From Pseudophaeobacter arcticus DSM 23566 (GTDB taxonomy: Bacteria; Pseudomonadota; Alphaproteobacteria; Rhodobacterales; Rhodobacteraceae), in assembly GCF_000473205.1 (NCBI RefSeq), contig NZ_KI421507.1, positions 3,891,057-3,955,056 of the forward strand: a DNA stretch of 64,000 nucleotides. The letters run 5' to 3'. Numbering within the stretch: the stretch's first letter is position 1; the number at the start of each line of letters is the position of its first letter. Below are positions 1 to 64,000 of this stretch, one piece after another. The position numbers and the translations under genes are program-made. The notes beneath the pieces were generated by a model. That model ran no database searches, was not told where the DNA came from, and saw nothing but the letters and a program-made list of their open reading frames with translations.

Positions 1-535
1 GCACGGTGGAAAGCCGCAGGCGGCTGGTCAGAAGGACCTGCTCAGGCACCATCTGTCCGCTGCGTAGCAATTGGGTCTGCACGGATTTTGAGGGGGTGAA
101 GACTGCGTCAAAGCCACTAAAGATGCGATGGCGCTGATCCGGCAGCCAGCGCAGCTTGCGGGCAGGCATCTCACTGTCCAGGATATCGACCAGCAGCGCA
201 GAGCCTCCCTGCTCTCGCATCTGCCGCAACAGCCCCCGGCGCAGGTGTCCGCCGGCCCAGAGGCACAGATCGGGTTGCCAGTGGTTGAGGAAGGCCTTGG
301 CCTCGCTGGTTTGATCGTCGGGCAGGGGACCGAGCATAAAATTGCAGCCTTCAAACGCTGGAACCTCGCCCATTTCGGCCTCCCAGGTGGCCAGGACCAC
401 CAGATCCGGGCGCATGGCCTTGAGCCGCTGGCCAATGTCACAGAGTGCCAGAAAGCGCTCGATGCTGGTGGCATGGACCCACAGGATTTCTCCCGCAGGC
501 CGGGCAGATGCGGAGAGTGTTTGCGGCTCAGTCAT
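1..535 (-). CDS. KDO transferase-like glycosyltransferase, N-terminal part (cut by window edge)
   Basis: This reading frame starts at an ATG at 535 and runs off the left edge after 178 codons. The translation begins MTEPQTLSASARPAGEILWV and contains WVHATSIERF, LVVLATWEAE and LCLWAGGHLRRGLL, which resemble the N-terminal GT-B half of 3-deoxy-D-manno-octulosonate transferases (WaaA/KdtA) that act on lipid A at the inner membrane. The next gene upstream, 40 bp away, is the inositol-phosphatase-like gene, as in other Rhodobacterales KDO-transferase neighbourhoods. The sugar-nucleotide-binding C-terminal half is not visible, so the assignment rests on the N-terminal domain and context. It could be a second, divergent WaaA paralogue. 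Confidence 0.62.
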   Translation of the reverse strand, partial: MTEPQTLSASARPAGEILWVHATSIERFLALCDIGQRLKAMRPDLVVLATWEAEMGEVPAFEGCNFMLGPLPDDQTSEAKAFLNHWQPDLCLWAGGHLRRGLLRQMREQGGSALLVDILDSEMPARKLRWLPDQRHRIFSGFDAVFTPSKSVQTQLLRSGQMVPEQVLLTSRLRLSTV

Positions 536-575
536 TGGTGCCCAGTCATATGCGCTGTGTGGAGGCCATTGCCGG

Positions 576-1382
576 TCATTGCCCCGCAATGCCGGGACCC
601 TTTGGGTCAAGAGCCTGCAACAGCTCAAGATGCGTTGCGGGGGCTGCCGCCACAACCCCATCCAACAGAGGCGTTGGATTGTTGAACAGCAAAGGCCTGT
701 TCAGCCGGTCGCTGATTAGCCCGCCTGCTTCGCGCAGGATGAGATCGCCGGCGGCAATATCCCATTCCCAGCTGCGCCGCAGTGTCAGCATGGCGCTGTA
801 GCCCCCGTCCGCAACGCGGGCCAGCCGATAGGCCAGCGACGGGCGGTAGCTGCGGTGAAAGGCTGGTGCGGCCCCCCCCAGCCAGTGCTGCGCATCAAGG
901 TTTGGCTTGGCGGTGAGGACCTTTGCAGCACTCAGCGCTGCGGGCGCCGCTACCGAGATCGCTGCCCCATTGCAAAAGGCGCCATCACCTTTGGCAGCGG
1001 TATAGAGCAAATCCCGTTGCGGCAGGTAGATCACCGCTGCGGTGACCTCACCACGATCTGCCACCGCCAGGGAATGCGCCCAGGTGGCTGAGCCTTCGGC
1101 AAAGCTGCGGGTGCCATCAATAGGATCAATGATGAAGACCCGGTCTTTGCTCAACCGCGCGGCGCTGTCCTCGCTTTCTTCAGAAAGCCAGCCGTAGTCC
1201 GGCCGCGCCTGTGGCAGCATGGTTTCAAGCATGGCATTTACCGCCAGATCGGCCTCTGTCACCGGGCCCTGGCCGTCGGGTTTGTCCCAGCGCTGGGCGG
1301 ATGGCCCGGAGTATTTGAGCGCGATATCGCCTGCGGCCCTGGCGGCCGAGATCAGGAGAGTGAGGTCTTCAGCTGCCGGCAA
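576..1382 (-). CDS. Inositol monophosphatase family protein, CysQ-like
   Basis: A 268-residue phosphatase of the inositol monophosphatase/3'(2'),5'-bisphosphate nucleotidase superfamily. The metal-binding signatures are visible: WLSEES near residues 65-70, DPIDGTRSF at 86-94 and WEWDIAAGD at 205-213. Such enzymes hydrolyse a phosphate ester with Mg2+ and are cytoplasmic. The substrate cannot be fixed from sequence: PAP recycling (CysQ) and inositol phosphates are both possible. The start overlaps the end of pmbA by 14 bp, so the two are probably co-transcribed together with the KDO-transferase-like gene. Confidence 0.85.
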   Translation of the reverse strand: MPAAEDLTLLISAARAAGDIALKYSGPSAQRWDKPDGQGPVTEADLAVNAMLETMLPQARPDYGWLSEESEDSAARLSKDRVFIIDPIDGTRSFAEGSATWAHSLAVADRGEVTAAVIYLPQRDLLYTAAKGDGAFCNGAAISVAAPAALSAAKVLTAKPNLDAQHWLGGAAPAFHRSYRPSLAYRLARVADGGYSAMLTLRRSWEWDIAAGDLILREAGGLISDRLNRPLLFNNPTPLLDGVVAAAPATHLELLQALDPKGPGIAGQ

Positions 1383-2721
1383 GGGTCATTCCTTCGACCA
1401 TGAGCGAGGGCACCACCCGCGACAGGTAGCTGCGGGCGTCATTTGCCGGTGTCAGAGTTTTCAGCATGTCCCGCAGATTGCCCGCGATGGTGCATTCATT
1501 CACCGGATAGGCGATCTCACCGTTTTCGACCCAATAGCCCGAGGCCCCGCGCGAATAATCGCCGGTATTGGGATTGATGGTTGAGCCAATAAGCGAGGTC
1601 ACCAGCAGACCGGTGCCCATGCCCGCGATCAGCTCGTCGCGGCTGTTCTGGCCGGGGGTCAGCGCGATGTTCCAGTTTGACGGCGACGGCACAGAGCCAA
1701 CACCCCGTGCCGCATTGCCGGTGCTTTGCAGGCCCAGTTTGCGGGCCGAGGCCAGATCCAGGGTCCAGCTGGTCAGGATACCATCCTGAATGATGGCACG
1801 TCGTTGGGTGGGCAGGCCTTCGCCGTCAAAGGGGCGTGACCCGGAAATCCGGGCGCGATGGGGGTCCTCGATGACCGACAGTGTTTCGGGCAGGATCTGT
1901 TCGCCCACCGCGCCCTGCAACCAGGAAGATCCACGGGCGATGGCAGCGCCATTGGCGGCGGAGAGCAGGTGACCGATCAGCGATGACGATATCCGCTCGT
2001 CAAACAAGACCGGGTAGCTGCCGGTCTGCGGGCGGCGTGCGTTGAGCCGCGCCACGGCGCGCTCGCCTGCGATGCGGCCAATATCTGTCGCACTGCGCAG
2101 GTCGTTTTGAAAGGTGCGGGAATCCCCATCATAGTCGCGCTCCATCCCGGCGCCGGTCCCGGCAATCCCGGTACAGGACAGCGACCGGCCTGTGCGCTGA
2201 TAACCACCCGCAAAACCATTGGAGGTGGCCAGGTAGATGCTGTGGTGGCCATAGCTGGCCCCTGCCGCCTGCACCTGGCTGATACCCTGAATGGCGGCGC
2301 AGGCCGCTTCGGCCGCCAGCGCGTCCTGTTGCAGAGTCTCGGGTGCGGGTTCCGGGCTGGGGTCACAAAGCTCCAGCGCGTCCAGATCCCAGTTTTGGGC
2401 CAGCTGATCAGCGCTGGCCAGACCGCTATAGGGATCTTCGGGGGCCTCGCGGGCCATGGCCACGGCGCGTTCCGCCATGGCGATTAGGGTTTCGGGGCGG
2501 CTGTCCGAGGAAGAAACCTGCGCCTGCCGCTGACCAATGAATACCCGCAGCCCCAAATCGGTGCCTTCTGAGCGTTCGGCATGCTCGAGCGTGCCTTCGC
2601 GTACCTCGATGCTGAGAGAGCGGCCTTCGGTGGCCATGGCATCAACGGCATCGGCACCGGCTCGTTTGGCGGCGTCAATCAGGGCGTGGCAAAGCGCTTG
2701 GGGAGACTGGGTCATGGGCAC
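1369..2721 (-). CDS. pmbA: PmbA/TldE metalloprotease subunit
   Basis: A 450-residue protein of the TldD/PmbA family. Diagnostic stretches are the N-terminal EVREGTLEHAERSEGTDLGLR-type beta region, VLFDERISSSLIGHLLSAANG in the middle, and GLLVTSLIG and GYWVENGEIAYPVNECTIAG near the C-terminus. In E. coli TldE (PmbA) pairs with the zinc-bearing TldD subunit to degrade unfolded peptides and mature microcin B17. No TldD-type zinc motif (HExxH) is seen here, consistent with the E subunit. It is the first gene of a minus-strand group with the phosphatase and the KDO-transferase-like gene; tldD is not in the window. Confidence 0.92.
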   Translation of the reverse strand: MPMTQSPQALCHALIDAAKRAGADAVDAMATEGRSLSIEVREGTLEHAERSEGTDLGLRVFIGQRQAQVSSSDSRPETLIAMAERAVAMAREAPEDPYSGLASADQLAQNWDLDALELCDPSPEPAPETLQQDALAAEAACAAIQGISQVQAAGASYGHHSIYLATSNGFAGGYQRTGRSLSCTGIAGTGAGMERDYDGDSRTFQNDLRSATDIGRIAGERAVARLNARRPQTGSYPVLFDERISSSLIGHLLSAANGAAIARGSSWLQGAVGEQILPETLSVIEDPHRARISGSRPFDGEGLPTQRRAIIQDGILTSWTLDLASARKLGLQSTGNAARGVGSVPSPSNWNIALTPGQNSRDELIAGMGTGLLVTSLIGSTINPNTGDYSRGASGYWVENGEIAYPVNECTIAGNLRDMLKTLTPANDARSYLSRVVPSLMVEGMTLAGS

Positions 2722-2784
2722 CTACTGAAGTTGGATTGCTACAAGAGCTAGCCAGACCGGCGCGCTGCCGCAAGGGTGTGGCAC

Positions 2785-2809
2785 AAAAAAGGGCCGCGCG
2801 GGGCGGCCC
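2785..2809 (-). terminator. Intrinsic terminator of the DUF2125 gene
   Basis: On the minus strand a perfect 7-bp GC stem (GGGCCGC/GCGGCCC, 2791-2809) is followed directly by six T. It lies 30 bp after the stop of the DUF2125 gene and reads in the same direction. Confidence 0.85.
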
Positions 2810-2838
2810 TGATTGTTTATTTTCCGCAGAAGAGGCGC

Positions 2839-4359
2839 TTATTTGATGCGCTGGCCATTGGCGTGGATCTGTCCGTCTTCGGAGACCTTGATTTCCGATG
2901 TCAGGGTGTCTTCGCCTTCGCCGGGAACGCCAAACATGCCCATCATCATCCGCGCGCCCATGGCATCGCTGTCGCTGACCAATCCCATTTTAATCAGGTT
3001 GTCGATCAGGCCATTGGCGCCTTCCAGCTGGATATTGGCGGAGCCATCGGGGGCAGGCATACCGTCAAAGGTCACCAGGTCTTCGTTGTTGAAGGTGAAG
3101 TCGCCGGTTCCGGTCAGCTTGGCCCCTGCGGCGGTCACCAGCAGTTGCTTGACGCTGACGGCGTTGAATTCACCAGGCTTTTGAGCGCCACGCTCCATGG
3201 CTTTCATCGATTCCGGGTCAAACATGTCAAACAGCAGTTTGCCCTTGCCAGCCAGATCCAGCACAATTGTGGCCGGATCATGTGGCAGGGTGCCGGTGGG
3301 ATCAACCATGCCCCACAGCATGTCAGGAACCGCAAAATCGCGCAGGGTGATGCCAAGACCAAAATCCTGTTCCTCATCAGACTGGCTCACTGGCATCAAC
3401 AGTTTGAAGCCGGCTTCTGCCATGGTGAGCGCCAGCGGGAAGGGGATTTCTGAGCCGGAGACATTCACCGAGATATCGTTCTGGCCAACGTCATAGGACA
3501 GGCCGTCCTTGCTCATGGTGACACCAAACTGCCCGCCGGCAGAGGTGCTTTGCATGTCAAAGCTGTCGGAGCCGGTAACAGCAATGGCGCTATTGCCGCC
3601 GGTATAGGCGAGCTTGGCATTGATGCTCAGACCCGCTTTGATCAGATCAGACATCTCCGGGCTGTCCAAACCGGATGGAATGGTGCTGGTTGCCGTGCCG
3701 GTGAGGTCGCTGAGGCTGCCTGAGATGGTGCCCGCATCGTCGGAATCCGGGTCTTGGAAGGCGATGTCATAGGCCAGTTTTGCAATCGATTGGGTCTGCG
3801 TGTAGCTACGCTGACCTTCAATCTGCATTGTGGTCTTGGCGACCATATCGCTGATCACCACTGAGGCTTTCAAGGCATCTTCGGGCATTTCTTCGCCGTC
3901 ACCGATGACTTTGCCAAGGGTCAGGGTCGCCTGGCCGGTGGCGTAGTCATAGGTCATGGCCGAGGTATCGCCCGAGACCACCATTGGGCTGCCGTCATGG
4001 GAATACAGGATCTCTGCCGAGAATGTCTCGCCATCGCCTTTGCCAGAAATGGTCATCGGGAATTCTTTGGGCAGCACCACATTGACGCTACCATCGCCAT
4101 TTTCGACAAATTGAATTGACGGCATGGTCACGCCACCCGTGCCGTCCTGCTCGGGCAGGGGCATTGTCATCGAGATATCGCTGACGGTGAGCACATTGCC
4201 GGACTGGCTTTCGGTGCCTGTCACGGTGTAGCCCGTGCCGGTCATATAGGCTTTCCAGTCCGACCAGACATCCTGGGCGCTGACATCAGCAAATGCGCCT
4301 TGGGCGGAGAAAATCAAAACCGCAGCAGCGCCCGTGCCGCGCGCGAGGGAAACTGTCAT
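2839..4359 (-). CDS. DUF2125 domain-containing exported protein
   Basis: The protein has 506 residues from the ATG at 4359. That start is preferred over one 23 codons upstream because an AGAAAGG ribosome site precedes it and the chain then opens with a clean signal peptide (MTVSLARGTGAAAVLIFSAQGAFA). The mature part is rich in Ser, Thr, Gly and Asp with alternating hydrophobic residues, suggesting a beta-rich periplasmic or envelope protein. The repeated LTLGKVIGDG, LSYDVGQND and LAYTGGN segments resemble the AsmA-like/DUF2125 family of alphaproteobacteria, whose biochemical role is unknown. It is a single gene with its own terminator and a divergent promoter region shared with the SDR gene. 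Confidence 0.75.
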   Translation of the reverse strand: MTVSLARGTGAAAVLIFSAQGAFADVSAQDVWSDWKAYMTGTGYTVTGTESQSGNVLTVSDISMTMPLPEQDGTGGVTMPSIQFVENGDGSVNVVLPKEFPMTISGKGDGETFSAEILYSHDGSPMVVSGDTSAMTYDYATGQATLTLGKVIGDGEEMPEDALKASVVISDMVAKTTMQIEGQRSYTQTQSIAKLAYDIAFQDPDSDDAGTISGSLSDLTGTATSTIPSGLDSPEMSDLIKAGLSINAKLAYTGGNSAIAVTGSDSFDMQSTSAGGQFGVTMSKDGLSYDVGQNDISVNVSGSEIPFPLALTMAEAGFKLLMPVSQSDEEQDFGLGITLRDFAVPDMLWGMVDPTGTLPHDPATIVLDLAGKGKLLFDMFDPESMKAMERGAQKPGEFNAVSVKQLLVTAAGAKLTGTGDFTFNNEDLVTFDGMPAPDGSANIQLEGANGLIDNLIKMGLVSDSDAMGARMMMGMFGVPGEGEDTLTSEIKVSEDGQIHANGQRIK

Positions 4360-4501
4360 AGGATAACCTTTCTGCTTATAAGCAAATACAATGGTCCATA
4401 TGGTCAACCGCATCATGATGAGGGTCAAGGTGCCAAGGGCTGGACCGTTCCCCCTAAGCAGTTTACCACATTTGTCATTAGAGGATTTGGAGATTTAGCT
4501 G

Positions 4502-5251
4502 ATGGATATCAAGGGCAAAACAGTGGTCATCACCGGTGCCAGCCGTGGCATTGGGGCGGATGCGGCGCGCGTTTTTGCGCAGGCTGGGGCCAATCTGGCC
4601 TTGCTGGCAAGGAGCTCCGACAGCCTGGCAGCCCTGGCGCAGGAGATCGGCGGAAATGCGCTGGCCTTTGCCTGTGATGTCTCTGAACCCGCAGCGGTCG
4701 CGGCAGCGCTGCAAAAGGCGCATGCGGACTTTGGCAGCCTTGATGTCTTGATCAACAATGCCGGGGTCATCGACCCGATTGCCCGGATCGAAGACGCAGA
4801 CCCGGCGGCCTGGGGTCAATTGATGGATATCAACATCAAGGGCGTTTTTAACGGCATCCACGCGGCGCTGCCGTTGATGAAGTCGGGGGGCGGCGGCACC
4901 ATCATCAATATCGGTTCCGGAGCGGCCTATAATGCGCTGGAAGGCTGGAGCGGTTATTGCACCTCGAAGGCGGGTGTTTTGATGCTGACCAAGGCCCTGC
5001 ATCTGGAAGAGGCCAGCAATGGCATTCGCGTTCTCAGCCTGTCGCCGGGAACCGTGGCCACCGAAATGCAGCGCAAGATCAAAGCCAGCGGCATCAACCC
5101 GGTCAGCCAGATTGACTGGAAAGACCACGTGCCAGCGGAATGGCCCGCCAAGACCCTGTTGTGGATGTGCAGCTCGGATGCGGATGACTTCCTCGGCGAT
5201 GAGGTTTCACTGCGCCTCGAGCTGATCCGTCGCCGGGTGGGCCTGCTATGA
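4502..5251 (+). CDS. Short-chain dehydrogenase/reductase (SDR)
   Basis: A 249-residue classical SDR. It has the NAD(P)-binding TGASRGIG motif at residues 11-18, NNAG at 85-88, the catalytic Ser in NIGSG near 139, and the YxxxK pair (YCTSK, Tyr152/Lys156). A GGAG ribosome site lies before the start. The stop overlaps the start of the following enoyl-CoA hydratase-like gene (ATGA), so the two are translationally coupled and probably act on the same acyl or hydroxyacyl substrate. The substrate cannot be predicted. Confidence 0.9.
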   Translation: MDIKGKTVVITGASRGIGADAARVFAQAGANLALLARSSDSLAALAQEIGGNALAFACDVSEPAAVAAALQKAHADFGSLDVLINNAGVIDPIARIEDADPAAWGQLMDINIKGVFNGIHAALPLMKSGGGGTIINIGSGAAYNALEGWSGYCTSKAGVLMLTKALHLEEASNGIRVLSLSPGTVATEMQRKIKASGINPVSQIDWKDHVPAEWPAKTLLWMCSSDADDFLGDEVSLRLELIRRRVGLL

Positions 5252-5862
5252 TCAATCTCGACATATCCGAGGCGGGGCTCTGGACGGTCACCATAAACCG
5301 GCCGGAAAAGGCCAATTCACTGACCACCGAGATGCTGGAAGAGCTCGTCGATATCGCAGGTCGGGCGCAGGCGGCGCGCGGGCTGATTCTCACCGGAGCT
5401 GGCAAGGTCTTTAGCGCCGGTGCCGACCTGGATGAGGCCCGCGCCGGACTGGCGACCTCCACCGTTTGGGAGCGGCTGTCAGCGGCGCTGGCGGCGGTCC
5501 CCTGTCTCAAGATCGCGGCGCTGAACGGTACATTGGCGGGGGGCGCCAACGGCATGGCGCTGGCCTGCGATATCCGTCTGGCGGTGCCTGGGGCGAAGGT
5601 CTTTTACCCGGTGATGAAGCTCGGCTATCTGCCCCAGCCTTCGGATGTCGGGCGTATGGCTGCGCTGATCGGTCCGGCCCGGACCAAGATGATTCTGGCA
5701 GCAGGACAAAAAATCGAGGCGCCAGAGGCCTGCGCCTGGGGGTTGGTGGATCGGTTGGTGGACCCAGAGGATCTGATGGCACAGGCCCAGGCCCTGCTGG
5801 CGGATTCTCTGGCGGCCAAGATTGAGATCGCCAGCGGTATCCTGGAGATGTGCCAGAGCTAA
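5248..5862 (+). CDS. Enoyl-CoA hydratase/isomerase family protein
   Basis: At 204 residues this crotonase-fold protein is shorter than the usual 255-265, lacking most of the C-terminal trimerisation helices. Family hallmarks are present: ITINRPEKANSLT-type N-terminus (VTINRPEKANSLT), VFSAGADLDEA around residues 55-65, and LAGGANGMALACDIRLA forming the oxyanion-hole region. It would act on acyl-CoA thioesters in the cytoplasm. It overlaps the upstream SDR gene by 4 bp. The short C-terminus leaves the reaction (hydratase, isomerase or hydrolase) open. Confidence 0.82.
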   Translation: MINLDISEAGLWTVTINRPEKANSLTTEMLEELVDIAGRAQAARGLILTGAGKVFSAGADLDEARAGLATSTVWERLSAALAAVPCLKIAALNGTLAGGANGMALACDIRLAVPGAKVFYPVMKLGYLPQPSDVGRMAALIGPARTKMILAAGQKIEAPEACAWGLVDRLVDPEDLMAQAQALLADSLAAKIEIASGILEMCQS

Positions 5863-5964
5863 AGGTCCGCTGCACAGGCCTCGTCTTTTGTACGGTCCTT
5901 CGTTAGGTGCGCTGGGAGAGAGCCCTCCTGAAGTCAGGAGGCCAAAAGCGGGAAAGAGGCCGGG

Positions 5965-7161
5965 ATGGATCAGGAACGGGTATGGGATGCGGTGGTGATT
6001 GGTGGCGGGCCTGCGGGGCTGATGGCTGCTGGTGAACTTGCCGCCCAGGGCCATAGCGTCCTGCTGGTCGAGGCCAAGCCCTCTTTGGGGCGCAAATTCC
6101 TGATGGCAGGGAAATCTGGCCTGAACCTGACCAAGGATGAGCCCCTGGCGCAGTTGTTGCCGCATTTCGGCGCTGCAGCAGAGGCCATGGCGCCAATGAT
6201 CTCGGCCTTCGACTCCAGCGCCATTCAGGACTGGGCGCGGGGGTTGGGACAGGTGCTGTTTACAGGCTCCACCGGCCGGGTCTTCCCTGAGAAAATGAAA
6301 GCCTCGCCGCTGTTGCGCGCCTGGTTGGGCCAGCTGGACGGGTTGGGCGTGACCCAGCGGACCCGCTGGCGCTGGACCGGTTGGCGGGGGGCAGATCTGT
6401 GTTTTGACACCCCCGAAGGGGCGCGGCTGATCAAGGCGCGCAGCACGGTACTGGCGCTGGGCGGCGCCAGCTGGTCCCGGCTGGGCTCGGACGGGGGCTG
6501 GAGCGATATTCTGGCGGCGCAGGATCTTTCGCTGGAGCCCTTCAAACCGGCAAATGCGGGTCTTTTGGTCGATTGGTCACCCCACATGCAGGCGCAGTAC
6601 GGCCAGCCAGTGAAGGGCGTGAAATGGCAGGCGGGCAGCATTGCGTCGCGCGGTGAGGCGGTGATCTCGGCGCGTGGACTGGAGGGCGGCGGGATCTATA
6701 CCGTCAGCGCTGCGGTGCGCGATGGGGCGGATCTACGCGTGGATTTGCTGCCGGACCTGTCCGGTGTGGAGATAACAAAGCGCCTGGCACGGCCTCGTGG
6801 CAAGGCCAGCCTGGCCAATCATCTGCGCCGCAGCTTGAAACTGGGGGCGGCCCGCACTGCCCTGTTGCAGGAATTTGGCCGCCCGCTGCCGCAGGATCCG
6901 GCCAGCTTGGCAACCTTGATCAAGGCGCTACCGGTGAACCATGCGGGCCTGCGTCCCATGGATGAGGCAATCTCGACCGCGGGTGGTCTCAAATGGTCAG
7001 AGCTGACGCCGGATCTGATGCTGGTCAAACGTCCCGGCACATTTTGTGCCGGGGAGATGCTGGATTGGGAAGCACCAACCGGTGGCTATCTGTTGACGGG
7101 CTGTTTTGCCACTGGCCGTTGGGCCGGCCAGGGCGCCGCGCGCTATCTCGCGACCCAGTGA
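5965..7161 (+). CDS. BaiN/RdsA-family NAD(P)/FAD-dependent oxidoreductase (TIGR03862-like)
   Basis: A 398-residue HI0933-like flavoprotein. The N-terminal dinucleotide fold reads VVIGGGPAGLMAAGELA, followed by the family motif GRKFLMAGKSGLNLTKDEP, and near the C-terminus MLDWEAPTGGYLLTGCFATG binds the flavin. The role of this family is poorly defined; members are cytoplasmic. An 8-bp hairpin (CCTCCTGA/TCAGGAGG) lies about 25 bp upstream of the start and could influence initiation. Its stop sits in a short 12-bp tandem repeat and faces the convergent GST gene. Confidence 0.85.
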   Translation: MDQERVWDAVVIGGGPAGLMAAGELAAQGHSVLLVEAKPSLGRKFLMAGKSGLNLTKDEPLAQLLPHFGAAAEAMAPMISAFDSSAIQDWARGLGQVLFTGSTGRVFPEKMKASPLLRAWLGQLDGLGVTQRTRWRWTGWRGADLCFDTPEGARLIKARSTVLALGGASWSRLGSDGGWSDILAAQDLSLEPFKPANAGLLVDWSPHMQAQYGQPVKGVKWQAGSIASRGEAVISARGLEGGGIYTVSAAVRDGADLRVDLLPDLSGVEITKRLARPRGKASLANHLRRSLKLGAARTALLQEFGRPLPQDPASLATLIKALPVNHAGLRPMDEAISTAGGLKWSELTPDLMLVKRPGTFCAGEMLDWEAPTGGYLLTGCFATGRWAGQGAARYLATQ

Positions 7162-7202
7162 CAGGTCCGGTAACAGGCCCGGTAACAACTAGGCCGGGGC
7201 GG

Positions 7203-7796
7203 CTATGTCTTGGTGAGGGCCGCAACCCGTTGATGAGCCGCCCGCCCACGCATTGCCTTGCCGTAGTCCAGCATCGCTTGGTTTTCGACTGGGAACTTGG
7301 CGCCAATGGCCCAGCTCAGGCAATGGGTCAGAACGATATCCGCCAGGGTAAAGTTTTCCCCCATGACAAAGGGGCCTTTGATCAGCGGCGCGATCCGGTC
7401 AAGGTTGCGGCTGAATTCCCACATCAGGCTGGGTTTCACATCCGGCACACGCTGATCCTTGGGCAGGGCAAAGCTGTGGCGGGCGGAGGTCCACAAAACC
7501 GCGTCCAGCTCATCCAGAAAACGCTGGGTCATGGCATCTTGCTGCGCGCGGGCCAGGGTGCCGGCCGGCGCTGTGAGACCACCGTGTTTATCGGCAAGGT
7601 AGGTGATGATCGCGGTCGAATCGGTGAGCACTTCATCCCCTTCTATCAGCGCAGGCACCTTCCCCGAGGCATTCACCTGCAAAATTTCCGGGCTTTGCGG
7701 CCGGGCTGGGGTCAGCTCATAGGGCTGGCCCAGTTCTTCCAGGGCCCATAGCACCCGAAAGCTGCGCGACATAGGCGTTCCGACAACTTTGTACAT
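7203..7796 (-). CDS. Glutathione S-transferase family protein
   Basis: A 197-residue protein with an N-terminal thioredoxin-like domain (MYKVVGTPMSRSFRVLWALEELG), the cis-proline/glutathione site ASGKVPALIEGDEVLTDSTAIITYL, and an all-helical C-terminal domain with FTLADIVLTHCLSWA. The Ser of the PMSRS segment is the likely thiol-activating residue. Such GSTs conjugate or reduce electrophiles with glutathione; the substrate is unknown. It is monocistronic and convergent with the flavoprotein gene. Confidence 0.9.
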   Translation of the reverse strand: MYKVVGTPMSRSFRVLWALEELGQPYELTPARPQSPEILQVNASGKVPALIEGDEVLTDSTAIITYLADKHGGLTAPAGTLARAQQDAMTQRFLDELDAVLWTSARHSFALPKDQRVPDVKPSLMWEFSRNLDRIAPLIKGPFVMGENFTLADIVLTHCLSWAIGAKFPVENQAMLDYGKAMRGRAAHQRVAALTKT

Positions 7797-7889
7797 GATG
7801 ATCTCTCCCTCTTGGACGTTGGCGCCAAGATGAAGCCTGGGGACGAGAGGTCAAGGCTGGAAAGGACATGTGACGCAGCGCGTGCGTCC

Positions 7890-8918
7890 TCAGCGGGCGC
7901 GGCCCAGCATCGACAGCCGGATCAGTGCGCGCTCCATCAGCGCTAGGGCGGGCGCGGTTTGCCCGGCCGACCGCAGCAACAGGTCGGTATCTGTCAGGAT
8001 TGTCAGCGCCCGTTGCACCCGATCTGCCCCCCAGCCCTGCGCCTGACGCAGCACCCTGTCGCGGCGCTTGCCATAGAGCGGCGGACGCAACCGGCCAATG
8101 CCCTGCGCGGGACCGCCGGGATCGGCGGTAACGGTGTAAAGCGTGCGAAAATGCCGGGTGGCGCCAATACACAGTGTCACGGCATTGGTGCCCTGTGACT
8201 GTAACCTGCTGATCAGGGGGCCAATTTCGGCGGTGCGCCCCTCGGCCACCACATTCAGCACATCGTCCAGGGCTGCCTCGGTCGATTGTGGCGCCACCGC
8301 CTGGATATCCTCCAGTGACAAAGGCGCAGTGTCGCCATGTTTATAAAGCGACAGCTTGTCGATCATCCGCGAGAAATCCCCAGGACCAATGTCATTGGCA
8401 ATATCAGTCAGCGCCAACATGCTGTCATTTGGCACATCGCGGATCTGCGCCGCACCCAGGATGCGCTCGATCTCCCCCCGCGAGGGGGGATCGTCATAGA
8501 TGCCGGTAGCATAGGCATTTGCGTGGCTTTCAAACCCCTTGCGCAGCTTTGAGGTGGCTTTGAGCTGACCGGCGGTGACGATAATCTGCGCGTCGCCGGG
8601 CTGCCATTCTTCAAGCGCGGCCAGAATCGCCGGGGCGGCGGTGTCGTTGGCCTCTTCCACAAATACGGCGCGGGCACCGGGGAAAAACCCCACCGCCTTG
8701 ACCGCGTCCAACAACTGGGCGGGATCTTTGCGCAGCTCGCTGCCGGGCATCCGGGTCAGCCGCATTTCCTCATCTGCGCCAGGCCCCAGCAGGGCAGCCA
8801 GCATCTGCTGCCGCTTTAGCGCCACCCGCATGGCATCGGCGCCATAGATCAGCAGCCCGGTCTTGGAGGGATCCGGGCGCTGGCAATAGGCATCGGTGTC
8901 ACGCGGCGAAAGCTTCAT
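7890..8918 (-). CDS. holA: DNA polymerase III subunit delta
   Basis: A 342-residue clamp-loader delta subunit. The N-terminal segment KTGLLIYGADAMRVALKRQQML and the EEMRLTRMPGSELRKDPAQLLDAVKAVGFFPGARAVFVEEA region fit the delta AAA+-like domain, and the C-terminal helical part (DRVLRQAQGWGADRVQRAL) fits the collar domain. It opens the beta sliding clamp within the replisome. It is the last gene of the leuS-lptE-holA group; its ATG overlaps the lptE stop by 4 bp. Confidence 0.88.
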   Translation of the reverse strand: MKLSPRDTDAYCQRPDPSKTGLLIYGADAMRVALKRQQMLAALLGPGADEEMRLTRMPGSELRKDPAQLLDAVKAVGFFPGARAVFVEEANDTAAPAILAALEEWQPGDAQIIVTAGQLKATSKLRKGFESHANAYATGIYDDPPSRGEIERILGAAQIRDVPNDSMLALTDIANDIGPGDFSRMIDKLSLYKHGDTAPLSLEDIQAVAPQSTEAALDDVLNVVAEGRTAEIGPLISRLQSQGTNAVTLCIGATRHFRTLYTVTADPGGPAQGIGRLRPPLYGKRRDRVLRQAQGWGADRVQRALTILTDTDLLLRSAGQTAPALALMERALIRLSMLGRAR

Positions 8919-9439
8919 TCGGCGGCTGTCGTGGTCAGATCCGCTGAGGCCAGCAGGCGCGCAGAGATCTGATCCGCAAGGATGCGCATCAGACGCTCAT
9001 AGGCGTCGCGCTCCCCGGCAAGGGTTTCAACGGTAGAGCCGGTGGCGGAATAGCCGGTGAAATTGGTCTCACTGCCGCTGGCCACCACCACCCCATCCGA
9101 TTGGCGGGTCAGGCTGTAGCCCGCAGCGCCGATGATCGAATAGCGGGTGATCGAGTTGTCAGCGGTGATTGCCTGGCCTTCGGTGCTGGTTGTCAGGGTC
9201 AGGTCAAGTTGGTAGTCGCCACTGCTGGTGCGTCCCAGGCGCTGCTCCAGATCCCGCACCAGGAAATAGGCATTTCTGTCCCCTGTCGAATCGGGCAGGT
9301 CCGGAAAGGTGATGACCACCTCCCCATAGAGCGCATCGCCCGTGCCCCCCGGCGCATTCACCGGCGTAAAGCCACAGGCGCTGACCACCACAGAGGTGGC
9401 CAGCGCGAGGATTAGCAAAGGTTGTTTAAGCAACGACAT
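8915..9439 (-). CDS. lptE: LPS-assembly lipoprotein LptE
   Basis: The protein has 174 residues from the ATG at 9439, chosen because it yields a proper lipoprotein signal ([22 protein letters not shown], lipid Cys22). An upstream in-frame start would put 16 charged residues in front of it. LptE is the outer-membrane plug and partner of LptD in lipopolysaccharide insertion. The start lies 14 bp inside the 3' end of leuS and the stop overlaps holA, the conserved alphaproteobacterial order leuS-lptE-holA that supports the name despite low sequence conservation. Confidence 0.85.
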
Positions 9440-11996
9440 TGACGATACGACCCGGCACCACGATGACCTTTTTCGGGGCGCCGCCATTCAGCGCCTTTTG
9501 CACAGCTTCGTGTGCCAGGGCGATTTTTTCAACCTCTGCTTTGTCGAGATCGGCAGCCACGGTGATCTCACCCCGGCGTTTGCCATTGATCTGGATCGGC
9601 AGGGTGACGCTGTCCTCGACCAGCATGGCCTCATCCGCGACGGGCCAGGGGGCTGTGGTGATCAGTCCCTCACCGCCCTGATAGGCCCAGATGGCCTCGG
9701 CCAGGTGCGGCACCATCGGGGACATCAGCTGCGCCAGCACCATGATGGCCTGTTTCTGCGCTGCCTGACCGGCCTTGGATTTTGCCAGGGTATTGGTGAA
9801 GCCATAGAGCCGCGCGATGGAGGCGTTAAAGCCAAAGCTTTCAATGCCCAGGGTCACATCGCGGATGGTTTTATGCATCTCGCGCAGCAGATCTTCGTCG
9901 CCTTGGCCCGGCGTTCCGGGTTCCATATCAGCGATCTTGTCGCAGAGATTCCAGACCCGGTTCAGGTGCTTATAAGCGGCCTCGGCGCCAGCAGCCGTCC
10001 ATTCCACATCCCGTTCGGGGGGCGAATCGGACAGCACAAACCAGCGCGCAGTGTCGGCGCCAAAGGCAGAGATGATCGACAGCGGGTCGACCACGTTGTT
10101 TTTGGACTTCGACATCTTGGCCGAAGGGATGGTTTTTACCTCCGCGCCGCCCTCTTTGAGGAAGGCTTTACCGTCGCGCAGTTCGATTTCTTCGGGATAG
10201 TGATAAACCGGACGACCATTGGCGCCTTCGCTCTGGTAGATCGCATGGGTCACCATGCCCTGGGTGAACAAGGCATCAAAGGGCTCTTCGGCGCCCTCGG
10301 GCAGATGGCCGCAGATCTTCATCGCCCGCGAGAAGAAACGCGCATAAAGCAGGTGCAGAATCGCATGTTCGACGCCGCCGATATACTGATCCACATTCAT
10401 CCAGTATTCGGCCTCGGACAGAACTGTGGGTGTTTTGGCATGTGGCGCGGTAAAGCGGGTGAAATACCACGAGGAGTCCACAAAGGTGTCCATGGTATCA
10501 GTCTCGCGCCGGGCCGGTTTGCCACAGGCGGGGCAGGCGCAGTCGCGCCAGCTGGGGTGGCGATCCAGCGGGTTGCCGGGCACCGAGAAATCAATTGCCT
10601 TGCCGTCTTCGTCATAGGGCAGGGCGATAGGCAGGTTTTCTTTCTTTTCGGGCACCACACCGCAATCGGCGCAATGCACCACGGGAATCGGGCAGCCCCA
10701 ATAGCGCTGACGCGACAGGCCCCAGTCGCGTAGACGGAACTTGGTGACACCTTCACCCCAGCCGGCCTTTTCGGCAAAATCAACGGTGGTGTTGATGGCC
10801 TCTTCGCCGGTGGCCTCGGTGAGGCCGGCAAAGTGATCAACCCAGCGGACCTTTTCCGATTTTGCAGGCACCAGAGCCTCGTTCGCAACCGGTGTTGCGT
10901 CATCCAATGTAAAGAAGGCGTTTGTCACCGGCAGATCATATTTGCGGCAGAAATCCAGATCGCGCTGGTCATGTGCCGGGCAGGCAAAGACCGCGCCGGT
11001 GCCGTAATCCATCAGGATGAAATTGGCGATCCAGACCGGCAGCTCCCAATCCGGGTTCAGTGGGTGTTTGACGCGCAGGCCGGTGTCATAGCCCAGCTTT
11101 TCAGCCGTCTCAATGGCCTCTTCGGTGGTGCCACCCTTGCGGCATTCCGCAACAAATTCAGCCACTTCAGGAGAGTTCGCTTCGAGCTCTTTGGCAATGG
11201 GGTGATCGGGCGAGATACCAACAAAGCTGGCGCCCATCAGGGTGTCGGGGCGGGTGGTATAGACCTCGATCGGTGCGCCGCCATCTGTGCGCTCAAAGCC
11301 AAACTGCAGCCCGCGGGATTTGCCGATCCAGTTTTCCTGCATCAGGCGCACCTTGGCGGGCCAGTTGTCCAATGTGTCCAGCGCGCTCAGCAGCTCTTCC
11401 GAGTAGTCAGAGATCTTGAAGAACCACTGGGTCAGCTCGCGCCGTTCCACCAGCGCGCCCGAGCGCCAGCCACGGCCGCCTTCGACCTGTTCGTTGGCCA
11501 GAACGGTCATATCAACCGGATCCCAGTTCACCACGGCGTTTTTGCGGTAGACCAGCCCCTTGTCGAGGAAGTCCAGGAACAGAGCCTGCTGCTGGCCATA
11601 GTAGTCTTCGTCACAGGTGGCAAATTCGCGCGACCAGTCGAGCGACAGGCCCAGGGGCTTCATCTGCTCTTTCATCGCGGCGATATTGGCGTAGGTCCAG
11701 TCCTTGGGGTGGCCACCGCTGGCCATGGCGGCGTTTTCAGCGGGCATGCCAAAGGCATCCCAACCCATTGGATGCAATACGTTATGTCCGGTAGACATCT
11801 TATAACGCGCCACCACGTCGCCCATGGTGTAGTTGCGCACATGGCCCATGTGCAGCTTCCCCGATGGGTAGGGGAACATCTCGAGCACGTAGTATTTCTC
11901 TTTGCCAGGTGTGCGTTTGGCCTCAAAAATACCGGCCTCATCCCAGGCCTTTTGCCATTTTTCTTCGATTTCGGTGGCAGCGTAGCGCGACATCAC
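9426..11996 (-). CDS. leuS: Leucyl-tRNA synthetase
   Basis: An 856-residue class I aminoacyl-tRNA synthetase, the expected length. The HIGH-type motif appears as [14 protein letters not shown] near residue 45, and KMSKS as AKMSKSKNN near 625. The CP1 editing domain lies between ([20 protein letters not shown]). A zinc-ribbon-like stretch (HCADCGVV and [13 protein letters not shown]) is visible. It charges tRNA-Leu in the cytoplasm. It overlaps lptE at the 3' end and is separated from the upstream DUF3576 gene by that gene's terminator. Confidence 0.98.
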
Positions 11997-12015
11997 GACA
12001 GGTCCTTTAAGAATG

Positions 12016-12039
12016 AAAACGCCGGGTGGTGACCCGGCG
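12016..12039 (-). terminator. Intrinsic terminator between the DUF3576 gene and leuS
   Basis: On the minus strand a perfect 8-bp stem (CGCCGGGT/ACCCGGCG, 4-nt loop, 12020-12039) is followed by TTTTC. It should separate DUF3576 transcription from leuS, implying that leuS has its own promoter or depends on readthrough. Confidence 0.75.
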
Positions 12040-12089
12040 CATGTAATACTGTTGTTTTGATCTCTGTTCCAGAGCTTCGTCGCCGGAGG

Positions 12090-12578
12090 TCAGAGGTTCT
12101 TGTCGGCGATGCGCAACTGGCGGGCGCGTGACAGGATTGCGTCCTCAACGGCGCGGGTGGTGGATGCGCTGACGGGGCGTCCGCCCTTTGTCTGCAGCGA
12201 GACATTCAGCGACCGCGCGTCCAGGGCCGGATCCTTGATATGAACCGTGGCACGATACGAGCGCCCGCTGCCGGGAGGGGTGCCATAGCCGGTTACGATG
12301 ACGCCGGTGAAGGGATCAACAGACTGTACTGGCAGGAACTCCAGAACATCCAGAGTGGCATTCCACAGGTAGCGGTTCACCTGAACCTTCTGATCCGGCG
12401 TGCCGCCGAACAGATCCCAGATCGATGACCGTTTACTTCCGGCCGCATCGACGTCGTTGTTGAATTCTTGGGGCGCTGTTCCACGGGACGCACCCCTGTC
12501 AGCGCGCCCGCCACAGGCTGCTAAACCAAAGCACAAAACCCCTACGAGGGTCGTCTTAACTATCTTATGCAGTGTCAT
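12090..12578 (-). CDS. DUF3576 lipoprotein
   Basis: A 162-residue protein with a lipoprotein signal (LCFGLAAC, lipid Cys22) and the DUF3576 core: VNRYLWNATLDVLEFLPVQSVDPFTGVIVTGY followed by SYRATVHIKDPALDARSLNVS. The family is conserved next to leuS in alphaproteobacteria and is presumably an envelope protein of unknown function. It has its own terminator and is divergent from the porin gene. Confidence 0.85.
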   Translation of the reverse strand: MTLHKIVKTTLVGVLCFGLAACGGRADRGASRGTAPQEFNNDVDAAGSKRSSIWDLFGGTPDQKVQVNRYLWNATLDVLEFLPVQSVDPFTGVIVTGYGTPPGSGRSYRATVHIKDPALDARSLNVSLQTKGGRPVSASTTRAVEDAILSRARQLRIADKNL

Positions 12579-12971
12579 CGTCGCTCCTGGGGCCAGTATC
12601 TTGCGGAACTCCTACCGTATCGGCGGGTTGCGGAGCAAGGGGTTTAGCGATCTGCGCTGGCTTCCAGCGAATCGTGTGGGCGGACAGTTATATATGGGGC
12701 GCAGAGAATTACGGGCAGATTGGTTATCATGGGTGCTGCGCGGATAGTTGTTGATGAACGCGCTGCACAGCGCGCAAATCAGGCGGATTCAGAGTGGGAA
12801 GAGCCGGGGCAGGCTTGAGACTGTGGCAAAGCTGCACCATCCGAAAGAGCAATGCTGGCTGGCAGTTGGGCCGCTCTTGCCAAAACGGGGGTGAAAAAGC
12901 GAAACCCCTTGTCATACCCACACCGGATTCCCCGGTTTGGGCATCAGAATTGAAAACCGAGGGAAAAATCG
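12579..12971. other. Intergenic region, divergent DUF3576/porin
   Basis: There is no gene-like frame in these 393 bp. They must hold the porin promoter. A 16-bp inverted repeat CGCGCTG-CA-CAGCGCG (12759-12774) and a 6-bp hairpin CGCTGG/CCAGCG near 12655-12670 are the only obvious structures. A GAGGGA ribosome site lies just before the porin ATG. I cannot pick a convincing -35/-10 pair by eye. Confidence 0.6.
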
Positions 12972-14087
12972 ATGAAAAAGGTTCTCTTCGCGACTACCGC
13001 GCTGATCGCCACTGCCGGCATGGCAGCTGCTGACGTCCGTCTGTCCGGTTACGGCCGCTTTGGTCTGGACTACAACTCCGCCAACGAGCGTGTTGCTGGC
13101 GTTTCCGAAACCAACATCACCAGCCGTCTGCGTCTGCAGGTCGACATGTCCACCGAATCTGACGGCGGCATTGGCTTCAACGCTCGCGTTCGTATGCAGT
13201 CCGAAAGCCGTGACGGCAACCCAGGCGCAAGTGCTGGTGCCGGTGGCGACAACGGCTTCAACGGCGCACGTTTTGGCGTGACCTACGGCGGCCTGGCTGT
13301 CAACGTTGGCAACATCATCGGTGCTGTTGAAAACGCACCTGGTCTGTATGTAACTGGCGCTCGTTCCGCTGGTACAGGCATCGACGGCCAAGGCTTCCAC
13401 TCGCTGGCCATCAAATCTTCTAGCTTCTCCGCTGCTTCCATCGCAGCCGGTACAGCTGGTTCCGTTGGCACTAGCTTTAACTGGGATGCATATGATTCCG
13501 ACGGCATGGGCGCAAACGGCATCGAAGCTCTGTACTCGGTTGGTGGTTTCACTGGTCACATCTCCTACAGCCAGCGTAACGGTGGTCTCGTTCTGGGTGA
13601 AGCAAACGGCGAACAGCGCACCGCAGTCATGGTGACATACTCGTTCTCCGATTACTATGTCACCGCTGCTTACCAAGCTGCTGACAACACTGCCACCTAC
13701 ACAACTTCCGGCGGTGTCGTTATCGACGCAAACGACGGCATGTACTTCCTCGCCGCTGGTGGTGACTTCGGTCAGTTCGGCGCCAAAATCGCTTACGGTT
13801 CCTCCGACGTTGCTGACTCTGTTACCCTGGAAGGTAACATGGACATCGGCGCAGCTTCCAACCTGGTTCTCTGGGTGAACAACACCGACGTTGACGCAGC
13901 TCTGCTGGCTGATACCACCGTTACCGGTGCAACCACTGTTGGTGCAAACGCTCGCGCAACCGACGGCACCTCCTTCGGCATCAACTACCAGTACGACCTG
14001 GGTGGCGGCGCTACCTTTGTTGCTGGCTATGTTGACGAAGCAGACAACGACAACTCGTTCCAGGCTGGTGTATACTTCAGCTTCTAA
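12972..14087 (+). CDS. Major outer-membrane porin (Rhodobacter type)
   Basis: A 371-residue porin. It begins with a signal peptide (MKKVLFATTALIATAGMAAA, mature DVRLSGYGRFGLDY) and ends in the aromatic SFQAGVYFSF, the C-terminal Phe that targets beta-barrels to BamA. Sixteen-strand trimeric porins of this type are general diffusion channels. Codon use is markedly biased (AAC, GGC, CTG, CGT/CGC and GCT/GCA preferred), unlike the neighbours and typical of a very highly expressed gene; the bias even opens a long antisense frame. It is monocistronic, with a strong terminator. Confidence 0.93.
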   Translation: MKKVLFATTALIATAGMAAADVRLSGYGRFGLDYNSANERVAGVSETNITSRLRLQVDMSTESDGGIGFNARVRMQSESRDGNPGASAGAGGDNGFNGARFGVTYGGLAVNVGNIIGAVENAPGLYVTGARSAGTGIDGQGFHSLAIKSSSFSAASIAAGTAGSVGTSFNWDAYDSDGMGANGIEALYSVGGFTGHISYSQRNGGLVLGEANGEQRTAVMVTYSFSDYYVTAAYQAADNTATYTTSGGVVIDANDGMYFLAAGGDFGQFGAKIAYGSSDVADSVTLEGNMDIGAASNLVLWVNNTDVDAALLADTTVTGATTVGANARATDGTSFGINYQYDLGGGATFVAGYVDEADNDNSFQAGVYFSF

Positions 14088-14114
14088 GCTGAACTTACGC
14101 TTAGCGTGAATTGG

Positions 14115-14145
14115 GGGCGGGCTCTTAACAGAGCTCGCCCTTTTC
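14115..14145 (+). terminator. Intrinsic terminator of the porin gene
   Basis: A 10-bp stem with one mismatch (GGGCGGGCTC/GAGCTCGCCC, 6-nt loop, 14115-14140) is followed by TTTTC, 27 bp after the porin stop. Confidence 0.9.
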
Positions 14146-14208
14146 GTTTGGCTCTTAACATTTGCCGCCAAACAGTGTTGTTCTGGCGTCAAAACCGGAG
14201 AGAGCAAA

Positions 14209-14871
14209 ATGTCGCTGCAAGAAATCAAAACCCGTATCACAGCGGCAGAGGCTGCTGCAGACCGTCCCGCAGGATCGGTGACGCTGATCGCCGTGTCCAA
14301 GGTCCAGCCAAACGCGCGGGTGGCCGCGGTATTGGACGAAGGCCAGCGGTGCTTTGGCGAAAACCGCGTACAAGAGGCCCTGGGCAAATGGCCGGATTTT
14401 GCCCAGACCTATAGCGGGTTGGATCTGCATCTGATTGGCCCCTTGCAAAGCAACAAGACGCGTCAGGCGATGGAGCTTTTCAACGCTATCCATACGCTGG
14501 ATCGCCCAAAACTGGCCAAGAGTATTGCCCGGCTGGCGCAGGAGCTGGGCCACTGCCCGGATCTGTTCATTCAGGTCAATACCGGAGCCGAACCACAAAA
14601 GGCCGGCATCCTGCCCGAGGAGGCCGATGGCTTTGTTGCGGACTGTCGCGGGCTGCATCTGCCGGTCAAAGGCCTGATGTGTATCCCGCCGGTGGCAGAG
14701 GTCGCAGCCGATCATTTCACCCAATTGGCAGAGATAGCCGCCCGCAATGGGCTGGCGGGGCTGTCCATGGGGATGAGCGGAGATTTTGAGCAGGCGATTG
14801 CCCATGGGGCAACCCATGTGCGGGTTGGCTCAGCCATCTTTGGGGCGCGTGCCTATGATGAGCAAGCCTGA
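14209..14871 (+). CDS. YggS/PLPBP-family pyridoxal-phosphate homeostasis protein
   Basis: A 220-residue single-domain PLP-binding TIM-barrel protein. The cofactor lysine lies in LIAVSK (Lys31), followed by GENRVQEALGKWP, LHLIGPLQSNK, FIQVNTGAEPQKAG and the C-terminal LSMGMSGDFEQAIAHGATHVRVGSAIFG. The family buffers pyridoxal phosphate and has no known catalytic reaction. The gene ends in a 16-bp tandem duplication (14857-14888) that contains the stop codon. Confidence 0.93.
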   Translation: MSLQEIKTRITAAEAAADRPAGSVTLIAVSKVQPNARVAAVLDEGQRCFGENRVQEALGKWPDFAQTYSGLDLHLIGPLQSNKTRQAMELFNAIHTLDRPKLAKSIARLAQELGHCPDLFIQVNTGAEPQKAGILPEEADGFVADCRGLHLPVKGLMCIPPVAEVAADHFTQLAEIAARNGLAGLSMGMSGDFEQAIAHGATHVRVGSAIFGARAYDEQA

Positions 14872-14893
14872 TGATGAGCAAACCTGACTGGGC

Positions 14894-15412
14894 CTAGGCC
14901 AGATCTGGGACAATCACCCGGCTGCCCGGCTCTATGTGGCGAGCCAGCCACTGCAGATCACGGCGAGCGAGGGCGATGCAGCCCTCGGTCGGATAGCCTG
15001 GGCGACGCCATTGGTGGATAAAGATGGCAGAGCCTTTGCCGGGGGTGGCCTTGGGCCAGTTCCAATCCAGTATCAGCACCAGATCATACAACGGGTCGGC
15101 GCGGCGCAGGCGCTCGTGGCTGCATCCATAAGGCGCTGTGACCAGAGTGTTGTAGCAGCTGTCGCGGCTGTCATCCGACCACAGATCACCGGGGCCAATC
15201 GGCCGGGCCCAGGTGCAGGGCCTGGCCATGCGGTCCGGGCGGTACAGCATGCCGACAATGTGGTGCAGCCCGGTCGGCGTGGCCCCGTCGCCTTCGCGTT
15301 TGTGGCGTGAGATACCGCCCTTGCCGATACTGCAGGGCAGCAGCCGCCCGCCGCAGCGCAACCCGCGTTTGGTCAGGATCAGATCTGCTGCAGAATAGGG
15401 CGGGGTGGTCAC
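14894..15412 (-). CDS. L,D-transpeptidase (YkuD) family protein
   Basis: A 172-residue protein consisting of little more than a YkuD catalytic domain. The signature is FIHQWRRPGYPTEGCIAL, with the catalytic His133 and Cys145. No signal peptide is evident, so export is unclear, although the substrate of the family is peptidoglycan stem peptides in the periplasm. Related short members crosslink or anchor at meso-diaminopimelate. The start overlaps the ribA stop by 4 bp, giving a two-gene unit. Confidence 0.8.
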   Translation of the reverse strand: MTTPPYSAADLILTKRGLRCGGRLLPCSIGKGGISRHKREGDGATPTGLHHIVGMLYRPDRMARPCTWARPIGPGDLWSDDSRDSCYNTLVTAPYGCSHERLRRADPLYDLVLILDWNWPKATPGKGSAIFIHQWRRPGYPTEGCIALARRDLQWLARHIEPGSRVIVPDLA

Positions 15413-16497
15413 AACATGTGACCCGATTTGGCGGCCTTGGTGGCCAGATACTGCGCGTTGAAGGCATTTTTGCCCACTTTAAGCGCCACCCGCTCGGTGA
15501 CCTTGATGCCGGTTTTTTCCATCATGGCGATCTTGTTTGGATTGTTGGTCAACAGGCGCACCTGGGAAAACCCCAGCTCTTTCAGGATGGCAGAGCCGAG
15601 GCGGAAATCCCGCTCGTCATCTTCAAAGCCCAGGCGGTGATTGGCCTCAACCGTGTCAAACCCCTGATCCTGCAGCGAATAGGCGCGCATCTTATTGGCC
15701 AGGCCAATGCCACGTCCTTCTTGGTTGAGGTAAAGCAACACACCGCTGCCCGTCGCCCCCATCTGCGCCAGCGCCGCGTTGAGCTGCGGGCCGCAGTCGC
15801 ATTTCAGTGATCCCAGAACATCGCCGGTGAAACAGGCCGAATGCAGCCGTGCCAGAACCGGCTGGTGTCGATCAGGTCGTCCCACTTCGATGGCGTAGTG
15901 TTCTTCGGCGCCATCTTCGGGGCGAAACACATGCAGCCGACCAGCCTCGGCAGCCTGCATCGGCAGGCGGGCCGCAGCGACAGCATGCAGCGGCGAGCTT
16001 TGGCTCATCAGCGGCTCAGCTGCGGCCTGCGGCAACAGGGTAAGCCCATGGCTGACGGCAAACTGTGCGCCACTGTCCAGCGGCACGAGCAACGCAGCAG
16101 GCAGCAGCCGCGCCGATTTCACCAGAGCAATGGCCAGACGGTGCAGCGTGGCGGAACCCTCACGGGCGCTAACCAGGGGGCCTTTCATCGGCGCCTTCAG
16201 ATCGTCCGCTGGATCCGCCAGCGCCTGGATCCAACCCAGATCTGCTGCGGCTGGCAGGCGGATGCGGGCGGTATCGCCATCATAGGCGCGCGCCTTCAGG
16301 GTCTCGGCGCGGCGCGCGGTCAGTGCCAGGGTAATCTCTCCCAGCGCCTGCATCTCGGTCAGGCGGTCCTGCGACAGGCTTTCGGCGGCAATGGCGAGAG
16401 CGGCCTGACCCTCTTCAACAAGGACGACTGGCAGCCCCATGCGCAGATCCACCCGCGCGCGGGCCAGCAATTCGATCATGGTGGGCATCAGGCTCAT
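15409..16497 (-). CDS. ribA: GTP cyclohydrolase II (riboflavin synthesis), with N-terminal extra domain
   Basis: The protein has 362 residues from the ATG at 16497. The longest open frame would start inside the divergent response-regulator gene and is rejected; ATGs at 16488 and 16479 are alternatives. The C-terminal half is GTP cyclohydrolase II: the zinc cysteines lie in LHSACFTGDVLGSLKCDCG, then GVLLYLNQEGRGIGLANKMRAY, DTVEANHRLGF and LLTNNPNKIAMMEKTGI. It opens GTP to start flavin synthesis. The first ~150 residues look like a degenerate DHBP-synthase-like domain without that enzyme's acidic motifs. It is followed by the L,D-transpeptidase gene. Confidence 0.88.
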   Translation of the reverse strand: MSLMPTMIELLARARVDLRMGLPVVLVEEGQAALAIAAESLSQDRLTEMQALGEITLALTARRAETLKARAYDGDTARIRLPAAADLGWIQALADPADDLKAPMKGPLVSAREGSATLHRLAIALVKSARLLPAALLVPLDSGAQFAVSHGLTLLPQAAAEPLMSQSSPLHAVAAARLPMQAAEAGRLHVFRPEDGAEEHYAIEVGRPDRHQPVLARLHSACFTGDVLGSLKCDCGPQLNAALAQMGATGSGVLLYLNQEGRGIGLANKMRAYSLQDQGFDTVEANHRLGFEDDERDFRLGSAILKELGFSQVRLLTNNPNKIAMMEKTGIKVTERVALKVGKNAFNAQYLATKAAKSGHML

Positions 16498-16683
16498 GCA
16501 GCAGATCCAGCGCTTGGTGACATAAATACCGGCCTTTCCTAGGCTCAATTTCAACAGAAGTGAAATAATTCCTTTGCTACGGACACGACGGCGTGAATGT
16601 TTTGCAGCATATCTTGTCCTTTGCAGAGGCGAGGCGCATCTGTGAGACACGGAAACAGGATCTAGAGGCGGGAGAGCATCGAC

Positions 16684-17370
16684 ATGGCGCAACTGAAGAA
16701 AATTCTACTGGTGGATGACGATGAAGATCTGCGCGAGGCCCTGAGCGAACAATTGGTCATGACCGAAGACTTTGATGTCTTTGAAGCCGAGAGCGGTCAA
16801 AGCGCCATGGAACGCATCAAAGAGGCGCTATATGATCTGGTGATCCTGGATGTCGGCCTGCCCGACACCGATGGTCGCGAGCTATGTCGCTTGATGCGCA
16901 AACAGGGCGTCAAGGCACCGATCCTGATGCTGACAGGCCATGACAGCGATTCAGACACCATTCTGGGACTGGATGCCGGTGCCAATGACTATGTCTCGAA
17001 ACCGTTCAAATTCCCGGTGCTTCTGGCGCGTATCCGCGCCCAGCTGCGCCAGCATGAACAATCCGAAGACGCGGTTTTTGTGCTTGGGCCCTATACGTTC
17101 AAACCCGCGATGAAGATGCTGCTGACCGAGGATGACCGCAAGATCCGGCTCACCGAGAAAGAGACCAATATTCTGAAGTTCCTCTATCGCTCCACCGATG
17201 GGGTGGTGGCGCGGGATGTGCTGCTGCATGAGGTCTGGGGCTATAACGCTGGGGTCACCACCCATACCTTGGAAACCCATATCTACCGGCTGCGCCAGAA
17301 GATTGAGCCGGACCCCTCTAATGCCCGTATTCTGGTGACGGAATCCGGTGGCTACCGTCTGATAAGCTAG
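16684..17370 (+). CDS. OmpR/PhoB-type response regulator
   Basis: A 228-residue two-domain regulator. The receiver has the acidic pair DDD (11-13), phospho-acceptor Asp56 in LVILDVGLPD, Thr84 in MLTG and Lys106 in VSKPFK. The C-terminal winged helix includes IRLTEKETNILKFLYRS and the recognition-helix region THTLETHIYRLRQKIEPDP. No histidine kinase is adjacent, so it is an orphan regulator. It resembles the alphaproteobacterial envelope regulator CenR, but I cannot confirm that without alignment. It is divergent from ribA. Confidence 0.9.
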   Translation: MAQLKKILLVDDDEDLREALSEQLVMTEDFDVFEAESGQSAMERIKEALYDLVILDVGLPDTDGRELCRLMRKQGVKAPILMLTGHDSDSDTILGLDAGANDYVSKPFKFPVLLARIRAQLRQHEQSEDAVFVLGPYTFKPAMKMLLTEDDRKIRLTEKETNILKFLYRSTDGVVARDVLLHEVWGYNAGVTTHTLETHIYRLRQKIEPDPSNARILVTESGGYRLIS

Positions 17371-17408
17371 CGTCTTTACCTTTGACATAGGTCAAAGACG
17401 TATCTTTT
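17371..17408 (+). terminator. Probable terminator of the response-regulator gene
   Basis: CGTCTTTACCT pairs with AGGTCAAAGACG (one bulged C) at 17371-17400, followed by TATCTTTT. It starts immediately after the stop codon. The same segment contains a TTGACA hexamer (17382-17387). Confidence 0.6.
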
Positions 17409-17409
17409 G

Positions 17410-17505
17410 CACATCTTTATTTTTGTTCACATCCCGCGCATGTCCGGGTCATGACATGCACCTCCCTGTTGGACTGGGCCGGGCTTCGTGCCCGGCCATT
17501 TTTTT
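17410..17505 (+). ncRNA. Candidate small RNA with exposed anti-Shine-Dalgarno ACCUCCC
   Basis: Between the response-regulator terminator and xthA lies a non-coding stretch with ordered RNA-like architecture. First comes a perfect 7-bp stem GCATGTC/GACATGC (17438-17459). An unpaired ACCTCCCTGTTGGACTG segment (17460-17476) follows. Then comes a perfect 8-bp GC stem GGCCGGGC/GCCCGGCC with a TTCGT loop, followed by A and seven T (17477-17505). The last is a textbook intrinsic terminator with no gene of its own. ACCTCCC is complementary to Shine-Dalgarno sequences, as in several alphaproteobacterial small RNAs. A TTGACA at 17382 may belong to a promoter, but no good -10 is obvious; a 3'-UTR origin is possible. 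The 5' end is a guess. Confidence 0.45.
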
Positions 17506-17636
17506 GGCGCCATGTTGCCTCGTCTGCTTACGGGGGGGGTGGGCACGGGTTTGGCAAAATCCCGTCGCTGCTCTCTTCTCCGGTTCGCAGCACTGTGGTA
17601 GCCAGTGGCATACCCCCTGCCAATTGGAGCATCTAC

Positions 17637-18425
17637 ATGGCTTTTTCCCTTGCGACCTGGAACATCAACTCTGTCCGTCTGCGCGAAGGGCTGGTGCAGA
17701 AACTCTTGCGCGAGGAAGGACCGGATGTGCTGTGTCTGCAGGAGTGCAAAAGCCCGGTGGACAAGATCCCGACACAGGCTTTTGCCGATCTGGGCTACCC
17801 CTATATGGTGGCGCGCGGGCAGAAGGGATATAACGGCGTTGCGATTTTGTCGCGTTTGCCCATTGAGGAGGCCGGGGCAGAGGATTTTGCCAATCTCGGC
17901 CATGCGCGCCATATTGCGGGGCGGCTGGAAAATGGCGTGACGGTGCATAATTTCTACGTGCCTGCGGGCGGGGACAAGCCCGACCGGGAGGTGAACGAGA
18001 AATTTGGCCAGAAGCTGGATTACCTCAGCGAGATGCGGGACTGGTTCAAGTCTGAGCGACCCGAAAAATCCATTCTGGTTGGCGACCTCAATATCGCACC
18101 GCGCGAAGATGATGTCTGGGACCACAAGAAAATGCTGAAAATTGTCAGCCATACACCGGTGGAGGTGGATCTGCTGGCGGAGGTGCAGGAGGCAGGACAT
18201 TGGGCGGATGTCACCCGGGCGGATATCCCCGAGGGGCTGCTGTATAGCTGGTGGAGCTACCGAGCCAAGGATTGGGATGCGGCTGACAAGGGGCGGCGCC
18301 TGGATCACGTCTGGGCCACCGAAGATATTCGCCAGGCGGCGCATTCCAGCCGGGTTCTGCGCGCCGCGCGGGGCTGGGAAAAACCCAGTGATCACGCGCC
18401 AGTTTTTGCGACATTTGATCTGTAG
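17637..18425 (+). CDS. xthA: Exodeoxyribonuclease III
   Basis: The protein has 262 residues from the ATG at 17637 (GGAG upstream), giving the canonical N-terminus MAFSLATWNINSVRLREGL. The open frame extends 62 codons further upstream, but that part crosses the small-RNA-like terminator and has no homology-like content. Catalytic motifs of the exonuclease-endonuclease-phosphatase fold are seen: LQECK, VGDLNIAP, RLDHVW and SDHAPVFATF. It repairs abasic sites and trims 3' ends in the cytoplasm. A three-hairpin repeat follows the stop. Confidence 0.95.
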   Translation: MAFSLATWNINSVRLREGLVQKLLREEGPDVLCLQECKSPVDKIPTQAFADLGYPYMVARGQKGYNGVAILSRLPIEEAGAEDFANLGHARHIAGRLENGVTVHNFYVPAGGDKPDREVNEKFGQKLDYLSEMRDWFKSERPEKSILVGDLNIAPREDDVWDHKKMLKIVSHTPVEVDLLAEVQEAGHWADVTRADIPEGLLYSWWSYRAKDWDAADKGRRLDHVWATEDIRQAAHSSRVLRAARGWEKPSDHAPVFATFDL

Positions 18426-18432
18426 CGCTTTT

Positions 18433-18525
18433 GACGGGCGGGGGGCTCCCGCCCGTCGTTTGGGCATCATAGATGCCCGCCTCCCGTTGGGCCGGGCGCC
18501 GCGCAGAGGAGCGGCGCGGTTGCGC
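18433..18525 (+). repeat. Three-hairpin intergenic element, copy A
   Basis: Three consecutive stems: GACGGGCGGG/CCCGCCCGTC (18433-18457), GGGCATC/GATGCCC (18462-18478), and GCGCCGC/GCGGCGC (18496-18517). The core CGTTGGGCCGGGCGC precedes the third stem. It lies 7 bp after the xthA stop. The same order and core recur at three other places in the window (copies B, C and D). Confidence 0.75.
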
Positions 18526-18663
18526 TGTGTTGATGCCTGAGACAAAGCCTGGCAGGCTGGTGCGAAATGAGAGCAGGAGCAAGACCGGGTGAACTCCACT
18601 CTTGGTTTCTGTGTTCCAGGGCTCCATATAGGGGGCAAGCTTCAAACGGAGAAGATCTGGACA

Positions 18664-19596
18664 ATGGATATTATTGGCGGAGCGGGCACAGCAGCCCCCG
18701 CAGGTGATTTGATCAAGGAGGTCGGTGAGGCGACCTTTATGCAGGATGTGATTGAGGCCTCGATGCAGGCGCCGGTGATCGTTGATTTCTGGGCGCCCTG
18801 GTGTGGCCCCTGCAAGACGCTTGGCCCTGCTTTGGAAGCGGTTGTGACCAAGGCCAAAGGCGCGGTGACCATGGCCAAGGTCAATGTCGACGAAAACCAG
18901 CGCCTGGCACAGGCTCTGTCGCAGCAGGGGTTGCCGTTGCAATCTATTCCAACTGTTGTTGCCTTTGTGGAGGGGCGCCCTGTTGATATGTTTCAGGGCA
19001 ATGTGCCTCCGAGCGAGATTGAGGCCTTTGTGAACAAGGCCATTGAAGCGGGCGGTGGCAGTGCGGATGGCGGCCTGGCGGAAGCGCTGGACGTCGCCGA
19101 GCAGATGCTGGCGGATGGCGAGGTTGCGGATGCGGCGCAGACCTTTGCGGCGATCCTTGGTGAGGATGACAAAAGCGCTGCGGCCTATTCCGGTCTGGCA
19201 CGGGCGCATATTGCGCTGGAAGATCTGGACCAGGCCGAAGCGGTTTTGAATGGCGCACCGGCGGAGATTTCCGATGCCGTTGAGATCGAGGCGGCGCGGG
19301 CGCAGATCGAACTGGCGCGGCAGGCGGAGAACGCCGGTCCCGTCACCGAACTGGCGGCCAAAGTTGAGGCCAACCCCGAGGATCTGGAGGCGCGCTTTGA
19401 ATTGGCACAGGCGCTGTATGCCACCGGAGATGCGGAGGCTGCGGTGAGCGAACTGCTGGAGCTGTTCCGTCGCGACCGCGACTGGAACGACGGCGCTGCC
19501 AAGGCGCAGCTTTTCACCATCTTTGATGCGCTGCAGCCAAATGATCCGGTGGTTTTGAACGGTCGCCGCAAGCTGAGCTCATTGATATTTGCCTAA
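18664..19596 (+). CDS. Thioredoxin-domain/TPR protein (CnoX/YbbN-like)
   Basis: The protein has 310 residues from the ATG at 18664; 25 upstream in-frame codons lack thioredoxin character. Residues ~25-125 form a thioredoxin domain with the active site WAPWCGPCK (Cys47, Cys50) and the cis-proline segment SIPTVVAF. The rest is helical, Ala/Glu-rich TPR-like repeats (AAYSGLARAHIALEDLDQAEAVL, LEARFELAQALYATGDAEAAVSELL). Relatives are cytoplasmic co-chaperones that protect clients from over-oxidation and hand them to GroEL. It heads a plus-strand run with the LON-like and Trm112 genes. Confidence 0.9.
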   Translation: MDIIGGAGTAAPAGDLIKEVGEATFMQDVIEASMQAPVIVDFWAPWCGPCKTLGPALEAVVTKAKGAVTMAKVNVDENQRLAQALSQQGLPLQSIPTVVAFVEGRPVDMFQGNVPPSEIEAFVNKAIEAGGGSADGGLAEALDVAEQMLADGEVADAAQTFAAILGEDDKSAAAYSGLARAHIALEDLDQAEAVLNGAPAEISDAVEIEAARAQIELARQAENAGPVTELAAKVEANPEDLEARFELAQALYATGDAEAAVSELLELFRRDRDWNDGAAKAQLFTIFDALQPNDPVVLNGRRKLSSLIFA

Positions 19597-19623
19597 TCGG
19601 GCCTCTGCCCTACAGTAATAGCC

Positions 19624-20268
19624 ATGATGCATATCGCAGATCTGCCGGACACTATTGCTGTCTTTCCACTGCCCCGGGCGATTTTATTGCCCCGGGCCCG
19701 CCTGCCGTTGCATATCTTTGAACCGCGCTATTTGCAGATGTTCGAAGATGCGCTCAAGACCCCGCAGCGCCTGATTGGCATGATTCAGCCCTGCGCCGGA
19801 TTTGGGGGGGCTGAGGCGCTGCAGGCCATAGGCTGCGCTGGGCGGGTGACACAGTTCTCTGAGACCGAGGATGGCCGCTATATGGTCACCCTGTCGGGCC
19901 TGTCCAGGTTCCGCATTCTGGGAGAGGTCACTGGCTTTAGCCCATACCGTCGCTGCGACGTCAGCTGGAGCGGGTTTGACCGCGATCTTGGTACTGCTGC
20001 CGAGACGGATGCCGAGTTTGACCGGGACGATTTTCTGGCCTTGCTGGAACGGTTCTTTGTGGCCCAAGGGCTGTCAACCGATTGGGACTCGTTGAAAGAG
20101 GCAGAAGATGAGCTGCTGATCAACTCCCTGTCGATGTTGTTGGAGTTTGAGCCGGAAGACAAACAGGCCTTGCTCGAGGCGCCCTGTCTTGCCACAAGGC
20201 GCAGAACGCTGGTGACATTGATCGAGTTTTCCCTGAGGGGCGGCGCAGATGAGGATATCTTGCAATGA
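19624..20268 (+). CDS. LON peptidase substrate-binding domain protein
   Basis: A 214-residue protein corresponding to the N-terminal substrate-binding domain of Lon without ATPase or protease. The family signature is [34 protein letters not shown], followed by RLIGMIQP and [29 protein letters not shown]. The stand-alone domain is common in alphaproteobacteria; its function is unknown. It starts 27 bp after the thioredoxin/TPR gene and overlaps the Trm112 gene by 4 bp. Confidence 0.9.
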
Positions 20269-20453
20269 GTGATACAAAACCGGTGACCTTTGATCGCCGC
20301 ATGTTGGAGGCCCTGGTTTGCCCACAAACCCAAGGCACTCTGGAGTATGATGCCGAGGCGCAGGAACTGCTGTCCAGAGCGGCGAATCTGGCCTTTCCAA
20401 TCCGCAATGGCATTCCAGTTATGCTGGTGGATGAAGCCCGCGCCATTGAATAG
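20265..20453 (+). CDS. Trm112 family protein
   Basis: A 62-residue protein with the Trm112/UPF0434 pattern: [48 protein letters not shown]. Only one of the usual zinc cysteines (Cys in LVCPQTQG) is present; the second position is Gln, as in many bacterial members. In eukaryotes and archaea Trm112 activates methyltransferases; the bacterial role is unsettled. It is the last gene of the thioredoxin-LON-Trm112 run. Confidence 0.9.
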
Positions 20454-20570
20454 GCGCGCAGCTCCTGTTCGCCTCCCCAGTTGCCCCTCCCTTCTGCCTG
20501 TTGTTCTCCGCTCGGCTACTCTGGTCGCCTCGCTGTGGGATGAGTGCCGTCGTTTGATAATTTGCCCCGG

Positions 20571-20610
20571 TTCAGGCGGCATCAGACTGTTTCAGGCGGC
20601 ATCAGGCTGC
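20571..20610 (+). repeat. 20-bp tandem duplication
   Basis: Two adjacent copies of TTCAGGCGGCATCAGRCTGY differ at two positions. They lie in non-coding DNA and look like a slippage or recent duplication product. Confidence 0.8.
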
Positions 20611-20644
20611 GGCAAAAACCTCCGTTGCATGGTTTGGTAAAAAA

Positions 20645-20731
20645 GGGGGGGCTCCCGCGCCCGCAGGTGCCCCTTTGGTGCCCCTTGGCGGCCTTGGGCC
20701 CGGCGCTGTGCTCACGCACAGCGGGCGCGCA
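20645..20731 (+). repeat. Three-hairpin intergenic element, copy B
   Basis: It opens with GGGGGGCTCCCGCGCCC, has a weak middle repeat GGTGCCCCTTTGGTGCCCC, then the core CCTTGGGCCCGGCGC and an 8-bp third stem CGCTGTGC/GCACAGCG with a TCAC loop. It faces copy D about 100 bp away. Confidence 0.65.
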
Positions 20732-20829
20732 GTTTGGACTGTTGCGGTCTTTCGCGATCTGTCGGTGGTGGTTCTGGCGGTAGTGGTTCTTGCGGTCAGG
20801 GCGGCTTTTAGCAGCATCTGTGCAACCCG

Positions 20830-20920
20830 CGGTGCAGCGCCTTGCCTTTAGGCAAGGCGCTGGGCCCAACCAGATCACAACACCAGAGGTGTTGATGGAA
20901 TGGGCGGGAGCGCTCCCCTT
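20830..20920 (-). repeat. Three-hairpin intergenic element, copy D (inverted)
   Basis: Read on the minus strand: GGGGAGCGCTCCCGCCC (20902-20918), a 7-bp stem CAACACC/GGTGTTG (20878-20894), the core GGTTGGGCCCAGCGC, and a perfect 11-bp third stem AGCGCCTTGCC/GGCAAGGCGCT (20836-20861). It begins 17 bp after the UbiH-type stop and is oriented with that gene. Confidence 0.75.
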
Positions 20921-20934
20921 GTCGGGGCGAGACG

Positions 20935-22161
20935 TCAGATGGCTTCGCCTTTGAGCAGCCGTGGCAAGTCGCCGGTCAGCCCGGCGGCCTCGCGCATGAA
21001 GCCGCGTCTGAGACCGGGCAGGCTGTTGACCAGCCCCATGCCAAGATCGCGGCCAAGCCGCAGCAGCGGGTTGTCATTGGAAAACAACTTGTTGACCATG
21101 TCCGTGCTGGCGACCAGCGTGGCCGTGTCAAAGCGGCGCCACTGTTGATAGCGGTCCAGCACCAGCGCGGATCCCGCATCTTCGCCACGCCGCCGGGCCT
21201 CGGTCAGCACCTCCGCCAAGGCACCAACATCGCGCAGCCCCGCATTCAACCCCTGCCCGGCAATGGGATGCATGCCATGGGCCGCATCGCCAATCAGCGC
21301 CATCCGCGCCGCAATAAAGCTATTGGCGATGGTCAGGTTTAGCGGATAGGTAAATCGTTTACCTGCCAGGGAAATTTCGCCGAGGAAATTGCCAAACCGC
21401 GGCTTTAGCGCGGTGATATAGTCGCTGTCATCCAGCCCCTGGATCGCCTCGGCCATTTTGGTCTTTTCGCTCCAGACAATCGAAGAGCGATTGCCCGGCA
21501 ACGGTAAGACCGCCAGCGGGCCAGGTTCCATAAAGAACTGATGGGCAATGCCGTGATGCGGCTTTTCGTGATCAATGGCGCAGACCAGCGCGGTCTGACC
21601 GTAGTCCCAGCCCGTGCGCTTGATACCGGCGCGTGCCGCTGTGCCGCTTTTGCGCCCGTCTGCCCCCACCAGGATACCGCCGCGCAGGGTGTCACCACTT
21701 TCCAAAGTCAGGGTGACGCCAGTCTGGTCGGTCTCCTGGGCCACCACACGGGCGTCATTGATCAGGGAAATGCGGGGCTCGTCTGCCATGGCCTTGAGCA
21801 GAGCGCGGCGCAGGTAGCGATCCTCCAGCATATAGCCCATCGGGCCTTCTTCGATCTCGCGGTGATCAAAATGCACAAAAAACGGCGCCGCTCCTTCGCC
21901 GGCATGGCCATCGCTGGCCTTGATTTCCAGCATTGGCTGCGCCTGCTCGGCCACCTCGGGCCAGATGCCGATCTGGGCCAGCAAACGCTGCGAGGCCAGG
22001 GCCAGGGCATAGCCGCGGCCGTCAAAATCCTCATCCTCAAACCCGCCCCGGGGCAGGGCGTCGACAACGGTGACACTATGGCCGGTTTGGGCCAGGGCCA
22101 AAGCCAGAGCGGGGCCATTCAAGCCACCACCAACGATCAAAATATCGGATGTGTTTTTCAT
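20935..22161 (-). CDS. UbiH/UbiF/COQ6-family FAD monooxygenase
   Basis: The protein has 408 residues from the ATG at 22161 (MKNTSDILIVGGGLNGPALALALAQ); an ATG 12 codons upstream is an alternative. The dinucleotide fold at the N-terminus, the VGADGRKSGTAARAGI motif and the second FAD motif ALIGDAAHGMHPIAGQGLNAGLRD near residue 285 identify the family. It hydroxylates the ubiquinone ring precursor at the inner membrane; the ring position cannot be assigned. The amidase gene is divergent. Confidence 0.93.
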   Translation of the reverse strand: MKNTSDILIVGGGLNGPALALALAQTGHSVTVVDALPRGGFEDEDFDGRGYALALASQRLLAQIGIWPEVAEQAQPMLEIKASDGHAGEGAAPFFVHFDHREIEEGPMGYMLEDRYLRRALLKAMADEPRISLINDARVVAQETDQTGVTLTLESGDTLRGGILVGADGRKSGTAARAGIKRTGWDYGQTALVCAIDHEKPHHGIAHQFFMEPGPLAVLPLPGNRSSIVWSEKTKMAEAIQGLDDSDYITALKPRFGNFLGEISLAGKRFTYPLNLTIANSFIAARMALIGDAAHGMHPIAGQGLNAGLRDVGALAEVLTEARRRGEDAGSALVLDRYQQWRRFDTATLVASTDMVNKLFSNDNPLLRLGRDLGMGLVNSLPGLRRGFMREAAGLTGDLPRLLKGEAI

Positions 22162-22315
22162 ACTTGGCAATATGCGCCGATTGGCGGAATTGTCCATGGC
22201 AGTGGATCAAAATCAAACAATTCCCACCCGCTGTGCCGCCTCGATTTTGCGCTTCGGGATTGTACCAGTTTGAGCAGAAGGCTACCGTCTTGAAAAATCA
22301 AACGGAGGGATGGCA

Positions 22316-23650
22316 ATGCAGGACTGGCTAAAGATGAGCGCCGCAGATCTGGGGCGGGGAATTGCGGCACAAGAGATTGATCCGGTTGCTTTGGCGCAGT
22401 GCTATCTGGACGCCATCGACAGTCATCCGCACCGCGATCGCATCTATAGCATGGTGACCCATGAGCGGGCCCTGGCCGAGGCCGAGGCCGCCGCCGAGCG
22501 CGCGCGGGCGGGTCTGCGACGCTCCGCCCTTGATGGGGTGCCGATCAGCTGGAAGGACCTGTTTGATTCTGCGGGTGCCAAGACCGAGGCAGGCTCGGAT
22601 CTGCTCAAAGGCAGGGTGCCGGACCAGGATGCGCTGGTGCTCGAGACCGCCACGTCCATGGGCGCCGTATGCCTTGGCAAAACCCATATGAGCGAGCTGG
22701 CCTTTTCCGGGCTGGGGCTCAATCCGGTGACAGCAACACCGCCCTGTGTGAACGACGAGACCGCAGTGCCGGGGGGCTCGTCTTCTGGCGCGGCGGCCTC
22801 GGTTGCCTTTGATCTGGCGGCGGCGGCCATTGGTTCTGATACCGGCGGATCGGTGCGCATTCCCTCGGCTTGGAACGATCTGGTTGGCCTGAAAACCACC
22901 GCCGGGCGGATCAGCCTCGAAGGGGTGGTGCCGCTGTGCCTCAAGTTTGACACTGTCGGCCCGCTGGTGCGCTCGGTTGAGGATGCCGGCCTGTTTCTGG
23001 GGCTGCTTGAGGGCACGGCTGGCCCGGATCTGCGCGGCGCGACGCGCCTTGAGGGGCGCCGCTTTGCGGATCTGCAAACTATCGCGCAGGATGATCTCGA
23101 CCCGGTTGTCGCCCAAAGCTATGGGGATGCGCTGCTAAAGCTGCAGCAGGCCGGCGCCGAGATTGTGCCGCTGGAGGTGCCCGAACTGGTTGAGGCCATG
23201 GGGTTGAGCGCCATTTTGTTCACCGCCGAGGCCTATGGGTTGTGGAAAGATGTGATCGAGGCCAACCCCGAGGTGATGTTTGACAAGATCCTAGAGCGCT
23301 TCCGCTCTGGCGCAGGGTTTTCCGGGCCTGACTACGTTGCCGCCTGGGGGCGGCTGGAGCAGGCCCGTATGGCCTGGGATCAGGCAACGGCTGGCTTTGA
23401 TGGTATCCTGTCCCCCAGCTGTCCGATCCTGCCGCCCAATCTGGCGCGACTGGAGCAGGAAGAGGACTACTATGTGCAGGCCAATCTGCTGACTCTGCGC
23501 AATACCCGCATTGGCAATCTGATGGGCACCTGCGGGTTGAGCCTGCCCACCGGCACCCCCAGTTGCGGCTTGCAGGTCCTTGGCCAACCCAATTGCGAGG
23601 AAGCTCTGCTGCGGGTTGGCATGGGGGTTGAGGCGGCCCTGGCAGATTAA
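22316..23650 (+). CDS. Amidase (amidase-signature family)
   Basis: The protein has 444 residues from the ATG at 22316. The upstream ATG at 22310 abuts the GGAGGG ribosome site (22304-22309) with no spacer, so the second ATG, 6 nt away, is preferred. The Ser-cisSer-Lys triad is visible: Lys80 in ISWKDLFD, cis-Ser in PGGSSSGAA near 155 and nucleophile Ser179 in GSDTGGSVRIPS. The enzyme hydrolyses an amide in the cytoplasm. GatA is unlikely because gatB and gatC are not adjacent. The substrate is unknown. Confidence 0.92.
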   Translation: MQDWLKMSAADLGRGIAAQEIDPVALAQCYLDAIDSHPHRDRIYSMVTHERALAEAEAAAERARAGLRRSALDGVPISWKDLFDSAGAKTEAGSDLLKGRVPDQDALVLETATSMGAVCLGKTHMSELAFSGLGLNPVTATPPCVNDETAVPGGSSSGAAASVAFDLAAAAIGSDTGGSVRIPSAWNDLVGLKTTAGRISLEGVVPLCLKFDTVGPLVRSVEDAGLFLGLLEGTAGPDLRGATRLEGRRFADLQTIAQDDLDPVVAQSYGDALLKLQQAGAEIVPLEVPELVEAMGLSAILFTAEAYGLWKDVIEANPEVMFDKILERFRSGAGFSGPDYVAAWGRLEQARMAWDQATAGFDGILSPSCPILPPNLARLEQEEDYYVQANLLTLRNTRIGNLMGTCGLSLPTGTPSCGLQVLGQPNCEEALLRVGMGVEAALAD

Positions 23651-23792
23651 CGCCGGGCCTGCCAAATGCCAAAATCTGGCTGGAATGCCACAAATTTGGC
23701 CAAGGCCGCATCCTGCGGCTGGACGCATTGGCTCTTGCTCTGTAATTTAGCTCCAAACGGGGCGCGAATGATCCCGAAGTTGAGGCACAGCT

Positions 23793-24977
23793 ATGAATTT
23801 CCCTGAGCGGTTTGCGAACCTGCCAGCCTATGCGTTTCCGCGTCTGCGGGCGCTTTTGGACCATCACGCGCCTGGCGGCGATGTGGTGCATATGACCATT
23901 GGCGAGCCAAAACACCAATTCCCCCAGTGGGTGACGGATGTCATCGTTGAAAACGCGGCTGGCTTTAACAGCTATCCGCCCAACGATGGTTCTGATGATC
24001 TGCGCGGCGCGATGGCAGGCTGGATTTCCAACCGCTACGGCGTCGCTATGGATCCTGCGACGCAGGTCATGGCGCTGAATGGGACCCGCGAGGGGCTGTA
24101 TAATGCCGCGATGGCGCTGTGTCCTGAGCAGAAGAATGGTGAAACACCGGCGATTCTGATCCCGAACCCGTTTTATCAGGTCTATATGGTGGCCAGCCTG
24201 TCGGTTGCGGCTGAGCCTGTGTTTCTGCCCGCCAGTGCCGCAACGGGTCATTTGCCAGATTATGAAAGCCTGCCGGCTGAACTGCTGCAGCGCACCGCGA
24301 TTGCCTATATTTGCTCCCCTGCCAACCCCCAGGGCGCGGTGGCGGATCGAGCCTATTGGCAGCGCCTGATCACCCTGGCTGAAAAACATGATTTTTATAT
24401 CTTCGCTGATGAATGTTACAGCGAGATCTACCGCGACGCGCCGCCGCTTGGGGCCCTTTCCGTGGCACAGGAGATGGGCGCGAACCCGGAGCGGGTGGTG
24501 CTGTTCAATTCGCTTTCCAAACGCTCAAACCTGCCGGGGCTGCGCTCTGGTCTGATTGCCAGCGGGCCGGAGAATATCAAACGGGTCAAGCAGCTGCGGG
24601 CCTATTCCGGAGCGCCGCTTCCGGGGCCGTTGCAGGCGGCTGCGGCAAAGGTCTGGGCGGATGAGACCCATGTGGTGGAAAACCGGGCGCTTTACGTTGA
24701 GAAATACAATATCGCAGATGAGGTCTTTGCCGGGCTGGACGGATACGTCTCTCCCAATGCCGGCTTTTTCCTGTGGCTGCCCGTTGCCGATGGCGAAGCC
24801 GCAGCGTCGAAGCTGTGGCAGCAGACCGGCGTGCGGGTGTTGCCGGGGGCCTATCTGGCCCAGGGCAGTGGTGATGAGAACCCCGGTAAGGGCTATATCC
24901 GGGTGGCACTGGTGGCCGCGCCCGAGGTGACACGGGAGGCGCTGACCAAGCTGCGGCGCTGTCTATACGACAATTGA
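23793..24977 (+). CDS. dapC: Class I/II aminotransferase, probable DapC (succinyldiaminopimelate transaminase)
   Basis: A 394-residue fold-type I PLP enzyme. Visible elements are VVHMTIGEPKHQFPQWV at the N-terminus, AYICSPANPQGAV, FADECYSEIYRD and the PLP lysine in LFNSLSKRSNLPGLRSGLIA (near residue 242), ending with GKGYIRVALVA. The segment pattern fits DapC of proteobacteria, which makes N-succinyl-diaminopimelate for lysine and peptidoglycan. It is 113 bp upstream of ftsK. General aminotransferase activity cannot be excluded. Confidence 0.8.
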   Translation: MNFPERFANLPAYAFPRLRALLDHHAPGGDVVHMTIGEPKHQFPQWVTDVIVENAAGFNSYPPNDGSDDLRGAMAGWISNRYGVAMDPATQVMALNGTREGLYNAAMALCPEQKNGETPAILIPNPFYQVYMVASLSVAAEPVFLPASAATGHLPDYESLPAELLQRTAIAYICSPANPQGAVADRAYWQRLITLAEKHDFYIFADECYSEIYRDAPPLGALSVAQEMGANPERVVLFNSLSKRSNLPGLRSGLIASGPENIKRVKQLRAYSGAPLPGPLQAAAAKVWADETHVVENRALYVEKYNIADEVFAGLDGYVSPNAGFFLWLPVADGEAAASKLWQQTGVRVLPGAYLAQGSGDENPGKGYIRVALVAAPEVTREALTKLRRCLYDN

Positions 24978-25090
24978 CTGACTGCGATGGCCTCCTGGTT
25001 TAGGGGGGCCTCGCCAATACGAAAGACAGACCGATGATCCAATCCTGTGGTACAATCAGGGCACATCGGCAACAATGAACCGAGGTAGGC

Positions 25091-28000
25091 ATGGCATTTC
25101 AAACCCGCAGCAGGGACCCCCTGCTAGACAGTTCGATGCAGGCGGCGATCGAAAAGCGTGGCAAGGAGCTGATTGGGATCTTTCTGATCACGCTTGGTCT
25201 GCTTGTGGCTGCGATGGTTGGGTCCTACACGCCGGATGACCCCAATTGGATGGTCTCTACCGATGCGCCGGTGCAGAATTGGCTGGGGCGCCCTGGGGCC
25301 TCGATTGCGGCACCGTTGTTCCTGATTGTGGGCTGGGCGGCCTGGAGCCTGGCACTGACGCCGCTGGCCTGGGGGCTGCGCTTTTTGCTCCATAGTGGCG
25401 AGGACCGGGTGCTTGGCCGGATGATCTTTGCGCCGGTTCTGTTGGCGGTGGCCTCGATCTATGCCGCGACGCTGGTGCCCGAGGCCGATTGGAAAACCAC
25501 CCATAGCTTTGGGCTGGGCGGCCTGTTTGGCGATACCGTGATGGGGGCCTTGCTGACGCTTCTACCGGTCAGTTCGCATTTTGCGGTGAAGCTGATGTCG
25601 CTGCTGATGGCCATTGGCATGTTGTCCCTTGGGGCCTTTGTTGCCGGGTTCAGCCGCAGCGAGATCAATCGCGCCGGTCGTTATCTGACCCTGGGCTTTG
25701 TGTTGATCTATGGTGGCATTGCCAGCCTGCTGGGGCGCGGCGCCACCAGCGGTTTTCAGGCCGCGATGGCCCTGCGCGACCAACGTCGTGCCGCCAAATT
25801 GCAGGCCGAAGAGGAGGCCTGGATCGCCGAGGACAGTGGCGCGCAGATGTTTGAGAGCTATCCGCAAGGCAGTGATGTTGATGCGGGGGTGCTTGAAGAT
25901 GATTATGTGGTGGAAAAGCCCGAAAAGGCGGGCCTGTTTTCCCGTGTGCCGGGCCTGATGCGCCGCTCTACTCCGGAAGATATCTCCGATCAGATGCCCG
26001 AGCCCGAGTTGGTTGAAAATGCCCAATCCGGTGAATCGCTTCTGTCGGGTGACGCGCGTATTTCGGAAAAGATCGCCAGCGCTGTGCGCATCCGCCGCGC
26101 GGCTGGCCAGGCTGTTCCCCATGACCCGGATCTGCCTCTGACCAAGGGACGTGGCAAACGGGCTGAGCCTTTGCTGTTCAACCCCAATGCCGCCGCCGCT
26201 GATCTGCCCCCCGAGCCGCCGCTGACCGCGACGCACTCCATTCCTGCAGCGCCGGGCGCCGCAGCACCTGTGGCGGCATTTGTGCCCTCTGCCCCAGATA
26301 TGCCAGCGATGCAGGGCTATGAGGCAACAGCTGTTGAGACCGGATCTGTGTACGCAGAGCCCGCACCGGAGCAATACGCAGCTGAGACCGCGCCGATGGA
26401 GCCGGTGGGCCTGCCCTCTGAGCTGGCGCCGGACCGGGTTGCTTCAGAAGATCTGCCTGCTGGCCGGGTCATCAACCGGGAATTTGGCACAGCGCCAAAA
26501 TCCGGTGATGCCCAGAAGACGCCAGTGCCGGCTGACTTTGATCTGCCTGTTGCCACCCCGCGCAAGGCGGTGGTCGAGCAGCCGCAGCGCAAGCCTGTAC
26601 AGCCCTCAGCACGGGCCAAGGCCGAGGCGCAGCCGGATCTGGCCTTTGAAGAAAACGCCTTTGAGTTTGAACTGCCGCCGCTGTCGTTGCTCAGCCATCC
26701 CAGCGGGGTCGAGCGCCACCATCTGAGCGACGAAGCCCTGGAAGAAAACGCCCGGATGCTGGAAGTGGTTCTGGATGACTATGGCGTCAAAGGTGAGATC
26801 GTCTCGGTGCGCCCCGGTCCTGTTGTCACCATGTATGAGCTGGAACCGGCGCCGGGTCTTAAGGCCAGCCGCGTGATTGGTCTGTCGGATGATATTGCCC
26901 GGTCGATGTCGGCGCTGTCGGCGCGGGTGTCTACCGTGCCTGGGCGCACGGTCATCGGCATCGAACTGCCCAATGAAAAGCGCGAGATGGTGAATTTCCG
27001 CGAAATCCTGTCGAGCCGGGATTATGGCGATGGAACGCAGAACCTGCCGCTGGCGCTCGGCAAGGATATTGGTGGGTCATCCATGGTGGCCGATCTGGCC
27101 AAGATGCCTCACTTGCTGATCGCGGGGACCACGGGTTCTGGTAAATCGGTGGCAATCAACACCATGATCCTGTCGCTGCTGTATAAGCTGTCACCGGATG
27201 AATGCCGCCTGATCATGATTGATCCAAAGATGTTGGAACTGAGCGTCTATGACGGCATCCCGCATCTGCTTTCGCCGGTTGTGACCGATCCGAAAAAGGC
27301 GGTTGTTGCCCTGAAATGGGTGGTGGGCGAGATGGAAGATCGCTACCGCAAGATGTCCAAGATGGGTGTGCGCAACATTGCCGGCTACAATGGCCGCGTG
27401 AAGGAAGCGCTGGCCAAGGGCGAAATGTTCAGCCGCACCGTGCAGACCGGGTTTGACGATGACACCGGCGAGCCCGTGTTCGAGACGGATGAATTCGCCC
27501 CCGAGGCGCTGCCCTATATCGTGGTTATCGTTGACGAGATGGCTGATCTGATGATGGTGGCGGGCAAGGAAATCGAAGCCTGCATCCAGCGTCTGGCGCA
27601 GATGGCGCGGGCCTCTGGGATCCATTTGATCATGGCCACACAGCGTCCTTCGGTGGATGTGATCACCGGCACGATCAAGGCCAACTTCCCCACCCGGATT
27701 TCCTTCCAGGTGACCTCCAAAATCGACAGCCGCACGATTCTGGGTGAAATGGGGGCTGAACAGCTGCTTGGCATGGGCGATATGCTTTATATGGCGGGCG
27801 GCGCCAAAATTACCCGCTGCCATGGGCCCTTTGTGTCGGATGAAGAGGTCGAAGAGGTGGTGAACCACCTGAAACAGTTTGGTCCGCCTGAATATATGGG
27901 CGGCGTGGTGGAGGGCCCGGATGACGACAAGGCCGAAAACATCGACGCGGTTCTGGGGCTGAATACCGGCGGCAACACCACGGGCGAAGATGCGCTTTAT

Positions 28001-28177
28001 GATTCAGCGGTGCAGATCGTGATCAAAGACCGCAAGTGTTCGACCTCTTACATTCAGCGCAAGCTGGCCATCGGCTATAACAAGGCCGCCCGGCTGGTGG
28101 AGCAGATGGAGGACGAGGGGCTGGTCTCCCCGGCCAACCACGTGGGCAAACGGGAAATTCTGGTGCCGGAACAGTAA
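25091..28177 (+). CDS. ftsK: DNA translocase FtsK
   Basis: A 1028-residue septal DNA pump. Residues ~25-190 hold four to five membrane segments ([40 protein letters not shown] and others). Residues ~200-530 are a Pro/Ala/Glu-rich linker. The motor follows, with Walker [16 protein letters not shown] near 680 and Walker [15 protein letters not shown], then [18 protein letters not shown]. The C-terminal winged-helix gamma domain ([36 protein letters not shown]) recognises KOPS. It moves the dif regions to the septum for XerCD resolution. It is followed by lolA after a terminator. Confidence 0.97.
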
Positions 28178-28216
28178 GGCTGGGTGAAAACCGACGTGCT
28201 CTAAGCAAGAAATCGC

Positions 28217-28253
28217 GAGGTCGGCCCGTATATGGGGCGACCTCTTTTCTTTT
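28217..28253 (+). terminator. Intrinsic terminator between ftsK and lolA
   Basis: A stem GAGGTCGGCCC/GGGGCGACCTC (one mismatch, loop GTATAT) at 28217-28244 is followed by TTTTCTTTT. It ends about 25 bp before the lolA start, so it may attenuate rather than fully separate the two genes. Confidence 0.8.
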
Positions 28254-28278
28254 ACGCTTCAAGGCTTATCTAACTCTT

Positions 28279-28881
28279 ATGAAAAAACTTCTTTATGTCC
28301 TGGCGCTGGGCGTCACTGCTTCGATGTCCGGCACCCTGGCCTGGGCTGAGGGTAAGCTGAGCCTGGCTGAGATTTCCGGCTATCTAAACGAGATGAAGAC
28401 CGCAACGGCGAGCTTTACCCAGATCAATGATGATGGATCGCTGACCACGGGTAAGCTGTATCTGCACCGTCCGGGCCGGATGCGGTTTGAATATGACGGG
28501 ACGGATGGGGGTACTGTTGTGGCCGGGTCGGGGTCTGTGCGGATCCATGATCCCAAATCGAACCAACCTCCCGAAACCTTCCCGCTGAAGCGCACGCCGC
28601 TGTCGATCATCCTGGCCAAGCGGGTCGATCTGGATCAGGCCAATATGGTTGTCGGCCACGGCTTTGACGGCACCTCGACCGTGGTGCAGGCTCAGGATCC
28701 GGAAAACCCCGACTACGGCAGTCTGGAGCTGATGTTCACGGACGAACCGGTAGAGCTGCGTAAATGGGTGGTGCATGACGGGGCCGGGGGCAAGACCACG
28801 GTGATCCTTGGTGCGTTGGAAACGGGGATGCGTTTGCCCTCAACCCTGTTCAGCTCCGGTGGTGGTGGAAATTCACCCTAG
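28279..28881 (+). CDS. lolA: Outer-membrane lipoprotein carrier LolA
   Basis: A 200-residue periplasmic protein with a signal peptide (MKKLLYVLALGVTASMSGTLAWA). The LolA fold signature appears as FTQINDDGSLTTGKLYLHRPGRMRFEYDG, then SVRIHDPKSNQ and FPLKRTPLSIILAKRVDL. It carries lipoproteins from LolCDE to LolB across the periplasm. The ftsK-lolA order is common to proteobacteria and supports the call. Confidence 0.93.
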   Translation: MKKLLYVLALGVTASMSGTLAWAEGKLSLAEISGYLNEMKTATASFTQINDDGSLTTGKLYLHRPGRMRFEYDGTDGGTVVAGSGSVRIHDPKSNQPPETFPLKRTPLSIILAKRVDLDQANMVVGHGFDGTSTVVQAQDPENPDYGSLELMFTDEPVELRKWVVHDGAGGKTTVILGALETGMRLPSTLFSSGGGGNSP

Positions 28882-29034
28882 CAGCGACCCGTTGAAATCG
28901 CAGGACATTTCCGACATTTGCTCCGGCGAGGGCAATGAGTGTTTTCAAGTGTTCAGTGAGGAGCGGGCTTAATCTTGGCGGTTAGGTGACAGTGCGTCTT
29001 GCCAAGTTCATCAGGGAAAGATAGATGATCGATG

Positions 29035-29054
29035 TGTTATGATATATCATAATA
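29035..29054. promoter_or_regulatory. Zur-like operator in front of zinT
   Basis: A perfect 16-bp AT-rich palindrome, TTATGATATATCATAA (29037-29052), inside TGTTATGATATATCATAATA, lies 27-42 bp upstream of the zinT start. It resembles the TGTTATA-type palindromes bound by Zur. zinT is a classic Zur target, so zinc-repressed control is the natural reading. Zur binding itself is inferred. Confidence 0.65.
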
Positions 29055-29078
29055 TACAGCAAAGGCAGGAACCTTCCC

Positions 29079-29738
29079 ATGAAACAGACAATTCTCAAAC
29101 GCGTTGGCGTCATTGCACTTGGCGCGCTGATCGTAACGTCGACGCAGGCAATGGCCCAAACAGCGGCAAATTCCACCACGACAGACACCCATACACACTC
29201 CCATAAGGACGTGGGGCCATCCCTGGTCGACGCGGCTGCAGTGCAAGCCCGCAGCCTGTCAGACTGGGTGGGCGACTGGCAGTCACTTTACCCACTCCTG
29301 CAAGACGGCACTTTGGATGCTGTCATGGACCACAAAGCCGAAAATGGAGAAAAGACCGCTGAGGAGTACCGTGCCTACTACGAGCTCGGCTACAAAACAG
29401 ATGTGGAGCGTATCTTGATAGACGGTTCCAGCGTGACGTTCTTCCGGGACGGCCAGCCCGTACAGGGGCAGTACGCGGAAGATGGATATGAAATCCTGAC
29501 CTATGAATCCGGCAATCAAGGTGTGCGCTTCATTTTTGAAAAATCGGGCGGCGACGAAGCTGCGCCTCGGTTCATTCAGTTCAGCGACCACAAGATTGCG
29601 CCAACCAAGGCTGACCACTATCATCTTTACTGGGGTGATGATCGCGCTGAATTGCTGACAGAAGTTACCAATTGGCCGACATATTTCCCAGCCGCGTTGA
29701 GCGGAGCAGAGATCGCAGCCGAAATGATGGCCCACTAA
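29079..29738 (+). CDS. zinT: ZinT/AdcAII-family periplasmic zinc-binding protein
   Basis: A 219-residue exported protein. The signal peptide ends in TSTQAMAQ and is followed by a His-containing linker (TDTHTHSHKD). The ZinT/YodA core reads SDWVGDWQSLYPLLQDG, YRAYYELGYKTDVERI, FEKSGGDEAAPRFIQFSDHKIAPTKADHYHLYWGDD and LLTEVTNWPTYFPA; the HYH cluster is a known zinc-ligand region in the family. ZinT binds Zn2+ and hands it to ZnuA during starvation. The genes for ZnuABC are not nearby, so this is a stand-alone unit with its own operator and terminator. Confidence 0.95.
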   Translation: MKQTILKRVGVIALGALIVTSTQAMAQTAANSTTTDTHTHSHKDVGPSLVDAAAVQARSLSDWVGDWQSLYPLLQDGTLDAVMDHKAENGEKTAEEYRAYYELGYKTDVERILIDGSSVTFFRDGQPVQGQYAEDGYEILTYESGNQGVRFIFEKSGGDEAAPRFIQFSDHKIAPTKADHYHLYWGDDRAELLTEVTNWPTYFPAALSGAEIAAEMMAH

Positions 29739-29746
29739 AGTGGGCG

Positions 29747-29792
29747 CTAAGCCGCCATTCTCTGCAGTCCGGAGAACGGCGGCTTAGTGTTT
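29747..29792 (+). terminator. Terminator after zinT, possibly bidirectional
   Basis: A 16-bp stem with one mismatch (CTAAGCCGCCATTCTC/GAGAACGGCGGCTTAG, 9-nt loop) occupies 29747-29787, followed by TGTTT. It lies 8 bp after the zinT stop and just downstream of the convergent transglycosylase gene. Confidence 0.8.
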
Positions 29793-29799
29793 GAGAGGG

Positions 29800-30387
29800 T
29801 CAGCGGGCGCGGCGGCAGGTGGCAAGCTGGGCCTGGTACATCTGCGAGCGGGCCTCGACCTTGCTGGCGACCCGCAGCAGCCAGGTTTTTGACTTGTAGG
29901 TCCCGCGAGCAAAACCCGTGTGACCGTCGTGATAGGCCAGATACTGGTTGCGCGCGTCATAAAGCTGGATGCCGTTTTTCTCCAGACTGGTGTTCATATA
30001 CCAACCCATAAAATCGGCGGCATCCTCAATCCGGTCGCGCCTGGCCCGGTGCCGCCCGGTATCGCGTTTGTAATCAGCCCAGGTGGCGTCCAGGGCCTGG
30101 CCATAGCCATAGGCACTGGATTGCCGCCCCATGGGGATTACTCCCAGCAGGTATTTATGCGGGGTACGGGCATTGCCACGGAAGGCGCTCTCTTGATGGA
30201 TGGTGGCCATTTGCACATGGATGGGCACGCCCCAGCGGCGCTCGGTGGCGCGAAAGGCGTTCAGGTATTTGGGCCGCTCCTTGATGATAGCGCACGCGTT
30301 TTCCAGATTGCGGGGGGGCGTATTGGGACCACCTCCGCAGGATGCGACGACCAGAAGAAGGGCGAGTACGACGATGATTCTGCTCAT
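29800..30387 (-). CDS. Transglycosylase SLT-domain lipoprotein
   Basis: A 195-residue lipoprotein (lipobox LVVASC, Cys17) with a lysozyme-like SLT fold. The catalytic Glu is in MATIHQESAFRGNA (Glu66), followed by GYGQALDATWADYK and YLAYHDGHTGFARGTY. It should cleave peptidoglycan glycan strands from the outer or inner membrane face. It is monocistronic and convergent with zinT. Confidence 0.9.
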   Translation of the reverse strand: MSRIIVVLALLLVVASCGGGPNTPPRNLENACAIIKERPKYLNAFRATERRWGVPIHVQMATIHQESAFRGNARTPHKYLLGVIPMGRQSSAYGYGQALDATWADYKRDTGRHRARRDRIEDAADFMGWYMNTSLEKNGIQLYDARNQYLAYHDGHTGFARGTYKSKTWLLRVASKVEARSQMYQAQLATCRRAR

Positions 30388-30446
30388 TGCCTCTGCCTAT
30401 TGTTATGTTTTTTTGCCATTCTAGCGTGTTTGGGCATCCGTGAAAA

Positions 30447-31334
30447 TCACAAATCAATCAAAAGTGACAGCACCAGCGGCAGGGCAGCAATCGCCATCAG
30501 GGTCGAGACCACCACAAGCCCGGCAACTGCCTCTGCGTCGGCGCCGAATTTTTCGGCCAGCAGATAGGAGGTGACGGCAACGGGGGTGGCCAGTTGTAGC
30601 ACCAACACGCCAAAGGCGATCTCGTCGAGGCCAAAGGCCCATCCCAATCCCCAGCCAATGGCCACGCTGGCGCAAAGCTTGGCCAAAGACAGCAAAACCG
30701 CCAGCCCGGTTTTCCCCGGCGTCAACCGGGCGATGGCCACGCCCAGTGTTATCAGCATGATGGGAATGGCCATCTGGCCAATGAGGTCCAGCGCATTGGT
30801 CAAAAACCGAGGGGTCTGCCAATCCTGCCACAGAAAGAGCGCGCCCAGCAATGTGGCCCAGACCATCGGCTCGCGCAGGGCCTTGCCGCCGCCACCCTTG
30901 CCCGCCACCAAGGACAGGCCGAGGGTAAAGGACAATACCGCCGATACGGCCAACATGGCCACCGCATAGCCGAGGCCAGCCTCGCCAAAAGCAAACAGCG
31001 CCAGGGGGATGCCGAGATTGCCGGTATTGCCAAAAATGAAAGGTGCCAAATAGGTTTGCCGGTTCAGGCCCCCTGTTTTGATCAACACTGCTCCAACCAG
31101 AGCCAGCAGCAAATGGCCTAAAATGGCAGCGACGACAAAGAGCCCGAGCGCAGACTTGTCGAGCTCGGTTTTCATCAGCGCGGTGAAGATCAGTGCCGGC
31201 ACTGCAAGGGTCATGGCCAGCCGGGTGACAAACTGAATGCGGTATTCAAACCCGAGCTTGACCCAGGCAAAACCGACCCCGGCAAGCAGGAAAACGGGGG
31301 CGGTAATTTCAAGCACTGTTACGGCCAGGTTCAC
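30447..31334 (-). CDS. AEC-family transporter
   Basis: A 295-residue inner-membrane protein with about ten hydrophobic segments (APVFLLAGVGFAWVKLGF, LAMTLAVPALIFTALM, LALVGAVLIKTG and others) and the family pattern FGNTGNLGIPLALFAFGEAGLGYAV. Auxin-efflux-carrier (AEC) proteins export organic acids or related anions. The substrate is unknown. It is divergent from hspQ. Confidence 0.9.
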   Translation of the reverse strand: MNLAVTVLEITAPVFLLAGVGFAWVKLGFEYRIQFVTRLAMTLAVPALIFTALMKTELDKSALGLFVVAAILGHLLLALVGAVLIKTGGLNRQTYLAPFIFGNTGNLGIPLALFAFGEAGLGYAVAMLAVSAVLSFTLGLSLVAGKGGGGKALREPMVWATLLGALFLWQDWQTPRFLTNALDLIGQMAIPIMLITLGVAIARLTPGKTGLAVLLSLAKLCASVAIGWGLGWAFGLDEIAFGVLVLQLATPVAVTSYLLAEKFGADAEAVAGLVVVSTLMAIAALPLVLSLLIDL

Positions 31335-31419
31335 AGACTGTTTCCTCGAAAATTTGCTTCAACAGTTGGACATCTGCCAGCGTTTTACGTTAGTAACAAG
31401 TCACGGAGACAGTCTGCCA

Positions 31420-31746
31420 ATGCTAAGAACACGCGCAAAATACAATTTGGGACAGGTCGTCCGTCACCGAAAACACCCGTTTCGCGGTGTGGTCTTTGAT
31501 GTCGATCCAGAGTTCGAGAACACGGAAGAGTGGTATGAATCCATTCCCGAGGAAAGTCGGCCGGTGAAGAACCAGCCGTTCTATCATCTGCTGGCAGAGA
31601 ATGATCAGACCTACTATGTGGCCTATGTCTCGGAGCAGAATCTGGTTGCGGATTATTCCGGTGAACCAATCAGCCACCCTGATTTGCCAGAGATGTTTGA
31701 CCGGTTTGATGGGGCGGCCTACGCCTTGCAGTATCAGCTCAACTGA
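31420..31746 (+). CDS. hspQ: Heat-shock protein HspQ
   Basis: The protein has 108 residues from the ATG at 31420, preceded by GGAG; 61 upstream in-frame codons overlap the divergent AEC promoter and lack similarity. The core AKYNLGQVVRHRKHPFRGVVFDVDPEF, PFYHLLAENDQTYYVAYVSEQNL matches the HspQ/YccV family, which in enterobacteria binds hemimethylated DNA and enhances Lon degradation. It is monocistronic, with repeat copy C after the stop. Confidence 0.93.
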   Translation: MLRTRAKYNLGQVVRHRKHPFRGVVFDVDPEFENTEEWYESIPEESRPVKNQPFYHLLAENDQTYYVAYVSEQNLVADYSGEPISHPDLPEMFDRFDGAAYALQYQLN

Positions 31747-31802
31747 GCCCCCCCCGTATTTTATCACGCGCAGTTGAAACTTTGACTGGCAGTCCCCTCT
31801 GC

Positions 31803-31900
31803 CAGGGTGGGGCTCCCGCCCCTTGTTGCAGATCTGGCTGCGCCAGCCTGACAAGCGTTGGGCCTGGCGCCGGACCAAAAAAGGTCCGGCGCGGGTGCGT
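31803..31900 (+). repeat. Three-hairpin intergenic element, copy C
   Basis: Stem 1 is GGGGCTCCCGCCCC (31809-31822), stem 2 CTGGC/GCCAG (31834-31846), the core CGTTGGGCCTGGCGC precedes stem 3, and stem 3 is a perfect 10-bp GCGCCGGACC/GGTCCGGCGC with an A6 loop (31867-31892). It lies between convergent hspQ and ggt. Confidence 0.75.
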
Positions 31901-31934
31901 TCCCTCGATAGTCTTCTGATTGGCAGCCAGAGGC

Positions 31935-33512
31935 CTAATAGCCGAGGGCGCAGCCATCCTTGCGCGGATCGCTGGCGCCTTCCAGCAGGCCATCTGCGTG
32001 GATCCTGATACTCTGGGCACCGCCAATGGCCGTGGTTGGGGTCTGGACCCTGTGGCCCAGGTCGCTCAACTCCTGGCGAACCTGGTCACTGTAGCCACGC
32101 TCGAGGTTGAGCATACCGCCATCCGAAAAGCTGCGCGGGCTATCAATGGCGGTTTGGGCATCCATGCCAAAGTCCTGCAGGTTTGACACAAAACGGGCAT
32201 GGCCATTGGGCTGGTAAGCCCCGCCCATCACGCCAAAGGGCATCATCACGCGGCCCTTTTGGCGCAGCATGCCGGGGATGATGGTGTGCATCGGGCGCTT
32301 GCCGCCCGCCAGCTCGTTTGGATGACCCTGCTGAAGGGTAAAGCCGGCCCCCCGGTTTTGCAGCAGGATGCCAAATTTGTCTGAGGCAATCCCCGAGCCA
32401 AAGCCATGAAAGATCGAGTAGATCAGCGAGACCGACATCTGATCCCTGTCCACCACGGTGATATAGATGGTGTCCTTATGGATGGCTTCGGTAAGCGGAG
32501 CGGCTGCGGGCATGGCGCGTTTTGGGTCGATCAGCGCAGCAAGGCGGCTGGCGGTTTCGGGTGCCAGCATATGGTCGAGCCGCTGCATATGTGCGGGGTC
32601 AGCGAGGAACCGATTGCGCGCATCATAGGCCAGCTTGGCGGCCTCGGCCTCGATATGGGCGCGCTGAGCGCCAAGAGGGTCCAGGGCCGCGATGTCAAAA
32701 TGTGATAGGATATTGAGCATCAGCAAGGCAGTTGCCCCCTGACCGTTGGGTGGGTGCTCAACCAGATCAATCCCTTTGTAGGCGGCGGAAACAGGGGTGA
32801 CCCGGTCGCAGGCTGCGGTTGCAAAATCTGCGACCTGGTGCAGGCCCCCCGCGGCCTGAAGTGTCGCAACCATGTCTTCGGCGATTTCACCGGTGTAAAA
32901 GGCATCACGGCCATCCCTGGCGATGCGGCGCAGGACTTCGGCCTGACCGGGGGCGCGAAAGATCTGGCCAACCTTCGGAGCCTTGCCATCAAAAAGGTAG
33001 GTCCCGCGGGCCGAGCCCTGCAGCGTGTCGGCGCTATTTGCCCAGTCAAAGGCAACACGTGGTGCAACCGGGACGCCTGTCTCTGCATAGTGGATGGCCG
33101 GGGCAAGCAGGGCATCCAGGCCCAGTTTGCCTTCGGTTTCTGCGAGATGGCAAAAGGTTTCGATCGCGGTGGGAATGGTGACCGCATCGGCGCTTTTCAA
33201 AGGGACGTTGGTCAGGCCCTGATCCCGCAGTGCCTGGGCCGAGGCTGCGGCCGGTGCCCGCCCCGATCCATTTACGGCCTGGATCTCATCGCTGCCACCG
33301 CGCGAAAAGAGCACAAAGCAATCGCCGCCAATTCCGGTCATTTGTGGCTCGCATATCCCCAGCAGAACAGCCCCGGCAATGGCGGCATCCATGGCGTTTC
33401 CACCGCGTCTTAGCACATCAATTGCTGCGCCAGCCGCCAGCGGGTGAGAGGTCGCACAGAGACCGTTCTGGGCAAAGACGGCAGAGCGTCCGGGGGATTG
33501 AAAGTCGCGCAT
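31935..33512 (-). CDS. ggt: Gamma-glutamyltransferase
   Basis: The protein has 525 residues from the ATG at 33512, preceded by AGGAG; a longer frame to 33689 has no supporting content. The small-subunit nucleophile is the Thr of HKDTIYITVVDRD near residue 346, where the proenzyme would cleave itself. The large subunit shows ATSHPLAAGAAIDVLRRGGNAMDAAIA and GGDCFVLF, and the C-terminal half GVMGGAYQPNGH and AIDSPRSF. No signal peptide is evident. It transfers or hydrolyses the gamma-glutamyl group of glutathione-like substrates. It is monocistronic and convergent with hspQ. Confidence 0.93.
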   Translation of the reverse strand: MRDFQSPGRSAVFAQNGLCATSHPLAAGAAIDVLRRGGNAMDAAIAGAVLLGICEPQMTGIGGDCFVLFSRGGSDEIQAVNGSGRAPAAASAQALRDQGLTNVPLKSADAVTIPTAIETFCHLAETEGKLGLDALLAPAIHYAETGVPVAPRVAFDWANSADTLQGSARGTYLFDGKAPKVGQIFRAPGQAEVLRRIARDGRDAFYTGEIAEDMVATLQAAGGLHQVADFATAACDRVTPVSAAYKGIDLVEHPPNGQGATALLMLNILSHFDIAALDPLGAQRAHIEAEAAKLAYDARNRFLADPAHMQRLDHMLAPETASRLAALIDPKRAMPAAAPLTEAIHKDTIYITVVDRDQMSVSLIYSIFHGFGSGIASDKFGILLQNRGAGFTLQQGHPNELAGGKRPMHTIIPGMLRQKGRVMMPFGVMGGAYQPNGHARFVSNLQDFGMDAQTAIDSPRSFSDGGMLNLERGYSDQVRQELSDLGHRVQTPTTAIGGAQSIRIHADGLLEGASDPRKDGCALGY

Positions 33513-33857
33513 TGACCACTCCTGTTGGGTTGCCCGGCAAGGTAGTGATCCTGATTGAAATGACAATGAAATTTTCTGCCGCGCTTGTGGGGCCTGGTCC
33601 AAGGGGGCAAAACCGCTGCGGATGATACGCAGCGCCACAGGTTCGACGATTTGAGGAGGTCCGCGGGCAGAGTGTCCCTGGCGTCGCACAATCGGTGGGG
33701 GCTTAGATGTCCGACGCCAGGAGAAGCTATGACAGCTACGCGTTAATCAATACATGAGACCTGAGGCGAGACTGCGCCGGAAATGCGGCGCTTTTACGGC
33801 GTTGATTGCACCGTGAATCACTCGACTTGGCCAAGGCCCCCTTGTGGGCCTCATCAG

Positions 33858-34295
33858 CTAAGTTTGCTTGGTCGGCATATCAAAAAACAACGACAGTTGG
33901 TTGCTGCCAGCCTGTCTTTCGTAATGCAGGCGACAGGTTAGTTCGCGGATAAGATGCCAGCCAAAGCCCCCCTCGGGCAGCGTCTCCAAGGGGCCACTGA
34001 TATCAGCGGGCAGGCCGACGGGCAGCTGGCCGTCGGGGAGTGGCGGGCCGGTATCGCTGATGCGAATTTGCAGTTCCTCCGGTGACAGATCGCACTGGAT
34101 AGAGATCTCGCCGTCTTCGATGTCAAAATAGGCGTGCTCTACGATATTGTTTACAGCCTCTGCCAGGGCAATTTGCACATCACCGGCCCGGTCCAGGGGC
34201 AAATCAATATCTCGCAGCCCTTGCATCACCGCCGAGATACAGGATCTAGCGCCTTGTTCGGTTGCTTTGAACGAACATGCAAAAGTCTCAGCCAT
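33858..34295 (-). CDS. Anti-sigma regulatory factor, HATPase (RsbW-like)
   Basis: A 145-residue GHKL ATPase of the RsbW/SpoIIAB type. The N box reads ALAEAVNNIVEHAY, the G1 box ISDTGPPLPDG and the G2 region EGGFGWHLIREL. Such kinases phosphorylate a STAS antagonist and sequester a sigma factor or other partner. The STAS protein is the adjacent upstream gene (43 bp apart). No PP2C phosphatase or sigma factor is in the neighbourhood. A GC hairpin (AGGCCC/GGGCCT, 33834-33851) follows its stop without a T tract. Confidence 0.9.
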   Translation of the reverse strand: MAETFACSFKATEQGARSCISAVMQGLRDIDLPLDRAGDVQIALAEAVNNIVEHAYFDIEDGEISIQCDLSPEELQIRISDTGPPLPDGQLPVGLPADISGPLETLPEGGFGWHLIRELTCRLHYERQAGSNQLSLFFDMPTKQT

Positions 34296-34338
34296 TCATT
34301 TCTCGCTTCCCGCCCCTATGCGGTAGGTTGGACAGAAC

Positions 34339-34677
34339 TCAGGGTTTGTTTGCACTGACGGCGTCATTCAAAGAGGCGTAGAGATTGAAAATTGTATCCA
34401 TGCGCGTCAGGCGAAATACTTTTTCAACCATCGGTGTGGGGCCAGCCAGATCCAGACGACGGTCCCGCCCCAATTGCTTCATTGCGGCAACAATGGCGCC
34501 CAGTCCGCTGGAATCGATGAACTGCACCAATGACAGATCCAGAATGACGCGATCAGGTCCGCTTTCGGTCTCCGACCGCATGTCTTCTTTGAATTGAATG
34601 GCCATGGCTGCATCGATGCGATCCGCATTTACAGTCACAATCTGTGCACCATTGGCCTCTGTACTTGTCAGGCTCAT
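34339..34677 (-). CDS. STAS-domain anti-sigma factor antagonist
   Basis: A 112-residue STAS protein. The phosphorylatable Ser lies in VQFIDSSGLGAIVAAMKQLG, as in SpoIIAA/RsbV, and the N-terminus carries IVTVNADRIDAAMAIQFKEDM. A GGGGGA ribosome site precedes the start. It is presumably the substrate of the RsbW-like kinase encoded immediately downstream. Confidence 0.92.
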   Translation of the reverse strand: MSLTSTEANGAQIVTVNADRIDAAMAIQFKEDMRSETESGPDRVILDLSLVQFIDSSGLGAIVAAMKQLGRDRRLDLAGPTPMVEKVFRLTRMDTIFNLYASLNDAVSANKP

Positions 34678-34776
34678 AGTGATCCCCCAGGAAGTTGTCT
34701 CAACGTATTTATACCAGTCTAGACCTCAATCCTTAGCATTCAGTATGTTTATTGGCGACGATTGGAGGAAGATCTG

Positions 34777-35949
34777 ATGAAAAATGTAGTGATTGCCGGT
34801 GCGGCGCGAACTCCTATGGGTGGATTCCAGGGTGTCTTTGAGACCCTGCCTGCGTCCGTACTGGGCGGGGTTGCCATCAAGGCGGCGCTGGAAGGGGCAG
34901 GGGCCAAGACGGTTGACGAGGTTCTGATGGGCTGTGTTTTGCCTGCTGGGCAGGGCCAGGCCCCCGCACGGCAGGCAGGTTTTGCCGCCGGACTTGGTGA
35001 AGAGGTTCCGGCAACCACCCTCAACAAGATGTGTGGTTCGGGGATGAAGGCCGCAATGATCGCCTATGACCAGATCGCCCTGGGACAAACCGACACGGTT
35101 GTCGCTGGCGGTATGGAGAGCATGACAAATGCGCCCTACCTGCTGCCAAATCAGCGCGGTGGCGCTCGAATCGGACATGGCCAGGTCATCGACCACATGT
35201 TCCTCGACGGTCTGGAAGATGCCTATGACAAAGGCCGCCTGATGGGCACCTTTGCTGAGGACTGCGCCGAACACTACCAATTCAGCCGCGAAGCACAGGA
35301 TGAATATGCGCTGAAGTCGCTCTCCAATGCCCTGGCTGCACAACAGAGCGGTGCCTTTGCAGATGAAATCGCCAGTGTTACGATCAAAACACGCAGGGGC
35401 GAAACCACAAGCGCCGCAGACGAGCAGCCCGGCAATGCCCGCCCCGAAAAGATCCCAACGCTGAAACCGGCCTTCCGCAAGGGCGGAACCGTGACAGCCG
35501 CCAATGCCTCGTCAATTTCGGATGGGGCTGCCGCATTGGTTTTGGCCTCAGAAGAGGCGGCAATCGCCCAGGGCCTCACCATGCGGGCCCGCATTCTGGG
35601 TCATGCCAGCCATGCCCAGGCGCCGGGCTGGTTCACCACTGCGCCGGTTCCTGCCGCCAAAAAACTTCTCGATGCAATTGGCTGGAATGTAGAGGATGTC
35701 GATCTCTGGGAGGTAAACGAGGCCTTCGCTGTGGTCCCAATGGCCTTCATGCATGAGATGGGCATCAGCCGCGACAAGGTCAATGTAAACGGTGGCGCCT
35801 GCGCACTGGGTCATCCCATTGGCGCTTCGGGCGCGCGTATCATCGTGACGCTTTTGAACGCTCTGGAAAAGCGGGGTCTCAAGCGGGGGATTGCAGCGAT
35901 CTGCATTGGTGGCGGCGAAGGCACTGCCATTGCCATCGAATTGGTCTAA
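34777..35949 (+). CDS. Acetyl-CoA C-acyltransferase (thiolase)
   Basis: The protein has 390 residues from the ATG at 34777; GGAGGA (34764-34769) sits at the right distance, whereas an ATG five codons upstream overlaps the ribosome site. The acyl-accepting Cys is in TTLNKMCGSGMKA (near residue 89), the second catalytic motif is NGGACALGHPIGASGARI, and the third CIGGGEGTAIA. It is either a degradative or a biosynthetic thiolase acting on acetoacetyl- or 3-ketoacyl-CoA. Context does not decide. A GC terminator follows. Confidence 0.93.
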   Translation: MKNVVIAGAARTPMGGFQGVFETLPASVLGGVAIKAALEGAGAKTVDEVLMGCVLPAGQGQAPARQAGFAAGLGEEVPATTLNKMCGSGMKAAMIAYDQIALGQTDTVVAGGMESMTNAPYLLPNQRGGARIGHGQVIDHMFLDGLEDAYDKGRLMGTFAEDCAEHYQFSREAQDEYALKSLSNALAAQQSGAFADEIASVTIKTRRGETTSAADEQPGNARPEKIPTLKPAFRKGGTVTAANASSISDGAAALVLASEEAAIAQGLTMRARILGHASHAQAPGWFTTAPVPAAKKLLDAIGWNVEDVDLWEVNEAFAVVPMAFMHEMGISRDKVNVNGGACALGHPIGASGARIIVTLLNALEKRGLKRGIAAICIGGGEGTAIAIELV

Positions 35950-35950
35950 T

Positions 35951-36021
35951 TTTCATTTGGCTAAAAATATCCTCGGGGGTGAATTGACCCGGAGGGGCAA
36001 GAGGGGGCAGAAAGCCCCCTC
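35951..36021 (-). repeat. GC-hairpin/TCACCCC repeat, copy E2 (minus orientation)
   Basis: On the minus strand: GAGGGGGC/GCCCCCTC hairpin (36001-36021), a spacer, then TCACCCCCGAGGATATTTTTA and an A-rich end. On the plus strand the same hairpin is followed by TTCTGCTTTT, so it also serves as the thiolase terminator. Confidence 0.65.
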
Positions 36022-36031
36022 TTCTGCTTTT
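36001..36031 (+). terminator. Intrinsic terminator of the thiolase gene
   Basis: A perfect 8-bp stem GAGGGGGC/GCCCCCTC with an AGAAA loop (36001-36021) is followed by TTCTGCTTTT, 50 bp after the thiolase stop and 14 bp before the msrC start. Confidence 0.75.
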
Positions 36032-36044
36032 AAAGGACGGTGAC

Positions 36045-36500
36045 ATGGCTGTGGATTATAAAACCTTGTCCAAGACAGTTGCAGCCCTGACCGAGGGTGA
36101 GGATGACACTGTGGCGCTGATGGCCACTGTCGCCTGCGAGCTGCATCACAGCGATGAACGATTTGACTGGACAGGGTTTTACCGGGTTGTCGCACCTGAC
36201 CTCTTGAAGATCGGCCCCTATCAAGGCGGGCATGGCTGCCTGCAAATTCCGTTTTCCCGCGGAGTCTGCGGTGCGGCGGCACGCAGCGGCGAGGCACAGC
36301 TGGTTGCGGATGTCGACGCCTTCCCCGGACATATCGCCTGTGCCTCTTCAACGCGTTCTGAGGTGGTGATACCGGTGTGGAATGCTGCGGGGCAGTTGAT
36401 AGCGGTTCTTGATATCGACAGTGACCAACCAAATGCCTTTACCCAGGATGATCTGCACCACCTCTCTGCGATTTTGCAGCAGGTGTTTGGCAAGGCGTGA
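36045..36500 (+). CDS. msrC: Free methionine-(R)-sulfoxide reductase (GAF domain)
   Basis: A 151-residue GAF-domain enzyme. The fRMsr cysteines are all present as Cys65 (GGHGCLQIPF), Cys75 (SRGVCGAAAR) and Cys99 (DAFPGHIACASSTRSE), with the same 10- and 24-residue spacing as Cys84, Cys94 and Cys118 of the E. coli enzyme. FDWTGFYRV at 40-48 is also typical. It reduces free Met-R-sulfoxide in the cytoplasm with thioredoxin. AAGGAC is the ribosome site. The gene stands alone between inverted hairpin repeats E2 and E1. Confidence 0.92.
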   Translation: MAVDYKTLSKTVAALTEGEDDTVALMATVACELHHSDERFDWTGFYRVVAPDLLKIGPYQGGHGCLQIPFSRGVCGAAARSGEAQLVADVDAFPGHIACASSTRSEVVIPVWNAAGQLIAVLDIDSDQPNAFTQDDLHHLSAILQQVFGKA

Positions 36501-36516
36501 GGGGTAGGTGAGGCAG

Positions 36517-36572
36517 GAGGGGCTTTGCCCCTCGGCCTGCGGCCTCACCCCAAGGTATTTTGGAAAGGTGAA
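36517..36572 (+). repeat. GC-hairpin/TCACCCC repeat, copy E1 (plus orientation)
   Basis: GAGGGGC/GCCCCTC (36517-36533), then GGCC/GGCC (36534-36544), then TCACCCCAAGGTATTTTGGA. It begins 17 bp after the msrC stop and mirrors copy E2 on the other side of the gene. Confidence 0.65.
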
Positions 36573-36637
36573 AGGCAAAGGGTCTGTGGCGCGGCATGTT
36601 CTGGCGGCGCCTGGCGCTGCGTAGGGCGCAAGATGAA

Positions 36638-36703
36638 GTGAAAAAAACCTTGAAAATTTCACAAAACCGGCACATCGTGAAAAAGTAGGTGAAAATTTCA
36701 CAA
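36638..36703. promoter_or_regulatory. Two 27-bp direct repeats, probable operator of the XRE-cupin regulator
   Basis: GTGAAAAA-N5-TGAAAATTTCACAA occurs at 36638-36664 and again at 36677-36703, 39 bp apart with 22 of 27 positions identical. Each contains the GTGAAA/TTTCAC palindrome or its near form. They lie just upstream of the helix-turn-helix gene, the usual place for an autoregulatory operator. Confidence 0.65.
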
Positions 36704-36729
36704 GACAATTGCAAATGGAGATGTCAGGC

Positions 36730-37299
36730 GTGACCAGCCAAGCCCCGCAATCTGCTACTTTGGGTGCAGATATTCGTGCCCTGCGCAAAGCGCGTGGGCG
36801 GACACTGACTGATATCGCGGGAAGGCTGGATAAATCGGTTGGATGGTTAAGCCAGGTGGAGCGGGATCTGTCGGAGCCTTCGATTTCGGATCTGCGGCAA
36901 CTGGCGCGTTGTCTGGGCGTGCCGATGTCGATGCTTTTTGCCCATTCGGGTGCCCCGGCGCATGAACACGGCTATATTGTTCGGGCGGGATCACGGCGGC
37001 CCATGGGGTCTGGCGAGGAGGGGCTGATCGAAGAGCTGCTCTCTCCGGATCTGACCGATGATTTTGAGATGGTGCATTCTACTTTTCGACCCCATTCCAA
37101 GATGCAGCAACCGGCAGACCGTCCGACGCAGGAAGTGGGCTATATGATCTCGGGTCGGCTTGATCTTTTGATTGATGCAAAGCCCTTTACGGTTGGGCCT
37201 GGCGACAGTTTTCGCATCAAACATCAGCCTTACCAGTGGGCCAACCCCTACGATGAGCCGGCCATTGCGGTCTGGGTGATCGCGCCGCCGGTCTATTGA
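36730..37299 (+). CDS. XRE-family regulator with C-terminal cupin domain
   Basis: The protein has 189 residues if the GTG at 36730 is used, which has GGAG nine nt upstream; ATGs at 36715 and 36721 or a TTG at 36709 are alternatives but have no, or an abutting, ribosome site. The N-terminal XRE helix-turn-helix reads RTLTDIAGRLDKSVGWLSQVERDLSEPSISDLRQLARCLGVP. Residues ~100-185 form a cupin sensor (QEVGYMISGRLDLLIDAKPFTVGPGDSFRI). Family members sense small metabolites. It starts a tight plus-strand run with the LysE (3-bp gap) and GFA genes. Confidence 0.9.
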   Translation: MTSQAPQSATLGADIRALRKARGRTLTDIAGRLDKSVGWLSQVERDLSEPSISDLRQLARCLGVPMSMLFAHSGAPAHEHGYIVRAGSRRPMGSGEEGLIEELLSPDLTDDFEMVHSTFRPHSKMQQPADRPTQEVGYMISGRLDLLIDAKPFTVGPGDSFRIKHQPYQWANPYDEPAIAVWVIAPPVY

Positions 37300-37302
37300 A
37301 CG

Positions 37303-37929
37303 ATGAGTTTTGAGGCCTGGACCATATTTGTGGTGTTTTGGGTGGTCTTTGTGACCACTCCGGGGCCAAATGCGGTGAATTGTATCAGCAACGGCATGAG
37401 CTTGCGCTTTTCCAAGGCGCTGCTTGGGGTGCTGGCGATTCTGACCCAGGCGGTGTTGTTTCTGGTGCTCTCGGCACTGGGGGTGACGGCTTTGATAGCC
37501 GCGTCGCCAACCGGATTTTTTATCGCCAAACTTGTCGGCGCAGCGTTTTTGATCTTTCTGGGTCTGCGCAACTGGCGCAATGCCAGCACGCCAACTCCGG
37601 CGGTGGAGCGTCCCGCACGCCATGTCTATCTCCATGCCCTGGCGGTGGCGGTGATCAATCCCAAAAGCGTGGCTGGCTATCTTGCCGCCTTTTCCCAATT
37701 TGTGCAGCCGGATGTGCCGATCTGGCAGCAGATGGGGGTGATCATGCCCACTGCGCTGGTGCTGACCACGCTCAGCTATACCGGTTTTACCCTGCTGGGA
37801 ATGATGATGGGCAAGGCGGCGCTGAAGGCGGTGTTCAACATCTGGATCCGCCGGGGTCTGGCGCTGTGTTTTATTATTTACGGTGTGCTTCTTGGTGCCA
37901 GCAGCACGCCACAAGTGGAGGGGATGTGA
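37303..37929 (+). CDS. LysE-family translocator
   Basis: A 208-residue inner-membrane exporter with about six hydrophobic segments and the family motif VVFVTTPGPNAVNCISNGMSLRFSKALLGVL at the N-terminus; later NPKSVAGYLAAFSQF. LysE/RhtB proteins export amino acids or derivatives. The start lies 3 bp after the XRE-cupin stop, so the regulator probably controls this exporter. Confidence 0.92.
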   Translation: MSFEAWTIFVVFWVVFVTTPGPNAVNCISNGMSLRFSKALLGVLAILTQAVLFLVLSALGVTALIAASPTGFFIAKLVGAAFLIFLGLRNWRNASTPTPAVERPARHVYLHALAVAVINPKSVAGYLAAFSQFVQPDVPIWQQMGVIMPTALVLTTLSYTGFTLLGMMMGKAALKAVFNIWIRRGLALCFIIYGVLLGASSTPQVEGM

Positions 37930-38312
37930 TGACGGATCATGTGACCAGAGGATCCTGCCTGTGCGGGGATATTCGGTTTGAGACTGCGGCAGAGCCACAG
38001 GGGGCCTCGATGTGCCATTGCGGCCAGTGCCGCAAGCAATCCGGCGGTATCTGGTCTTCGGCCTATGTCAGGGCCGGCGCGCTGACGATTACTGGCCCGG
38101 TTTGCTGGTTTGAAGCCAGCCCGCAGGCCAAACGGGGATTTTGTGGGCGTTGTGGCTCCTCCCTGTTCTGGAAAGCCCATGACGAGGACACCATAAGCTT
38201 TGCCCTTGGCGCTGTTGAGGCGCCCACTGGGCTGAGGATCGAGAAACATATCTTCGTGCGTGACAAGGGCGATTTCTACGAGATCGCCGATGGCGTTTTA
38301 CAAAAAGACTAA
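37929..38312 (+). CDS. GFA-family (glutathione-dependent formaldehyde-activating-like) protein
   Basis: The protein has 127 residues from the ATG at 37929, which overlaps the LysE stop by one base. Zinc-binding cysteines follow the GFA pattern: GSCLCGDIRFE, MCHCGQCRKQSG and FCGRCGSSLFW. The founding member binds glutathione and formaldehyde, although a direct enzymatic role has been questioned. Demethylation enzymes downstream release formaldehyde, so a link to one-carbon handling is plausible but inferred. Confidence 0.85.
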   Translation: MTDHVTRGSCLCGDIRFETAAEPQGASMCHCGQCRKQSGGIWSSAYVRAGALTITGPVCWFEASPQAKRGFCGRCGSSLFWKAHDEDTISFALGAVEAPTGLRIEKHIFVRDKGDFYEIADGVLQKD

Positions 38313-38327
38313 GGCCAGGGAGCAAAC

Positions 38328-40775
38328 ATGTCTGATTTTCCAACCAAGGCCCGTGTGGTCATTATCGGCGGCGGCGTGATTGGCGCCTCTGGTCTTTATC
38401 ATCTGGCCAAGAAGGGCTGGAGCGATTGTGTGCTTTTGGAAAAGAACGAGCTGACGGCGGGCTCCACCTGGCATGCGGCGGGCAATGTGCCAACCTTTTC
38501 GACCTCCTGGTCGATCATGAACATGCAGCGCTATTCGACCGAGCTTTATGCCCGCCTTGGCGAAGAGGTCGATTACCCGATGAACTATCACCAGACCGGG
38601 TCAATCCGTCTGGCCCATAGCAAAGAACGCATGCAGGAGTTTGAGCGCGCCTGTTCCATGGGGCGCTACCAGGGCATCGAGATGGAGATCTGGACGCCGG
38701 AAGAGGCCAAGGCGCATTACCCGTTCCTTGAGACCCATGATCTGGCAGGGGTACTATGGGATCCAAGCGATGGCGACATCGACCCCGCACAGGTGACCCA
38801 AGCCCTGGCCAAGGGCGCGCGGGACATGGGGGCCAGGATCATCCGCTTTTGTCCCGCCACCGGCGTGACCCAGAAGGCAGACAAGACCTGGATTGTACAC
38901 ACCGGGAAGGGCGACATTGAATGTGACTATGTGGTCAATGCTGCGGGCTATTACGCCCAGCGCGTTGGCGAATTCTTCAAGCCCTATGGCGGGCGTACAG
39001 TGCCAATGATGGTGATGTCGCACCAATATCTGCTGACCGAGCAGATCGATGAGATCGAGGCCCATGTCAAAGAGACCGGTAAGAAACTGCCGCTGATCCG
39101 CGACGTGGATGTGTCTTATTATCTGCGACAGGAAAAGAACGGCTATAACCTCGGCCCCTATGAGCCCAACTGCCGGGGTCACTGGATGACGGATGACGAC
39201 CAGATGCCGGAGGATTTCTCCTTCCAGCTTTGGCAGGATGATCTGGACCGGATCGAGGATATCGTTACCGATGCCATGGAGCGGGTGCCGCTGATGGCGA
39301 CATCTGGGGTCTCCAGCGTTATCAATGGCCCAATCCCCTATGCGCCCGATGGCCTGCCACTGCTTGGCCCAATGCCCGGTGTCGACAATGCCTTTGAGGC
39401 CTGCGTCTTTACCTTTGGTATCGCCCAGGGCGGTGGCGCTGGCAAGGTTCTGGCGGAATGGATCGTGGATGGTCAGACCGAATGGGACATGTGGTCGGTC
39501 GATCCGCGCCGCTACACCGATTATACCGATCAGGACTATTGCGACCAGAAAGGCATGGAAGTCTACGGCAACGAATATGCCATGCACTTCCCGCATCACG
39601 AATGGCCTGCTGCCCGTGATAAAAAGATCAGCCAGGTGCACGACCAAATCAAGCAGATGGGTGGTCAGATGGGGGCCTATAACGGCTGGGAGCGTGCCAA
39701 TTGGTTTGCCAAGGCAGGCGACGATACCTCCGAAGAGGCCACCCAGACCTGGGGTCGGTCCGGCCCCTGGCAGCAACGCATCCGGGAAGAATGCGAAGCG
39801 GTGCGGGATGGAGTTGGCGTGCTCGATCTGCCGGGCTTTTCGCGCTTCAATCTCGAAGGTGAGGGCGCGGCAGAATTCCTGCGTGGCCTGGTCACTGGCG
39901 GGTTGCCCAAGGTGGGGCGGATGAACCTGGTGTATTTTTCCGATGATCGCGGCCGCATCCTGACCGAAATGTCCTGTCTGCGTCACGCTGAGGATCACTT
40001 TACCATGATCACCGCAGGATCGGCCCAGTGGCACGATTTTGATGTGCTGAAAAAGGCGCTGCCAGCGGCGATCTCGCTGAGCGACCGGACCTCTGATTTT
40101 GCCACCATGATCGTCACCGGCCCTCAATCGCGGGCGCTGTTTGCCGGGATCTCTGACGCTGATCTGTCCCTTGGCTGGCTGACCCACCAGACCGCCAGGG
40201 TTGCTGGTCAACCGGCCCTATTGGCGCGGGTGTCCTATGCGGGTGAGCTGGGCTGGGAGGTGCATTGCGCCAATGCCCATCAGGCGGCGATCTATGATGC
40301 GCTGCTGACAGGTGGTGCCAAACCCTTTGGCATGTATGCGCTGAACTCCCTGCGGATCGAAAAGGGCTATCGCAGCTGGAAAGGCGATCTTTCCACCGAT
40401 TTTACCCTGCTCGAAGGGGGCTTGGGCCGGTTTGTCAAACTCGACAAGCCACAGGACTTCCCCGGCAAGGAAGCGATCCGCAATGAGTTGCAGCAGGGGC
40501 CAAAGAAGATCTTTGTGACTTTGGTTGTGGAGGCAGGCGATGCCGATGCGCCCTATATGTCCTGCATCTGGAAAGATGGGGAGATTGTCGGTGAGACAAC
40601 CAGTGGCGACTATGGGTATCGCGTCAATGCCTCGATTGCGCTGGGCACTTTGCGCCGCGATCTGGCGGTGCCGGGCACCGAGGTTGAGGTGGAAATCTAC
40701 GGTGAGAAATGCCGCGCCGTGGTCCAAGACGATCAACCCCTGTGGGATCCCACCAACGCAAGGCTGCGCGCCTGA
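38328..40775 (+). CDS. FAD/GcvT fusion enzyme 1 (dimethylglycine/sarcosine dehydrogenase family)
   Basis: An 815-residue two-part enzyme. Residues ~8-400 are a DAO-type FAD oxidoreductase (VVIIGGGVIGASGLYHLAKKGW). His49 in TAGSTWHAAGN matches the histidine that binds FAD covalently in dimethylglycine dehydrogenase. Residues ~480-810 are GcvT-like (tetrahydrofolate) domains with VSYAGELGWEVHC, SLRIEKGYRSWKGDL and the C-terminal barrel. It should remove an N-methyl group and pass it to tetrahydrofolate. GFA lies 15 bp upstream and the homocysteine methyltransferase downstream. The exact substrate is uncertain. Confidence 0.88.
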   Translation: MSDFPTKARVVIIGGGVIGASGLYHLAKKGWSDCVLLEKNELTAGSTWHAAGNVPTFSTSWSIMNMQRYSTELYARLGEEVDYPMNYHQTGSIRLAHSKERMQEFERACSMGRYQGIEMEIWTPEEAKAHYPFLETHDLAGVLWDPSDGDIDPAQVTQALAKGARDMGARIIRFCPATGVTQKADKTWIVHTGKGDIECDYVVNAAGYYAQRVGEFFKPYGGRTVPMMVMSHQYLLTEQIDEIEAHVKETGKKLPLIRDVDVSYYLRQEKNGYNLGPYEPNCRGHWMTDDDQMPEDFSFQLWQDDLDRIEDIVTDAMERVPLMATSGVSSVINGPIPYAPDGLPLLGPMPGVDNAFEACVFTFGIAQGGGAGKVLAEWIVDGQTEWDMWSVDPRRYTDYTDQDYCDQKGMEVYGNEYAMHFPHHEWPAARDKKISQVHDQIKQMGGQMGAYNGWERANWFAKAGDDTSEEATQTWGRSGPWQQRIREECEAVRDGVGVLDLPGFSRFNLEGEGAAEFLRGLVTGGLPKVGRMNLVYFSDDRGRILTEMSCLRHAEDHFTMITAGSAQWHDFDVLKKALPAAISLSDRTSDFATMIVTGPQSRALFAGISDADLSLGWLTHQTARVAGQPALLARVSYAGELGWEVHCANAHQAAIYDALLTGGAKPFGMYALNSLRIEKGYRSWKGDLSTDFTLLEGGLGRFVKLDKPQDFPGKEAIRNELQQGPKKIFVTLVVEAGDADAPYMSCIWKDGEIVGETTSGDYGYRVNASIALGTLRRDLAVPGTEVEVEIYGEKCRAVVQDDQPLWDPTNARLRA

Positions 40776-40924
40776 TTGCCAATGCTGGCTTGCGAAAGAC
40801 CCGAAAGGCGAGGCAATGTTTGATACACTGTTGGCCGGGCTGTTAACCGGACTGTTGGCTGTTTCCTCACGGGGCCTGGCGGGTCCGGTAATCTGGTCCT
40901 GATATCATAAAAGAGAAGACGCTC

Positions 40925-41818
40925 ATGCAGATTACCCTGTTGGATGGTTCGATTGGCCAGGGAATTGTCAAACGCTCCGGGGATCGGCCAACGCCGCTTT
41001 GGTCGACCTCGGTGATGATGGACCAGCCGGATTTGGTCGGTGCGGTTCACAGCGACTATTTTGCTGCCGGGGCGACCATTGCCACCGCCAATACCTACGC
41101 TGTGCACCGGGATCGCCTGGTGCGCGCTGGGCTGGAAGACCGCTTTGAAGCGTTGCTGGACATTGCCATGGCGCAGGCCAAGGCCGCACGGGATGCCCAT
41201 GGATCGGGACGTATCGCCGTTGCCTTGGGACCACTGGGGGCCAGCTATCGACCCGATTTGAAAATCCCGCTGCAAGAGGCAAAGCGGCTGTTTGCGGAAC
41301 TGGTCCACCTGACCAAAGACAAGGCGGATTTGTTTCTGATTGAAACCGCCTCGTCGGTCGCACAGGCGCGTGGCGCCCTGATGGGCTGTTTGGAGACAGA
41401 CAGGCCGGTCTGGCTGGCCGTCTCTGTGAAGGACGATGACGGCAGCCGCCTGCGCTCGGGGGAGGCCCTGCAGGATTTGGCGCCGCTGATCGCAGAGTTC
41501 CAGCCTGCAGCGGTGCTGATCAACTGCTCCCGCCCCGAGGTGATTGGTGCCGGGTTGGAGATCATCAAGAGCTTTGGCCTGCCGTTTGGCGCCTATGCCA
41601 ATGGGTTTGTCGGCATCACCGATGGGTTTCTGCAAGAGGCCCCGACCGTAGACGCCTTGGAGCAACGGCGGGACCTGGGACCGGTTGAATATGCGGAATT
41701 TGTGATGGGTTGGGTCGCCATGGGGGCTACAATTGTGGGCGGCTGCTGCGAAGTTGGCCCCGCCCATATTGCCGAGGTGGCCCGCCAGCTGCGCGAGACC
41801 GGACACGAGATCATCTAA
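40925..41818 (+). CDS. Homocysteine S-methyltransferase family protein (betaine-type candidate)
   Basis: A 297-residue methyltransferase. It opens with ITLLDGSIGQGIVKRSGD. The zinc cysteines are visible in VLINCSRPEV (near 200) and IVGGCCEVG (near 277), and ATANTYAVHRDRL fits the substrate barrel. These enzymes methylate homocysteine using betaine, S-methylmethionine or another donor. The two flanking demethylating fusion enzymes suggest that this one takes the first methyl of glycine betaine, as in BHMT-based pathways; the donor is inferred. Confidence 0.88.
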   Translation: MQITLLDGSIGQGIVKRSGDRPTPLWSTSVMMDQPDLVGAVHSDYFAAGATIATANTYAVHRDRLVRAGLEDRFEALLDIAMAQAKAARDAHGSGRIAVALGPLGASYRPDLKIPLQEAKRLFAELVHLTKDKADLFLIETASSVAQARGALMGCLETDRPVWLAVSVKDDDGSRLRSGEALQDLAPLIAEFQPAAVLINCSRPEVIGAGLEIIKSFGLPFGAYANGFVGITDGFLQEAPTVDALEQRRDLGPVEYAEFVMGWVAMGATIVGGCCEVGPAHIAEVARQLRETGHEII

Positions 41819-41848
41819 CCAGAGATATGGAAACTCGGGAGGCGTGGC

Positions 41849-42856
41849 ATGACACAGCAAAAGGGAGCAGGCGCCGAGACCTCGCTGACGCGCGTCTGGA
41901 CGGTGGATATTCTGCTGGCCGACGGCTTTGTGCTGACAGAAATGTCGGCGGTGGCAGAGACGCTGCGCATCGCCAACCGGGTGCTGGCGCAACCGCCGTT
42001 TCGGATCTGCATCCGCTCAGCCCGGGGGGGGCAGCTGTCCTGCCGGGCGGGTCTGCTGGTCAATACCGACCCCTATGTTGATCGCCCCGACGCGGATTTT
42101 GCCTTTGTTCTGGGCAACACCGACCCGGATCATCCGGCGCTGTCCCTGGGCCGGGTGCTGCAAAGCTACACCAGCCGGGGCGCGCAGGTCTATCTGTTGG
42201 CTGAGGCCGCGGCGCGCTACCTCAAAGATCAGGGCAGGGCAGGGGCCACCCATTGGGAAAATGCGGCGCTGCTGCGTGAACGTCAGGGATTGTTCGAGTC
42301 CAGCCACGCGCTGGCCAGCGAGGATGGCCCAATTGTCACCTGTGCGGGAATGGGGGCCACCACCGATATTGTGCTGGCGTTGATTGGCCGACTTACCTCT
42401 GCGGCGACACAGATGAGCGTGGCCAATATCATGCTGCATGAACAGGTGCGGGACTTTTCTTCGTTGCAGCCCTTTTCCGGGGCCAAGCCGACAATCACCG
42501 GCGACGGGGATCTGGACCATGCCATTCGCCTGATGCAGGCCAATATCGAAGAGCCAATGCCCATTGGCGAGATCGTGACCGAGCTGGGGATTTCGACCCG
42601 CTCGCTGGAACGCAAGTTCAGGACCTATCTGGCCGCCACACCAAATGGGTTTTACCGCGAAATGCGGCTGAACAAGGCCAATAACCTGTTGCTGAACACC
42701 ACCATGACTGTGCGCGAAATTGGCCTCGCCTGTGGGTTTCAGAATGGGTTTTCCACGCTGTACAAATCAATCTTTGGGATCACCCCCTTTGTGCTGCGCA
42801 AACGCCGCCGCCTGGGGACGGATCAGCCGTTGAGTTTTTTGAAAGTCGGAGAATAG
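41849..42856 (+). CDS. GlxA-type AraC-family transcriptional regulator
   Basis: A 335-residue regulator. Residues ~15-200 form a DJ-1/PfpI-like domain (VDILLADGFVLTEMSAVAETLRIANR; VTCAGMGATTDIVLALIGRLT). Residues ~230-325 are the AraC double helix-turn-helix (IGEIVTELGISTRSLERKFRTYLAATPNGFYREMRLNKANNLLLNTTMTVREIGLACGF). Architecture and place among betaine-catabolism-type genes recall GbdR of Pseudomonas, the glycine betaine/dimethylglycine regulator. It probably activates the flanking fusion-enzyme genes. Confidence 0.88.
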   Translation: MTQQKGAGAETSLTRVWTVDILLADGFVLTEMSAVAETLRIANRVLAQPPFRICIRSARGGQLSCRAGLLVNTDPYVDRPDADFAFVLGNTDPDHPALSLGRVLQSYTSRGAQVYLLAEAAARYLKDQGRAGATHWENAALLRERQGLFESSHALASEDGPIVTCAGMGATTDIVLALIGRLTSAATQMSVANIMLHEQVRDFSSLQPFSGAKPTITGDGDLDHAIRLMQANIEEPMPIGEIVTELGISTRSLERKFRTYLAATPNGFYREMRLNKANNLLLNTTMTVREIGLACGFQNGFSTLYKSIFGITPFVLRKRRRLGTDQPLSFLKVGE

Positions 42857-42900
42857 CCAAAGCTGTCTGACGTATTTGGTACATTTTGTGACGGCTGACG

Positions 42901-42929
42901 GTGGTAATCAGGTGGCAGTGGTAATCAGG
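42901..42929 (+). promoter_or_regulatory. Direct repeat, possible AraC-type binding site
   Basis: GTGGTAATCAGG occurs twice, at 42901-42912 and 42918-42929 (17-bp period), between the GlxA-type regulator and the second fusion-enzyme gene, 30-58 bp before the latter's start. Tandem half-sites are typical of AraC-family operators. Confidence 0.4.
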
Positions 42930-42958
42930 GACACCCCTGTTTCTCTTGGAGTGCTGAC

Positions 42959-45409
42959 ATGAGCGAACTTCCTACACAGGCCCGCGTGGTCATTATCGGG
43001 GGCGGCGTTATTGGCTGCTCAGTTGCCTATCATCTGACCAAACTGGGCTGGAAAGACGTGGTCCTGCTCGAGCGCAAGCAGCTCACCTCCGGCACCACCT
43101 GGCATGCCGCCGGTCTGATCGCCCAGCTGCGCGCCACCGCCAATATGACCAAATTGGCCAAATACAGCCAAGAGCTTTATGGCGGTCTGGAACAGGAAAC
43201 CGGTGTCGCCACCGGCTTTAAACGCTGCGGGTCGATCACCGTGGCCCTGACGGAGGAACGCCGCGAAGAGATTTTCCGCCAGGCCGGTATGGCGCGGGCC
43301 TTTGGCGTTGATGTCGAAGAAATCTCCCCCGAAGAGGTGAAGGCGAAATATGAACATCTCAACATTGGCGGCGTGACGGCCGGCGTCTGGCTGCCCAAGG
43401 ACGGTCAGGGCGATCCCGGCAATATTGCCCTGGCGCTGGCCAAGGGCGCCCGTCAGCGTGGCGCCATGATCAGGGAACGCATCAAGGTCACCGGCCTGTC
43501 AAAGACTGGCCGCCGGGTGACGGGCGTTGATTGGATCAGCGACGATGGCGCGGATCAGGGCCATATCTCTGCTGATATGGTGGTGAACTGTGCTGGCATG
43601 TGGGGCCACGAGGTTGGCCGTATGGCGGGGGTCAATGTGCCGCTGCATGCCTGCGAACACTTCTACATTGTCACCGAAGCCATCAAGGGCCTGACCCAGA
43701 TGCCGGTGCTGCGGGTGCCGGATGAATGCGCCTACTACAAGGAAGATGCGGGCAAGATGCTGCTGGGCGCTTTTGAACCCAATGCCAAACCCTGGGCGAT
43801 GACAGGCATCCCGGACAGTTTTGAATTTGACCAGCTGCCGGAGGATTTTGACCATTTTGAGCCGATCTTGGAAAACGCCTGCAACCGGATGCCGATGCTG
43901 GCCGAGGCCGGGATCCACACCTTCTTTAACGGGCCTGAGAGCTTTACTCCCGATGACGCCTATCATCTGGGCCTGGCGCCCGAGATGGATAATTTCTGGG
44001 TCGCGGCGGGCTTTAACTCCATTGGCATTCAATCGGCTGGCGGTGCCGGCATGGCGCTGGCGCAGTGGATGGATGAGGGGCAGAAACCCTTTGACCTGGG
44101 CGATGTGGACATCTCGCGGATGCAGCCCTTTCAGGGCAACAAACACTACCTGTTTGAACGCTCCAAAGAGACGCTGGGGTTGCTTTATGCAGATCACTTT
44201 CCCTATCGGCAAAAGGCCACCGCACGGGGGGTGCGCCGAACGCCGTTCCATCACCATCTGAAAGAACAGGGTGCGGTGATGGGGGAGCTGGGCGGCTGGG
44301 AGCGCGCCAACTGGTTCGCCAATGCGGGCCAGAAGCCGGAGTATGAATACAGCTGGAAGCGTCAGAACTGGTTTGAAAACGCGGCCGCCGAACACCGGGC
44401 TATACGCGAAAACATCGGCATGTATGACATGTCCTCCTTTGGCAAACTGCGGGTCGAAGGGCCTGATGCTGAGGCCTTTTTGAACTATGTCTGCGGTGGC
44501 AACCTTTCGGTGCCTGCGGGTAAAATCGTCTATACTCAGTTCCTCAACGCGCGGGGCGGCATCGAGGCCGATGTCACCGTTACCCGCCTCTCTGAAACCG
44601 CCTATCTGGTGGTGACCCCGGCGGCGACCCGCCTGGCGGATCAGACCTGGATGATGCGTCATCTCGGTGGTCATCGCGTGGTCATCACCGATGTCACGGC
44701 AGGCGAAGGCGTCTTGGCGGTGATGGGGCCGAATGCCCGCAAGCTGCTGGAGCGTGTCTCTCCCAATGATTTCTCAAACGCGGCGAATCCCTTTGGCACC
44801 GCGCAGGAGATCGAGCTGGGCATGGGGCTGGCCCGGGTGCACCGGGTCACCTATGTGGGGGAGCTGGGCTGGGAGATCTACGTGAGCGCGGACATGGCAG
44901 GCCATGCCTTTGAGACCCTGCACGCCGCCGGTCAGGACATGGGGCTGAAGCTTTGCGGTATGCATATGATGGACAGTTGCCGGATCGAGAAGGGCTTTCG
45001 CCACTTTGGCCATGACATCACCTGCGAAGATCATGTGATTGATGCGGGGCTGGGCTTTGCGGTGAAAACCGACAAACCAGCCTTCATTGGCCGCAACGCG
45101 GTGCTCGAGCGTAAGGAAACCGGCCCCAAGGCGCGGCTCTTGCAGTTCAAACTGAGTGACCCCGCGCCGCTGCTCTATCACAATGAGCCGCTCATTCGCG
45201 ATGGTGAGATCGTTGGCTATATCTGCTCAGGCAACTATGGCCACACCCTGGGGGCGGCCATTGGCATGGGCTATGTGCCCTGCGAGGGCGAGACGGCAGC
45301 GGAGGTGCTGGCCTCCAACTATGAGATTGAGGTCATGGGGGTGCGGGTACAGGCCGAGGCTTCGCTCAAACCGATGTATGACCCAAAATCGGACCGGGTG
45401 AAGGTCTAA
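42959..45409 (+). CDS. FAD/GcvT fusion enzyme 2 (dimethylglycine/sarcosine dehydrogenase family)
   Basis: An 816-residue paralogue of the enzyme at 38328, with the same domain order. The FAD fold reads VVIIGGGVIGCSVAYHLTKLGW and the presumed FAD-linked His49 is in TSGTTWHAAGL. A linker GGWERANWFANAG is shared with enzyme 1. The GcvT part has IGMYDMSSFGKLRVEG, RVTYVGELGWEIYVS and SCRIEKGFRHFGHDI. It is closer to classic dimethylglycine dehydrogenase (RHFGHD-type end of the folate site) than enzyme 1. TTGGAG precedes the start. A stem-loop follows the stop. Confidence 0.9.
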   Translation: MSELPTQARVVIIGGGVIGCSVAYHLTKLGWKDVVLLERKQLTSGTTWHAAGLIAQLRATANMTKLAKYSQELYGGLEQETGVATGFKRCGSITVALTEERREEIFRQAGMARAFGVDVEEISPEEVKAKYEHLNIGGVTAGVWLPKDGQGDPGNIALALAKGARQRGAMIRERIKVTGLSKTGRRVTGVDWISDDGADQGHISADMVVNCAGMWGHEVGRMAGVNVPLHACEHFYIVTEAIKGLTQMPVLRVPDECAYYKEDAGKMLLGAFEPNAKPWAMTGIPDSFEFDQLPEDFDHFEPILENACNRMPMLAEAGIHTFFNGPESFTPDDAYHLGLAPEMDNFWVAAGFNSIGIQSAGGAGMALAQWMDEGQKPFDLGDVDISRMQPFQGNKHYLFERSKETLGLLYADHFPYRQKATARGVRRTPFHHHLKEQGAVMGELGGWERANWFANAGQKPEYEYSWKRQNWFENAAAEHRAIRENIGMYDMSSFGKLRVEGPDAEAFLNYVCGGNLSVPAGKIVYTQFLNARGGIEADVTVTRLSETAYLVVTPAATRLADQTWMMRHLGGHRVVITDVTAGEGVLAVMGPNARKLLERVSPNDFSNAANPFGTAQEIELGMGLARVHRVTYVGELGWEIYVSADMAGHAFETLHAAGQDMGLKLCGMHMMDSCRIEKGFRHFGHDITCEDHVIDAGLGFAVKTDKPAFIGRNAVLERKETGPKARLLQFKLSDPAPLLYHNEPLIRDGEIVGYICSGNYGHTLGAAIGMGYVPCEGETAAEVLASNYEIEVMGVRVQAEASLKPMYDPKSDRVKV

Positions 45410-45418
45410 CCCAAGGGC

Positions 45419-45450
45419 GGGCAAAGCAGGCCATGGCTTTTGCTTTGCCC
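45419..45450 (+). terminator. Hairpin after fusion enzyme 2
   Basis: A perfect 9-bp stem GGGCAAAGC/GCTTTGCCC with a 14-nt loop starts 10 bp after the stop. There is no T tract, so termination would be weak or factor-assisted. Confidence 0.45.
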
Positions 45451-45634
45451 CGGCCAGACCGGACGATTTGGTCCACTCTTTGGGAATGTTTCACCGGTGT
45501 TTGTCCTGTGGTCTTTCGTCAGCATCAGAGAGGCATGCTTGACGCATGGTCAGCATTGTTTGCACACCGGTGGCTGCGGCTAGACTAGGCTAGGCCAAAA
45601 TGCGGGTCAGAAAACAACAAGAAGGGGGAGGCAG

Positions 45635-46885
45635 ATGTGGCAAAACTGGTCTGGCTGTGAGACCTCGGAGGCGGCGGTTGTGGCACCGCGCACGATTGAA
45701 CAGCTGCGGGATGTTCTGGCAGCTCCCGATAAGGTGTTGCGCCCCGTGGGGGCAGGGCATTCCTTTACCCCTCTGGTGACGGGGGGCGGGCGCATTCTTG
45801 ACCTGAGCCAGATAGAAACGCCCGCCGTGCTGACGAGCAAACCGGGGCGGGCGCGGGTCAATGCCAATGCCCGGCTGCATGACCTGTCAGCGGCTCTGCA
45901 GACCAAGGGGCAGGGGTTCCGCAATCTCGGAGATATCAATGTCCAGACCCTGGCGGGGGCCATGTCCACCGCCACCCACGGCACCGGGTGTGACTTACCC
46001 AGCATTTCTGCGGAAATGACCGGTGCCCGGCTGCTATCGGCCAGTGGTGAGCTGGTTGAGATCGCGGCAGAGGATCTGCCGGGGGTTCAGGTCAGTCTGG
46101 GCCTTTTGGGGATCCTGCTGGAGATTGAACTGAACACCGTGCCCGCCTTCAATCTGCGCCGTCGCGTTGGGGTGCGGCCGTTTGAGGTGCTGCTGGAGCA
46201 GATGCATGACAACTGGGCGGCGCATCGCTGTTTTGAATTCTTCCTGCTGCCCCATAGTGGCAAGGGCGTGCAGATCTCCCATGATGTGACCGAGGCGGCG
46301 CCGAGCAAATCGCCGCTTGATCTGGATGCACTGGGGTTGCAGGTGATGAAGCTCGCCAGCGCCCTGCGCCATCTGCATCCCAAACTGCAGCGTGGGGTTC
46401 TGGCGCTGATGTTGAAGCTGCAAGCGGAGGAAGACTATGTCGGCGAAAGCTGGCAGGTGCTCAGTTCGACCCGTGCCATGCGGTTCAATGAGATGGAATA
46501 TCACCTGCCGCCGGAGGTCGCCGAACCGGTGCTGCGTGACATCATCAGGTTGATTGAAACGCGCCACCCAGATGTCTGGTTCCCGATCGAGGTGCGCCAA
46601 ACCGCTGGCGATACCGCCTGGCTGTCGCCGTTTCAGCATGGCCGCCGGATCTCGGTGGCGGTGCATATGCATGGTGGTCAGGATTACACCGGGTTCTTTC
46701 GCGATTGCGAGGCCATTTTTCGCAGCGTTGGCGGGCGTCCGCATTGGGGTAAATTGCACAGCCTGCAACGGTGTGATCTTGAAGAACTCTATCCTGATCT
46801 GGGCAAGTTTGATGCGCTACGTGCCCGGCTCGACCCCAAGGATCGCTTTTTGTCCCCCGCCCTGGCCCGGATGTTTCGCCCATGA
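45635..46885 (+). CDS. Aldonolactone oxidase (D-arabinono-1,4-lactone oxidase family)
   Basis: A 416-residue VAO-type flavoprotein. The FAD motif RPVGAGHSFTPLV carries His42 at the position that binds FAD covalently in aldonolactone oxidases; DINVQTLAGAMSTATHGTG continues the FAD domain. The C-terminal ALO domain shows VEVRQTAGDTAWLSPFQ and ends with GGRPHWGKLHSLQ. It would oxidise a sugar lactone, with the substrate unknown. GGGGGAGG precedes the start, and the stop overlaps the start of the PLP-enzyme gene by 4 bp. Confidence 0.9.
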   Translation: MWQNWSGCETSEAAVVAPRTIEQLRDVLAAPDKVLRPVGAGHSFTPLVTGGGRILDLSQIETPAVLTSKPGRARVNANARLHDLSAALQTKGQGFRNLGDINVQTLAGAMSTATHGTGCDLPSISAEMTGARLLSASGELVEIAAEDLPGVQVSLGLLGILLEIELNTVPAFNLRRRVGVRPFEVLLEQMHDNWAAHRCFEFFLLPHSGKGVQISHDVTEAAPSKSPLDLDALGLQVMKLASALRHLHPKLQRGVLALMLKLQAEEDYVGESWQVLSSTRAMRFNEMEYHLPPEVAEPVLRDIIRLIETRHPDVWFPIEVRQTAGDTAWLSPFQHGRRISVAVHMHGGQDYTGFFRDCEAIFRSVGGRPHWGKLHSLQRCDLEELYPDLGKFDALRARLDPKDRFLSPALARMFRP

Positions 46886-48060
46886 GCGGCGGCGCAGATA
46901 GCCTGCCGGATTTTGCGCTTTGGGACCGGGCGTTGCGGCAAGCAGGCCAGACCCTGCCCTGTCTGGTGCTGGATCGCGGGCGCTTTGTCGCCAACCTGGC
47001 GCTGGCCCGCAGCAGGGCCCAGCCCGGCATCGGGCTGCGGGTGGTGGCAAAATCACTGGCCGCGCTGCCGATGCTGGATCTGGCGGTGCAGCAGCTTGGC
47101 GCTGTGGGCGTGATGACCTTTTCTTCGGCCATGCTGCACAGCCTGCTGCAGGCGCGCCCCACGCTGGAACATCTCATGGGGAAACCCCTGCCCGTCGGTG
47201 CGGCAGCCGGGGTTCTGGCGCAGCAGGCAAAGGCCGCGGATCAGGTGATCTGGCTGCTTGATACAGTGCTGCGGGCGCAGCAATATGCAGAGCTTGCCCG
47301 ATCGCGCGGCATCCGCCTGCGGGTCGCGATAGAGCTGGACGTGGGGCTGCATCGGGGCGGTGTTGAACCGGCAGAGCTTGCCGCGCTGGTGTCACAGATC
47401 CAGCAGATGCCGGAGCTGCATCTTGAGGGGGTGATGGGCTATGAGCCACATCTGGACAAGCTGCCGGCACCGCTGCGCCACCGCTCTAAAGCAGCGGTCG
47501 AACAGGCGCTGCGGGGGGCGGCTGAGTTGCTAAAGCAACGGGCGGTGTCCGGGGGGCTGGAGGGGAATGCACCGCTGGTCAATACCGGCGGCAGCCTCAC
47601 CTTTGACCGCTACGGGCCAGCGCAGGGGGTCAGCGAAGTCTCGTTAGGTTCGGTGCTGGTAAAGCCGCAGGATTTCACCCGTCCCGCAACCCGTGGGTTT
47701 CAGCCTGCGATGTTCATCGCCACGCCAATCCTGAAATACCGCGCCAGCAACCCGCTGCCGGGGCTTGAAGGGTTAAGCGCCCTGTTGACCTGGCGCCACC
47801 GCGCCAATCTGGCCATCTATGGCGGCTACTGGAAAGGCACCCCTGTCTATCCCCATGGATACGGCTACTCTGCGGTCTTTGGCCGTTCCTCCAATCAGGA
47901 GGTCTGGGCCGGTCCGCAGCTCGCGGTTTCTCCGGTAGATCACTTTGCCTTTTTGCACCCCAGCCAAAGCGAGGCGGTAATCCCCGAGTTTGGCGAAATC
48001 CTGGTGCTGTCAGAGGGCCGGATCACCGAGACCTGGCCCGCGCTGAGCCAGTTGCACTAG
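46882..48060 (+). CDS. PLP-dependent D-threonine aldolase/alanine racemase-like protein
   Basis: A 392-residue fold-type III PLP protein. The cofactor Lys57 lies in LRVVAKSLAALPMLDLAV, followed by IELDVGLHRGGVEPAELAAL, LEGVMGYEPHLDK and VNTGGSLTFDRYG. The C-terminal DSD1-like domain has VSPVDHFAFLHPSQSEAVIPEFGEILVL. In D-threonine aldolases and D-serine dehydratases a metal-binding Cys follows the His in this region; here it reads HPSQS, so the canonical metal site appears altered. It is translationally coupled to the lactone oxidase. The reaction is unknown. Confidence 0.8.
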   Translation: MSGGADSLPDFALWDRALRQAGQTLPCLVLDRGRFVANLALARSRAQPGIGLRVVAKSLAALPMLDLAVQQLGAVGVMTFSSAMLHSLLQARPTLEHLMGKPLPVGAAAGVLAQQAKAADQVIWLLDTVLRAQQYAELARSRGIRLRVAIELDVGLHRGGVEPAELAALVSQIQQMPELHLEGVMGYEPHLDKLPAPLRHRSKAAVEQALRGAAELLKQRAVSGGLEGNAPLVNTGGSLTFDRYGPAQGVSEVSLGSVLVKPQDFTRPATRGFQPAMFIATPILKYRASNPLPGLEGLSALLTWRHRANLAIYGGYWKGTPVYPHGYGYSAVFGRSSNQEVWAGPQLAVSPVDHFAFLHPSQSEAVIPEFGEILVLSEGRITETWPALSQLH

Positions 48061-49076
48061 CTTTGCTGCTCTGAGACCGGCGCATGGCCACGTGTCAGGA
48101 ACATGATCGCCGGGTTTGAGATCCCGCTGGTTTCGATTGTGTCGAGCAGGGTCGAGGCGCGACAGTGTGCAATGACCTGATCCCTTTGCTGGGCACGCGA
48201 GACGATGTCGATGGAAACCTGCTGCTCCAGACCAGCCTCGGTCAGGGCCCGTGCAGTGTTGCCAGCGGCCCCAACCCCCATGTAGATCGCCATGCGGGTG
48301 CCGGGTTGCAGCTGGGCCATCCATCTGGCATTGCCCGCGTCCTTTTCTGTCTGACCCGTGGCCAGAACCAGGGTGTCGCAGGTACCGCGTTCGGTCAAAA
48401 ACCCACCCAGCGCAGCAGCGGCGGCGCTGGCGGCTGTCACTCCGGGGATGATTTCATAGGGAATATCCGCCGCAGCCAGAGCATCGACCTCTTCGGCGCC
48501 ACGGGCAAAAACACCGGGATCGCCGCATTTTAGCCGCACAACGCGCTGTCCCCGGCCTGCGACGGCCACCAGCGCCTCTGATATCTTTTCCTGTGGCCAA
48601 TGATGGCATCCGGGGGCCTTGCCGACATAGATCCTCTTTGCCCTGGCAGGCGCCAGGTCCAGGATTTCGGGATCAACCAGACGGTCGTAAAAGATCACAT
48701 CGGCCTCCTGCAGGCGCTGCGCACCGCGCAGGGTGATCAGATCCTTGGCACCGGGTCCGGCCCCAACCAGAGCAACCGATCCCACCTGCTGCATACCGGG
48801 CCTTGCCCCGTCAATGGCCTGCTGGAGCAGTCGGTCCCGCTGGCCAGGGTGGCTCGGATCTGGGGTTTTGCGGGCCGCGAGGCCCAGGCGCCAGGATCTG
48901 GGTACCACGCCTGCCAGACTGGGAGAAAACTGACTGAAGGACAGAAACCCGGGGGCAAATCCAGTGATCCGCGCGAGGCCCCGCCGGAGGGCGCGCAGCC
49001 AAGGTGCCGGGCTGTCTGCTTTGGTCGCAAGGATACGGCGGCTTAGGAGCGGCAGGGAAAGGGAAAAGGTCTTCAT
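48057..49076 (-). CDS. cobA: Uroporphyrinogen-III C-methyltransferase (siroheme branch)
   Basis: The protein has 339 residues from the ATG at 49076, which overlaps the stop of the TrpD-like gene. The SUMT domain starts near residue 99 (SVALVGAGPGAKDLITLRGAQRLQEADVIFYDRLV) and includes VVRLKCGDPGVFARGAEEVDAL and PGVTAASAAAAALGG. It makes precorrin-2 with SAM, the first step to siroheme. The first ~95 residues are an unrecognised Arg/Ser/Pro-rich extension; an ATG at 48794 would give a canonical ~245-residue enzyme but lacks a ribosome site. Last gene of the nitrate operon, it supplies siroheme for NirB. Confidence 0.88.
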   Translation of the reverse strand: MKTFSLSLPLLSRRILATKADSPAPWLRALRRGLARITGFAPGFLSFSQFSPSLAGVVPRSWRLGLAARKTPDPSHPGQRDRLLQQAIDGARPGMQQVGSVALVGAGPGAKDLITLRGAQRLQEADVIFYDRLVDPEILDLAPARAKRIYVGKAPGCHHWPQEKISEALVAVAGRGQRVVRLKCGDPGVFARGAEEVDALAAADIPYEIIPGVTAASAAAAALGGFLTERGTCDTLVLATGQTEKDAGNARWMAQLQPGTRMAIYMGVGAAGNTARALTEAGLEQQVSIDIVSRAQQRDQVIAHCRASTLLDTIETSGISNPAIMFLTRGHAPVSEQQS

Positions 49077-50023
49077 AGGCGTCTCCGGTCTTGGCTGTGG
49101 CGGTTGCCCCAAAGGGAGGTCGCCAGGGCTGTGGTCTGGTCGAACGTTTGTGCGGCGCCTAAGGTCCAGAGCGCCAATGCCGCAGTGCCGATCACCGTGG
49201 CACTGGCAAAGGGATCCTCCTGCGCGCCGCTCCAGAGGGCGGCAATATCAATCGGCTGCTCTGGGTCATGCAGGCGGCGTGTGTCTGTCAGGATCGCGGC
49301 GGCCCGGCTGTCGATCTCAACACCGTTATGGAGGCCATAGATGGTGATCTCCTTGGCCGGGTGGCGTTCAAATTCCCCGCCGCCACCTTTGATTACCGTT
49401 AGGTTTTTATCCCCCAGCAGGGTTGCCGCACGCGATTGCAAGCCTCGGTAAGAGGGGTGAAAAACACCCTGCACCGAGGCCCGCGCCGCAAAGGGGTTCC
49501 ACATGCGCAGCACGGTGTTGATGCAGCTGCGCAGGCCAAGGATATTGCGCAGTTTGAGCACCTCAAAGGCCGCTGGGTTCAGCGCTTCCAGGGCACTGTA
49601 GGACAGCCCATCCCCCAGGATGCCTGTTGCCTGCAAGGCGCCGCGCAGATCAGCCACAGTGCCCTGGTGAGAGTTCCAACCATGCAGTGCAACCCGGTAG
49701 CCTGCCTGCGCAACCAGCTTGGCTGCGAGGGCAAACAGCGGTGCCCCGCGGCTGCGCCCGGCGGCGTAGCAGGGCCAGTCAAGGTCAACTGGGATGTCAG
49801 TCGTTCCGCCAAGCCTGTTGTGGCGCAGCGCAGCGGTGAAACCGGCAATTTCGGCATCGGTCTCTCCGCGCATCCGCAGCACCATCAACAGCGCGCCGAT
49901 GGCTTCCGGGGCGGCCTTGCCCGCCAGGATCAGGGTCATGGCCTGCTGCGCTTCGCCCTGGGTCAGGGGGCGGGCGCGGCCCTTGCCCTGGGCAATGATG
50001 CGAACAAAGGGAGCCAGGGTCAT
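49073..50023 (-). CDS. TrpD-like glycosyltransferase-family protein
   Basis: The protein has 316 residues from the ATG at 50023, which overlaps the nasA stop by 4 bp. It resembles the anthranilate phosphoribosyltransferase fold: an N-terminal helical domain (LTQGEAQQAMTLILAGKAAPEAIGALLMVLRMRGET) and a domain with PLFALAAKLVAQAGYRVALHGW and KNLTVIKGGGGEFERHP. The substrate motifs of true TrpD are changed (HGWNSHQG where TrpD has KHGNR), so tryptophan synthesis is unlikely. Its place inside the nitrate operon suggests a cofactor or regulatory role, which is unknown. Confidence 0.8.
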   Translation of the reverse strand: MTLAPFVRIIAQGKGRARPLTQGEAQQAMTLILAGKAAPEAIGALLMVLRMRGETDAEIAGFTAALRHNRLGGTTDIPVDLDWPCYAAGRSRGAPLFALAAKLVAQAGYRVALHGWNSHQGTVADLRGALQATGILGDGLSYSALEALNPAAFEVLKLRNILGLRSCINTVLRMWNPFAARASVQGVFHPSYRGLQSRAATLLGDKNLTVIKGGGGEFERHPAKEITIYGLHNGVEIDSRAAAILTDTRRLHDPEQPIDIAALWSGAQEDPFASATVIGTAALALWTLGAAQTFDQTTALATSLWGNRHSQDRRRL

Positions 50024-52647
50024 TCGGCGGCCATGGGGATTGAATGCTGCGTGATGAGACTGGCGAGTTCCGGCTTGCAGGAGCCGCAACTTGTCCCGGC
50101 ACAGGTTGCCAGGCCCAGGGTCTCAACCGTGGCGGCCCCGGCGGCGATGGCGGCGCGCAGGGTATTGATACCAACATTCAGACAGGCGCAGACGGTGGTG
50201 CCGGGGTCCGGCTGGTCGGCGCCACTGCGACCGGCAAGCGCTGCAAGCGGCGGCGTCTGGGTACCAATCAGCGAGATCGCAAAGGCACGGGCCAATGACA
50301 CCGGCACGGGGCTGGCAAAGAACAGGCCGACCAGCGTGCCGTCCTGATAAAAGGCCAATCGGGTTTGCCCCTGGTTGGGGTCTTGCATCTCTGTCACCTC
50401 GCAGGCCGCAAGACCCAACAGATCCTGTGCCAGGGCCTGCCAGTTGTCGGGGGACTCTGCCCCGGCAAATTCGCCCTGCCAGCCGGTTAGGGAGCGGGCG
50501 ACAGCGCTATAGGCCCCCATTGGCCGGATCGGCGCGCGGGCGGCGGCAAAGCCGAACCAGGCGGCGTCAAACCGTTTGGCGGCAACAGGAATACGTTTTG
50601 AAGCGGGCTGACCAGAGACCGGATCAACAATCGGGGCGGTCAGAGCATTGATGCAGCCGCCCGTGCTTTGCTGGCGGGTCCAGTGCATCGGTGCAAACAA
50701 TTGACCCGGCGCGCTGCGGTCGGTGATCAGGGCGCGCAGAATGGCCCCGCCAAAACGGTTGTCCAGCGCCAGTAGATCGCCTTCTGACAGGGACAGAGCC
50801 TGCGCGTCCTGTGGGTGGATCTCCACATAGGGTTCCGCCAGATGCGCCCCCAGACGTGGGGCCTTGCCGCTGCGGGTCATGGTGTGCCACTGATCGCGGT
50901 TCCGCCCGGTGTTGAGGTTAAAGCCCGCGCGCCGGATCGGCTCTGGCGCCGTGATTGGCAGCATCCGGCCCTTGCCATTGGGGTGAAAAAAACCTCCATC
51001 GGCAAAAAAGCGTTTGCTGTTCTGGGGCCACTGCGTTGGCAGCAGGTTCGCGTAGTCCACATCGGCAAAGATGCTGAGATCCAGATCGCGGCCAAAATCA
51101 GCTGTCGCGGCTGACAGGGCCACGTATTCCGCAAAGACTTCGGCAGGGGAGGCATAGTCAAACGCAGCGCCCCAGCCCATGCGGGCAGCCAGGTCACAGA
51201 TGATTTTCCAATCCGGGCGGGCAGCGCCCGGGGCCGCAAGAAAGGCGCGTTGCCGCGAGATCCGGCGTTCGGAATTGGTGACGGTGCCGTCCTTTTCGCC
51301 CCAGCCGGTGGCAGGCAGCAGCACATCGGCCAGATCGCCAGTATCGGTGCGCGCCATGATGTCAGAGACGGCAACAAAGGGTACCTTGGCAATGGCTGCC
51401 GCGACCCCATCGGCATCCGGCAGGCTGACGGCGGGATTGGTGGACATCACCCACAGCGCCTTGATCTTGCCACTGGCGCAGGCCTGAAACAGATCGACGG
51501 CCTTGAGCCCGGGCTGGGCGCAGATCGTCGGGCTTTGCCAAAAGGATTGTACGCTGGCGCGGTGGTCGGGGTTTTCGATATCCAGGTGGTTGGCCAGCAT
51601 ATTGGACAATCCGCCAACCTCGCGCCCGCCCATGGCATTGGGCTGGCCAGTCACCGAAAAGGGGCCGCACCCCGGTTTGCCGATCCGCCCGGTGGCAAGG
51701 TGGCAGTTCAGGATTGCGTTGACCTTGTCGGTGCCGCATTGCGATTGATTGACGCCCTGGGAATAGACCGTCACCACCTTTTGGCTGCCTGCCCAAAGCT
51801 GGTAAAACTGCGCCAGTTCCGCCTCGGTGAGCCCGCTTTCCAGCGGATCGCCCAGACGCGCCTGGGTGACCGCAGGGCGGCGGCCGGTGATGTGCTTTGC
51901 CAGGTAGTCATCGTCGAGCTGCCCGCTGTCGGCCAGATGGGCCAGCAATCCGTTGAACAGCGCCACATCGCCATCCGGCACAATCCGCAGGTGCAGGTCG
52001 GCAAGCGCGGTGGTTGCGGTCTTGCGGGGGTCGATGTTCACCACCTTCAGGCCGGGTCTTGCGGCTTTGGCAGCGACAATGCGCTGGTGCAGCACCGGGT
52101 GGCACCAGGCCAGGTTTGATCCCACCAGTACGACCAGATCGGCCTCTTCCAGATCGGCGTAGGTGCCGGGAACCGTATCGCTGCCAAAGGCGCGTTTGTG
52201 CCCGGCCACGGATGAGGCCATGCAAAGCCGCGAATTGGTGTCGATATTTGCCGCGCCGATAAAGCCCTTCATCAGCTTGTTGGCGACATAATAATCTTCG
52301 GTCAGCAACTGTCCCGAGATGTAGAAGGCAACGCTGTCGGGGCCGTGGTCCCGAATGGCTGTGCTGAATTTATCTGCCATCAGGTCAAGCGTTTCGTCCC
52401 AGGTGGCATCCTGGCCTTTGATCCGGGGTGTCAGAAGCCGCCCCTCAAGATCAATAGTCTGGCCCAGGGCGGCGCCTTTTGAACAAAGCCGCCCAAAGTT
52501 GGCGGGATGTTCGGGGTCGCCTTTGATGGTGCCATCCGCCCCGGCAAGCACGCCGCAGCCGACGCCACAATAGGGACAGGTGGTCCGGGTCAGGGCTGCG
52601 GTTGCGGCCTGAGTTAGGGTCTGGTTCAGATCCTGACGGCCTGTCAT
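50020..52647 (-). CDS. nasA: Assimilatory nitrate reductase catalytic subunit
   Basis: An 875-residue Mo-bis-MGD enzyme. The N-terminal [4Fe-4S] site is CPYCGVGCGVLAGADG...GRLCSKG (near residues 20-53). Molybdopterin-binding segments include VVLVGSNLAWCHPVLHQRI and MGGREVGGLSNMLANH. The C-terminus carries an extra BFD-like [2Fe-2S] domain (VCACLNVGINTLRAAI...CAGTSCGSCKPEL, about residues 820-865). It reduces nitrate to nitrite in the cytoplasm. No separate NasB/NasC electron-transfer gene is present, so electrons probably enter through this domain. It overlaps nirD and the TrpD-like gene. Confidence 0.96.
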   Translation of the reverse strand: MTGRQDLNQTLTQAATAALTRTTCPYCGVGCGVLAGADGTIKGDPEHPANFGRLCSKGAALGQTIDLEGRLLTPRIKGQDATWDETLDLMADKFSTAIRDHGPDSVAFYISGQLLTEDYYVANKLMKGFIGAANIDTNSRLCMASSVAGHKRAFGSDTVPGTYADLEEADLVVLVGSNLAWCHPVLHQRIVAAKAARPGLKVVNIDPRKTATTALADLHLRIVPDGDVALFNGLLAHLADSGQLDDDYLAKHITGRRPAVTQARLGDPLESGLTEAELAQFYQLWAGSQKVVTVYSQGVNQSQCGTDKVNAILNCHLATGRIGKPGCGPFSVTGQPNAMGGREVGGLSNMLANHLDIENPDHRASVQSFWQSPTICAQPGLKAVDLFQACASGKIKALWVMSTNPAVSLPDADGVAAAIAKVPFVAVSDIMARTDTGDLADVLLPATGWGEKDGTVTNSERRISRQRAFLAAPGAARPDWKIICDLAARMGWGAAFDYASPAEVFAEYVALSAATADFGRDLDLSIFADVDYANLLPTQWPQNSKRFFADGGFFHPNGKGRMLPITAPEPIRRAGFNLNTGRNRDQWHTMTRSGKAPRLGAHLAEPYVEIHPQDAQALSLSEGDLLALDNRFGGAILRALITDRSAPGQLFAPMHWTRQQSTGGCINALTAPIVDPVSGQPASKRIPVAAKRFDAAWFGFAAARAPIRPMGAYSAVARSLTGWQGEFAGAESPDNWQALAQDLLGLAACEVTEMQDPNQGQTRLAFYQDGTLVGLFFASPVPVSLARAFAISLIGTQTPPLAALAGRSGADQPDPGTTVCACLNVGINTLRAAIAAGAATVETLGLATCAGTSCGSCKPELASLITQHSIPMAAE

Positions 52648-52979
52648 GCGACAGCTCGCTGTTGCAGGAAATCGGCATCCAGCAGAATGCGGCCCCCGGT
52701 GACCTTGGCGGGATAGGTGGCAACCTGCCCCTCATCCGCGCCCTGCGCAGCGCCGGTCTCCAGTGAGATGACCCAGTTGTGCAGCGGGCAGGTCACGGCC
52801 TTGCCATGCACGATACCATCGGCCAAGGGGCCGTTTTTATGCGGGCAGGCATTGTCGAGCGCAAAGACCTCATCCCCGGCGGTGCGAAAGATGGCAACGC
52901 AGCCATGCGGGGTTTTCACCAGACGCGCCCCGCGTTGGGGCACCTCTTCCAGGGCGGCGATATCGATCCAGTTGCTCAT
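52644..52979 (-). CDS. nirD: Nitrite reductase small subunit, Rieske-type
   Basis: A 111-residue NirD. The Rieske ligands are complete: CPH in DNACPHKNGPLADG and CPLH in AVTCPLHNW, with 16 residues between His and Cys. Some bacterial NirD proteins, such as that of E. coli, lack them, so here a [2Fe-2S] cluster can be expected. It pairs with NirB. It overlaps nirB and nasA by 4 bp each. Confidence 0.94.
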   Translation of the reverse strand: MSNWIDIAALEEVPQRGARLVKTPHGCVAIFRTAGDEVFALDNACPHKNGPLADGIVHGKAVTCPLHNWVISLETGAAQGADEGQVATYPAKVTGGRILLDADFLQQRAVA

Positions 52980-55402
52980 TCGGCGGCCTCCAGCGTGAGA
53001 TTGGCAAGGGGGGTATAGGGGGCAGATTTGGCAACATGCTGCGCCCAGGGGTCCTTACGGTAGATGGTTTGTGACAGATCAAACCGGGCCACCAGCGCAG
53101 CGCGGGTATCGAGATCAGCGATCTGCGCCTGGATCCAGTCAAGCCCGACCTTGTCCATCCATTTGTAGATCCGGTCCAGATATCTGGCGTTCTCGCGATA
53201 GGACTGCGTGACGGCCTTGACCACATCCATGACCTCTGCCTCGGTTGCCACCTGACACAGCAGCGAGGTCTCGCGCACATCCATGCCGGCAGCGCCGCCA
53301 ATGCTGATCTGATAACCGCTGTCGACGCAGACAATGCCAATGTCCTTGCAGGTGGCTTCGGCGCAGTTGCGTGGGCAACCAGACACCGCCAGCTTCAGCT
53401 TATGCGGCGTCCATGAGCCCCAAAGCGCCTTTTCCAATTGGATGCCCAGCCCGGTGCTGTCCTGGGTGCCAAAACGGCAGTGATCGGTACCAACACAGGT
53501 CTTCACCGTGCGCAGCCCCTTTGAATAGGCATGCCCCGAGACCATGCCAGCCTGGTTCAGATCATGCCAAATCGCGGGCAGATCTTCGTTTTTGACGCCC
53601 AGGAGATCAATGCGCTGACCGCCGGTGACCTTGACCGTGGGCACCGCGTATTTCTCCGCCGCATCGGCAATGGCGCGCAACTCATCCGGGGTGGTGATGC
53701 CGCCCCACATGCGTGGAACCACGCTAAAGGTGCCGTCTTTCTGGATATTTGCGTGTTTGCGCTCGTTTACAAAACGCGACTGTGGATCGTCTTCATAGTC
53801 CAGCGGCCAGTCGGCCAATAGGTAGAAGTTCAGCGCCGGGCGGCAAACATGGCAGCCACAGGGGGTTTTCCAATCGCAGGCCTGCCAGACTGCGGGCAGG
53901 GATTTCAGCTCTTGGCTTTTGATCATGCGACGCAGATCTTCGTGGGTCATATCGGTGCAGCCACAGACAGGCTGGGCGGTTGGCAGGACAAAGTCATCCC
54001 CCAGAGTGACGGAGAGCACCTGTTCCACCAGCCCGGTGCAGGTTCCACAAGAGGCCGAAGCCTTGGTCTGGCTGCGCAACGCTCCGATATCTGTGGCGCC
54101 AGCGGCAATTGCATCCTCGATCTGTCCTTTGCAAATGCCGTTGCAGCCACAGATTTCCGCGTCACGCGGTAAGGCTGCAACGGCTGAGAGCGGGTCCGAG
54201 GGGGCGCCTCCCTGATAGGCGGGGCCAAAGATCACCGTGTCGCGCATATCCGAGATATCGGTCTTGTCGCGGATCAGGCCAAAGAACCAGTTGCCATCTG
54301 CGGTGTCGCCATACATCACCGCGCCGACGATACAGTCGTCTTCGATCACCAGGCGACGGTAGACGCCACGGGCGGGATCACGGAACACGATGTCTTCGCG
54401 GCCTTCGCCACTTGCAAAATCCCCGGCGCTGAACAAATCACAGCCGGTCACCTTCAGCTTGGTCGACAGCTCCTTGGGGGTGAAAACCGCAGGCGTCTCC
54501 ATCAGGCTATGGGCCAGCACCTTTGCCTGGTCATAAAGCGGCGCCACCAGGCCAAAGAGCTGACCGTCGAATTCAACACATTCGCCAACCGCAAAGATAT
54601 CGGGGTCCGAGGTCTGCAGCTGAGCGCCAACCTCGATGCCGCGCGCCACCTCCAGCCCGGCGTCGGTGGCCAGACGGGTTTCGGGGCGGATGCCTACGGC
54701 CATGACCACCAGATCGGCCTCCAGCCCTTCGTTATCTTCCAGCAGCACACCTTCGACCTTGTCGGTGCCGAGGATGGCAGCGGTAGAGGCGCGGCATTTC
54801 ACCGTGATGCCGCGCTTTTCCAGATCGCGTCGCAGCAGAAATCCGGCGGCCTCGTCCAACTGGCGCTCCATCAGATGACCCATCAGGTGCAACACGGTCA
54901 CCTCCATGCCGCGCTCGGCCAGGCCGGCGGCGGCTTCCAGCCCCAACAGCCCGCCGCCAATGACCACGGCCTTGCCGCCGGTCTCTGCGGCCTGGATCAT
55001 GGCATTGGTGTCGTCCAGATCGCGGTAGGTGATGACGCCGGGCAGGTCCTTGCCCTGCACCGGAATGATAAAGGGCGCCGAGCCGGTGGCGATCAGCAGT
55101 TTGTCATAGGAAGTCGTGCCCTTGGTGCTGGTGACGGTTTTGGCCTGGCGGTCAATGGCGGTGACATGGGTGCCAAAGTGGCAGGTCACATTGTTGGCCT
55201 CATACCAGTCGGCGTCATGGGTGACGATATCCTCATAGGTTTTTTCACCCGACAGCACCGGCGACAGCATGATCCGGTTGTAGTTGCCGCGCTCTTCGGC
55301 GTTGAACAGGGTGACGTCAAAATCAGCGTTACCCTCAAAGAGATGTTCCAACACGCGGCCAGATGCCATGCCCGCACCAATAACAACAAGTTTCTGGGTC
55401 AT
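52976..55402 (-). CDS. nirB: NAD(P)H nitrite reductase large subunit
   Basis: An 808-residue enzyme with the full NirB domain order. The N-terminal FAD/NAD domain contains LVVIGAGMASGRVLEHLFEG and KAVVIGGGLLGLEAAAGLAERG. Two BFD-like [2Fe-2S] segments follow (EICGCNGICKGQIEDAI...CGTCTGLVEQVL and PVCGCTDMTHEDLRRMI...CGCHVCRPAL). The C-terminal ferredoxin-like/siroheme-[4Fe-4S] part has CVGTDHCRFG and VSGCPRNCAEATCKD. It reduces nitrite to ammonium in the cytoplasm with NAD(P)H. It lies 3 bp after the nrtC/D fusion. Confidence 0.97.
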   Translation of the reverse strand: MTQKLVVIGAGMASGRVLEHLFEGNADFDVTLFNAEERGNYNRIMLSPVLSGEKTYEDIVTHDADWYEANNVTCHFGTHVTAIDRQAKTVTSTKGTTSYDKLLIATGSAPFIIPVQGKDLPGVITYRDLDDTNAMIQAAETGGKAVVIGGGLLGLEAAAGLAERGMEVTVLHLMGHLMERQLDEAAGFLLRRDLEKRGITVKCRASTAAILGTDKVEGVLLEDNEGLEADLVVMAVGIRPETRLATDAGLEVARGIEVGAQLQTSDPDIFAVGECVEFDGQLFGLVAPLYDQAKVLAHSLMETPAVFTPKELSTKLKVTGCDLFSAGDFASGEGREDIVFRDPARGVYRRLVIEDDCIVGAVMYGDTADGNWFFGLIRDKTDISDMRDTVIFGPAYQGGAPSDPLSAVAALPRDAEICGCNGICKGQIEDAIAAGATDIGALRSQTKASASCGTCTGLVEQVLSVTLGDDFVLPTAQPVCGCTDMTHEDLRRMIKSQELKSLPAVWQACDWKTPCGCHVCRPALNFYLLADWPLDYEDDPQSRFVNERKHANIQKDGTFSVVPRMWGGITTPDELRAIADAAEKYAVPTVKVTGGQRIDLLGVKNEDLPAIWHDLNQAGMVSGHAYSKGLRTVKTCVGTDHCRFGTQDSTGLGIQLEKALWGSWTPHKLKLAVSGCPRNCAEATCKDIGIVCVDSGYQISIGGAAGMDVRETSLLCQVATEAEVMDVVKAVTQSYRENARYLDRIYKWMDKVGLDWIQAQIADLDTRAALVARFDLSQTIYRKDPWAQHVAKSAPYTPLANLTLEAAE

Positions 55403-55405
55403 GTC

Positions 55406-57091
55406 TTACTCCGCCGCGATGTTTGTGGGTTTTGATTTGGGTTTGGCGCCGTGCTCGTATTCTTCCAGAAAGTCGAGAACCTCGGCGCGGTAGTTATAAT
55501 AATCGGGGTGCTCCAGCAGCGCCTTGCGGGTGCGCGGGCGGGGCAAGTTGACCTCGGTGATTTTACCAATTGTGGCCTGTGGGCCATTGGTCATCATCAC
55601 CACCCGGTCGGCCAGCAGGATTGCCTCGTCCACATCATGGGTGACGCAGATCGCGGTTACTTTGGTGCGCGACCAGACCTCCATCAGCACCTCTTGCAAC
55701 TCCCAGCGGGTCAGGCTGTCGAGCATGCCAAAGGGTTCATCCAGCAGCAGCAGTTTGGGGGACAGGGCAAAGGCCCGTGCAATGCCAACGCGCTGGCGCA
55801 TACCGTTGGACAGACCCGAGGCCTGCTTATCCATGCTGTCGGCCAGGCCAACCCGTTCGAGATAGTATTCCACCACATCCTGGCGCTCTGCCTGGCTGGC
55901 ACTTGGATAGACCCTATCCACCCCAATAGAGACGTTTTCCTTGGCGGTCAGCCAGGGGAACAGGTTCGGCGACTGAAACACCACCGCGCGTTCGGGGTTG
56001 GCGCCTTCGATATGTTTGCCATCCAGTCGGATGCCGCCCTTGGAGATCGGGTTAAGCCCCGCCGCCATGGTCAAAACCGTGGATTTGCCGCAGCCGGAAT
56101 GGCCGATCAGGCTGATGAATTCACCCTTCTTTACCTTCAGGTCAAAATCTTGCACCACGGTCAGCGGACCCTTGGGGGTTGGGTAGACCTTGTGCAGCTG
56201 TGAAAACACCAGATAGCGCTCTTTCAGCATGGTTTGTTGCGCTTTGGACAGGGCGGCAGGAACACCATGGATGGGGGTGGCATCGGGCAACAGGCGGGTT
56301 TCCTCGATTTTGGCGGCGATGCCCACATCCATCAGATATTTGGTGACCTTGGCCCGCAGCGCCTTGAAGGTTGCATCGTCATTCATGGCGCCGCGATCGC
56401 GTGGGCGCGGGATGTTGACGGTGACCGGATCAGCCAGGGTGCCATCCGGGTTCAACGGGACGATGCGGTCGGCCAGCAAAATAGCTTCGTCCACGTCATT
56501 GGTGATCAGAATGCAGGTCTTTTTCTCTTGCTCCCAGATCTCCAGGATCTCATCCGCCAGATTAGCCCGCGTCAGCGCATCCAGCGCACTTAACGGCTCA
56601 TCCAGCAGCAACATCTCCGGGTTCATCGCCAGGGCGCGGGCCACGGAAACCCGCTGCCGCATACCGCCGGACAGCTCGGCGGGGCGACGGGTGGTGGCAT
56701 GGGAGAGGCCAACCATGCCGACGTAGTGGTCGATCTTGGCCTGGCGTTCAGAAGCCGACAGTTTTGGAAAGACCGCATCCACCGCCAGGCCGATATTGCC
56801 GCCCACGGTAAGCCATGGCATCAGCGAGTAACTTTGGAACACCAGTCCGCGCTCGGGGCCGGGGGCGGTGATGGGCGCGCCCTTGAAGGTGACGCTGCCG
56901 GTGTCAGGCATTTCCAACCCGGCAACCAGGTTCATCAGGGTGGATTTCCCGGTGCCGGAAAATCCGAGGATGGCGACAAACTCGCCCTCACTGACCTCGA
57001 GGTTGATGTCTTTCAGCACATCCACCCGGTTGGTGCCCTGACCAAAGCTCTTGGAGACGTTCTCGAACTTGAGGATACTCATTGGACTCAC
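55406..57091 (-). CDS. Nitrate ABC transporter ATP-binding protein, tandem-ATPase (NrtC/NrtD fusion type)
   Basis: A 561-residue protein with two complete ABC ATPase domains. Domain 1: Walker A GFSGTGKSTLMN, signature LSGGMRQR, Walker B MLLLDEPLSALD. Domain 2, from about residue 290: GHSGCGKSTVLT, LSNGMRQR, LLLLDEPFGMLD. Cyanobacterial systems encode NrtC (with a C-terminal NrtA-like sensor) and NrtD as separate proteins; here both ATPases are on one chain and the sensor part is missing. It energises import of nitrate/nitrite. It overlaps nrtB by 4 bp. Confidence 0.93.
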   Translation of the reverse strand: MSPMSILKFENVSKSFGQGTNRVDVLKDINLEVSEGEFVAILGFSGTGKSTLMNLVAGLEMPDTGSVTFKGAPITAPGPERGLVFQSYSLMPWLTVGGNIGLAVDAVFPKLSASERQAKIDHYVGMVGLSHATTRRPAELSGGMRQRVSVARALAMNPEMLLLDEPLSALDALTRANLADEILEIWEQEKKTCILITNDVDEAILLADRIVPLNPDGTLADPVTVNIPRPRDRGAMNDDATFKALRAKVTKYLMDVGIAAKIEETRLLPDATPIHGVPAALSKAQQTMLKERYLVFSQLHKVYPTPKGPLTVVQDFDLKVKKGEFISLIGHSGCGKSTVLTMAAGLNPISKGGIRLDGKHIEGANPERAVVFQSPNLFPWLTAKENVSIGVDRVYPSASQAERQDVVEYYLERVGLADSMDKQASGLSNGMRQRVGIARAFALSPKLLLLDEPFGMLDSLTRWELQEVLMEVWSRTKVTAICVTHDVDEAILLADRVVMMTNGPQATIGKITEVNLPRPRTRKALLEHPDYYNYRAEVLDFLEEYEHGAKPKSKPTNIAAE

Positions 57092-58161
57092 CGGTTTTCT
57101 GTGAAGGTGAACATGGACTGCAGGGCATACATCACCCGATCCAGCAGGAAGCCGATGATGCCGATGGTAAAGACGGCAACCATGATCTTGGCCAGCGACT
57201 GTGACGAGCCGTTCTGGAATTCATCCCAGACAAATTTGCCAAGGCCAGGGTTCTGCGCCAGCATTTCAGCGGCGATCAACACCATCCAGCCAACCCCCAG
57301 CGACAAGCGCAGCCCGGTGAAGATCAGCGGCAGCGCCGAGGGCAGCACCAGCTTGGTGATCTTGGAATAGGTGCTCATCTTCAGCACTTTGGAGACGCTG
57401 ATCAGATCCTTGTCGATGGAGGCCACCCCAAGTGCTGTATTGATCAGGGTGGGCCAGAGCGAACAGAGCGTGACGGTGATCGCCGAGACCAGGAAGGATT
57501 TTGAGAACATACCGTCATTGGTGGCGTAAACCGCCGAGACAACCATGGTCACAATCGGCAGCCAGGCCAGCGGGCTGACCGGTTTAAAGATCTGAATGAT
57601 CGGGTTGATGGCGGCATTGGCAGTGGGCGACAGTCCGGCCATGATCCCCAGTGGAATGGCAATCACGGATCCGATCAGAAAGCCAAAGAACACGGTTTTG
57701 ATCGAGGTCCAGATCTGCTGATAATAGGTGGGTTTGCCGGTATAGATGCGGTCGCGCACCTTGTCGGATTTGCCCTCGGCGATCAGCTTGGCGTTGCGGA
57801 TATCCTGACGTTCATAAAAGGCCGCAGCCTTTTCGCCTTCGCGCAGCGCATCCGCATGCAGGTTGCCAACCTGCTCCCAGACCTGCGCCGGGCCGGGAAT
57901 GGCGCCAAGCGAGGTTTGCACCTTGGGCGCCAGCGTGGCCCAGGCTCCGATAAAGATGGCAATGGCCAGCAGAGGAACCCCCAGCAAGCGCCAGATCTCG
58001 GAGATCTGCGCCCTGGGGTTGTCCCCTGCGGCGGCTTTCAGAACCGGTGTCAGCCAGGCGATCCCCAGCACTTGGAACCAGGCGTCTGCCTTGTTGATCC
58101 GCGTAAACAGGCGGGCACGGCGGGCTTCTGCGGCGAGTGTATCTGGGTCAATGGCGGTCAT
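57088..58161 (-). CDS. nrtB: Nitrate ABC transporter permease
   Basis: A 357-residue inner-membrane permease. A first membrane segment lies near residues 83-103 (LGVPLLAIAIFIGAWATLAP). After a charged loop the BPD-type core spans residues ~165-350, with the EAA-type loop around VLKMSTYSKITKLVLPSALPLIFTGLRLSLGVGWMVLIAAEM. The long N-terminal cytoplasmic part (about 80 residues) is unusual. It forms the channel with the tandem ATPase. It lies 73 bp after nrtA and overlaps the ATPase gene. Confidence 0.93.
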   Translation of the reverse strand: MTAIDPDTLAAEARRARLFTRINKADAWFQVLGIAWLTPVLKAAAGDNPRAQISEIWRLLGVPLLAIAIFIGAWATLAPKVQTSLGAIPGPAQVWEQVGNLHADALREGEKAAAFYERQDIRNAKLIAEGKSDKVRDRIYTGKPTYYQQIWTSIKTVFFGFLIGSVIAIPLGIMAGLSPTANAAINPIIQIFKPVSPLAWLPIVTMVVSAVYATNDGMFSKSFLVSAITVTLCSLWPTLINTALGVASIDKDLISVSKVLKMSTYSKITKLVLPSALPLIFTGLRLSLGVGWMVLIAAEMLAQNPGLGKFVWDEFQNGSSQSLAKIMVAVFTIGIIGFLLDRVMYALQSMFTFTENR

Positions 58162-58234
58162 TGCGGGGCCTATGATCTGGAGGAATGTGCAAAAGAGAGG
58201 CCCACCGCAGCATCAGATGCGGCGGGCTGAGGCG

Positions 58235-59602
58235 TTAGTTCAGGATTTTGGATCCGGAAATTGTCTGGGTGCCTTTGAGACCGATTGGCAGGCTGTCGAG
58301 ATAGGCATTGGGCGTGCGGCCGTCGTAGGCAATGCCGTCGATGATATCTGACGCCGGGGTTGGTGCCTTGAAACCATCGCTGTCCCAGGGGAAATCAGTC
58401 TCATTCGCCAGGTCCTCATCCACCAGCAGGCGTGCGGCCTGCAGGTAGATGTCCGGGCGGTAGACAGATTTGGCGGTATCAAAGAACCACTCATCCGACT
58501 TGGGCTCGGCGATCTGGCCCCAGCGCCGCATCTGGCTCAGGTACCAGATTGCATCCGAATAGAAGGGGTAGGTGGCATTGTAGCGGAAAAAGACGTTGAA
58601 ATCGGGGACGTCGCGGATGTCGCCTTCTTCATATTCAAAGGTGCCCGTCATCGAATTGGCGATAACGGCCTCGTCGGCCCCCACATATTCGGACCGCGAC
58701 AACATCTCGACCGCTGCGGCGCGGTTGGCGTTATTGTCTTCGTCCAGCCAGATCGCGGCGCGGATCAGCGCCTTGGTCAGGGCGATGGTGGTATTGGGGT
58801 TTTCTGCGGCAAATTCGGCTGAAATGCCAAAGACCTTTTCGGGGTTGTTCTTCCACAGTTCATAATCGGTGACCACAGGCACACCGATGCCTTTGAACAC
58901 AGCCTGCTGATTCCAGGGCTCGCCAACGCAGTAGCCAAAAATGGTGCCGGCCTCCATGGTGGAGGGCATCTGGGGCGGAGGGGTGACACTGAGGAAAACA
59001 TCGGCGCCAATCTGGCCGGTGACATCCTCGGGGGAGTAGTAGCCGGGTTCCAGACCACCGGCGGCCAGCCAGTAGCGCAGCTCGTAATTGTGGGTCGAAA
59101 CCGGGAACACCATGCCCATTTTAAAGGGCACACCCTGGTTTTTGTAGTCTTCAACAACGGGGGCAAGAGCGCTGGCGCTGATTGGATGCTGGGGACGGCC
59201 ATCTGCCATCACTGGGATGTGTGGCTTCATTTGCTCCCAGATGTCGTTGGAAACGGTGATGCCGTTGCCATTCAGATCCATAGAGAAAGGCGTGATGATA
59301 TGCGCTTTGGTGCCATAGCCGATGGTCGCCGCCAGCGGCTGGCCTGCGAGCATATGAGCGCCGTCAAGCTGGCCGTCGATCACCCCATCCAGCAGGACTT
59401 TCCAGTTTGCCTGCGCCTCAAGCGTGACAAACAGGCCTTCGTCTTCAAAATAGCCATTTTCATAGGCCACGGCCAAAGGTGCCATATCGGTGAGCTTGAT
59501 GAACCCAAAGGTGAGCTCGTCTTTTTCCAGATCCAACATCTCGGCCATTGCGGGGCTGGCGACAAGGGCGCTGGAGGCGAGAAGCCATTTTACAGTTTTC
59601 AT
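58235..59602 (-). CDS. nrtA: Nitrate ABC transporter substrate-binding protein
   Basis: The protein has 455 residues from the ATG at 59602, preceded by AGAGGAAG; 15 upstream codons fall in the leader terminator and are rejected. The signal peptide [20 protein letters not shown] ends in AMA. No twin-arginine motif or lipobox is present, unlike cyanobacterial NrtA. The CmpA/NrtA core shows [60 protein letters not shown] and [15 protein letters not shown]. It binds nitrate or nitrite in the periplasm. The leader RNA upstream places it and everything downstream under NasT control. Confidence 0.94.
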
Positions 59603-59624
59603 TTGTTCGCTTCCTCTAAAACAC

Positions 59625-59680
59625 AAAAAGCCGCACGATTGACGCATGCGGGAGGAGGTGCATGCACAATCGAGCGGCTT
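59625..59680 (-). terminator. Leader terminator ahead of nrtA (target of antitermination)
   Basis: On the minus strand, AAGCCGC-T-CGATTG-T-GCATGC pairs with GCATGC-GT-CAATCG-T-GCGGCTT (19 paired bases, small internal loops), followed by five T. The 10-nt loop is ACCTCCTCCC. It ends 23 bp before the nrtA start, so the operon is transcribed only if this hairpin is prevented from forming. Confidence 0.88.
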
Positions 59681-59698
59681 TGCTCTTAAACTCTTGTA

Positions 59699-59735
59699 GC
59701 TGACAGCGTTGTCAGCCTGACGGGCATCGTTGCCC
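59699..59735 (-). promoter_or_regulatory. ANTAR-type dual hexaloop RNA motif (NasT binding)
   Basis: Two adjacent hairpins on the transcript. The first is GGGC-AACGAT-GCCC (59722-59735). The second, after a 5-nt spacer, is GCTGAC-AACGCT-GTCAGC (59699-59716). Both six-base loops have A at position 1 and G at position 4, the signature recognised by ANTAR domains. They lie 19 bp upstream of the leader terminator and downstream of nasS, exactly where NasT should act. Confidence 0.85.
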
Positions 59736-59798
59736 TGGGTTGATACTGACGGGCGGTTTGGCGGGGTTCTAGAAAAATCGCTGCGTGCCCGGTGAACT

Positions 59799-59817
59799 AT
59801 TGCTGCAATGCAGCAAT
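59799..59817. promoter_or_regulatory. 19-bp palindrome between nasS and nrtA
   Basis: ATTGCTGCAATGCAGCAAT is a perfect inverted repeat around its centre base. It overlaps a second inverted repeat, TTGCC-N9-GGCAA (59817-59835). Its position just before the leader suggests a binding site for a nitrogen regulator acting on an nrtA promoter, but it does not match the classical NtrC site closely. It could also be a hairpin at the nasS 3' end. Confidence 0.4.
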
Positions 59818-59838
59818 TGCCCGAATTTTAGGCAAATC

Positions 59839-61011
59839 TCAGGCGGAAAAGTCGAATACCGCGCCGTTAAAAAATCCATCCGGACCCAGAATCATTTTCC
59901 CCAGGGTGGAAGACACCGCAGTTGGGGCACGCATGCCGCCCTCAATTTTTTCCGAGGTTTTGGGCAGCTCGATGCCAATGGGCGCCAGGGCTTCGCGGTA
60001 TAGATCGGTGCGAAAACAGGCGCGGGCGATATCGCGGGCGGCCTGCGTGTCCAGCCCGTGCCAGCCCGACAGAAAATCGGCAATCCAGCTGGCCTGACTG
60101 CGCCAGGGAAAGTTTGCCGCGCTTTGGTAAAAGCGCAGAAAGTGCTCTGCTTGCCTGGGGGGCTGCCCCAGTCTGGTGGTGATCTGATGGGTGAGCGCCG
60201 GATCAATGGCGTGATCGGGCAGGTCCAGATGTTGGCTCCGGGCGAGAATGCTCACTGCCAGCGGCGTGTTCCTGGGCTGGTCCAGCCACTGGGCCGCCTT
60301 TGAGATCGCGCGGATCAGCGCCAGGCAGGTCTTGGTATTCTGCTCGGCCCATTCGTGGCGCACGCCAAGGATCTTTTCCGGCGCACATTCCCAGATGCTG
60401 GAACCGGGCAGCACCAAAGTGGCACCGCTTTGTTGCACGGCAACAGTGCCCCAGGGCTCGCCAACGCAGAACATATCCAGCGATCCGTCGCGGACCGCCT
60501 CGGCCATCTTTGGCGGCGGAACCGTGACGATCTGGATCCGCTCGGGCCGATAGCCCGGCACCTGCGACAGCCAGGTCTCCAGCAACATGCGGTGCATTGA
60601 AAACGGAAAGGGCACCCCAATGCGCAGCGGCTGGGCGCTGGCCGCAAACAGCGCTTTGGAGGTTTCCTGAGGGGTGCCAAAACTGTTGCGCCATCCGGTG
60701 TCCTGCATGCGGCGGTCCAGATCGGCAGAGATGCCGATCACGGTACCATTCACCGAAAGCACCATCAGCGCGTCAATCCGGGTGGCCACCCCGCCCAGAC
60801 CCAAAGACATGGCAACGGGCATTGGCGACAGCATATGGGCAAAATCGATCTGCCCAAAGGCCAGCCTGTCGCGCAGGGCCGACCAGGAGGGCTGTTTCAT
60901 CAGCTGTAGCTCCAGCCCCTCTTCGGCGGCAAAGCTCAGCTCTTTTGCAATGATCAGCGGGGCACAATCGACCAGCGGCAGGTAGCCGCAATTTATCTGG
61001 GTCCTCTTCAT
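59839..61011 (-). CDS. nasS: Nitrate/nitrite sensor NasS
   Basis: A 390-residue NrtA/CmpA-like binding protein without a signal peptide (MKRTQINCGYLPLVDCAPLIIAKELSF), hence cytoplasmic. Family motifs: DFAHMLSPMPVAMSLGLGG, DMFCVGEPWGTVAVQQSG and APEKILGVRHEWAEQN. In Azotobacter and Paracoccus NasS binds NasT when nitrate is absent and releases it when nitrate is bound. It overlaps nasT by 4 bp (ATGA), giving the stoichiometric pair. Confidence 0.94.
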   Translation of the reverse strand: MKRTQINCGYLPLVDCAPLIIAKELSFAAEEGLELQLMKQPSWSALRDRLAFGQIDFAHMLSPMPVAMSLGLGGVATRIDALMVLSVNGTVIGISADLDRRMQDTGWRNSFGTPQETSKALFAASAQPLRIGVPFPFSMHRMLLETWLSQVPGYRPERIQIVTVPPPKMAEAVRDGSLDMFCVGEPWGTVAVQQSGATLVLPGSSIWECAPEKILGVRHEWAEQNTKTCLALIRAISKAAQWLDQPRNTPLAVSILARSQHLDLPDHAIDPALTHQITTRLGQPPRQAEHFLRFYQSAANFPWRSQASWIADFLSGWHGLDTQAARDIARACFRTDLYREALAPIGIELPKTSEKIEGGMRAPTAVSSTLGKMILGPDGFFNGAVFDFSA

Positions 61012-61592
61012 TGCAGCAGTTCAGCTGCGGTGACCAGGGCGGTGGCAACGTCGATCACCTTGCGCCCCTGGTCCATCGCGGTTTTGCGCAGCAGGCTATA
61101 GGCCTCATCCTCGGAAATCTGCCGGGCGCTGATCAGCAGCCCCTTGGCGCGGTCAATGGTTTTGCGATCGGCCAGTGCCTGTTTGGCGGCTTCCAGCTCG
61201 GACTCCATTTTGGTGATCATCTTGAACCGGGCAATGGCCGTATCCAGAACCGGCTTGATCCGGTCCTTTTGCAGCCCGTTGACAACATAGGCGCTGAGCC
61301 CCGCCGAGATCGCCGCCTGGGTCATCGCTGCATCGGTTTGATCGACAAACATAGCGACCGGGCGGTTGCGCGCATTGGAGACAAAACACAGGTGTTCCAG
61401 GGTGTCGCGATCGGGGTTGGCCAGGTCGATCAGGATAATGTCGGGGTCTTGCTGGGTCAGGGTGTGCTCCAGCGCAGAGGCCGAGGCAATAACGGTGGCA
61501 TTGGCCCAGCCGCCATCTTTCAGCGCCAGCAAAATTTCCTGCGCTTTTGCGTCGTCGGCTTCGACCACCAATATGTTCAGATCGTTCTGCAC
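61008..61592 (-). CDS. nasT: ANTAR-domain antiterminator NasT
   Basis: A 194-residue regulator. Residues ~1-120 are a receiver-like domain (ILVVEADDAKAQEILLAL; DIILIDLANPD) in which the usual acidic pocket is only partly kept (VVEADD). A coiled coil (ITKMESELEAAKQALADRK) leads to the C-terminal ANTAR domain, IDRAKGLLISARQISEDEAYSLLRKTAMDQGRKVIDVATALV. NasT binds dual-hexaloop leader RNA and prevents termination. Its target is the leader 1.3 kb downstream. Confidence 0.95.
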   Translation of the reverse strand: MQNDLNILVVEADDAKAQEILLALKDGGWANATVIASASALEHTLTQQDPDIILIDLANPDRDTLEHLCFVSNARNRPVAMFVDQTDAAMTQAAISAGLSAYVVNGLQKDRIKPVLDTAIARFKMITKMESELEAAKQALADRKTIDRAKGLLISARQISEDEAYSLLRKTAMDQGRKVIDVATALVTAAELLQ

Positions 61593-62072
61593 AGTCTCTG
61601 CGTAGCGCCAAATCCGGGGAAGGATCCATCCGGCAAGGGCCGCAGGGGGTGTGGGATGGCATAAATGCTCAAAAAACGGGCAACACAGGTCGCATCGCTG
61701 CTAATTTAGGCTCTAAACATAGGGGCGCTGTCTGCCCGAAATACGCTCGCCGTTTGATTGAGCAGAGAGATTTTTCCGCTCTTAGGAGTTTCAGGCAAAG
61801 TCTCAGAGATTTTGTGATCTGGCAGGATTTTGCAGGCATATGTTTCGCAAGCTGTTTGAGGCCTTCTTTGGAGAGGCAAAATCTGTTGATGTCAGCGCGT
61901 GGGATGAGCAGGGGCGCGGCAGCAAGGCACTTTGCTATATTCGCACTGCCCAAAGGAAGAAGCTGGCGTCCGGTGCTCTTGCCCTTGCACGGACAAAAAC
62001 GTCTCCAACCTTTCCGATTGGTTGGACAAATACCATGCTCAAGTGACTGAAAAAATTGAAATAATGGAGCTC
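61593..62072. other. Intergenic region between nasT and tRNA-Arg
   Basis: These 480 bp should contain the nasTS promoter. I see no clear -35/-10, no strong hairpin and no recognised gene. One 68-codon frame (61840-62046) is listed separately with low confidence. A T-rich stretch after the tRNA 3' end (62054-62060 on the minus strand) may end tRNA transcription. Confidence 0.5.
61840..62046 (+). CDS. Small hypothetical ORF, doubtful
   Basis: A 68-codon frame beginning MFRKLFEAFFGEAKSVDV, with a weak GCAGG before the ATG. The first ~20 residues look protein-like (amphipathic, charged), but the later part (ALARTKTSPTFPIGWTN) does not. I recognise no family. It is listed because the surrounding 480 bp are otherwise empty; it may be chance. 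Confidence 0.2.
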   Translation: MFRKLFEAFFGEAKSVDVSAWDEQGRGSKALCYIRTAQRKKLASGALALARTKTSPTFPIGWTNTMLK

Positions 62073-62149
62073 TGGCGACCCCGGCAGGATTCGAACCTGC
62101 AACCTGCCCCTTAGGAGGGGGCTGCTCTATCCAGTTGAGCCACGGGGCC
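62073..62149 (-). tRNA. tRNA-Arg (anticodon CCU)
   Basis: A complete 77-nt cloverleaf on the minus strand: acceptor GGCCCCG/CGGGGTC, D stem GCTC/GAGC, anticodon stem GCCCC/GGGGC with loop CTCCTAA (anticodon CCT), T arm GCAGG-TTCGAAT-CCTGC, discriminator G and encoded CCA. It reads the rare AGG codon. No duplicated 3' end that would mark an integrated element is visible nearby. Confidence 0.96.
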
Positions 62150-62160
62150 GGGCTGTTTAC

Positions 62161-62189
62161 GCGATAGCAAATCCTCTTTGGTATCACAA
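62161..62189 (-). promoter_or_regulatory. Probable tRNA-Arg promoter
   Basis: On the minus strand TTGTGA (62184-62189) and TATCGC (62161-62166) are separated by 17 bp, and the -10 lies 11 bp before the tRNA 5' end. Confidence 0.45.
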
Positions 62190-62316
62190 TAAGGCGCAGA
62201 GCGATTATTCAACGGCTTTGTCGCGCTCCTTTCCTGCGGCGCCCCATTGTGCCCCATTGTACTGGGCGCGCGCACTGGCTAACCTTAAAGCAGCAGAAAA
62301 TATGAGGCCTTAGAAC

Positions 62317-63342
62317 GTGACCACGGAACCCAAGCGCCCGCTCACCCTACGCGATGTATCAGAAGCCACAGGCGTGTCAGAAATGACCGTGAGCCGTGTG
62401 TTGCGAAACCGTGGAGATGTCTCGGAAAAAACCAGGATCAAGGTTCTGACCGCAGCCAAGGAACTGGGCTATGTGCCCAACAAGATCGCCGGGGCGCTGG
62501 CCTCCAAGCGGGTCAATCTGGTGGCGGTGATCATCCCCTCGCTGTCCAATATGGTCTTTCCAGAGGTGCTGACCGGCATCAATCAGGTGCTGGAAAACAC
62601 CGCTTTGCAACCCGTCGTCGGGGTGACGGATTATCAGCCGGAGAAAGAAGAAAAAGTTCTGTATGAGATGCTGTCCTGGCGGCCTTCTGGGGTGATCATT
62701 GCCGGGTTGGAACATACCGAAGCGGCGCGGGCGATGCTCAATGCCTCGGGCATTCCGGTGGTGGAGGTCATGGATACCGACGGCAAGCCGGTGGATTCCA
62801 TGGTGGGGATTTCGCATCGCCGGGCTGGCAGCGAGATGGCCAAGGCGATCCTGAAAGCGGGCTATCGCCATATCGGTTTCATGGGCACCAAAATGCCGCT
62901 GGATCACCGCGCCCGCAAACGGTTTGAAGGCTTTACCGAGGCCCTGGCCAAGGAAGGCGTCGAGATCGAAGACCGCGCATTTTATTCCGGCGGCTCTGCG
63001 CTGGCCAAGGGGCGCGAGATGACGCAAGAGATGCTGGAACGCTCTCCTGATTTGGATTTTCTCTATTATTCCAACGATATGATCGGTGCAGGTGGGCTGC
63101 TGTATCTGATGGATCAGGGCATTGATGTGCCCGGACAGATTGGTCTTGCTGGCTTTAACGGGGTTGAGCTGCTGCAGGGGCTGCCGCGCCAATTGGCCAC
63201 TATGGATGCCTGTCGGTTGGAGATTGGTCGCAAGGCTGCCGAGATCATTATCTCGCAGCTGGATGATCCCGACGCGGTGCAAGAGCACCATGTGACACTG
63301 ACCCCCACCATCACTTATGGTGACACGCTCAAGCGGCGCTGA
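62317..63342 (+). CDS. LacI-family transcriptional regulator
   Basis: A 341-residue repressor starting with GTG at 62317. The N-terminal helix-turn-helix reads LTLRDVSEATGVSEMTVSRVLRNRGDVSEKTR, followed by the hinge YVPNKIAGALASKRVNLVAVIIPSLSN. A periplasmic-binding-protein-like effector domain occupies the rest (RRAGSEMAKAILKAGYRHIGFMG; LDFLYYSNDMIGAGGLLYLMDQGIDVPGQIGLAGFNG). It resembles gluconate-type (GntR) LacI members. No sugar catabolic genes are visible, so the regulon is unknown. Its stop overlaps the YcaQ-type start by one base. Confidence 0.93.
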   Translation: MTTEPKRPLTLRDVSEATGVSEMTVSRVLRNRGDVSEKTRIKVLTAAKELGYVPNKIAGALASKRVNLVAVIIPSLSNMVFPEVLTGINQVLENTALQPVVGVTDYQPEKEEKVLYEMLSWRPSGVIIAGLEHTEAARAMLNASGIPVVEVMDTDGKPVDSMVGISHRRAGSEMAKAILKAGYRHIGFMGTKMPLDHRARKRFEGFTEALAKEGVEIEDRAFYSGGSALAKGREMTQEMLERSPDLDFLYYSNDMIGAGGLLYLMDQGIDVPGQIGLAGFNGVELLQGLPRQLATMDACRLEIGRKAAEIIISQLDDPDAVQEHHVTLTPTITYGDTLKRR

Positions 63343-64000
63343 TGGCTCTGCCGCGCCTTGAAAATGCAGCGGCACGGCGGTTGTTCATGGATCGTCACGC
63401 CCTGCTGGAACAGCCAAGTGGTGGCTCCAAAGGCATGGATCTGTTGCAGCTGATTTCCCGGCTGGGATTTGTGCAGCTCGACAGTATCAATACTGTGGCG
63501 CGGGCCCATGATATGATCCTTTATTCCCGTCGCCCCAGCTATCGTGCCAAACATCTGACGGATCTCTATCATGGCGGCGGGGCGCTGTTTGAGCACTGGA
63601 CCCATGATGCGGCGATGATCCCACTGGCGTTTTATCCGCAGTGGCATCTGCGGTTTCAGCGCGACGAAGCCCTGCTGCGCAAACGCTGGCGCAATTGGCG
63701 TCGCGACGGATTTGAGCAACAGTTTGACACAGTGCTCACCCATATTCGGGATCATGGGCCGGTGAGCTCTTCCGATTTGGGCAAGGACGAGAAAAAGAGT
63801 TCAGGCGGCTGGTGGGACTGGCACCCCTCCAAAACCGCGCTGGAATATCTGTGGCGCACCGGTGCGTTGACCGTTGTTGGGCGCTCGGGCTTTCAAAAAC
63901 GCTATGACCTGACCGAGCGGGTGATCGAAGAGGCGCTGCATGCGCCTGCGGATCTGCCGGATCCGGCGCGGACGGTGGATTGGCTGTGCACACAGGCACT
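63342..64000 (+). CDS. Winged-helix DNA glycosylase, YcaQ/AlkX family (cut by window edge)
   Basis: An open frame from the ATG at 63342 to the right edge (219 codons, no stop). The translation starts MALPRLENAAARRLFMDRHA. GFVQLDSINTVARAHDMILYSR contains the QLD motif that stands for the catalytic QxD/QxQ signature of the HTH_42 family. ALFEHWTHDAAMIP and DHGPVSSSDLG are further family segments. YcaQ unhooks interstrand DNA crosslinks. The start overlaps the LacI stop by one base. The C-terminal part is outside the window. Confidence 0.85.
   Translation, partial: MALPRLENAAARRLFMDRHALLEQPSGGSKGMDLLQLISRLGFVQLDSINTVARAHDMILYSRRPSYRAKHLTDLYHGGGALFEHWTHDAAMIPLAFYPQWHLRFQRDEALLRKRWRNWRRDGFEQQFDTVLTHIRDHGPVSSSDLGKDEKKSSGGWWDWHPSKTALEYLWRTGALTVVGRSGFQKRYDLTERVIEEALHAPADLPDPARTVDWLCTQA

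Follow-up and report, generated by a model that had tools for sequence, protein, structure and literature searches.

What kind of element recurs between the genes of this part of the Pseudophaeobacter arcticus genome, and does it act as an RNA, as a mobile sequence or as a structure in the DNA itself? Within the window, the whole 64-kb stretch of DNA that was analysed, the core TTGGGCCNRGCGC occurs with no mismatch at exactly 4 places, all of them intergenic positions at which the initial annotation had placed copies of a three-hairpin element. The four copies and their parts are as follows, with scores from cmsearch and neighbouring genes named by Pfam.

18436..18532, +: copy A (73.0 bits), in the tandem gap between an XthA-type exonuclease/endonuclease-phosphatase gene (17637-18425, +), whose stop lies 10 nt away, and a thioredoxin/TPR gene
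18446..18452, +: copy A, invariant CTCCCGC
18453..18486, +: copy A, stem 2 hairpin region
18487..18491, +: copy A, invariant TTGGG
18496..18517, +: copy A, stem 3
20642..20739, +: copy B (72.5 bits), downstream of a Trm112-like gene (20265-20453, +), left half of a convergent pair
20652..20658, +: copy B, invariant CTCCCGC
20694..20698, +: copy B, invariant TTGGG
20704..20723, +: copy B, stem 3
20822..20920, -: copy C (67.9 bits), downstream of a FAD-binding monooxygenase gene (20935-22197, -), which we take to be UbiH-like (our own label); right half of the pair with copy B
20904..20910, -: copy C, invariant CTCCCGC (GCGGGAG on the + strand)
20865..20869, -: copy C, invariant TTGGG
20835..20862, -: copy C, stem 3 of 12 bp
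31803..31907, +: copy D (65.2 bits), downstream of a YccV-like gene (31237-31746, +), convergent with a gamma-glutamyltranspeptidase gene (31935-33689, -)
31813..31819, +: copy D, invariant CTCCCGC
31858..31862, +: copy D, invariant TTGGG
31867..31892, +: copy D, stem 3 of 10 bp

When one mismatch in TTGGGCCNRGCGC is allowed, the window holds 7 matches against 2.92 expected and 6 of 100 shuffles reach 7, an unremarkable count for the window alone. That the repeat is real was decided by the genome-wide count, in which 55 exact matches stand against 2 for a reversed-pattern control. CTCCCGC lies 25–75 nt upstream of the core in 49 of the 55 matches, and stem 3 is present in 49/49 of those; the other 6, without the upstream anchor, were dropped before alignment. 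A covariance model search of the genome, the check that had been proposed, with tens of copies to count as support, returned 88 copies at E<=0.002, with compensatory changes among them, and one further degenerate copy at E=0.06. The original observation is correct and its extent was understated, the family being far from confined to the four copies first seen.

The unit, about 95 nt long, reads CTCCCGC, a covarying stem 2, TTGGGC and a covarying stem 3, with two invariant flanking motifs, CTCCCGC ahead of stem 2 and TTGGG ahead of stem 3. The stem sequences vary widely while pairing is preserved. Among 49 copies of this genome, stems 2 and 3 show 185 cells changed on both sides, compared with 70.7±7.3 after shuffling, and an alignment of 29 matches (the window and 14 named loci), itself fitted to the model, gives 107 against 37.4±5.1. 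The first pair of stem 2 is C-G or G-C in 43/49 copies. The first palindrome, counted as hairpin 1 in the initial annotation, shows no covariation (3 both-side changes vs 3.8 shuffled). The covariation first noted for stem 3 is borne out and extends to stem 2, and the three-hairpin model gives way to one of two hairpins. A plain binding site for a protein on double-stranded DNA, as sole explanation, was rejected because it leaves the compensatory changes unexplained.

Gene context was taken from the gene calls of a codon-usage script, not from annotation, and covers 85 copies; the remaining three of the 88 are partner units that joined the set afterwards. None of the 85 lies inside a called gene under a 60%-overlap rule; 63 lie in convergent gaps, 10 in tandem gaps on the same strand, 9 in tandem gaps on the opposite strand and 3 in divergent gaps. 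In a sample of the genome outside the terminus zone described below, with the window included, elements occupy 9/61 convergent gaps and 2/355 others; the count was repeated on 400 kb without the window, since the window had been chosen for its copies, and gave 7/55 versus 1/307 (p=9e-6). Each of the four window copies does come after the 3′ end of a gene and is oriented like that gene, as had been stated for them. Genome-wide, that rule is mainly a by-product of convergent placement. The singles in tandem gaps do not follow gene orientation, running along it in 6 cases and against it in 4. Among 59 named loci in which xthA is visible, 12 have copy A immediately behind it, some of these in other genera.

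Close pairs of copies point tail to tail in 21/21 cases, and four of the 21 overlap around a single common stem 3. In another genus, 12/12 pairs are likewise convergent (among the 94 of 96 copies listed). The members of a pair are mostly of unlike types, like those of REP heterodimers: CCGT/CCGT pairs number 0, and GCCC-type units are paired in 7/7 cases.

The placement would suit a structured RNA read on the strand given above for each copy: each unit would belong to the 3′ UTR of the gene before it and would terminate or protect that gene's transcript, with the help of Rho or through processing. The 34 convergent singles lie close past stop codons (median 47.5 nt, with 54 nt to the stop of the other gene). 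In pairs, both transcripts would meet the same 5′ to 3′ order and could share stem 3. The orientation of copy A after xthA is kept across genera. Nevertheless, no U-tract follows stem 3 (on average 1.6 T in 8 positions), the tandem singles do not follow gene direction, and the fine structure of the hairpins points elsewhere. On the strand as read, G.U pairs number 9 against 25 A.C pairs, the reverse of the other strand. The loops of stem 3 on the complementary strand are GNNA in 30/47 and GNA in 12/36, compared with 0 and 1 on the strand as read, where UNNC would be the loop, which to our knowledge is no stable RNA loop. The processed 3′-UTR structure offered by the initial annotation is weakened by the wobble count, by the 42 stem-3 loops to 1 and by the tandem singles, and we regard it as unlikely.

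Stem 2 repeats the pattern, with GNNA in 13/24 and GNA in 8/56 on the complementary strand and 0 and 2 on the other, as do the loci of relatives, with 12/26 against 0. Because the copies counted for loops and wobbles are related, these numbers are not fully independent; a wobble test restricted to orthologues (17 vs 7) is borderline. Stable GNNA and GNA loops, together with wobble tolerance opposite the strand as read, indicate that the hairpin belongs to the complementary strand. An RNA of that strand would then be an alternative; it would lie in the 3′ UTR of the opposing convergent gene and end in GCGGGAG, a C-run and a U-tract much as a weak terminator does. It would account for the loops and the wobbles, and ahead of the G-run positions -8 to -12 are indeed A-rich (U on that strand). 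Its U-tract, however, is weak, with a mean of 3.4 of 8 and at least 5 in only 22/88 copies; a stable terminal hairpin is found in only 31/88 copies; and the copies at L115 and L117 have no G-run. Moreover, the GNNA loops of this genome are mostly GNYA, with a pyrimidine at the third position in 37/43 by hand count, unlike the GNRA loops of RNA; the relatives' loci have only 4 GNNA loops, 2 of which are GNRA. We consider this second RNA distinctly unlikely, and the loop sequences suggest that the complementary-strand hairpin is probably one of DNA.

Two further RNA readings were rejected. An intrinsic terminator fails on either strand, as no T-tract fits the hairpins, the other side of the element carrying a weak A-tract. 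An Rfam family fails too, since nothing scored above the gathering score at the four window copies or 16 other loci of this genome, and permissive scans at copies A–C gave sub-threshold matches only.

Among DNA repeats, the RIME/ABC elements of rhizobia are mosaic GC-rich palindromes in alphaproteobacterial intergenic DNA, a likeness by description alone. A closer parallel is the BIME/REPIN organisation, which two papers describe as short extragenic palindromes in tens to hundreds of copies, with inverted pairs and a hairpin with an unpaired flank (PMC2817692, PMC6006769). REPs are there reported to affect termination and mRNA stability and to bind gyrase. The present family shares the organisation, with 21/21 pairs inverted, mostly unlike types and 0/85 copies in genes. 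It differs from the elements of those accounts in having two hairpins per unit and about 95 nt instead of 21–65 nt, in its single pair geometry with units that may have a hairpin in common, and in lacking a GT[AG]G guide and a genomic RAYT. GTAG or GTGG was not found 0–2 nt 5′ of the hairpins, the flanks being CTCCCGC and TTGGG. A RAYT-borne REP was rejected, as this genome holds no RAYT/Y1 transposase and 31/36 element-bearing genomes have no Y1_Tnp. CGTC REPs, as described in PMC3733652, are also alphaproteobacterial, have no dedicated transposase, commonly form dimers of unlike units and lie between convergent or co-directional genes. Unlike them, our copies show no CGTC head and no 8–9 bp stem starting with A/T, and the CCA tail is inconsistent; CCGT follows CTCCCGC in 25/87 copies, inside the paired foot of stem 2. 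No named roseobacter repeat was found in a literature search of listings, one for terminator mapping in roseobacters led no further, and the available text of PMC12306157 and PMC7901474 holds no match. The statement that no named family matches survives the Rfam scans and these literature listings. Dispersal in tens of copies and compensatory changes are supported as well, and REP-like is the best of the labels first proposed.

Is the repeat still moving? In a related species (G007), 45 loci were sampled, 40 fetched by place and 5 by score among the better-scoring matches listed of its 79 copies. By both flanks, 44 of them match a copy of our genome, and the last corresponds to a copy that has decayed, so that 45/45 sampled loci have a counterpart. 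Identity to G007 is 92.4% in elements, 89.8% in coding and 82.7% in other intergenic DNA, and elements exceed their own surroundings in 43/44 loci, in a test that takes loci with a detectable copy in both species and thereby favours conserved copies. A currently mobile MITE or REP driven by a Y1 (IS200-like/RAYT) transposase might be supposed from the matches in at least 74 of 394 family genomes, a lower bound with 10 candidates scored per genome, and from copies of other genera lying mostly at different places: among 18 loci of G016, G018 and G026, both flanking genes are common in 1 and one in 3. IS200-like genes also lie between or beside copies in G026 (L318, L319), where we read these Y1-like genes as probable insertions of truncated IS200 copies at the element. 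Against such a driver, no Y1_Tnp was found in our genome or in the 31 of 36 tested genomes just mentioned. An empty site in a close relative, as would be needed to look for a target-site duplication, was not found. Active mobility was rejected on the 45/45 loci common to the two species and appears highly improbable; the MITE-like label lapses with it, there being no insertion polymorphism among those loci. The best reading of these comparisons is that the repeat no longer moves and is old and fixed.

On balance, we favour, at about an even chance, a new REP/BIME-like family of interspersed palindromic DNA, old and fixed, that convergent genes would retain between them as a structural boundary. 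The repeat would have spread long ago, with no Y1 transposase now found in this genome. Its hairpins may form on one strand of single-stranded DNA, or in a cruciform, and could act as a boundary at the common 3′ side of convergent genes, for which the repeat would be retained. Such a boundary, which is inferred, might hinder read-through between the genes and protect their 3′ ends, a role already suggested for BIMEs. Discussions of REP-like repeats usually treat them as selfish or mobile sequences of unclear use. This family is better conserved than its surroundings, almost completely stable in position between two species, strict in the geometry of its pairs and marked by loops specific to one strand. 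With these traits, marine roseobacters allow a direct test of the old question of whether REP-like repeats benefit convergent genes.

The distribution along the chromosome raises another possibility. A zone of 835 kb centred at 1.640 Mb holds no copy, the terminus being at 1.629 Mb if parS marks the origin; a gap of such size arose in 0/20000 random placements, and sampled convergent gaps carry elements in 0/46 near the terminus versus 7/55 elsewhere (window excluded, p=0.015). Singles run with replication in 35/45 cases in our genome, 34/40 in G007 and 29/37 in G003, counts that have sites in common and are not independent (among 60 of 79 copies listed in G007 and 43 of 55 in G003). A site of chromosome organisation, for a topoisomerase or nucleoid protein for instance, excluded from the replication terminus would explain these features. 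Yet G235, with its chromosome taken as 4.6 Mb (true length 4.595 Mb), shows no bias (36/70 singles with replication) and has 9/94 copies in the terminus fifth, both among 94 of 96 copies listed. The G007 zone contains two weaker copies within the sampled 400 kb, and the remaining five contigs of our genome, 0.83 Mb summed, hold 1 copy. The zone may also simply be variable DNA, as 51/308 of its proteins (0.17) were refound in the G007 zone against about 0.42 expected if wholly conserved, both zones being sampled. We judge this explanation quite improbable. Replication alignment as a family-wide property was rejected on G235; the copy-free terminus and the aligned singles are a mark of this genus, the alignment being absent in another. 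FtsK-orienting sites, considered for the alignment, were dropped because copies avoid the terminus and show no concentration there. The structural-boundary reading can be extended to these features in a more specific form that we hold to be unlikely: a fixed, selected single-stranded DNA hairpin or cruciform would serve as a bidirectional insulator of convergent genes, REP-like without a transposase, and in Pseudophaeobacter it would be absent from the terminus and aligned with replication because the strand with the stabler hairpin must not be the lagging-strand template.

The repeat shares its niche with bidirectional intrinsic terminators, from which it differs in having no T-tract that fits the hairpins. 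Against the boundary reading, canonical terminators are only modestly rarer at convergent gene ends that bear an element (12/98) than at those that do not (47/196, p=0.02). Read by eye, an A-tract/hairpin/T-tract arrangement is present at the B/C site in 2/14 loci (L119, L145).

The exact core TTGGGCCNRGCGC is found at four sites in the window and nowhere else in it, and these are the four copies listed by the initial annotation. When one mismatch is allowed, the window alone holds 7 matches versus 2.92 expected; 6 of 100 shuffles score as high, so this excess is not striking. Across the genome (5.05 Mb, six contigs, the window being C6:3891057-3955056) the exact core has 55 matches versus two for a reversed-pattern control. 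CTCCCGC lies 25-75 nt upstream of the core in 49 of the 55, all 49 with a hairpin after the core; the six matches without this anchor were excluded from the alignment set. A covariance model built from the 49 copies found 85 copies in this genome. A further model, based on an alignment of 138 rows, found 88 at E<=0.002 plus one degenerate copy at E=0.06, so the element is not confined to the four. The contig C6 holds 87 copies, and the other five contigs (~0.83 Mb), which are probably plasmids, hold one in total.

On the strand read from CTCCCGC to stem 3 (the reader's strand), the unit consists of an (A-rich)-G-run, CTCCCGC, stem 2, TTGGG, four bases and stem 3, whose arms are usually GCGCCGCGC/GCGCGGCGC. 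CTCCCGC and TTGGG are invariant among the 49 copies. Changes on both sides of stems 2 and 3 occupy 185 cells versus 70.7+-7.3 after shuffling in the 49 copies, where the structure was taken from the same alignment. The two alignments fitted to the covariance model give 107 versus 37.4+-5.1 (29 matches from the window and 14 named loci) and 659 versus 208.7+-15.2 (138 rows). The compensatory change first noticed in stem 3 therefore holds, together with stem 2, in all three alignments. In 40 of 49 copies the second pair of stem 2 does not form; in the wider set it is C.C in 99 of 135. A unit of three hairpins had been proposed; stems 2 and 3 covary, whereas the first palindrome showed no covariation when tested, and the G-run is missing from the copies at two loci (L115 and L117). 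The supported unit is therefore two hairpins. Many copies of this genome have, next after stem 3, a weakly conserved GG[CT]TGCGC, and the unit may therefore reach about 8 nt further. Upstream of the 478-kb copy (L007:1365-1450), additional degenerate GGGGGGGCTCCCGC stretches form a tandem array, which looks like a duplication of the element's 5′ part.

Under a 60%-overlap rule, all 85 copies examined are outside called genes. They fall in convergent gaps (63), tandem gaps with the genes (10) or against them (9), and divergent gaps (3). Across 400 kb sampled outside both the terminus zone and the window, 7/55 convergent gaps hold a copy versus 1/307 others (p=9e-6); with the window included the counts are 9/61 and 2/355. 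All 21 neighbor pairs within 400 bp are tail to tail, and the partners are mostly unlike in type. Overlap occurs in six pairs, and in four of these it exceeds 50 nt and centers on a single stem 3 that both units share. Among the matches listed for G235, a genome of another genus, 12/12 pairs are tail to tail. It had been suggested that all copies follow gene 3′ ends and point with the upstream gene. This holds for the four copies, but among the genome's single copies in tandem gaps 6 share the gene direction and 4 oppose it, so the orientation is largely an effect of convergent placement.

A processed 3′-UTR RNA on the reader's strand, also suggested initially, is disfavored by this tandem split and by loop and mismatch biases that favor the complementary strand. 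Stem-3 loops on the complementary strand are GNNA in 30/47 tetraloops and GNA in 12/36 triloops, versus 0 and 1 on the reader's strand; for stem 2 the counts are 13/24 and 8/56 versus 0 and 2. In the loci of relatives, 12/26 loops are of these types on the complementary strand versus 0 on the reader's. Mismatches on the reader's strand are A.C in 25 cases versus G.U in 9 (17 versus 7 among orthologue mismatch events, borderline), which amounts to G.T/G.U on the complement, in line with the loops. The motif d(cGNNAg) was reportedly selected for stable DNA tetraloops by Nakano et al. in 2002. GNA triloops are stable in DNA, and RNA would prefer GNRA loops. Position three of the GNNA loops is a pyrimidine in 37/43 of this genome's own, counted by hand, and in 2/4 in relatives' loci. 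From the loop bias, the mismatch bias and this pyrimidine we infer that the selected structure is a complementary-strand hairpin, more likely of DNA than of RNA.

A proper intrinsic terminator was sought on both strands of the copies in this genome and found on neither. T content after stem 3 is 1.6 of 8, and the A-tract side is weak. Canonical terminators are scarcer at element-bearing convergent gene ends (12/98 versus 47/196, p=0.02). In two of 14 relatives inspected by eye (L119 and L145), the site between the Trm112-like and ubiH-like genes is without the convergent copies B and C; there the ubiH-like stop is immediately followed by an intrinsic terminator of canonical bidirectional form. 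By analogy with REPs and BIMEs, the likeliest role of the element is a putative structural boundary, which would separate convergent genes. Termination, mRNA stabilization and gyrase binding are reported for REPs/BIMEs in PMC6006769.

Scanning the window's four copies and 16 other loci of this genome against Rfam matched no family. The tag and transposase tests that define GTAG and CGTC REPs were negative, which agrees with the original view that no named family fits. The proposed likeness to REPs stands in part: like GTAG/CGTC REPs, the element shows inverted, unlike pairs in intergenic convergent sites, but their tags are absent, as is the transposase in this genome. REP heterodimers likewise join unlike units, as PMC3733652 describes. 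In another genome, G026, truncated IS200-like Y1 transposase genes lie between two elements (L318) and beside one weak match (L319); these look like IS insertion at the repeat. REPs are reported as IS targets in PMC1525189.

The parS site at 3.736 Mb places the terminus at ~1.629 Mb, provided the origin adjoins parS, and the longest stretch without copies (835 kb) is centered at 1.640 Mb. Single copies are co-oriented with replication in 35/45 cases. Among the matches listed for G007 and G003 the same trend is seen, at sites shared with this genome; the G007 terminus zone is not wholly without copies. Among those listed for G235 the singles show no such bias (36/70), and a mild deficit lies by the terminus (9/94, p=0.009). 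The pattern is real within this genus and is not a defining feature of the element.

In G007, of the same genus, 45 loci were sampled from the better-scoring matches among those listed; 44 correspond to a copy here by both flanks, and the 45th corresponds to a decayed copy here, at C6:3799043. Identity over the 44 is 92.4% for elements, 89.8% for coding DNA and 82.7% for other intergenic DNA, in a comparison biased to conserved copies as it takes loci with a detectable copy in both species. Element identity exceeds that of its own surroundings in 43/44. In other genera the sites are mostly different: 1 of 18 loci (G016, G018, G026) has both flanking genes in common with a copy here, and 3 have one in common. 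A family survey gave at least one match in 74/394 genomes, a lower bound. Within 80 named loci of the ubiH-like gene region, 14 have an element match of any kind; xthA is present in 59, and copy A directly follows it in 12 of these, extending to Tritonibacter and Parasedimentitalea. Just 5′ of the xthA-type gene preceding copy A lies a SorX small RNA (Rfam RF02784, 96.9 bits; window 17431-17503, plus strand). One record, JAHVJD010000003.1 (L141), titled Nocardioides marinus and probably mislabeled, contains a Rhodobacteraceae-like ubiH/xthA locus with the element after xthA.
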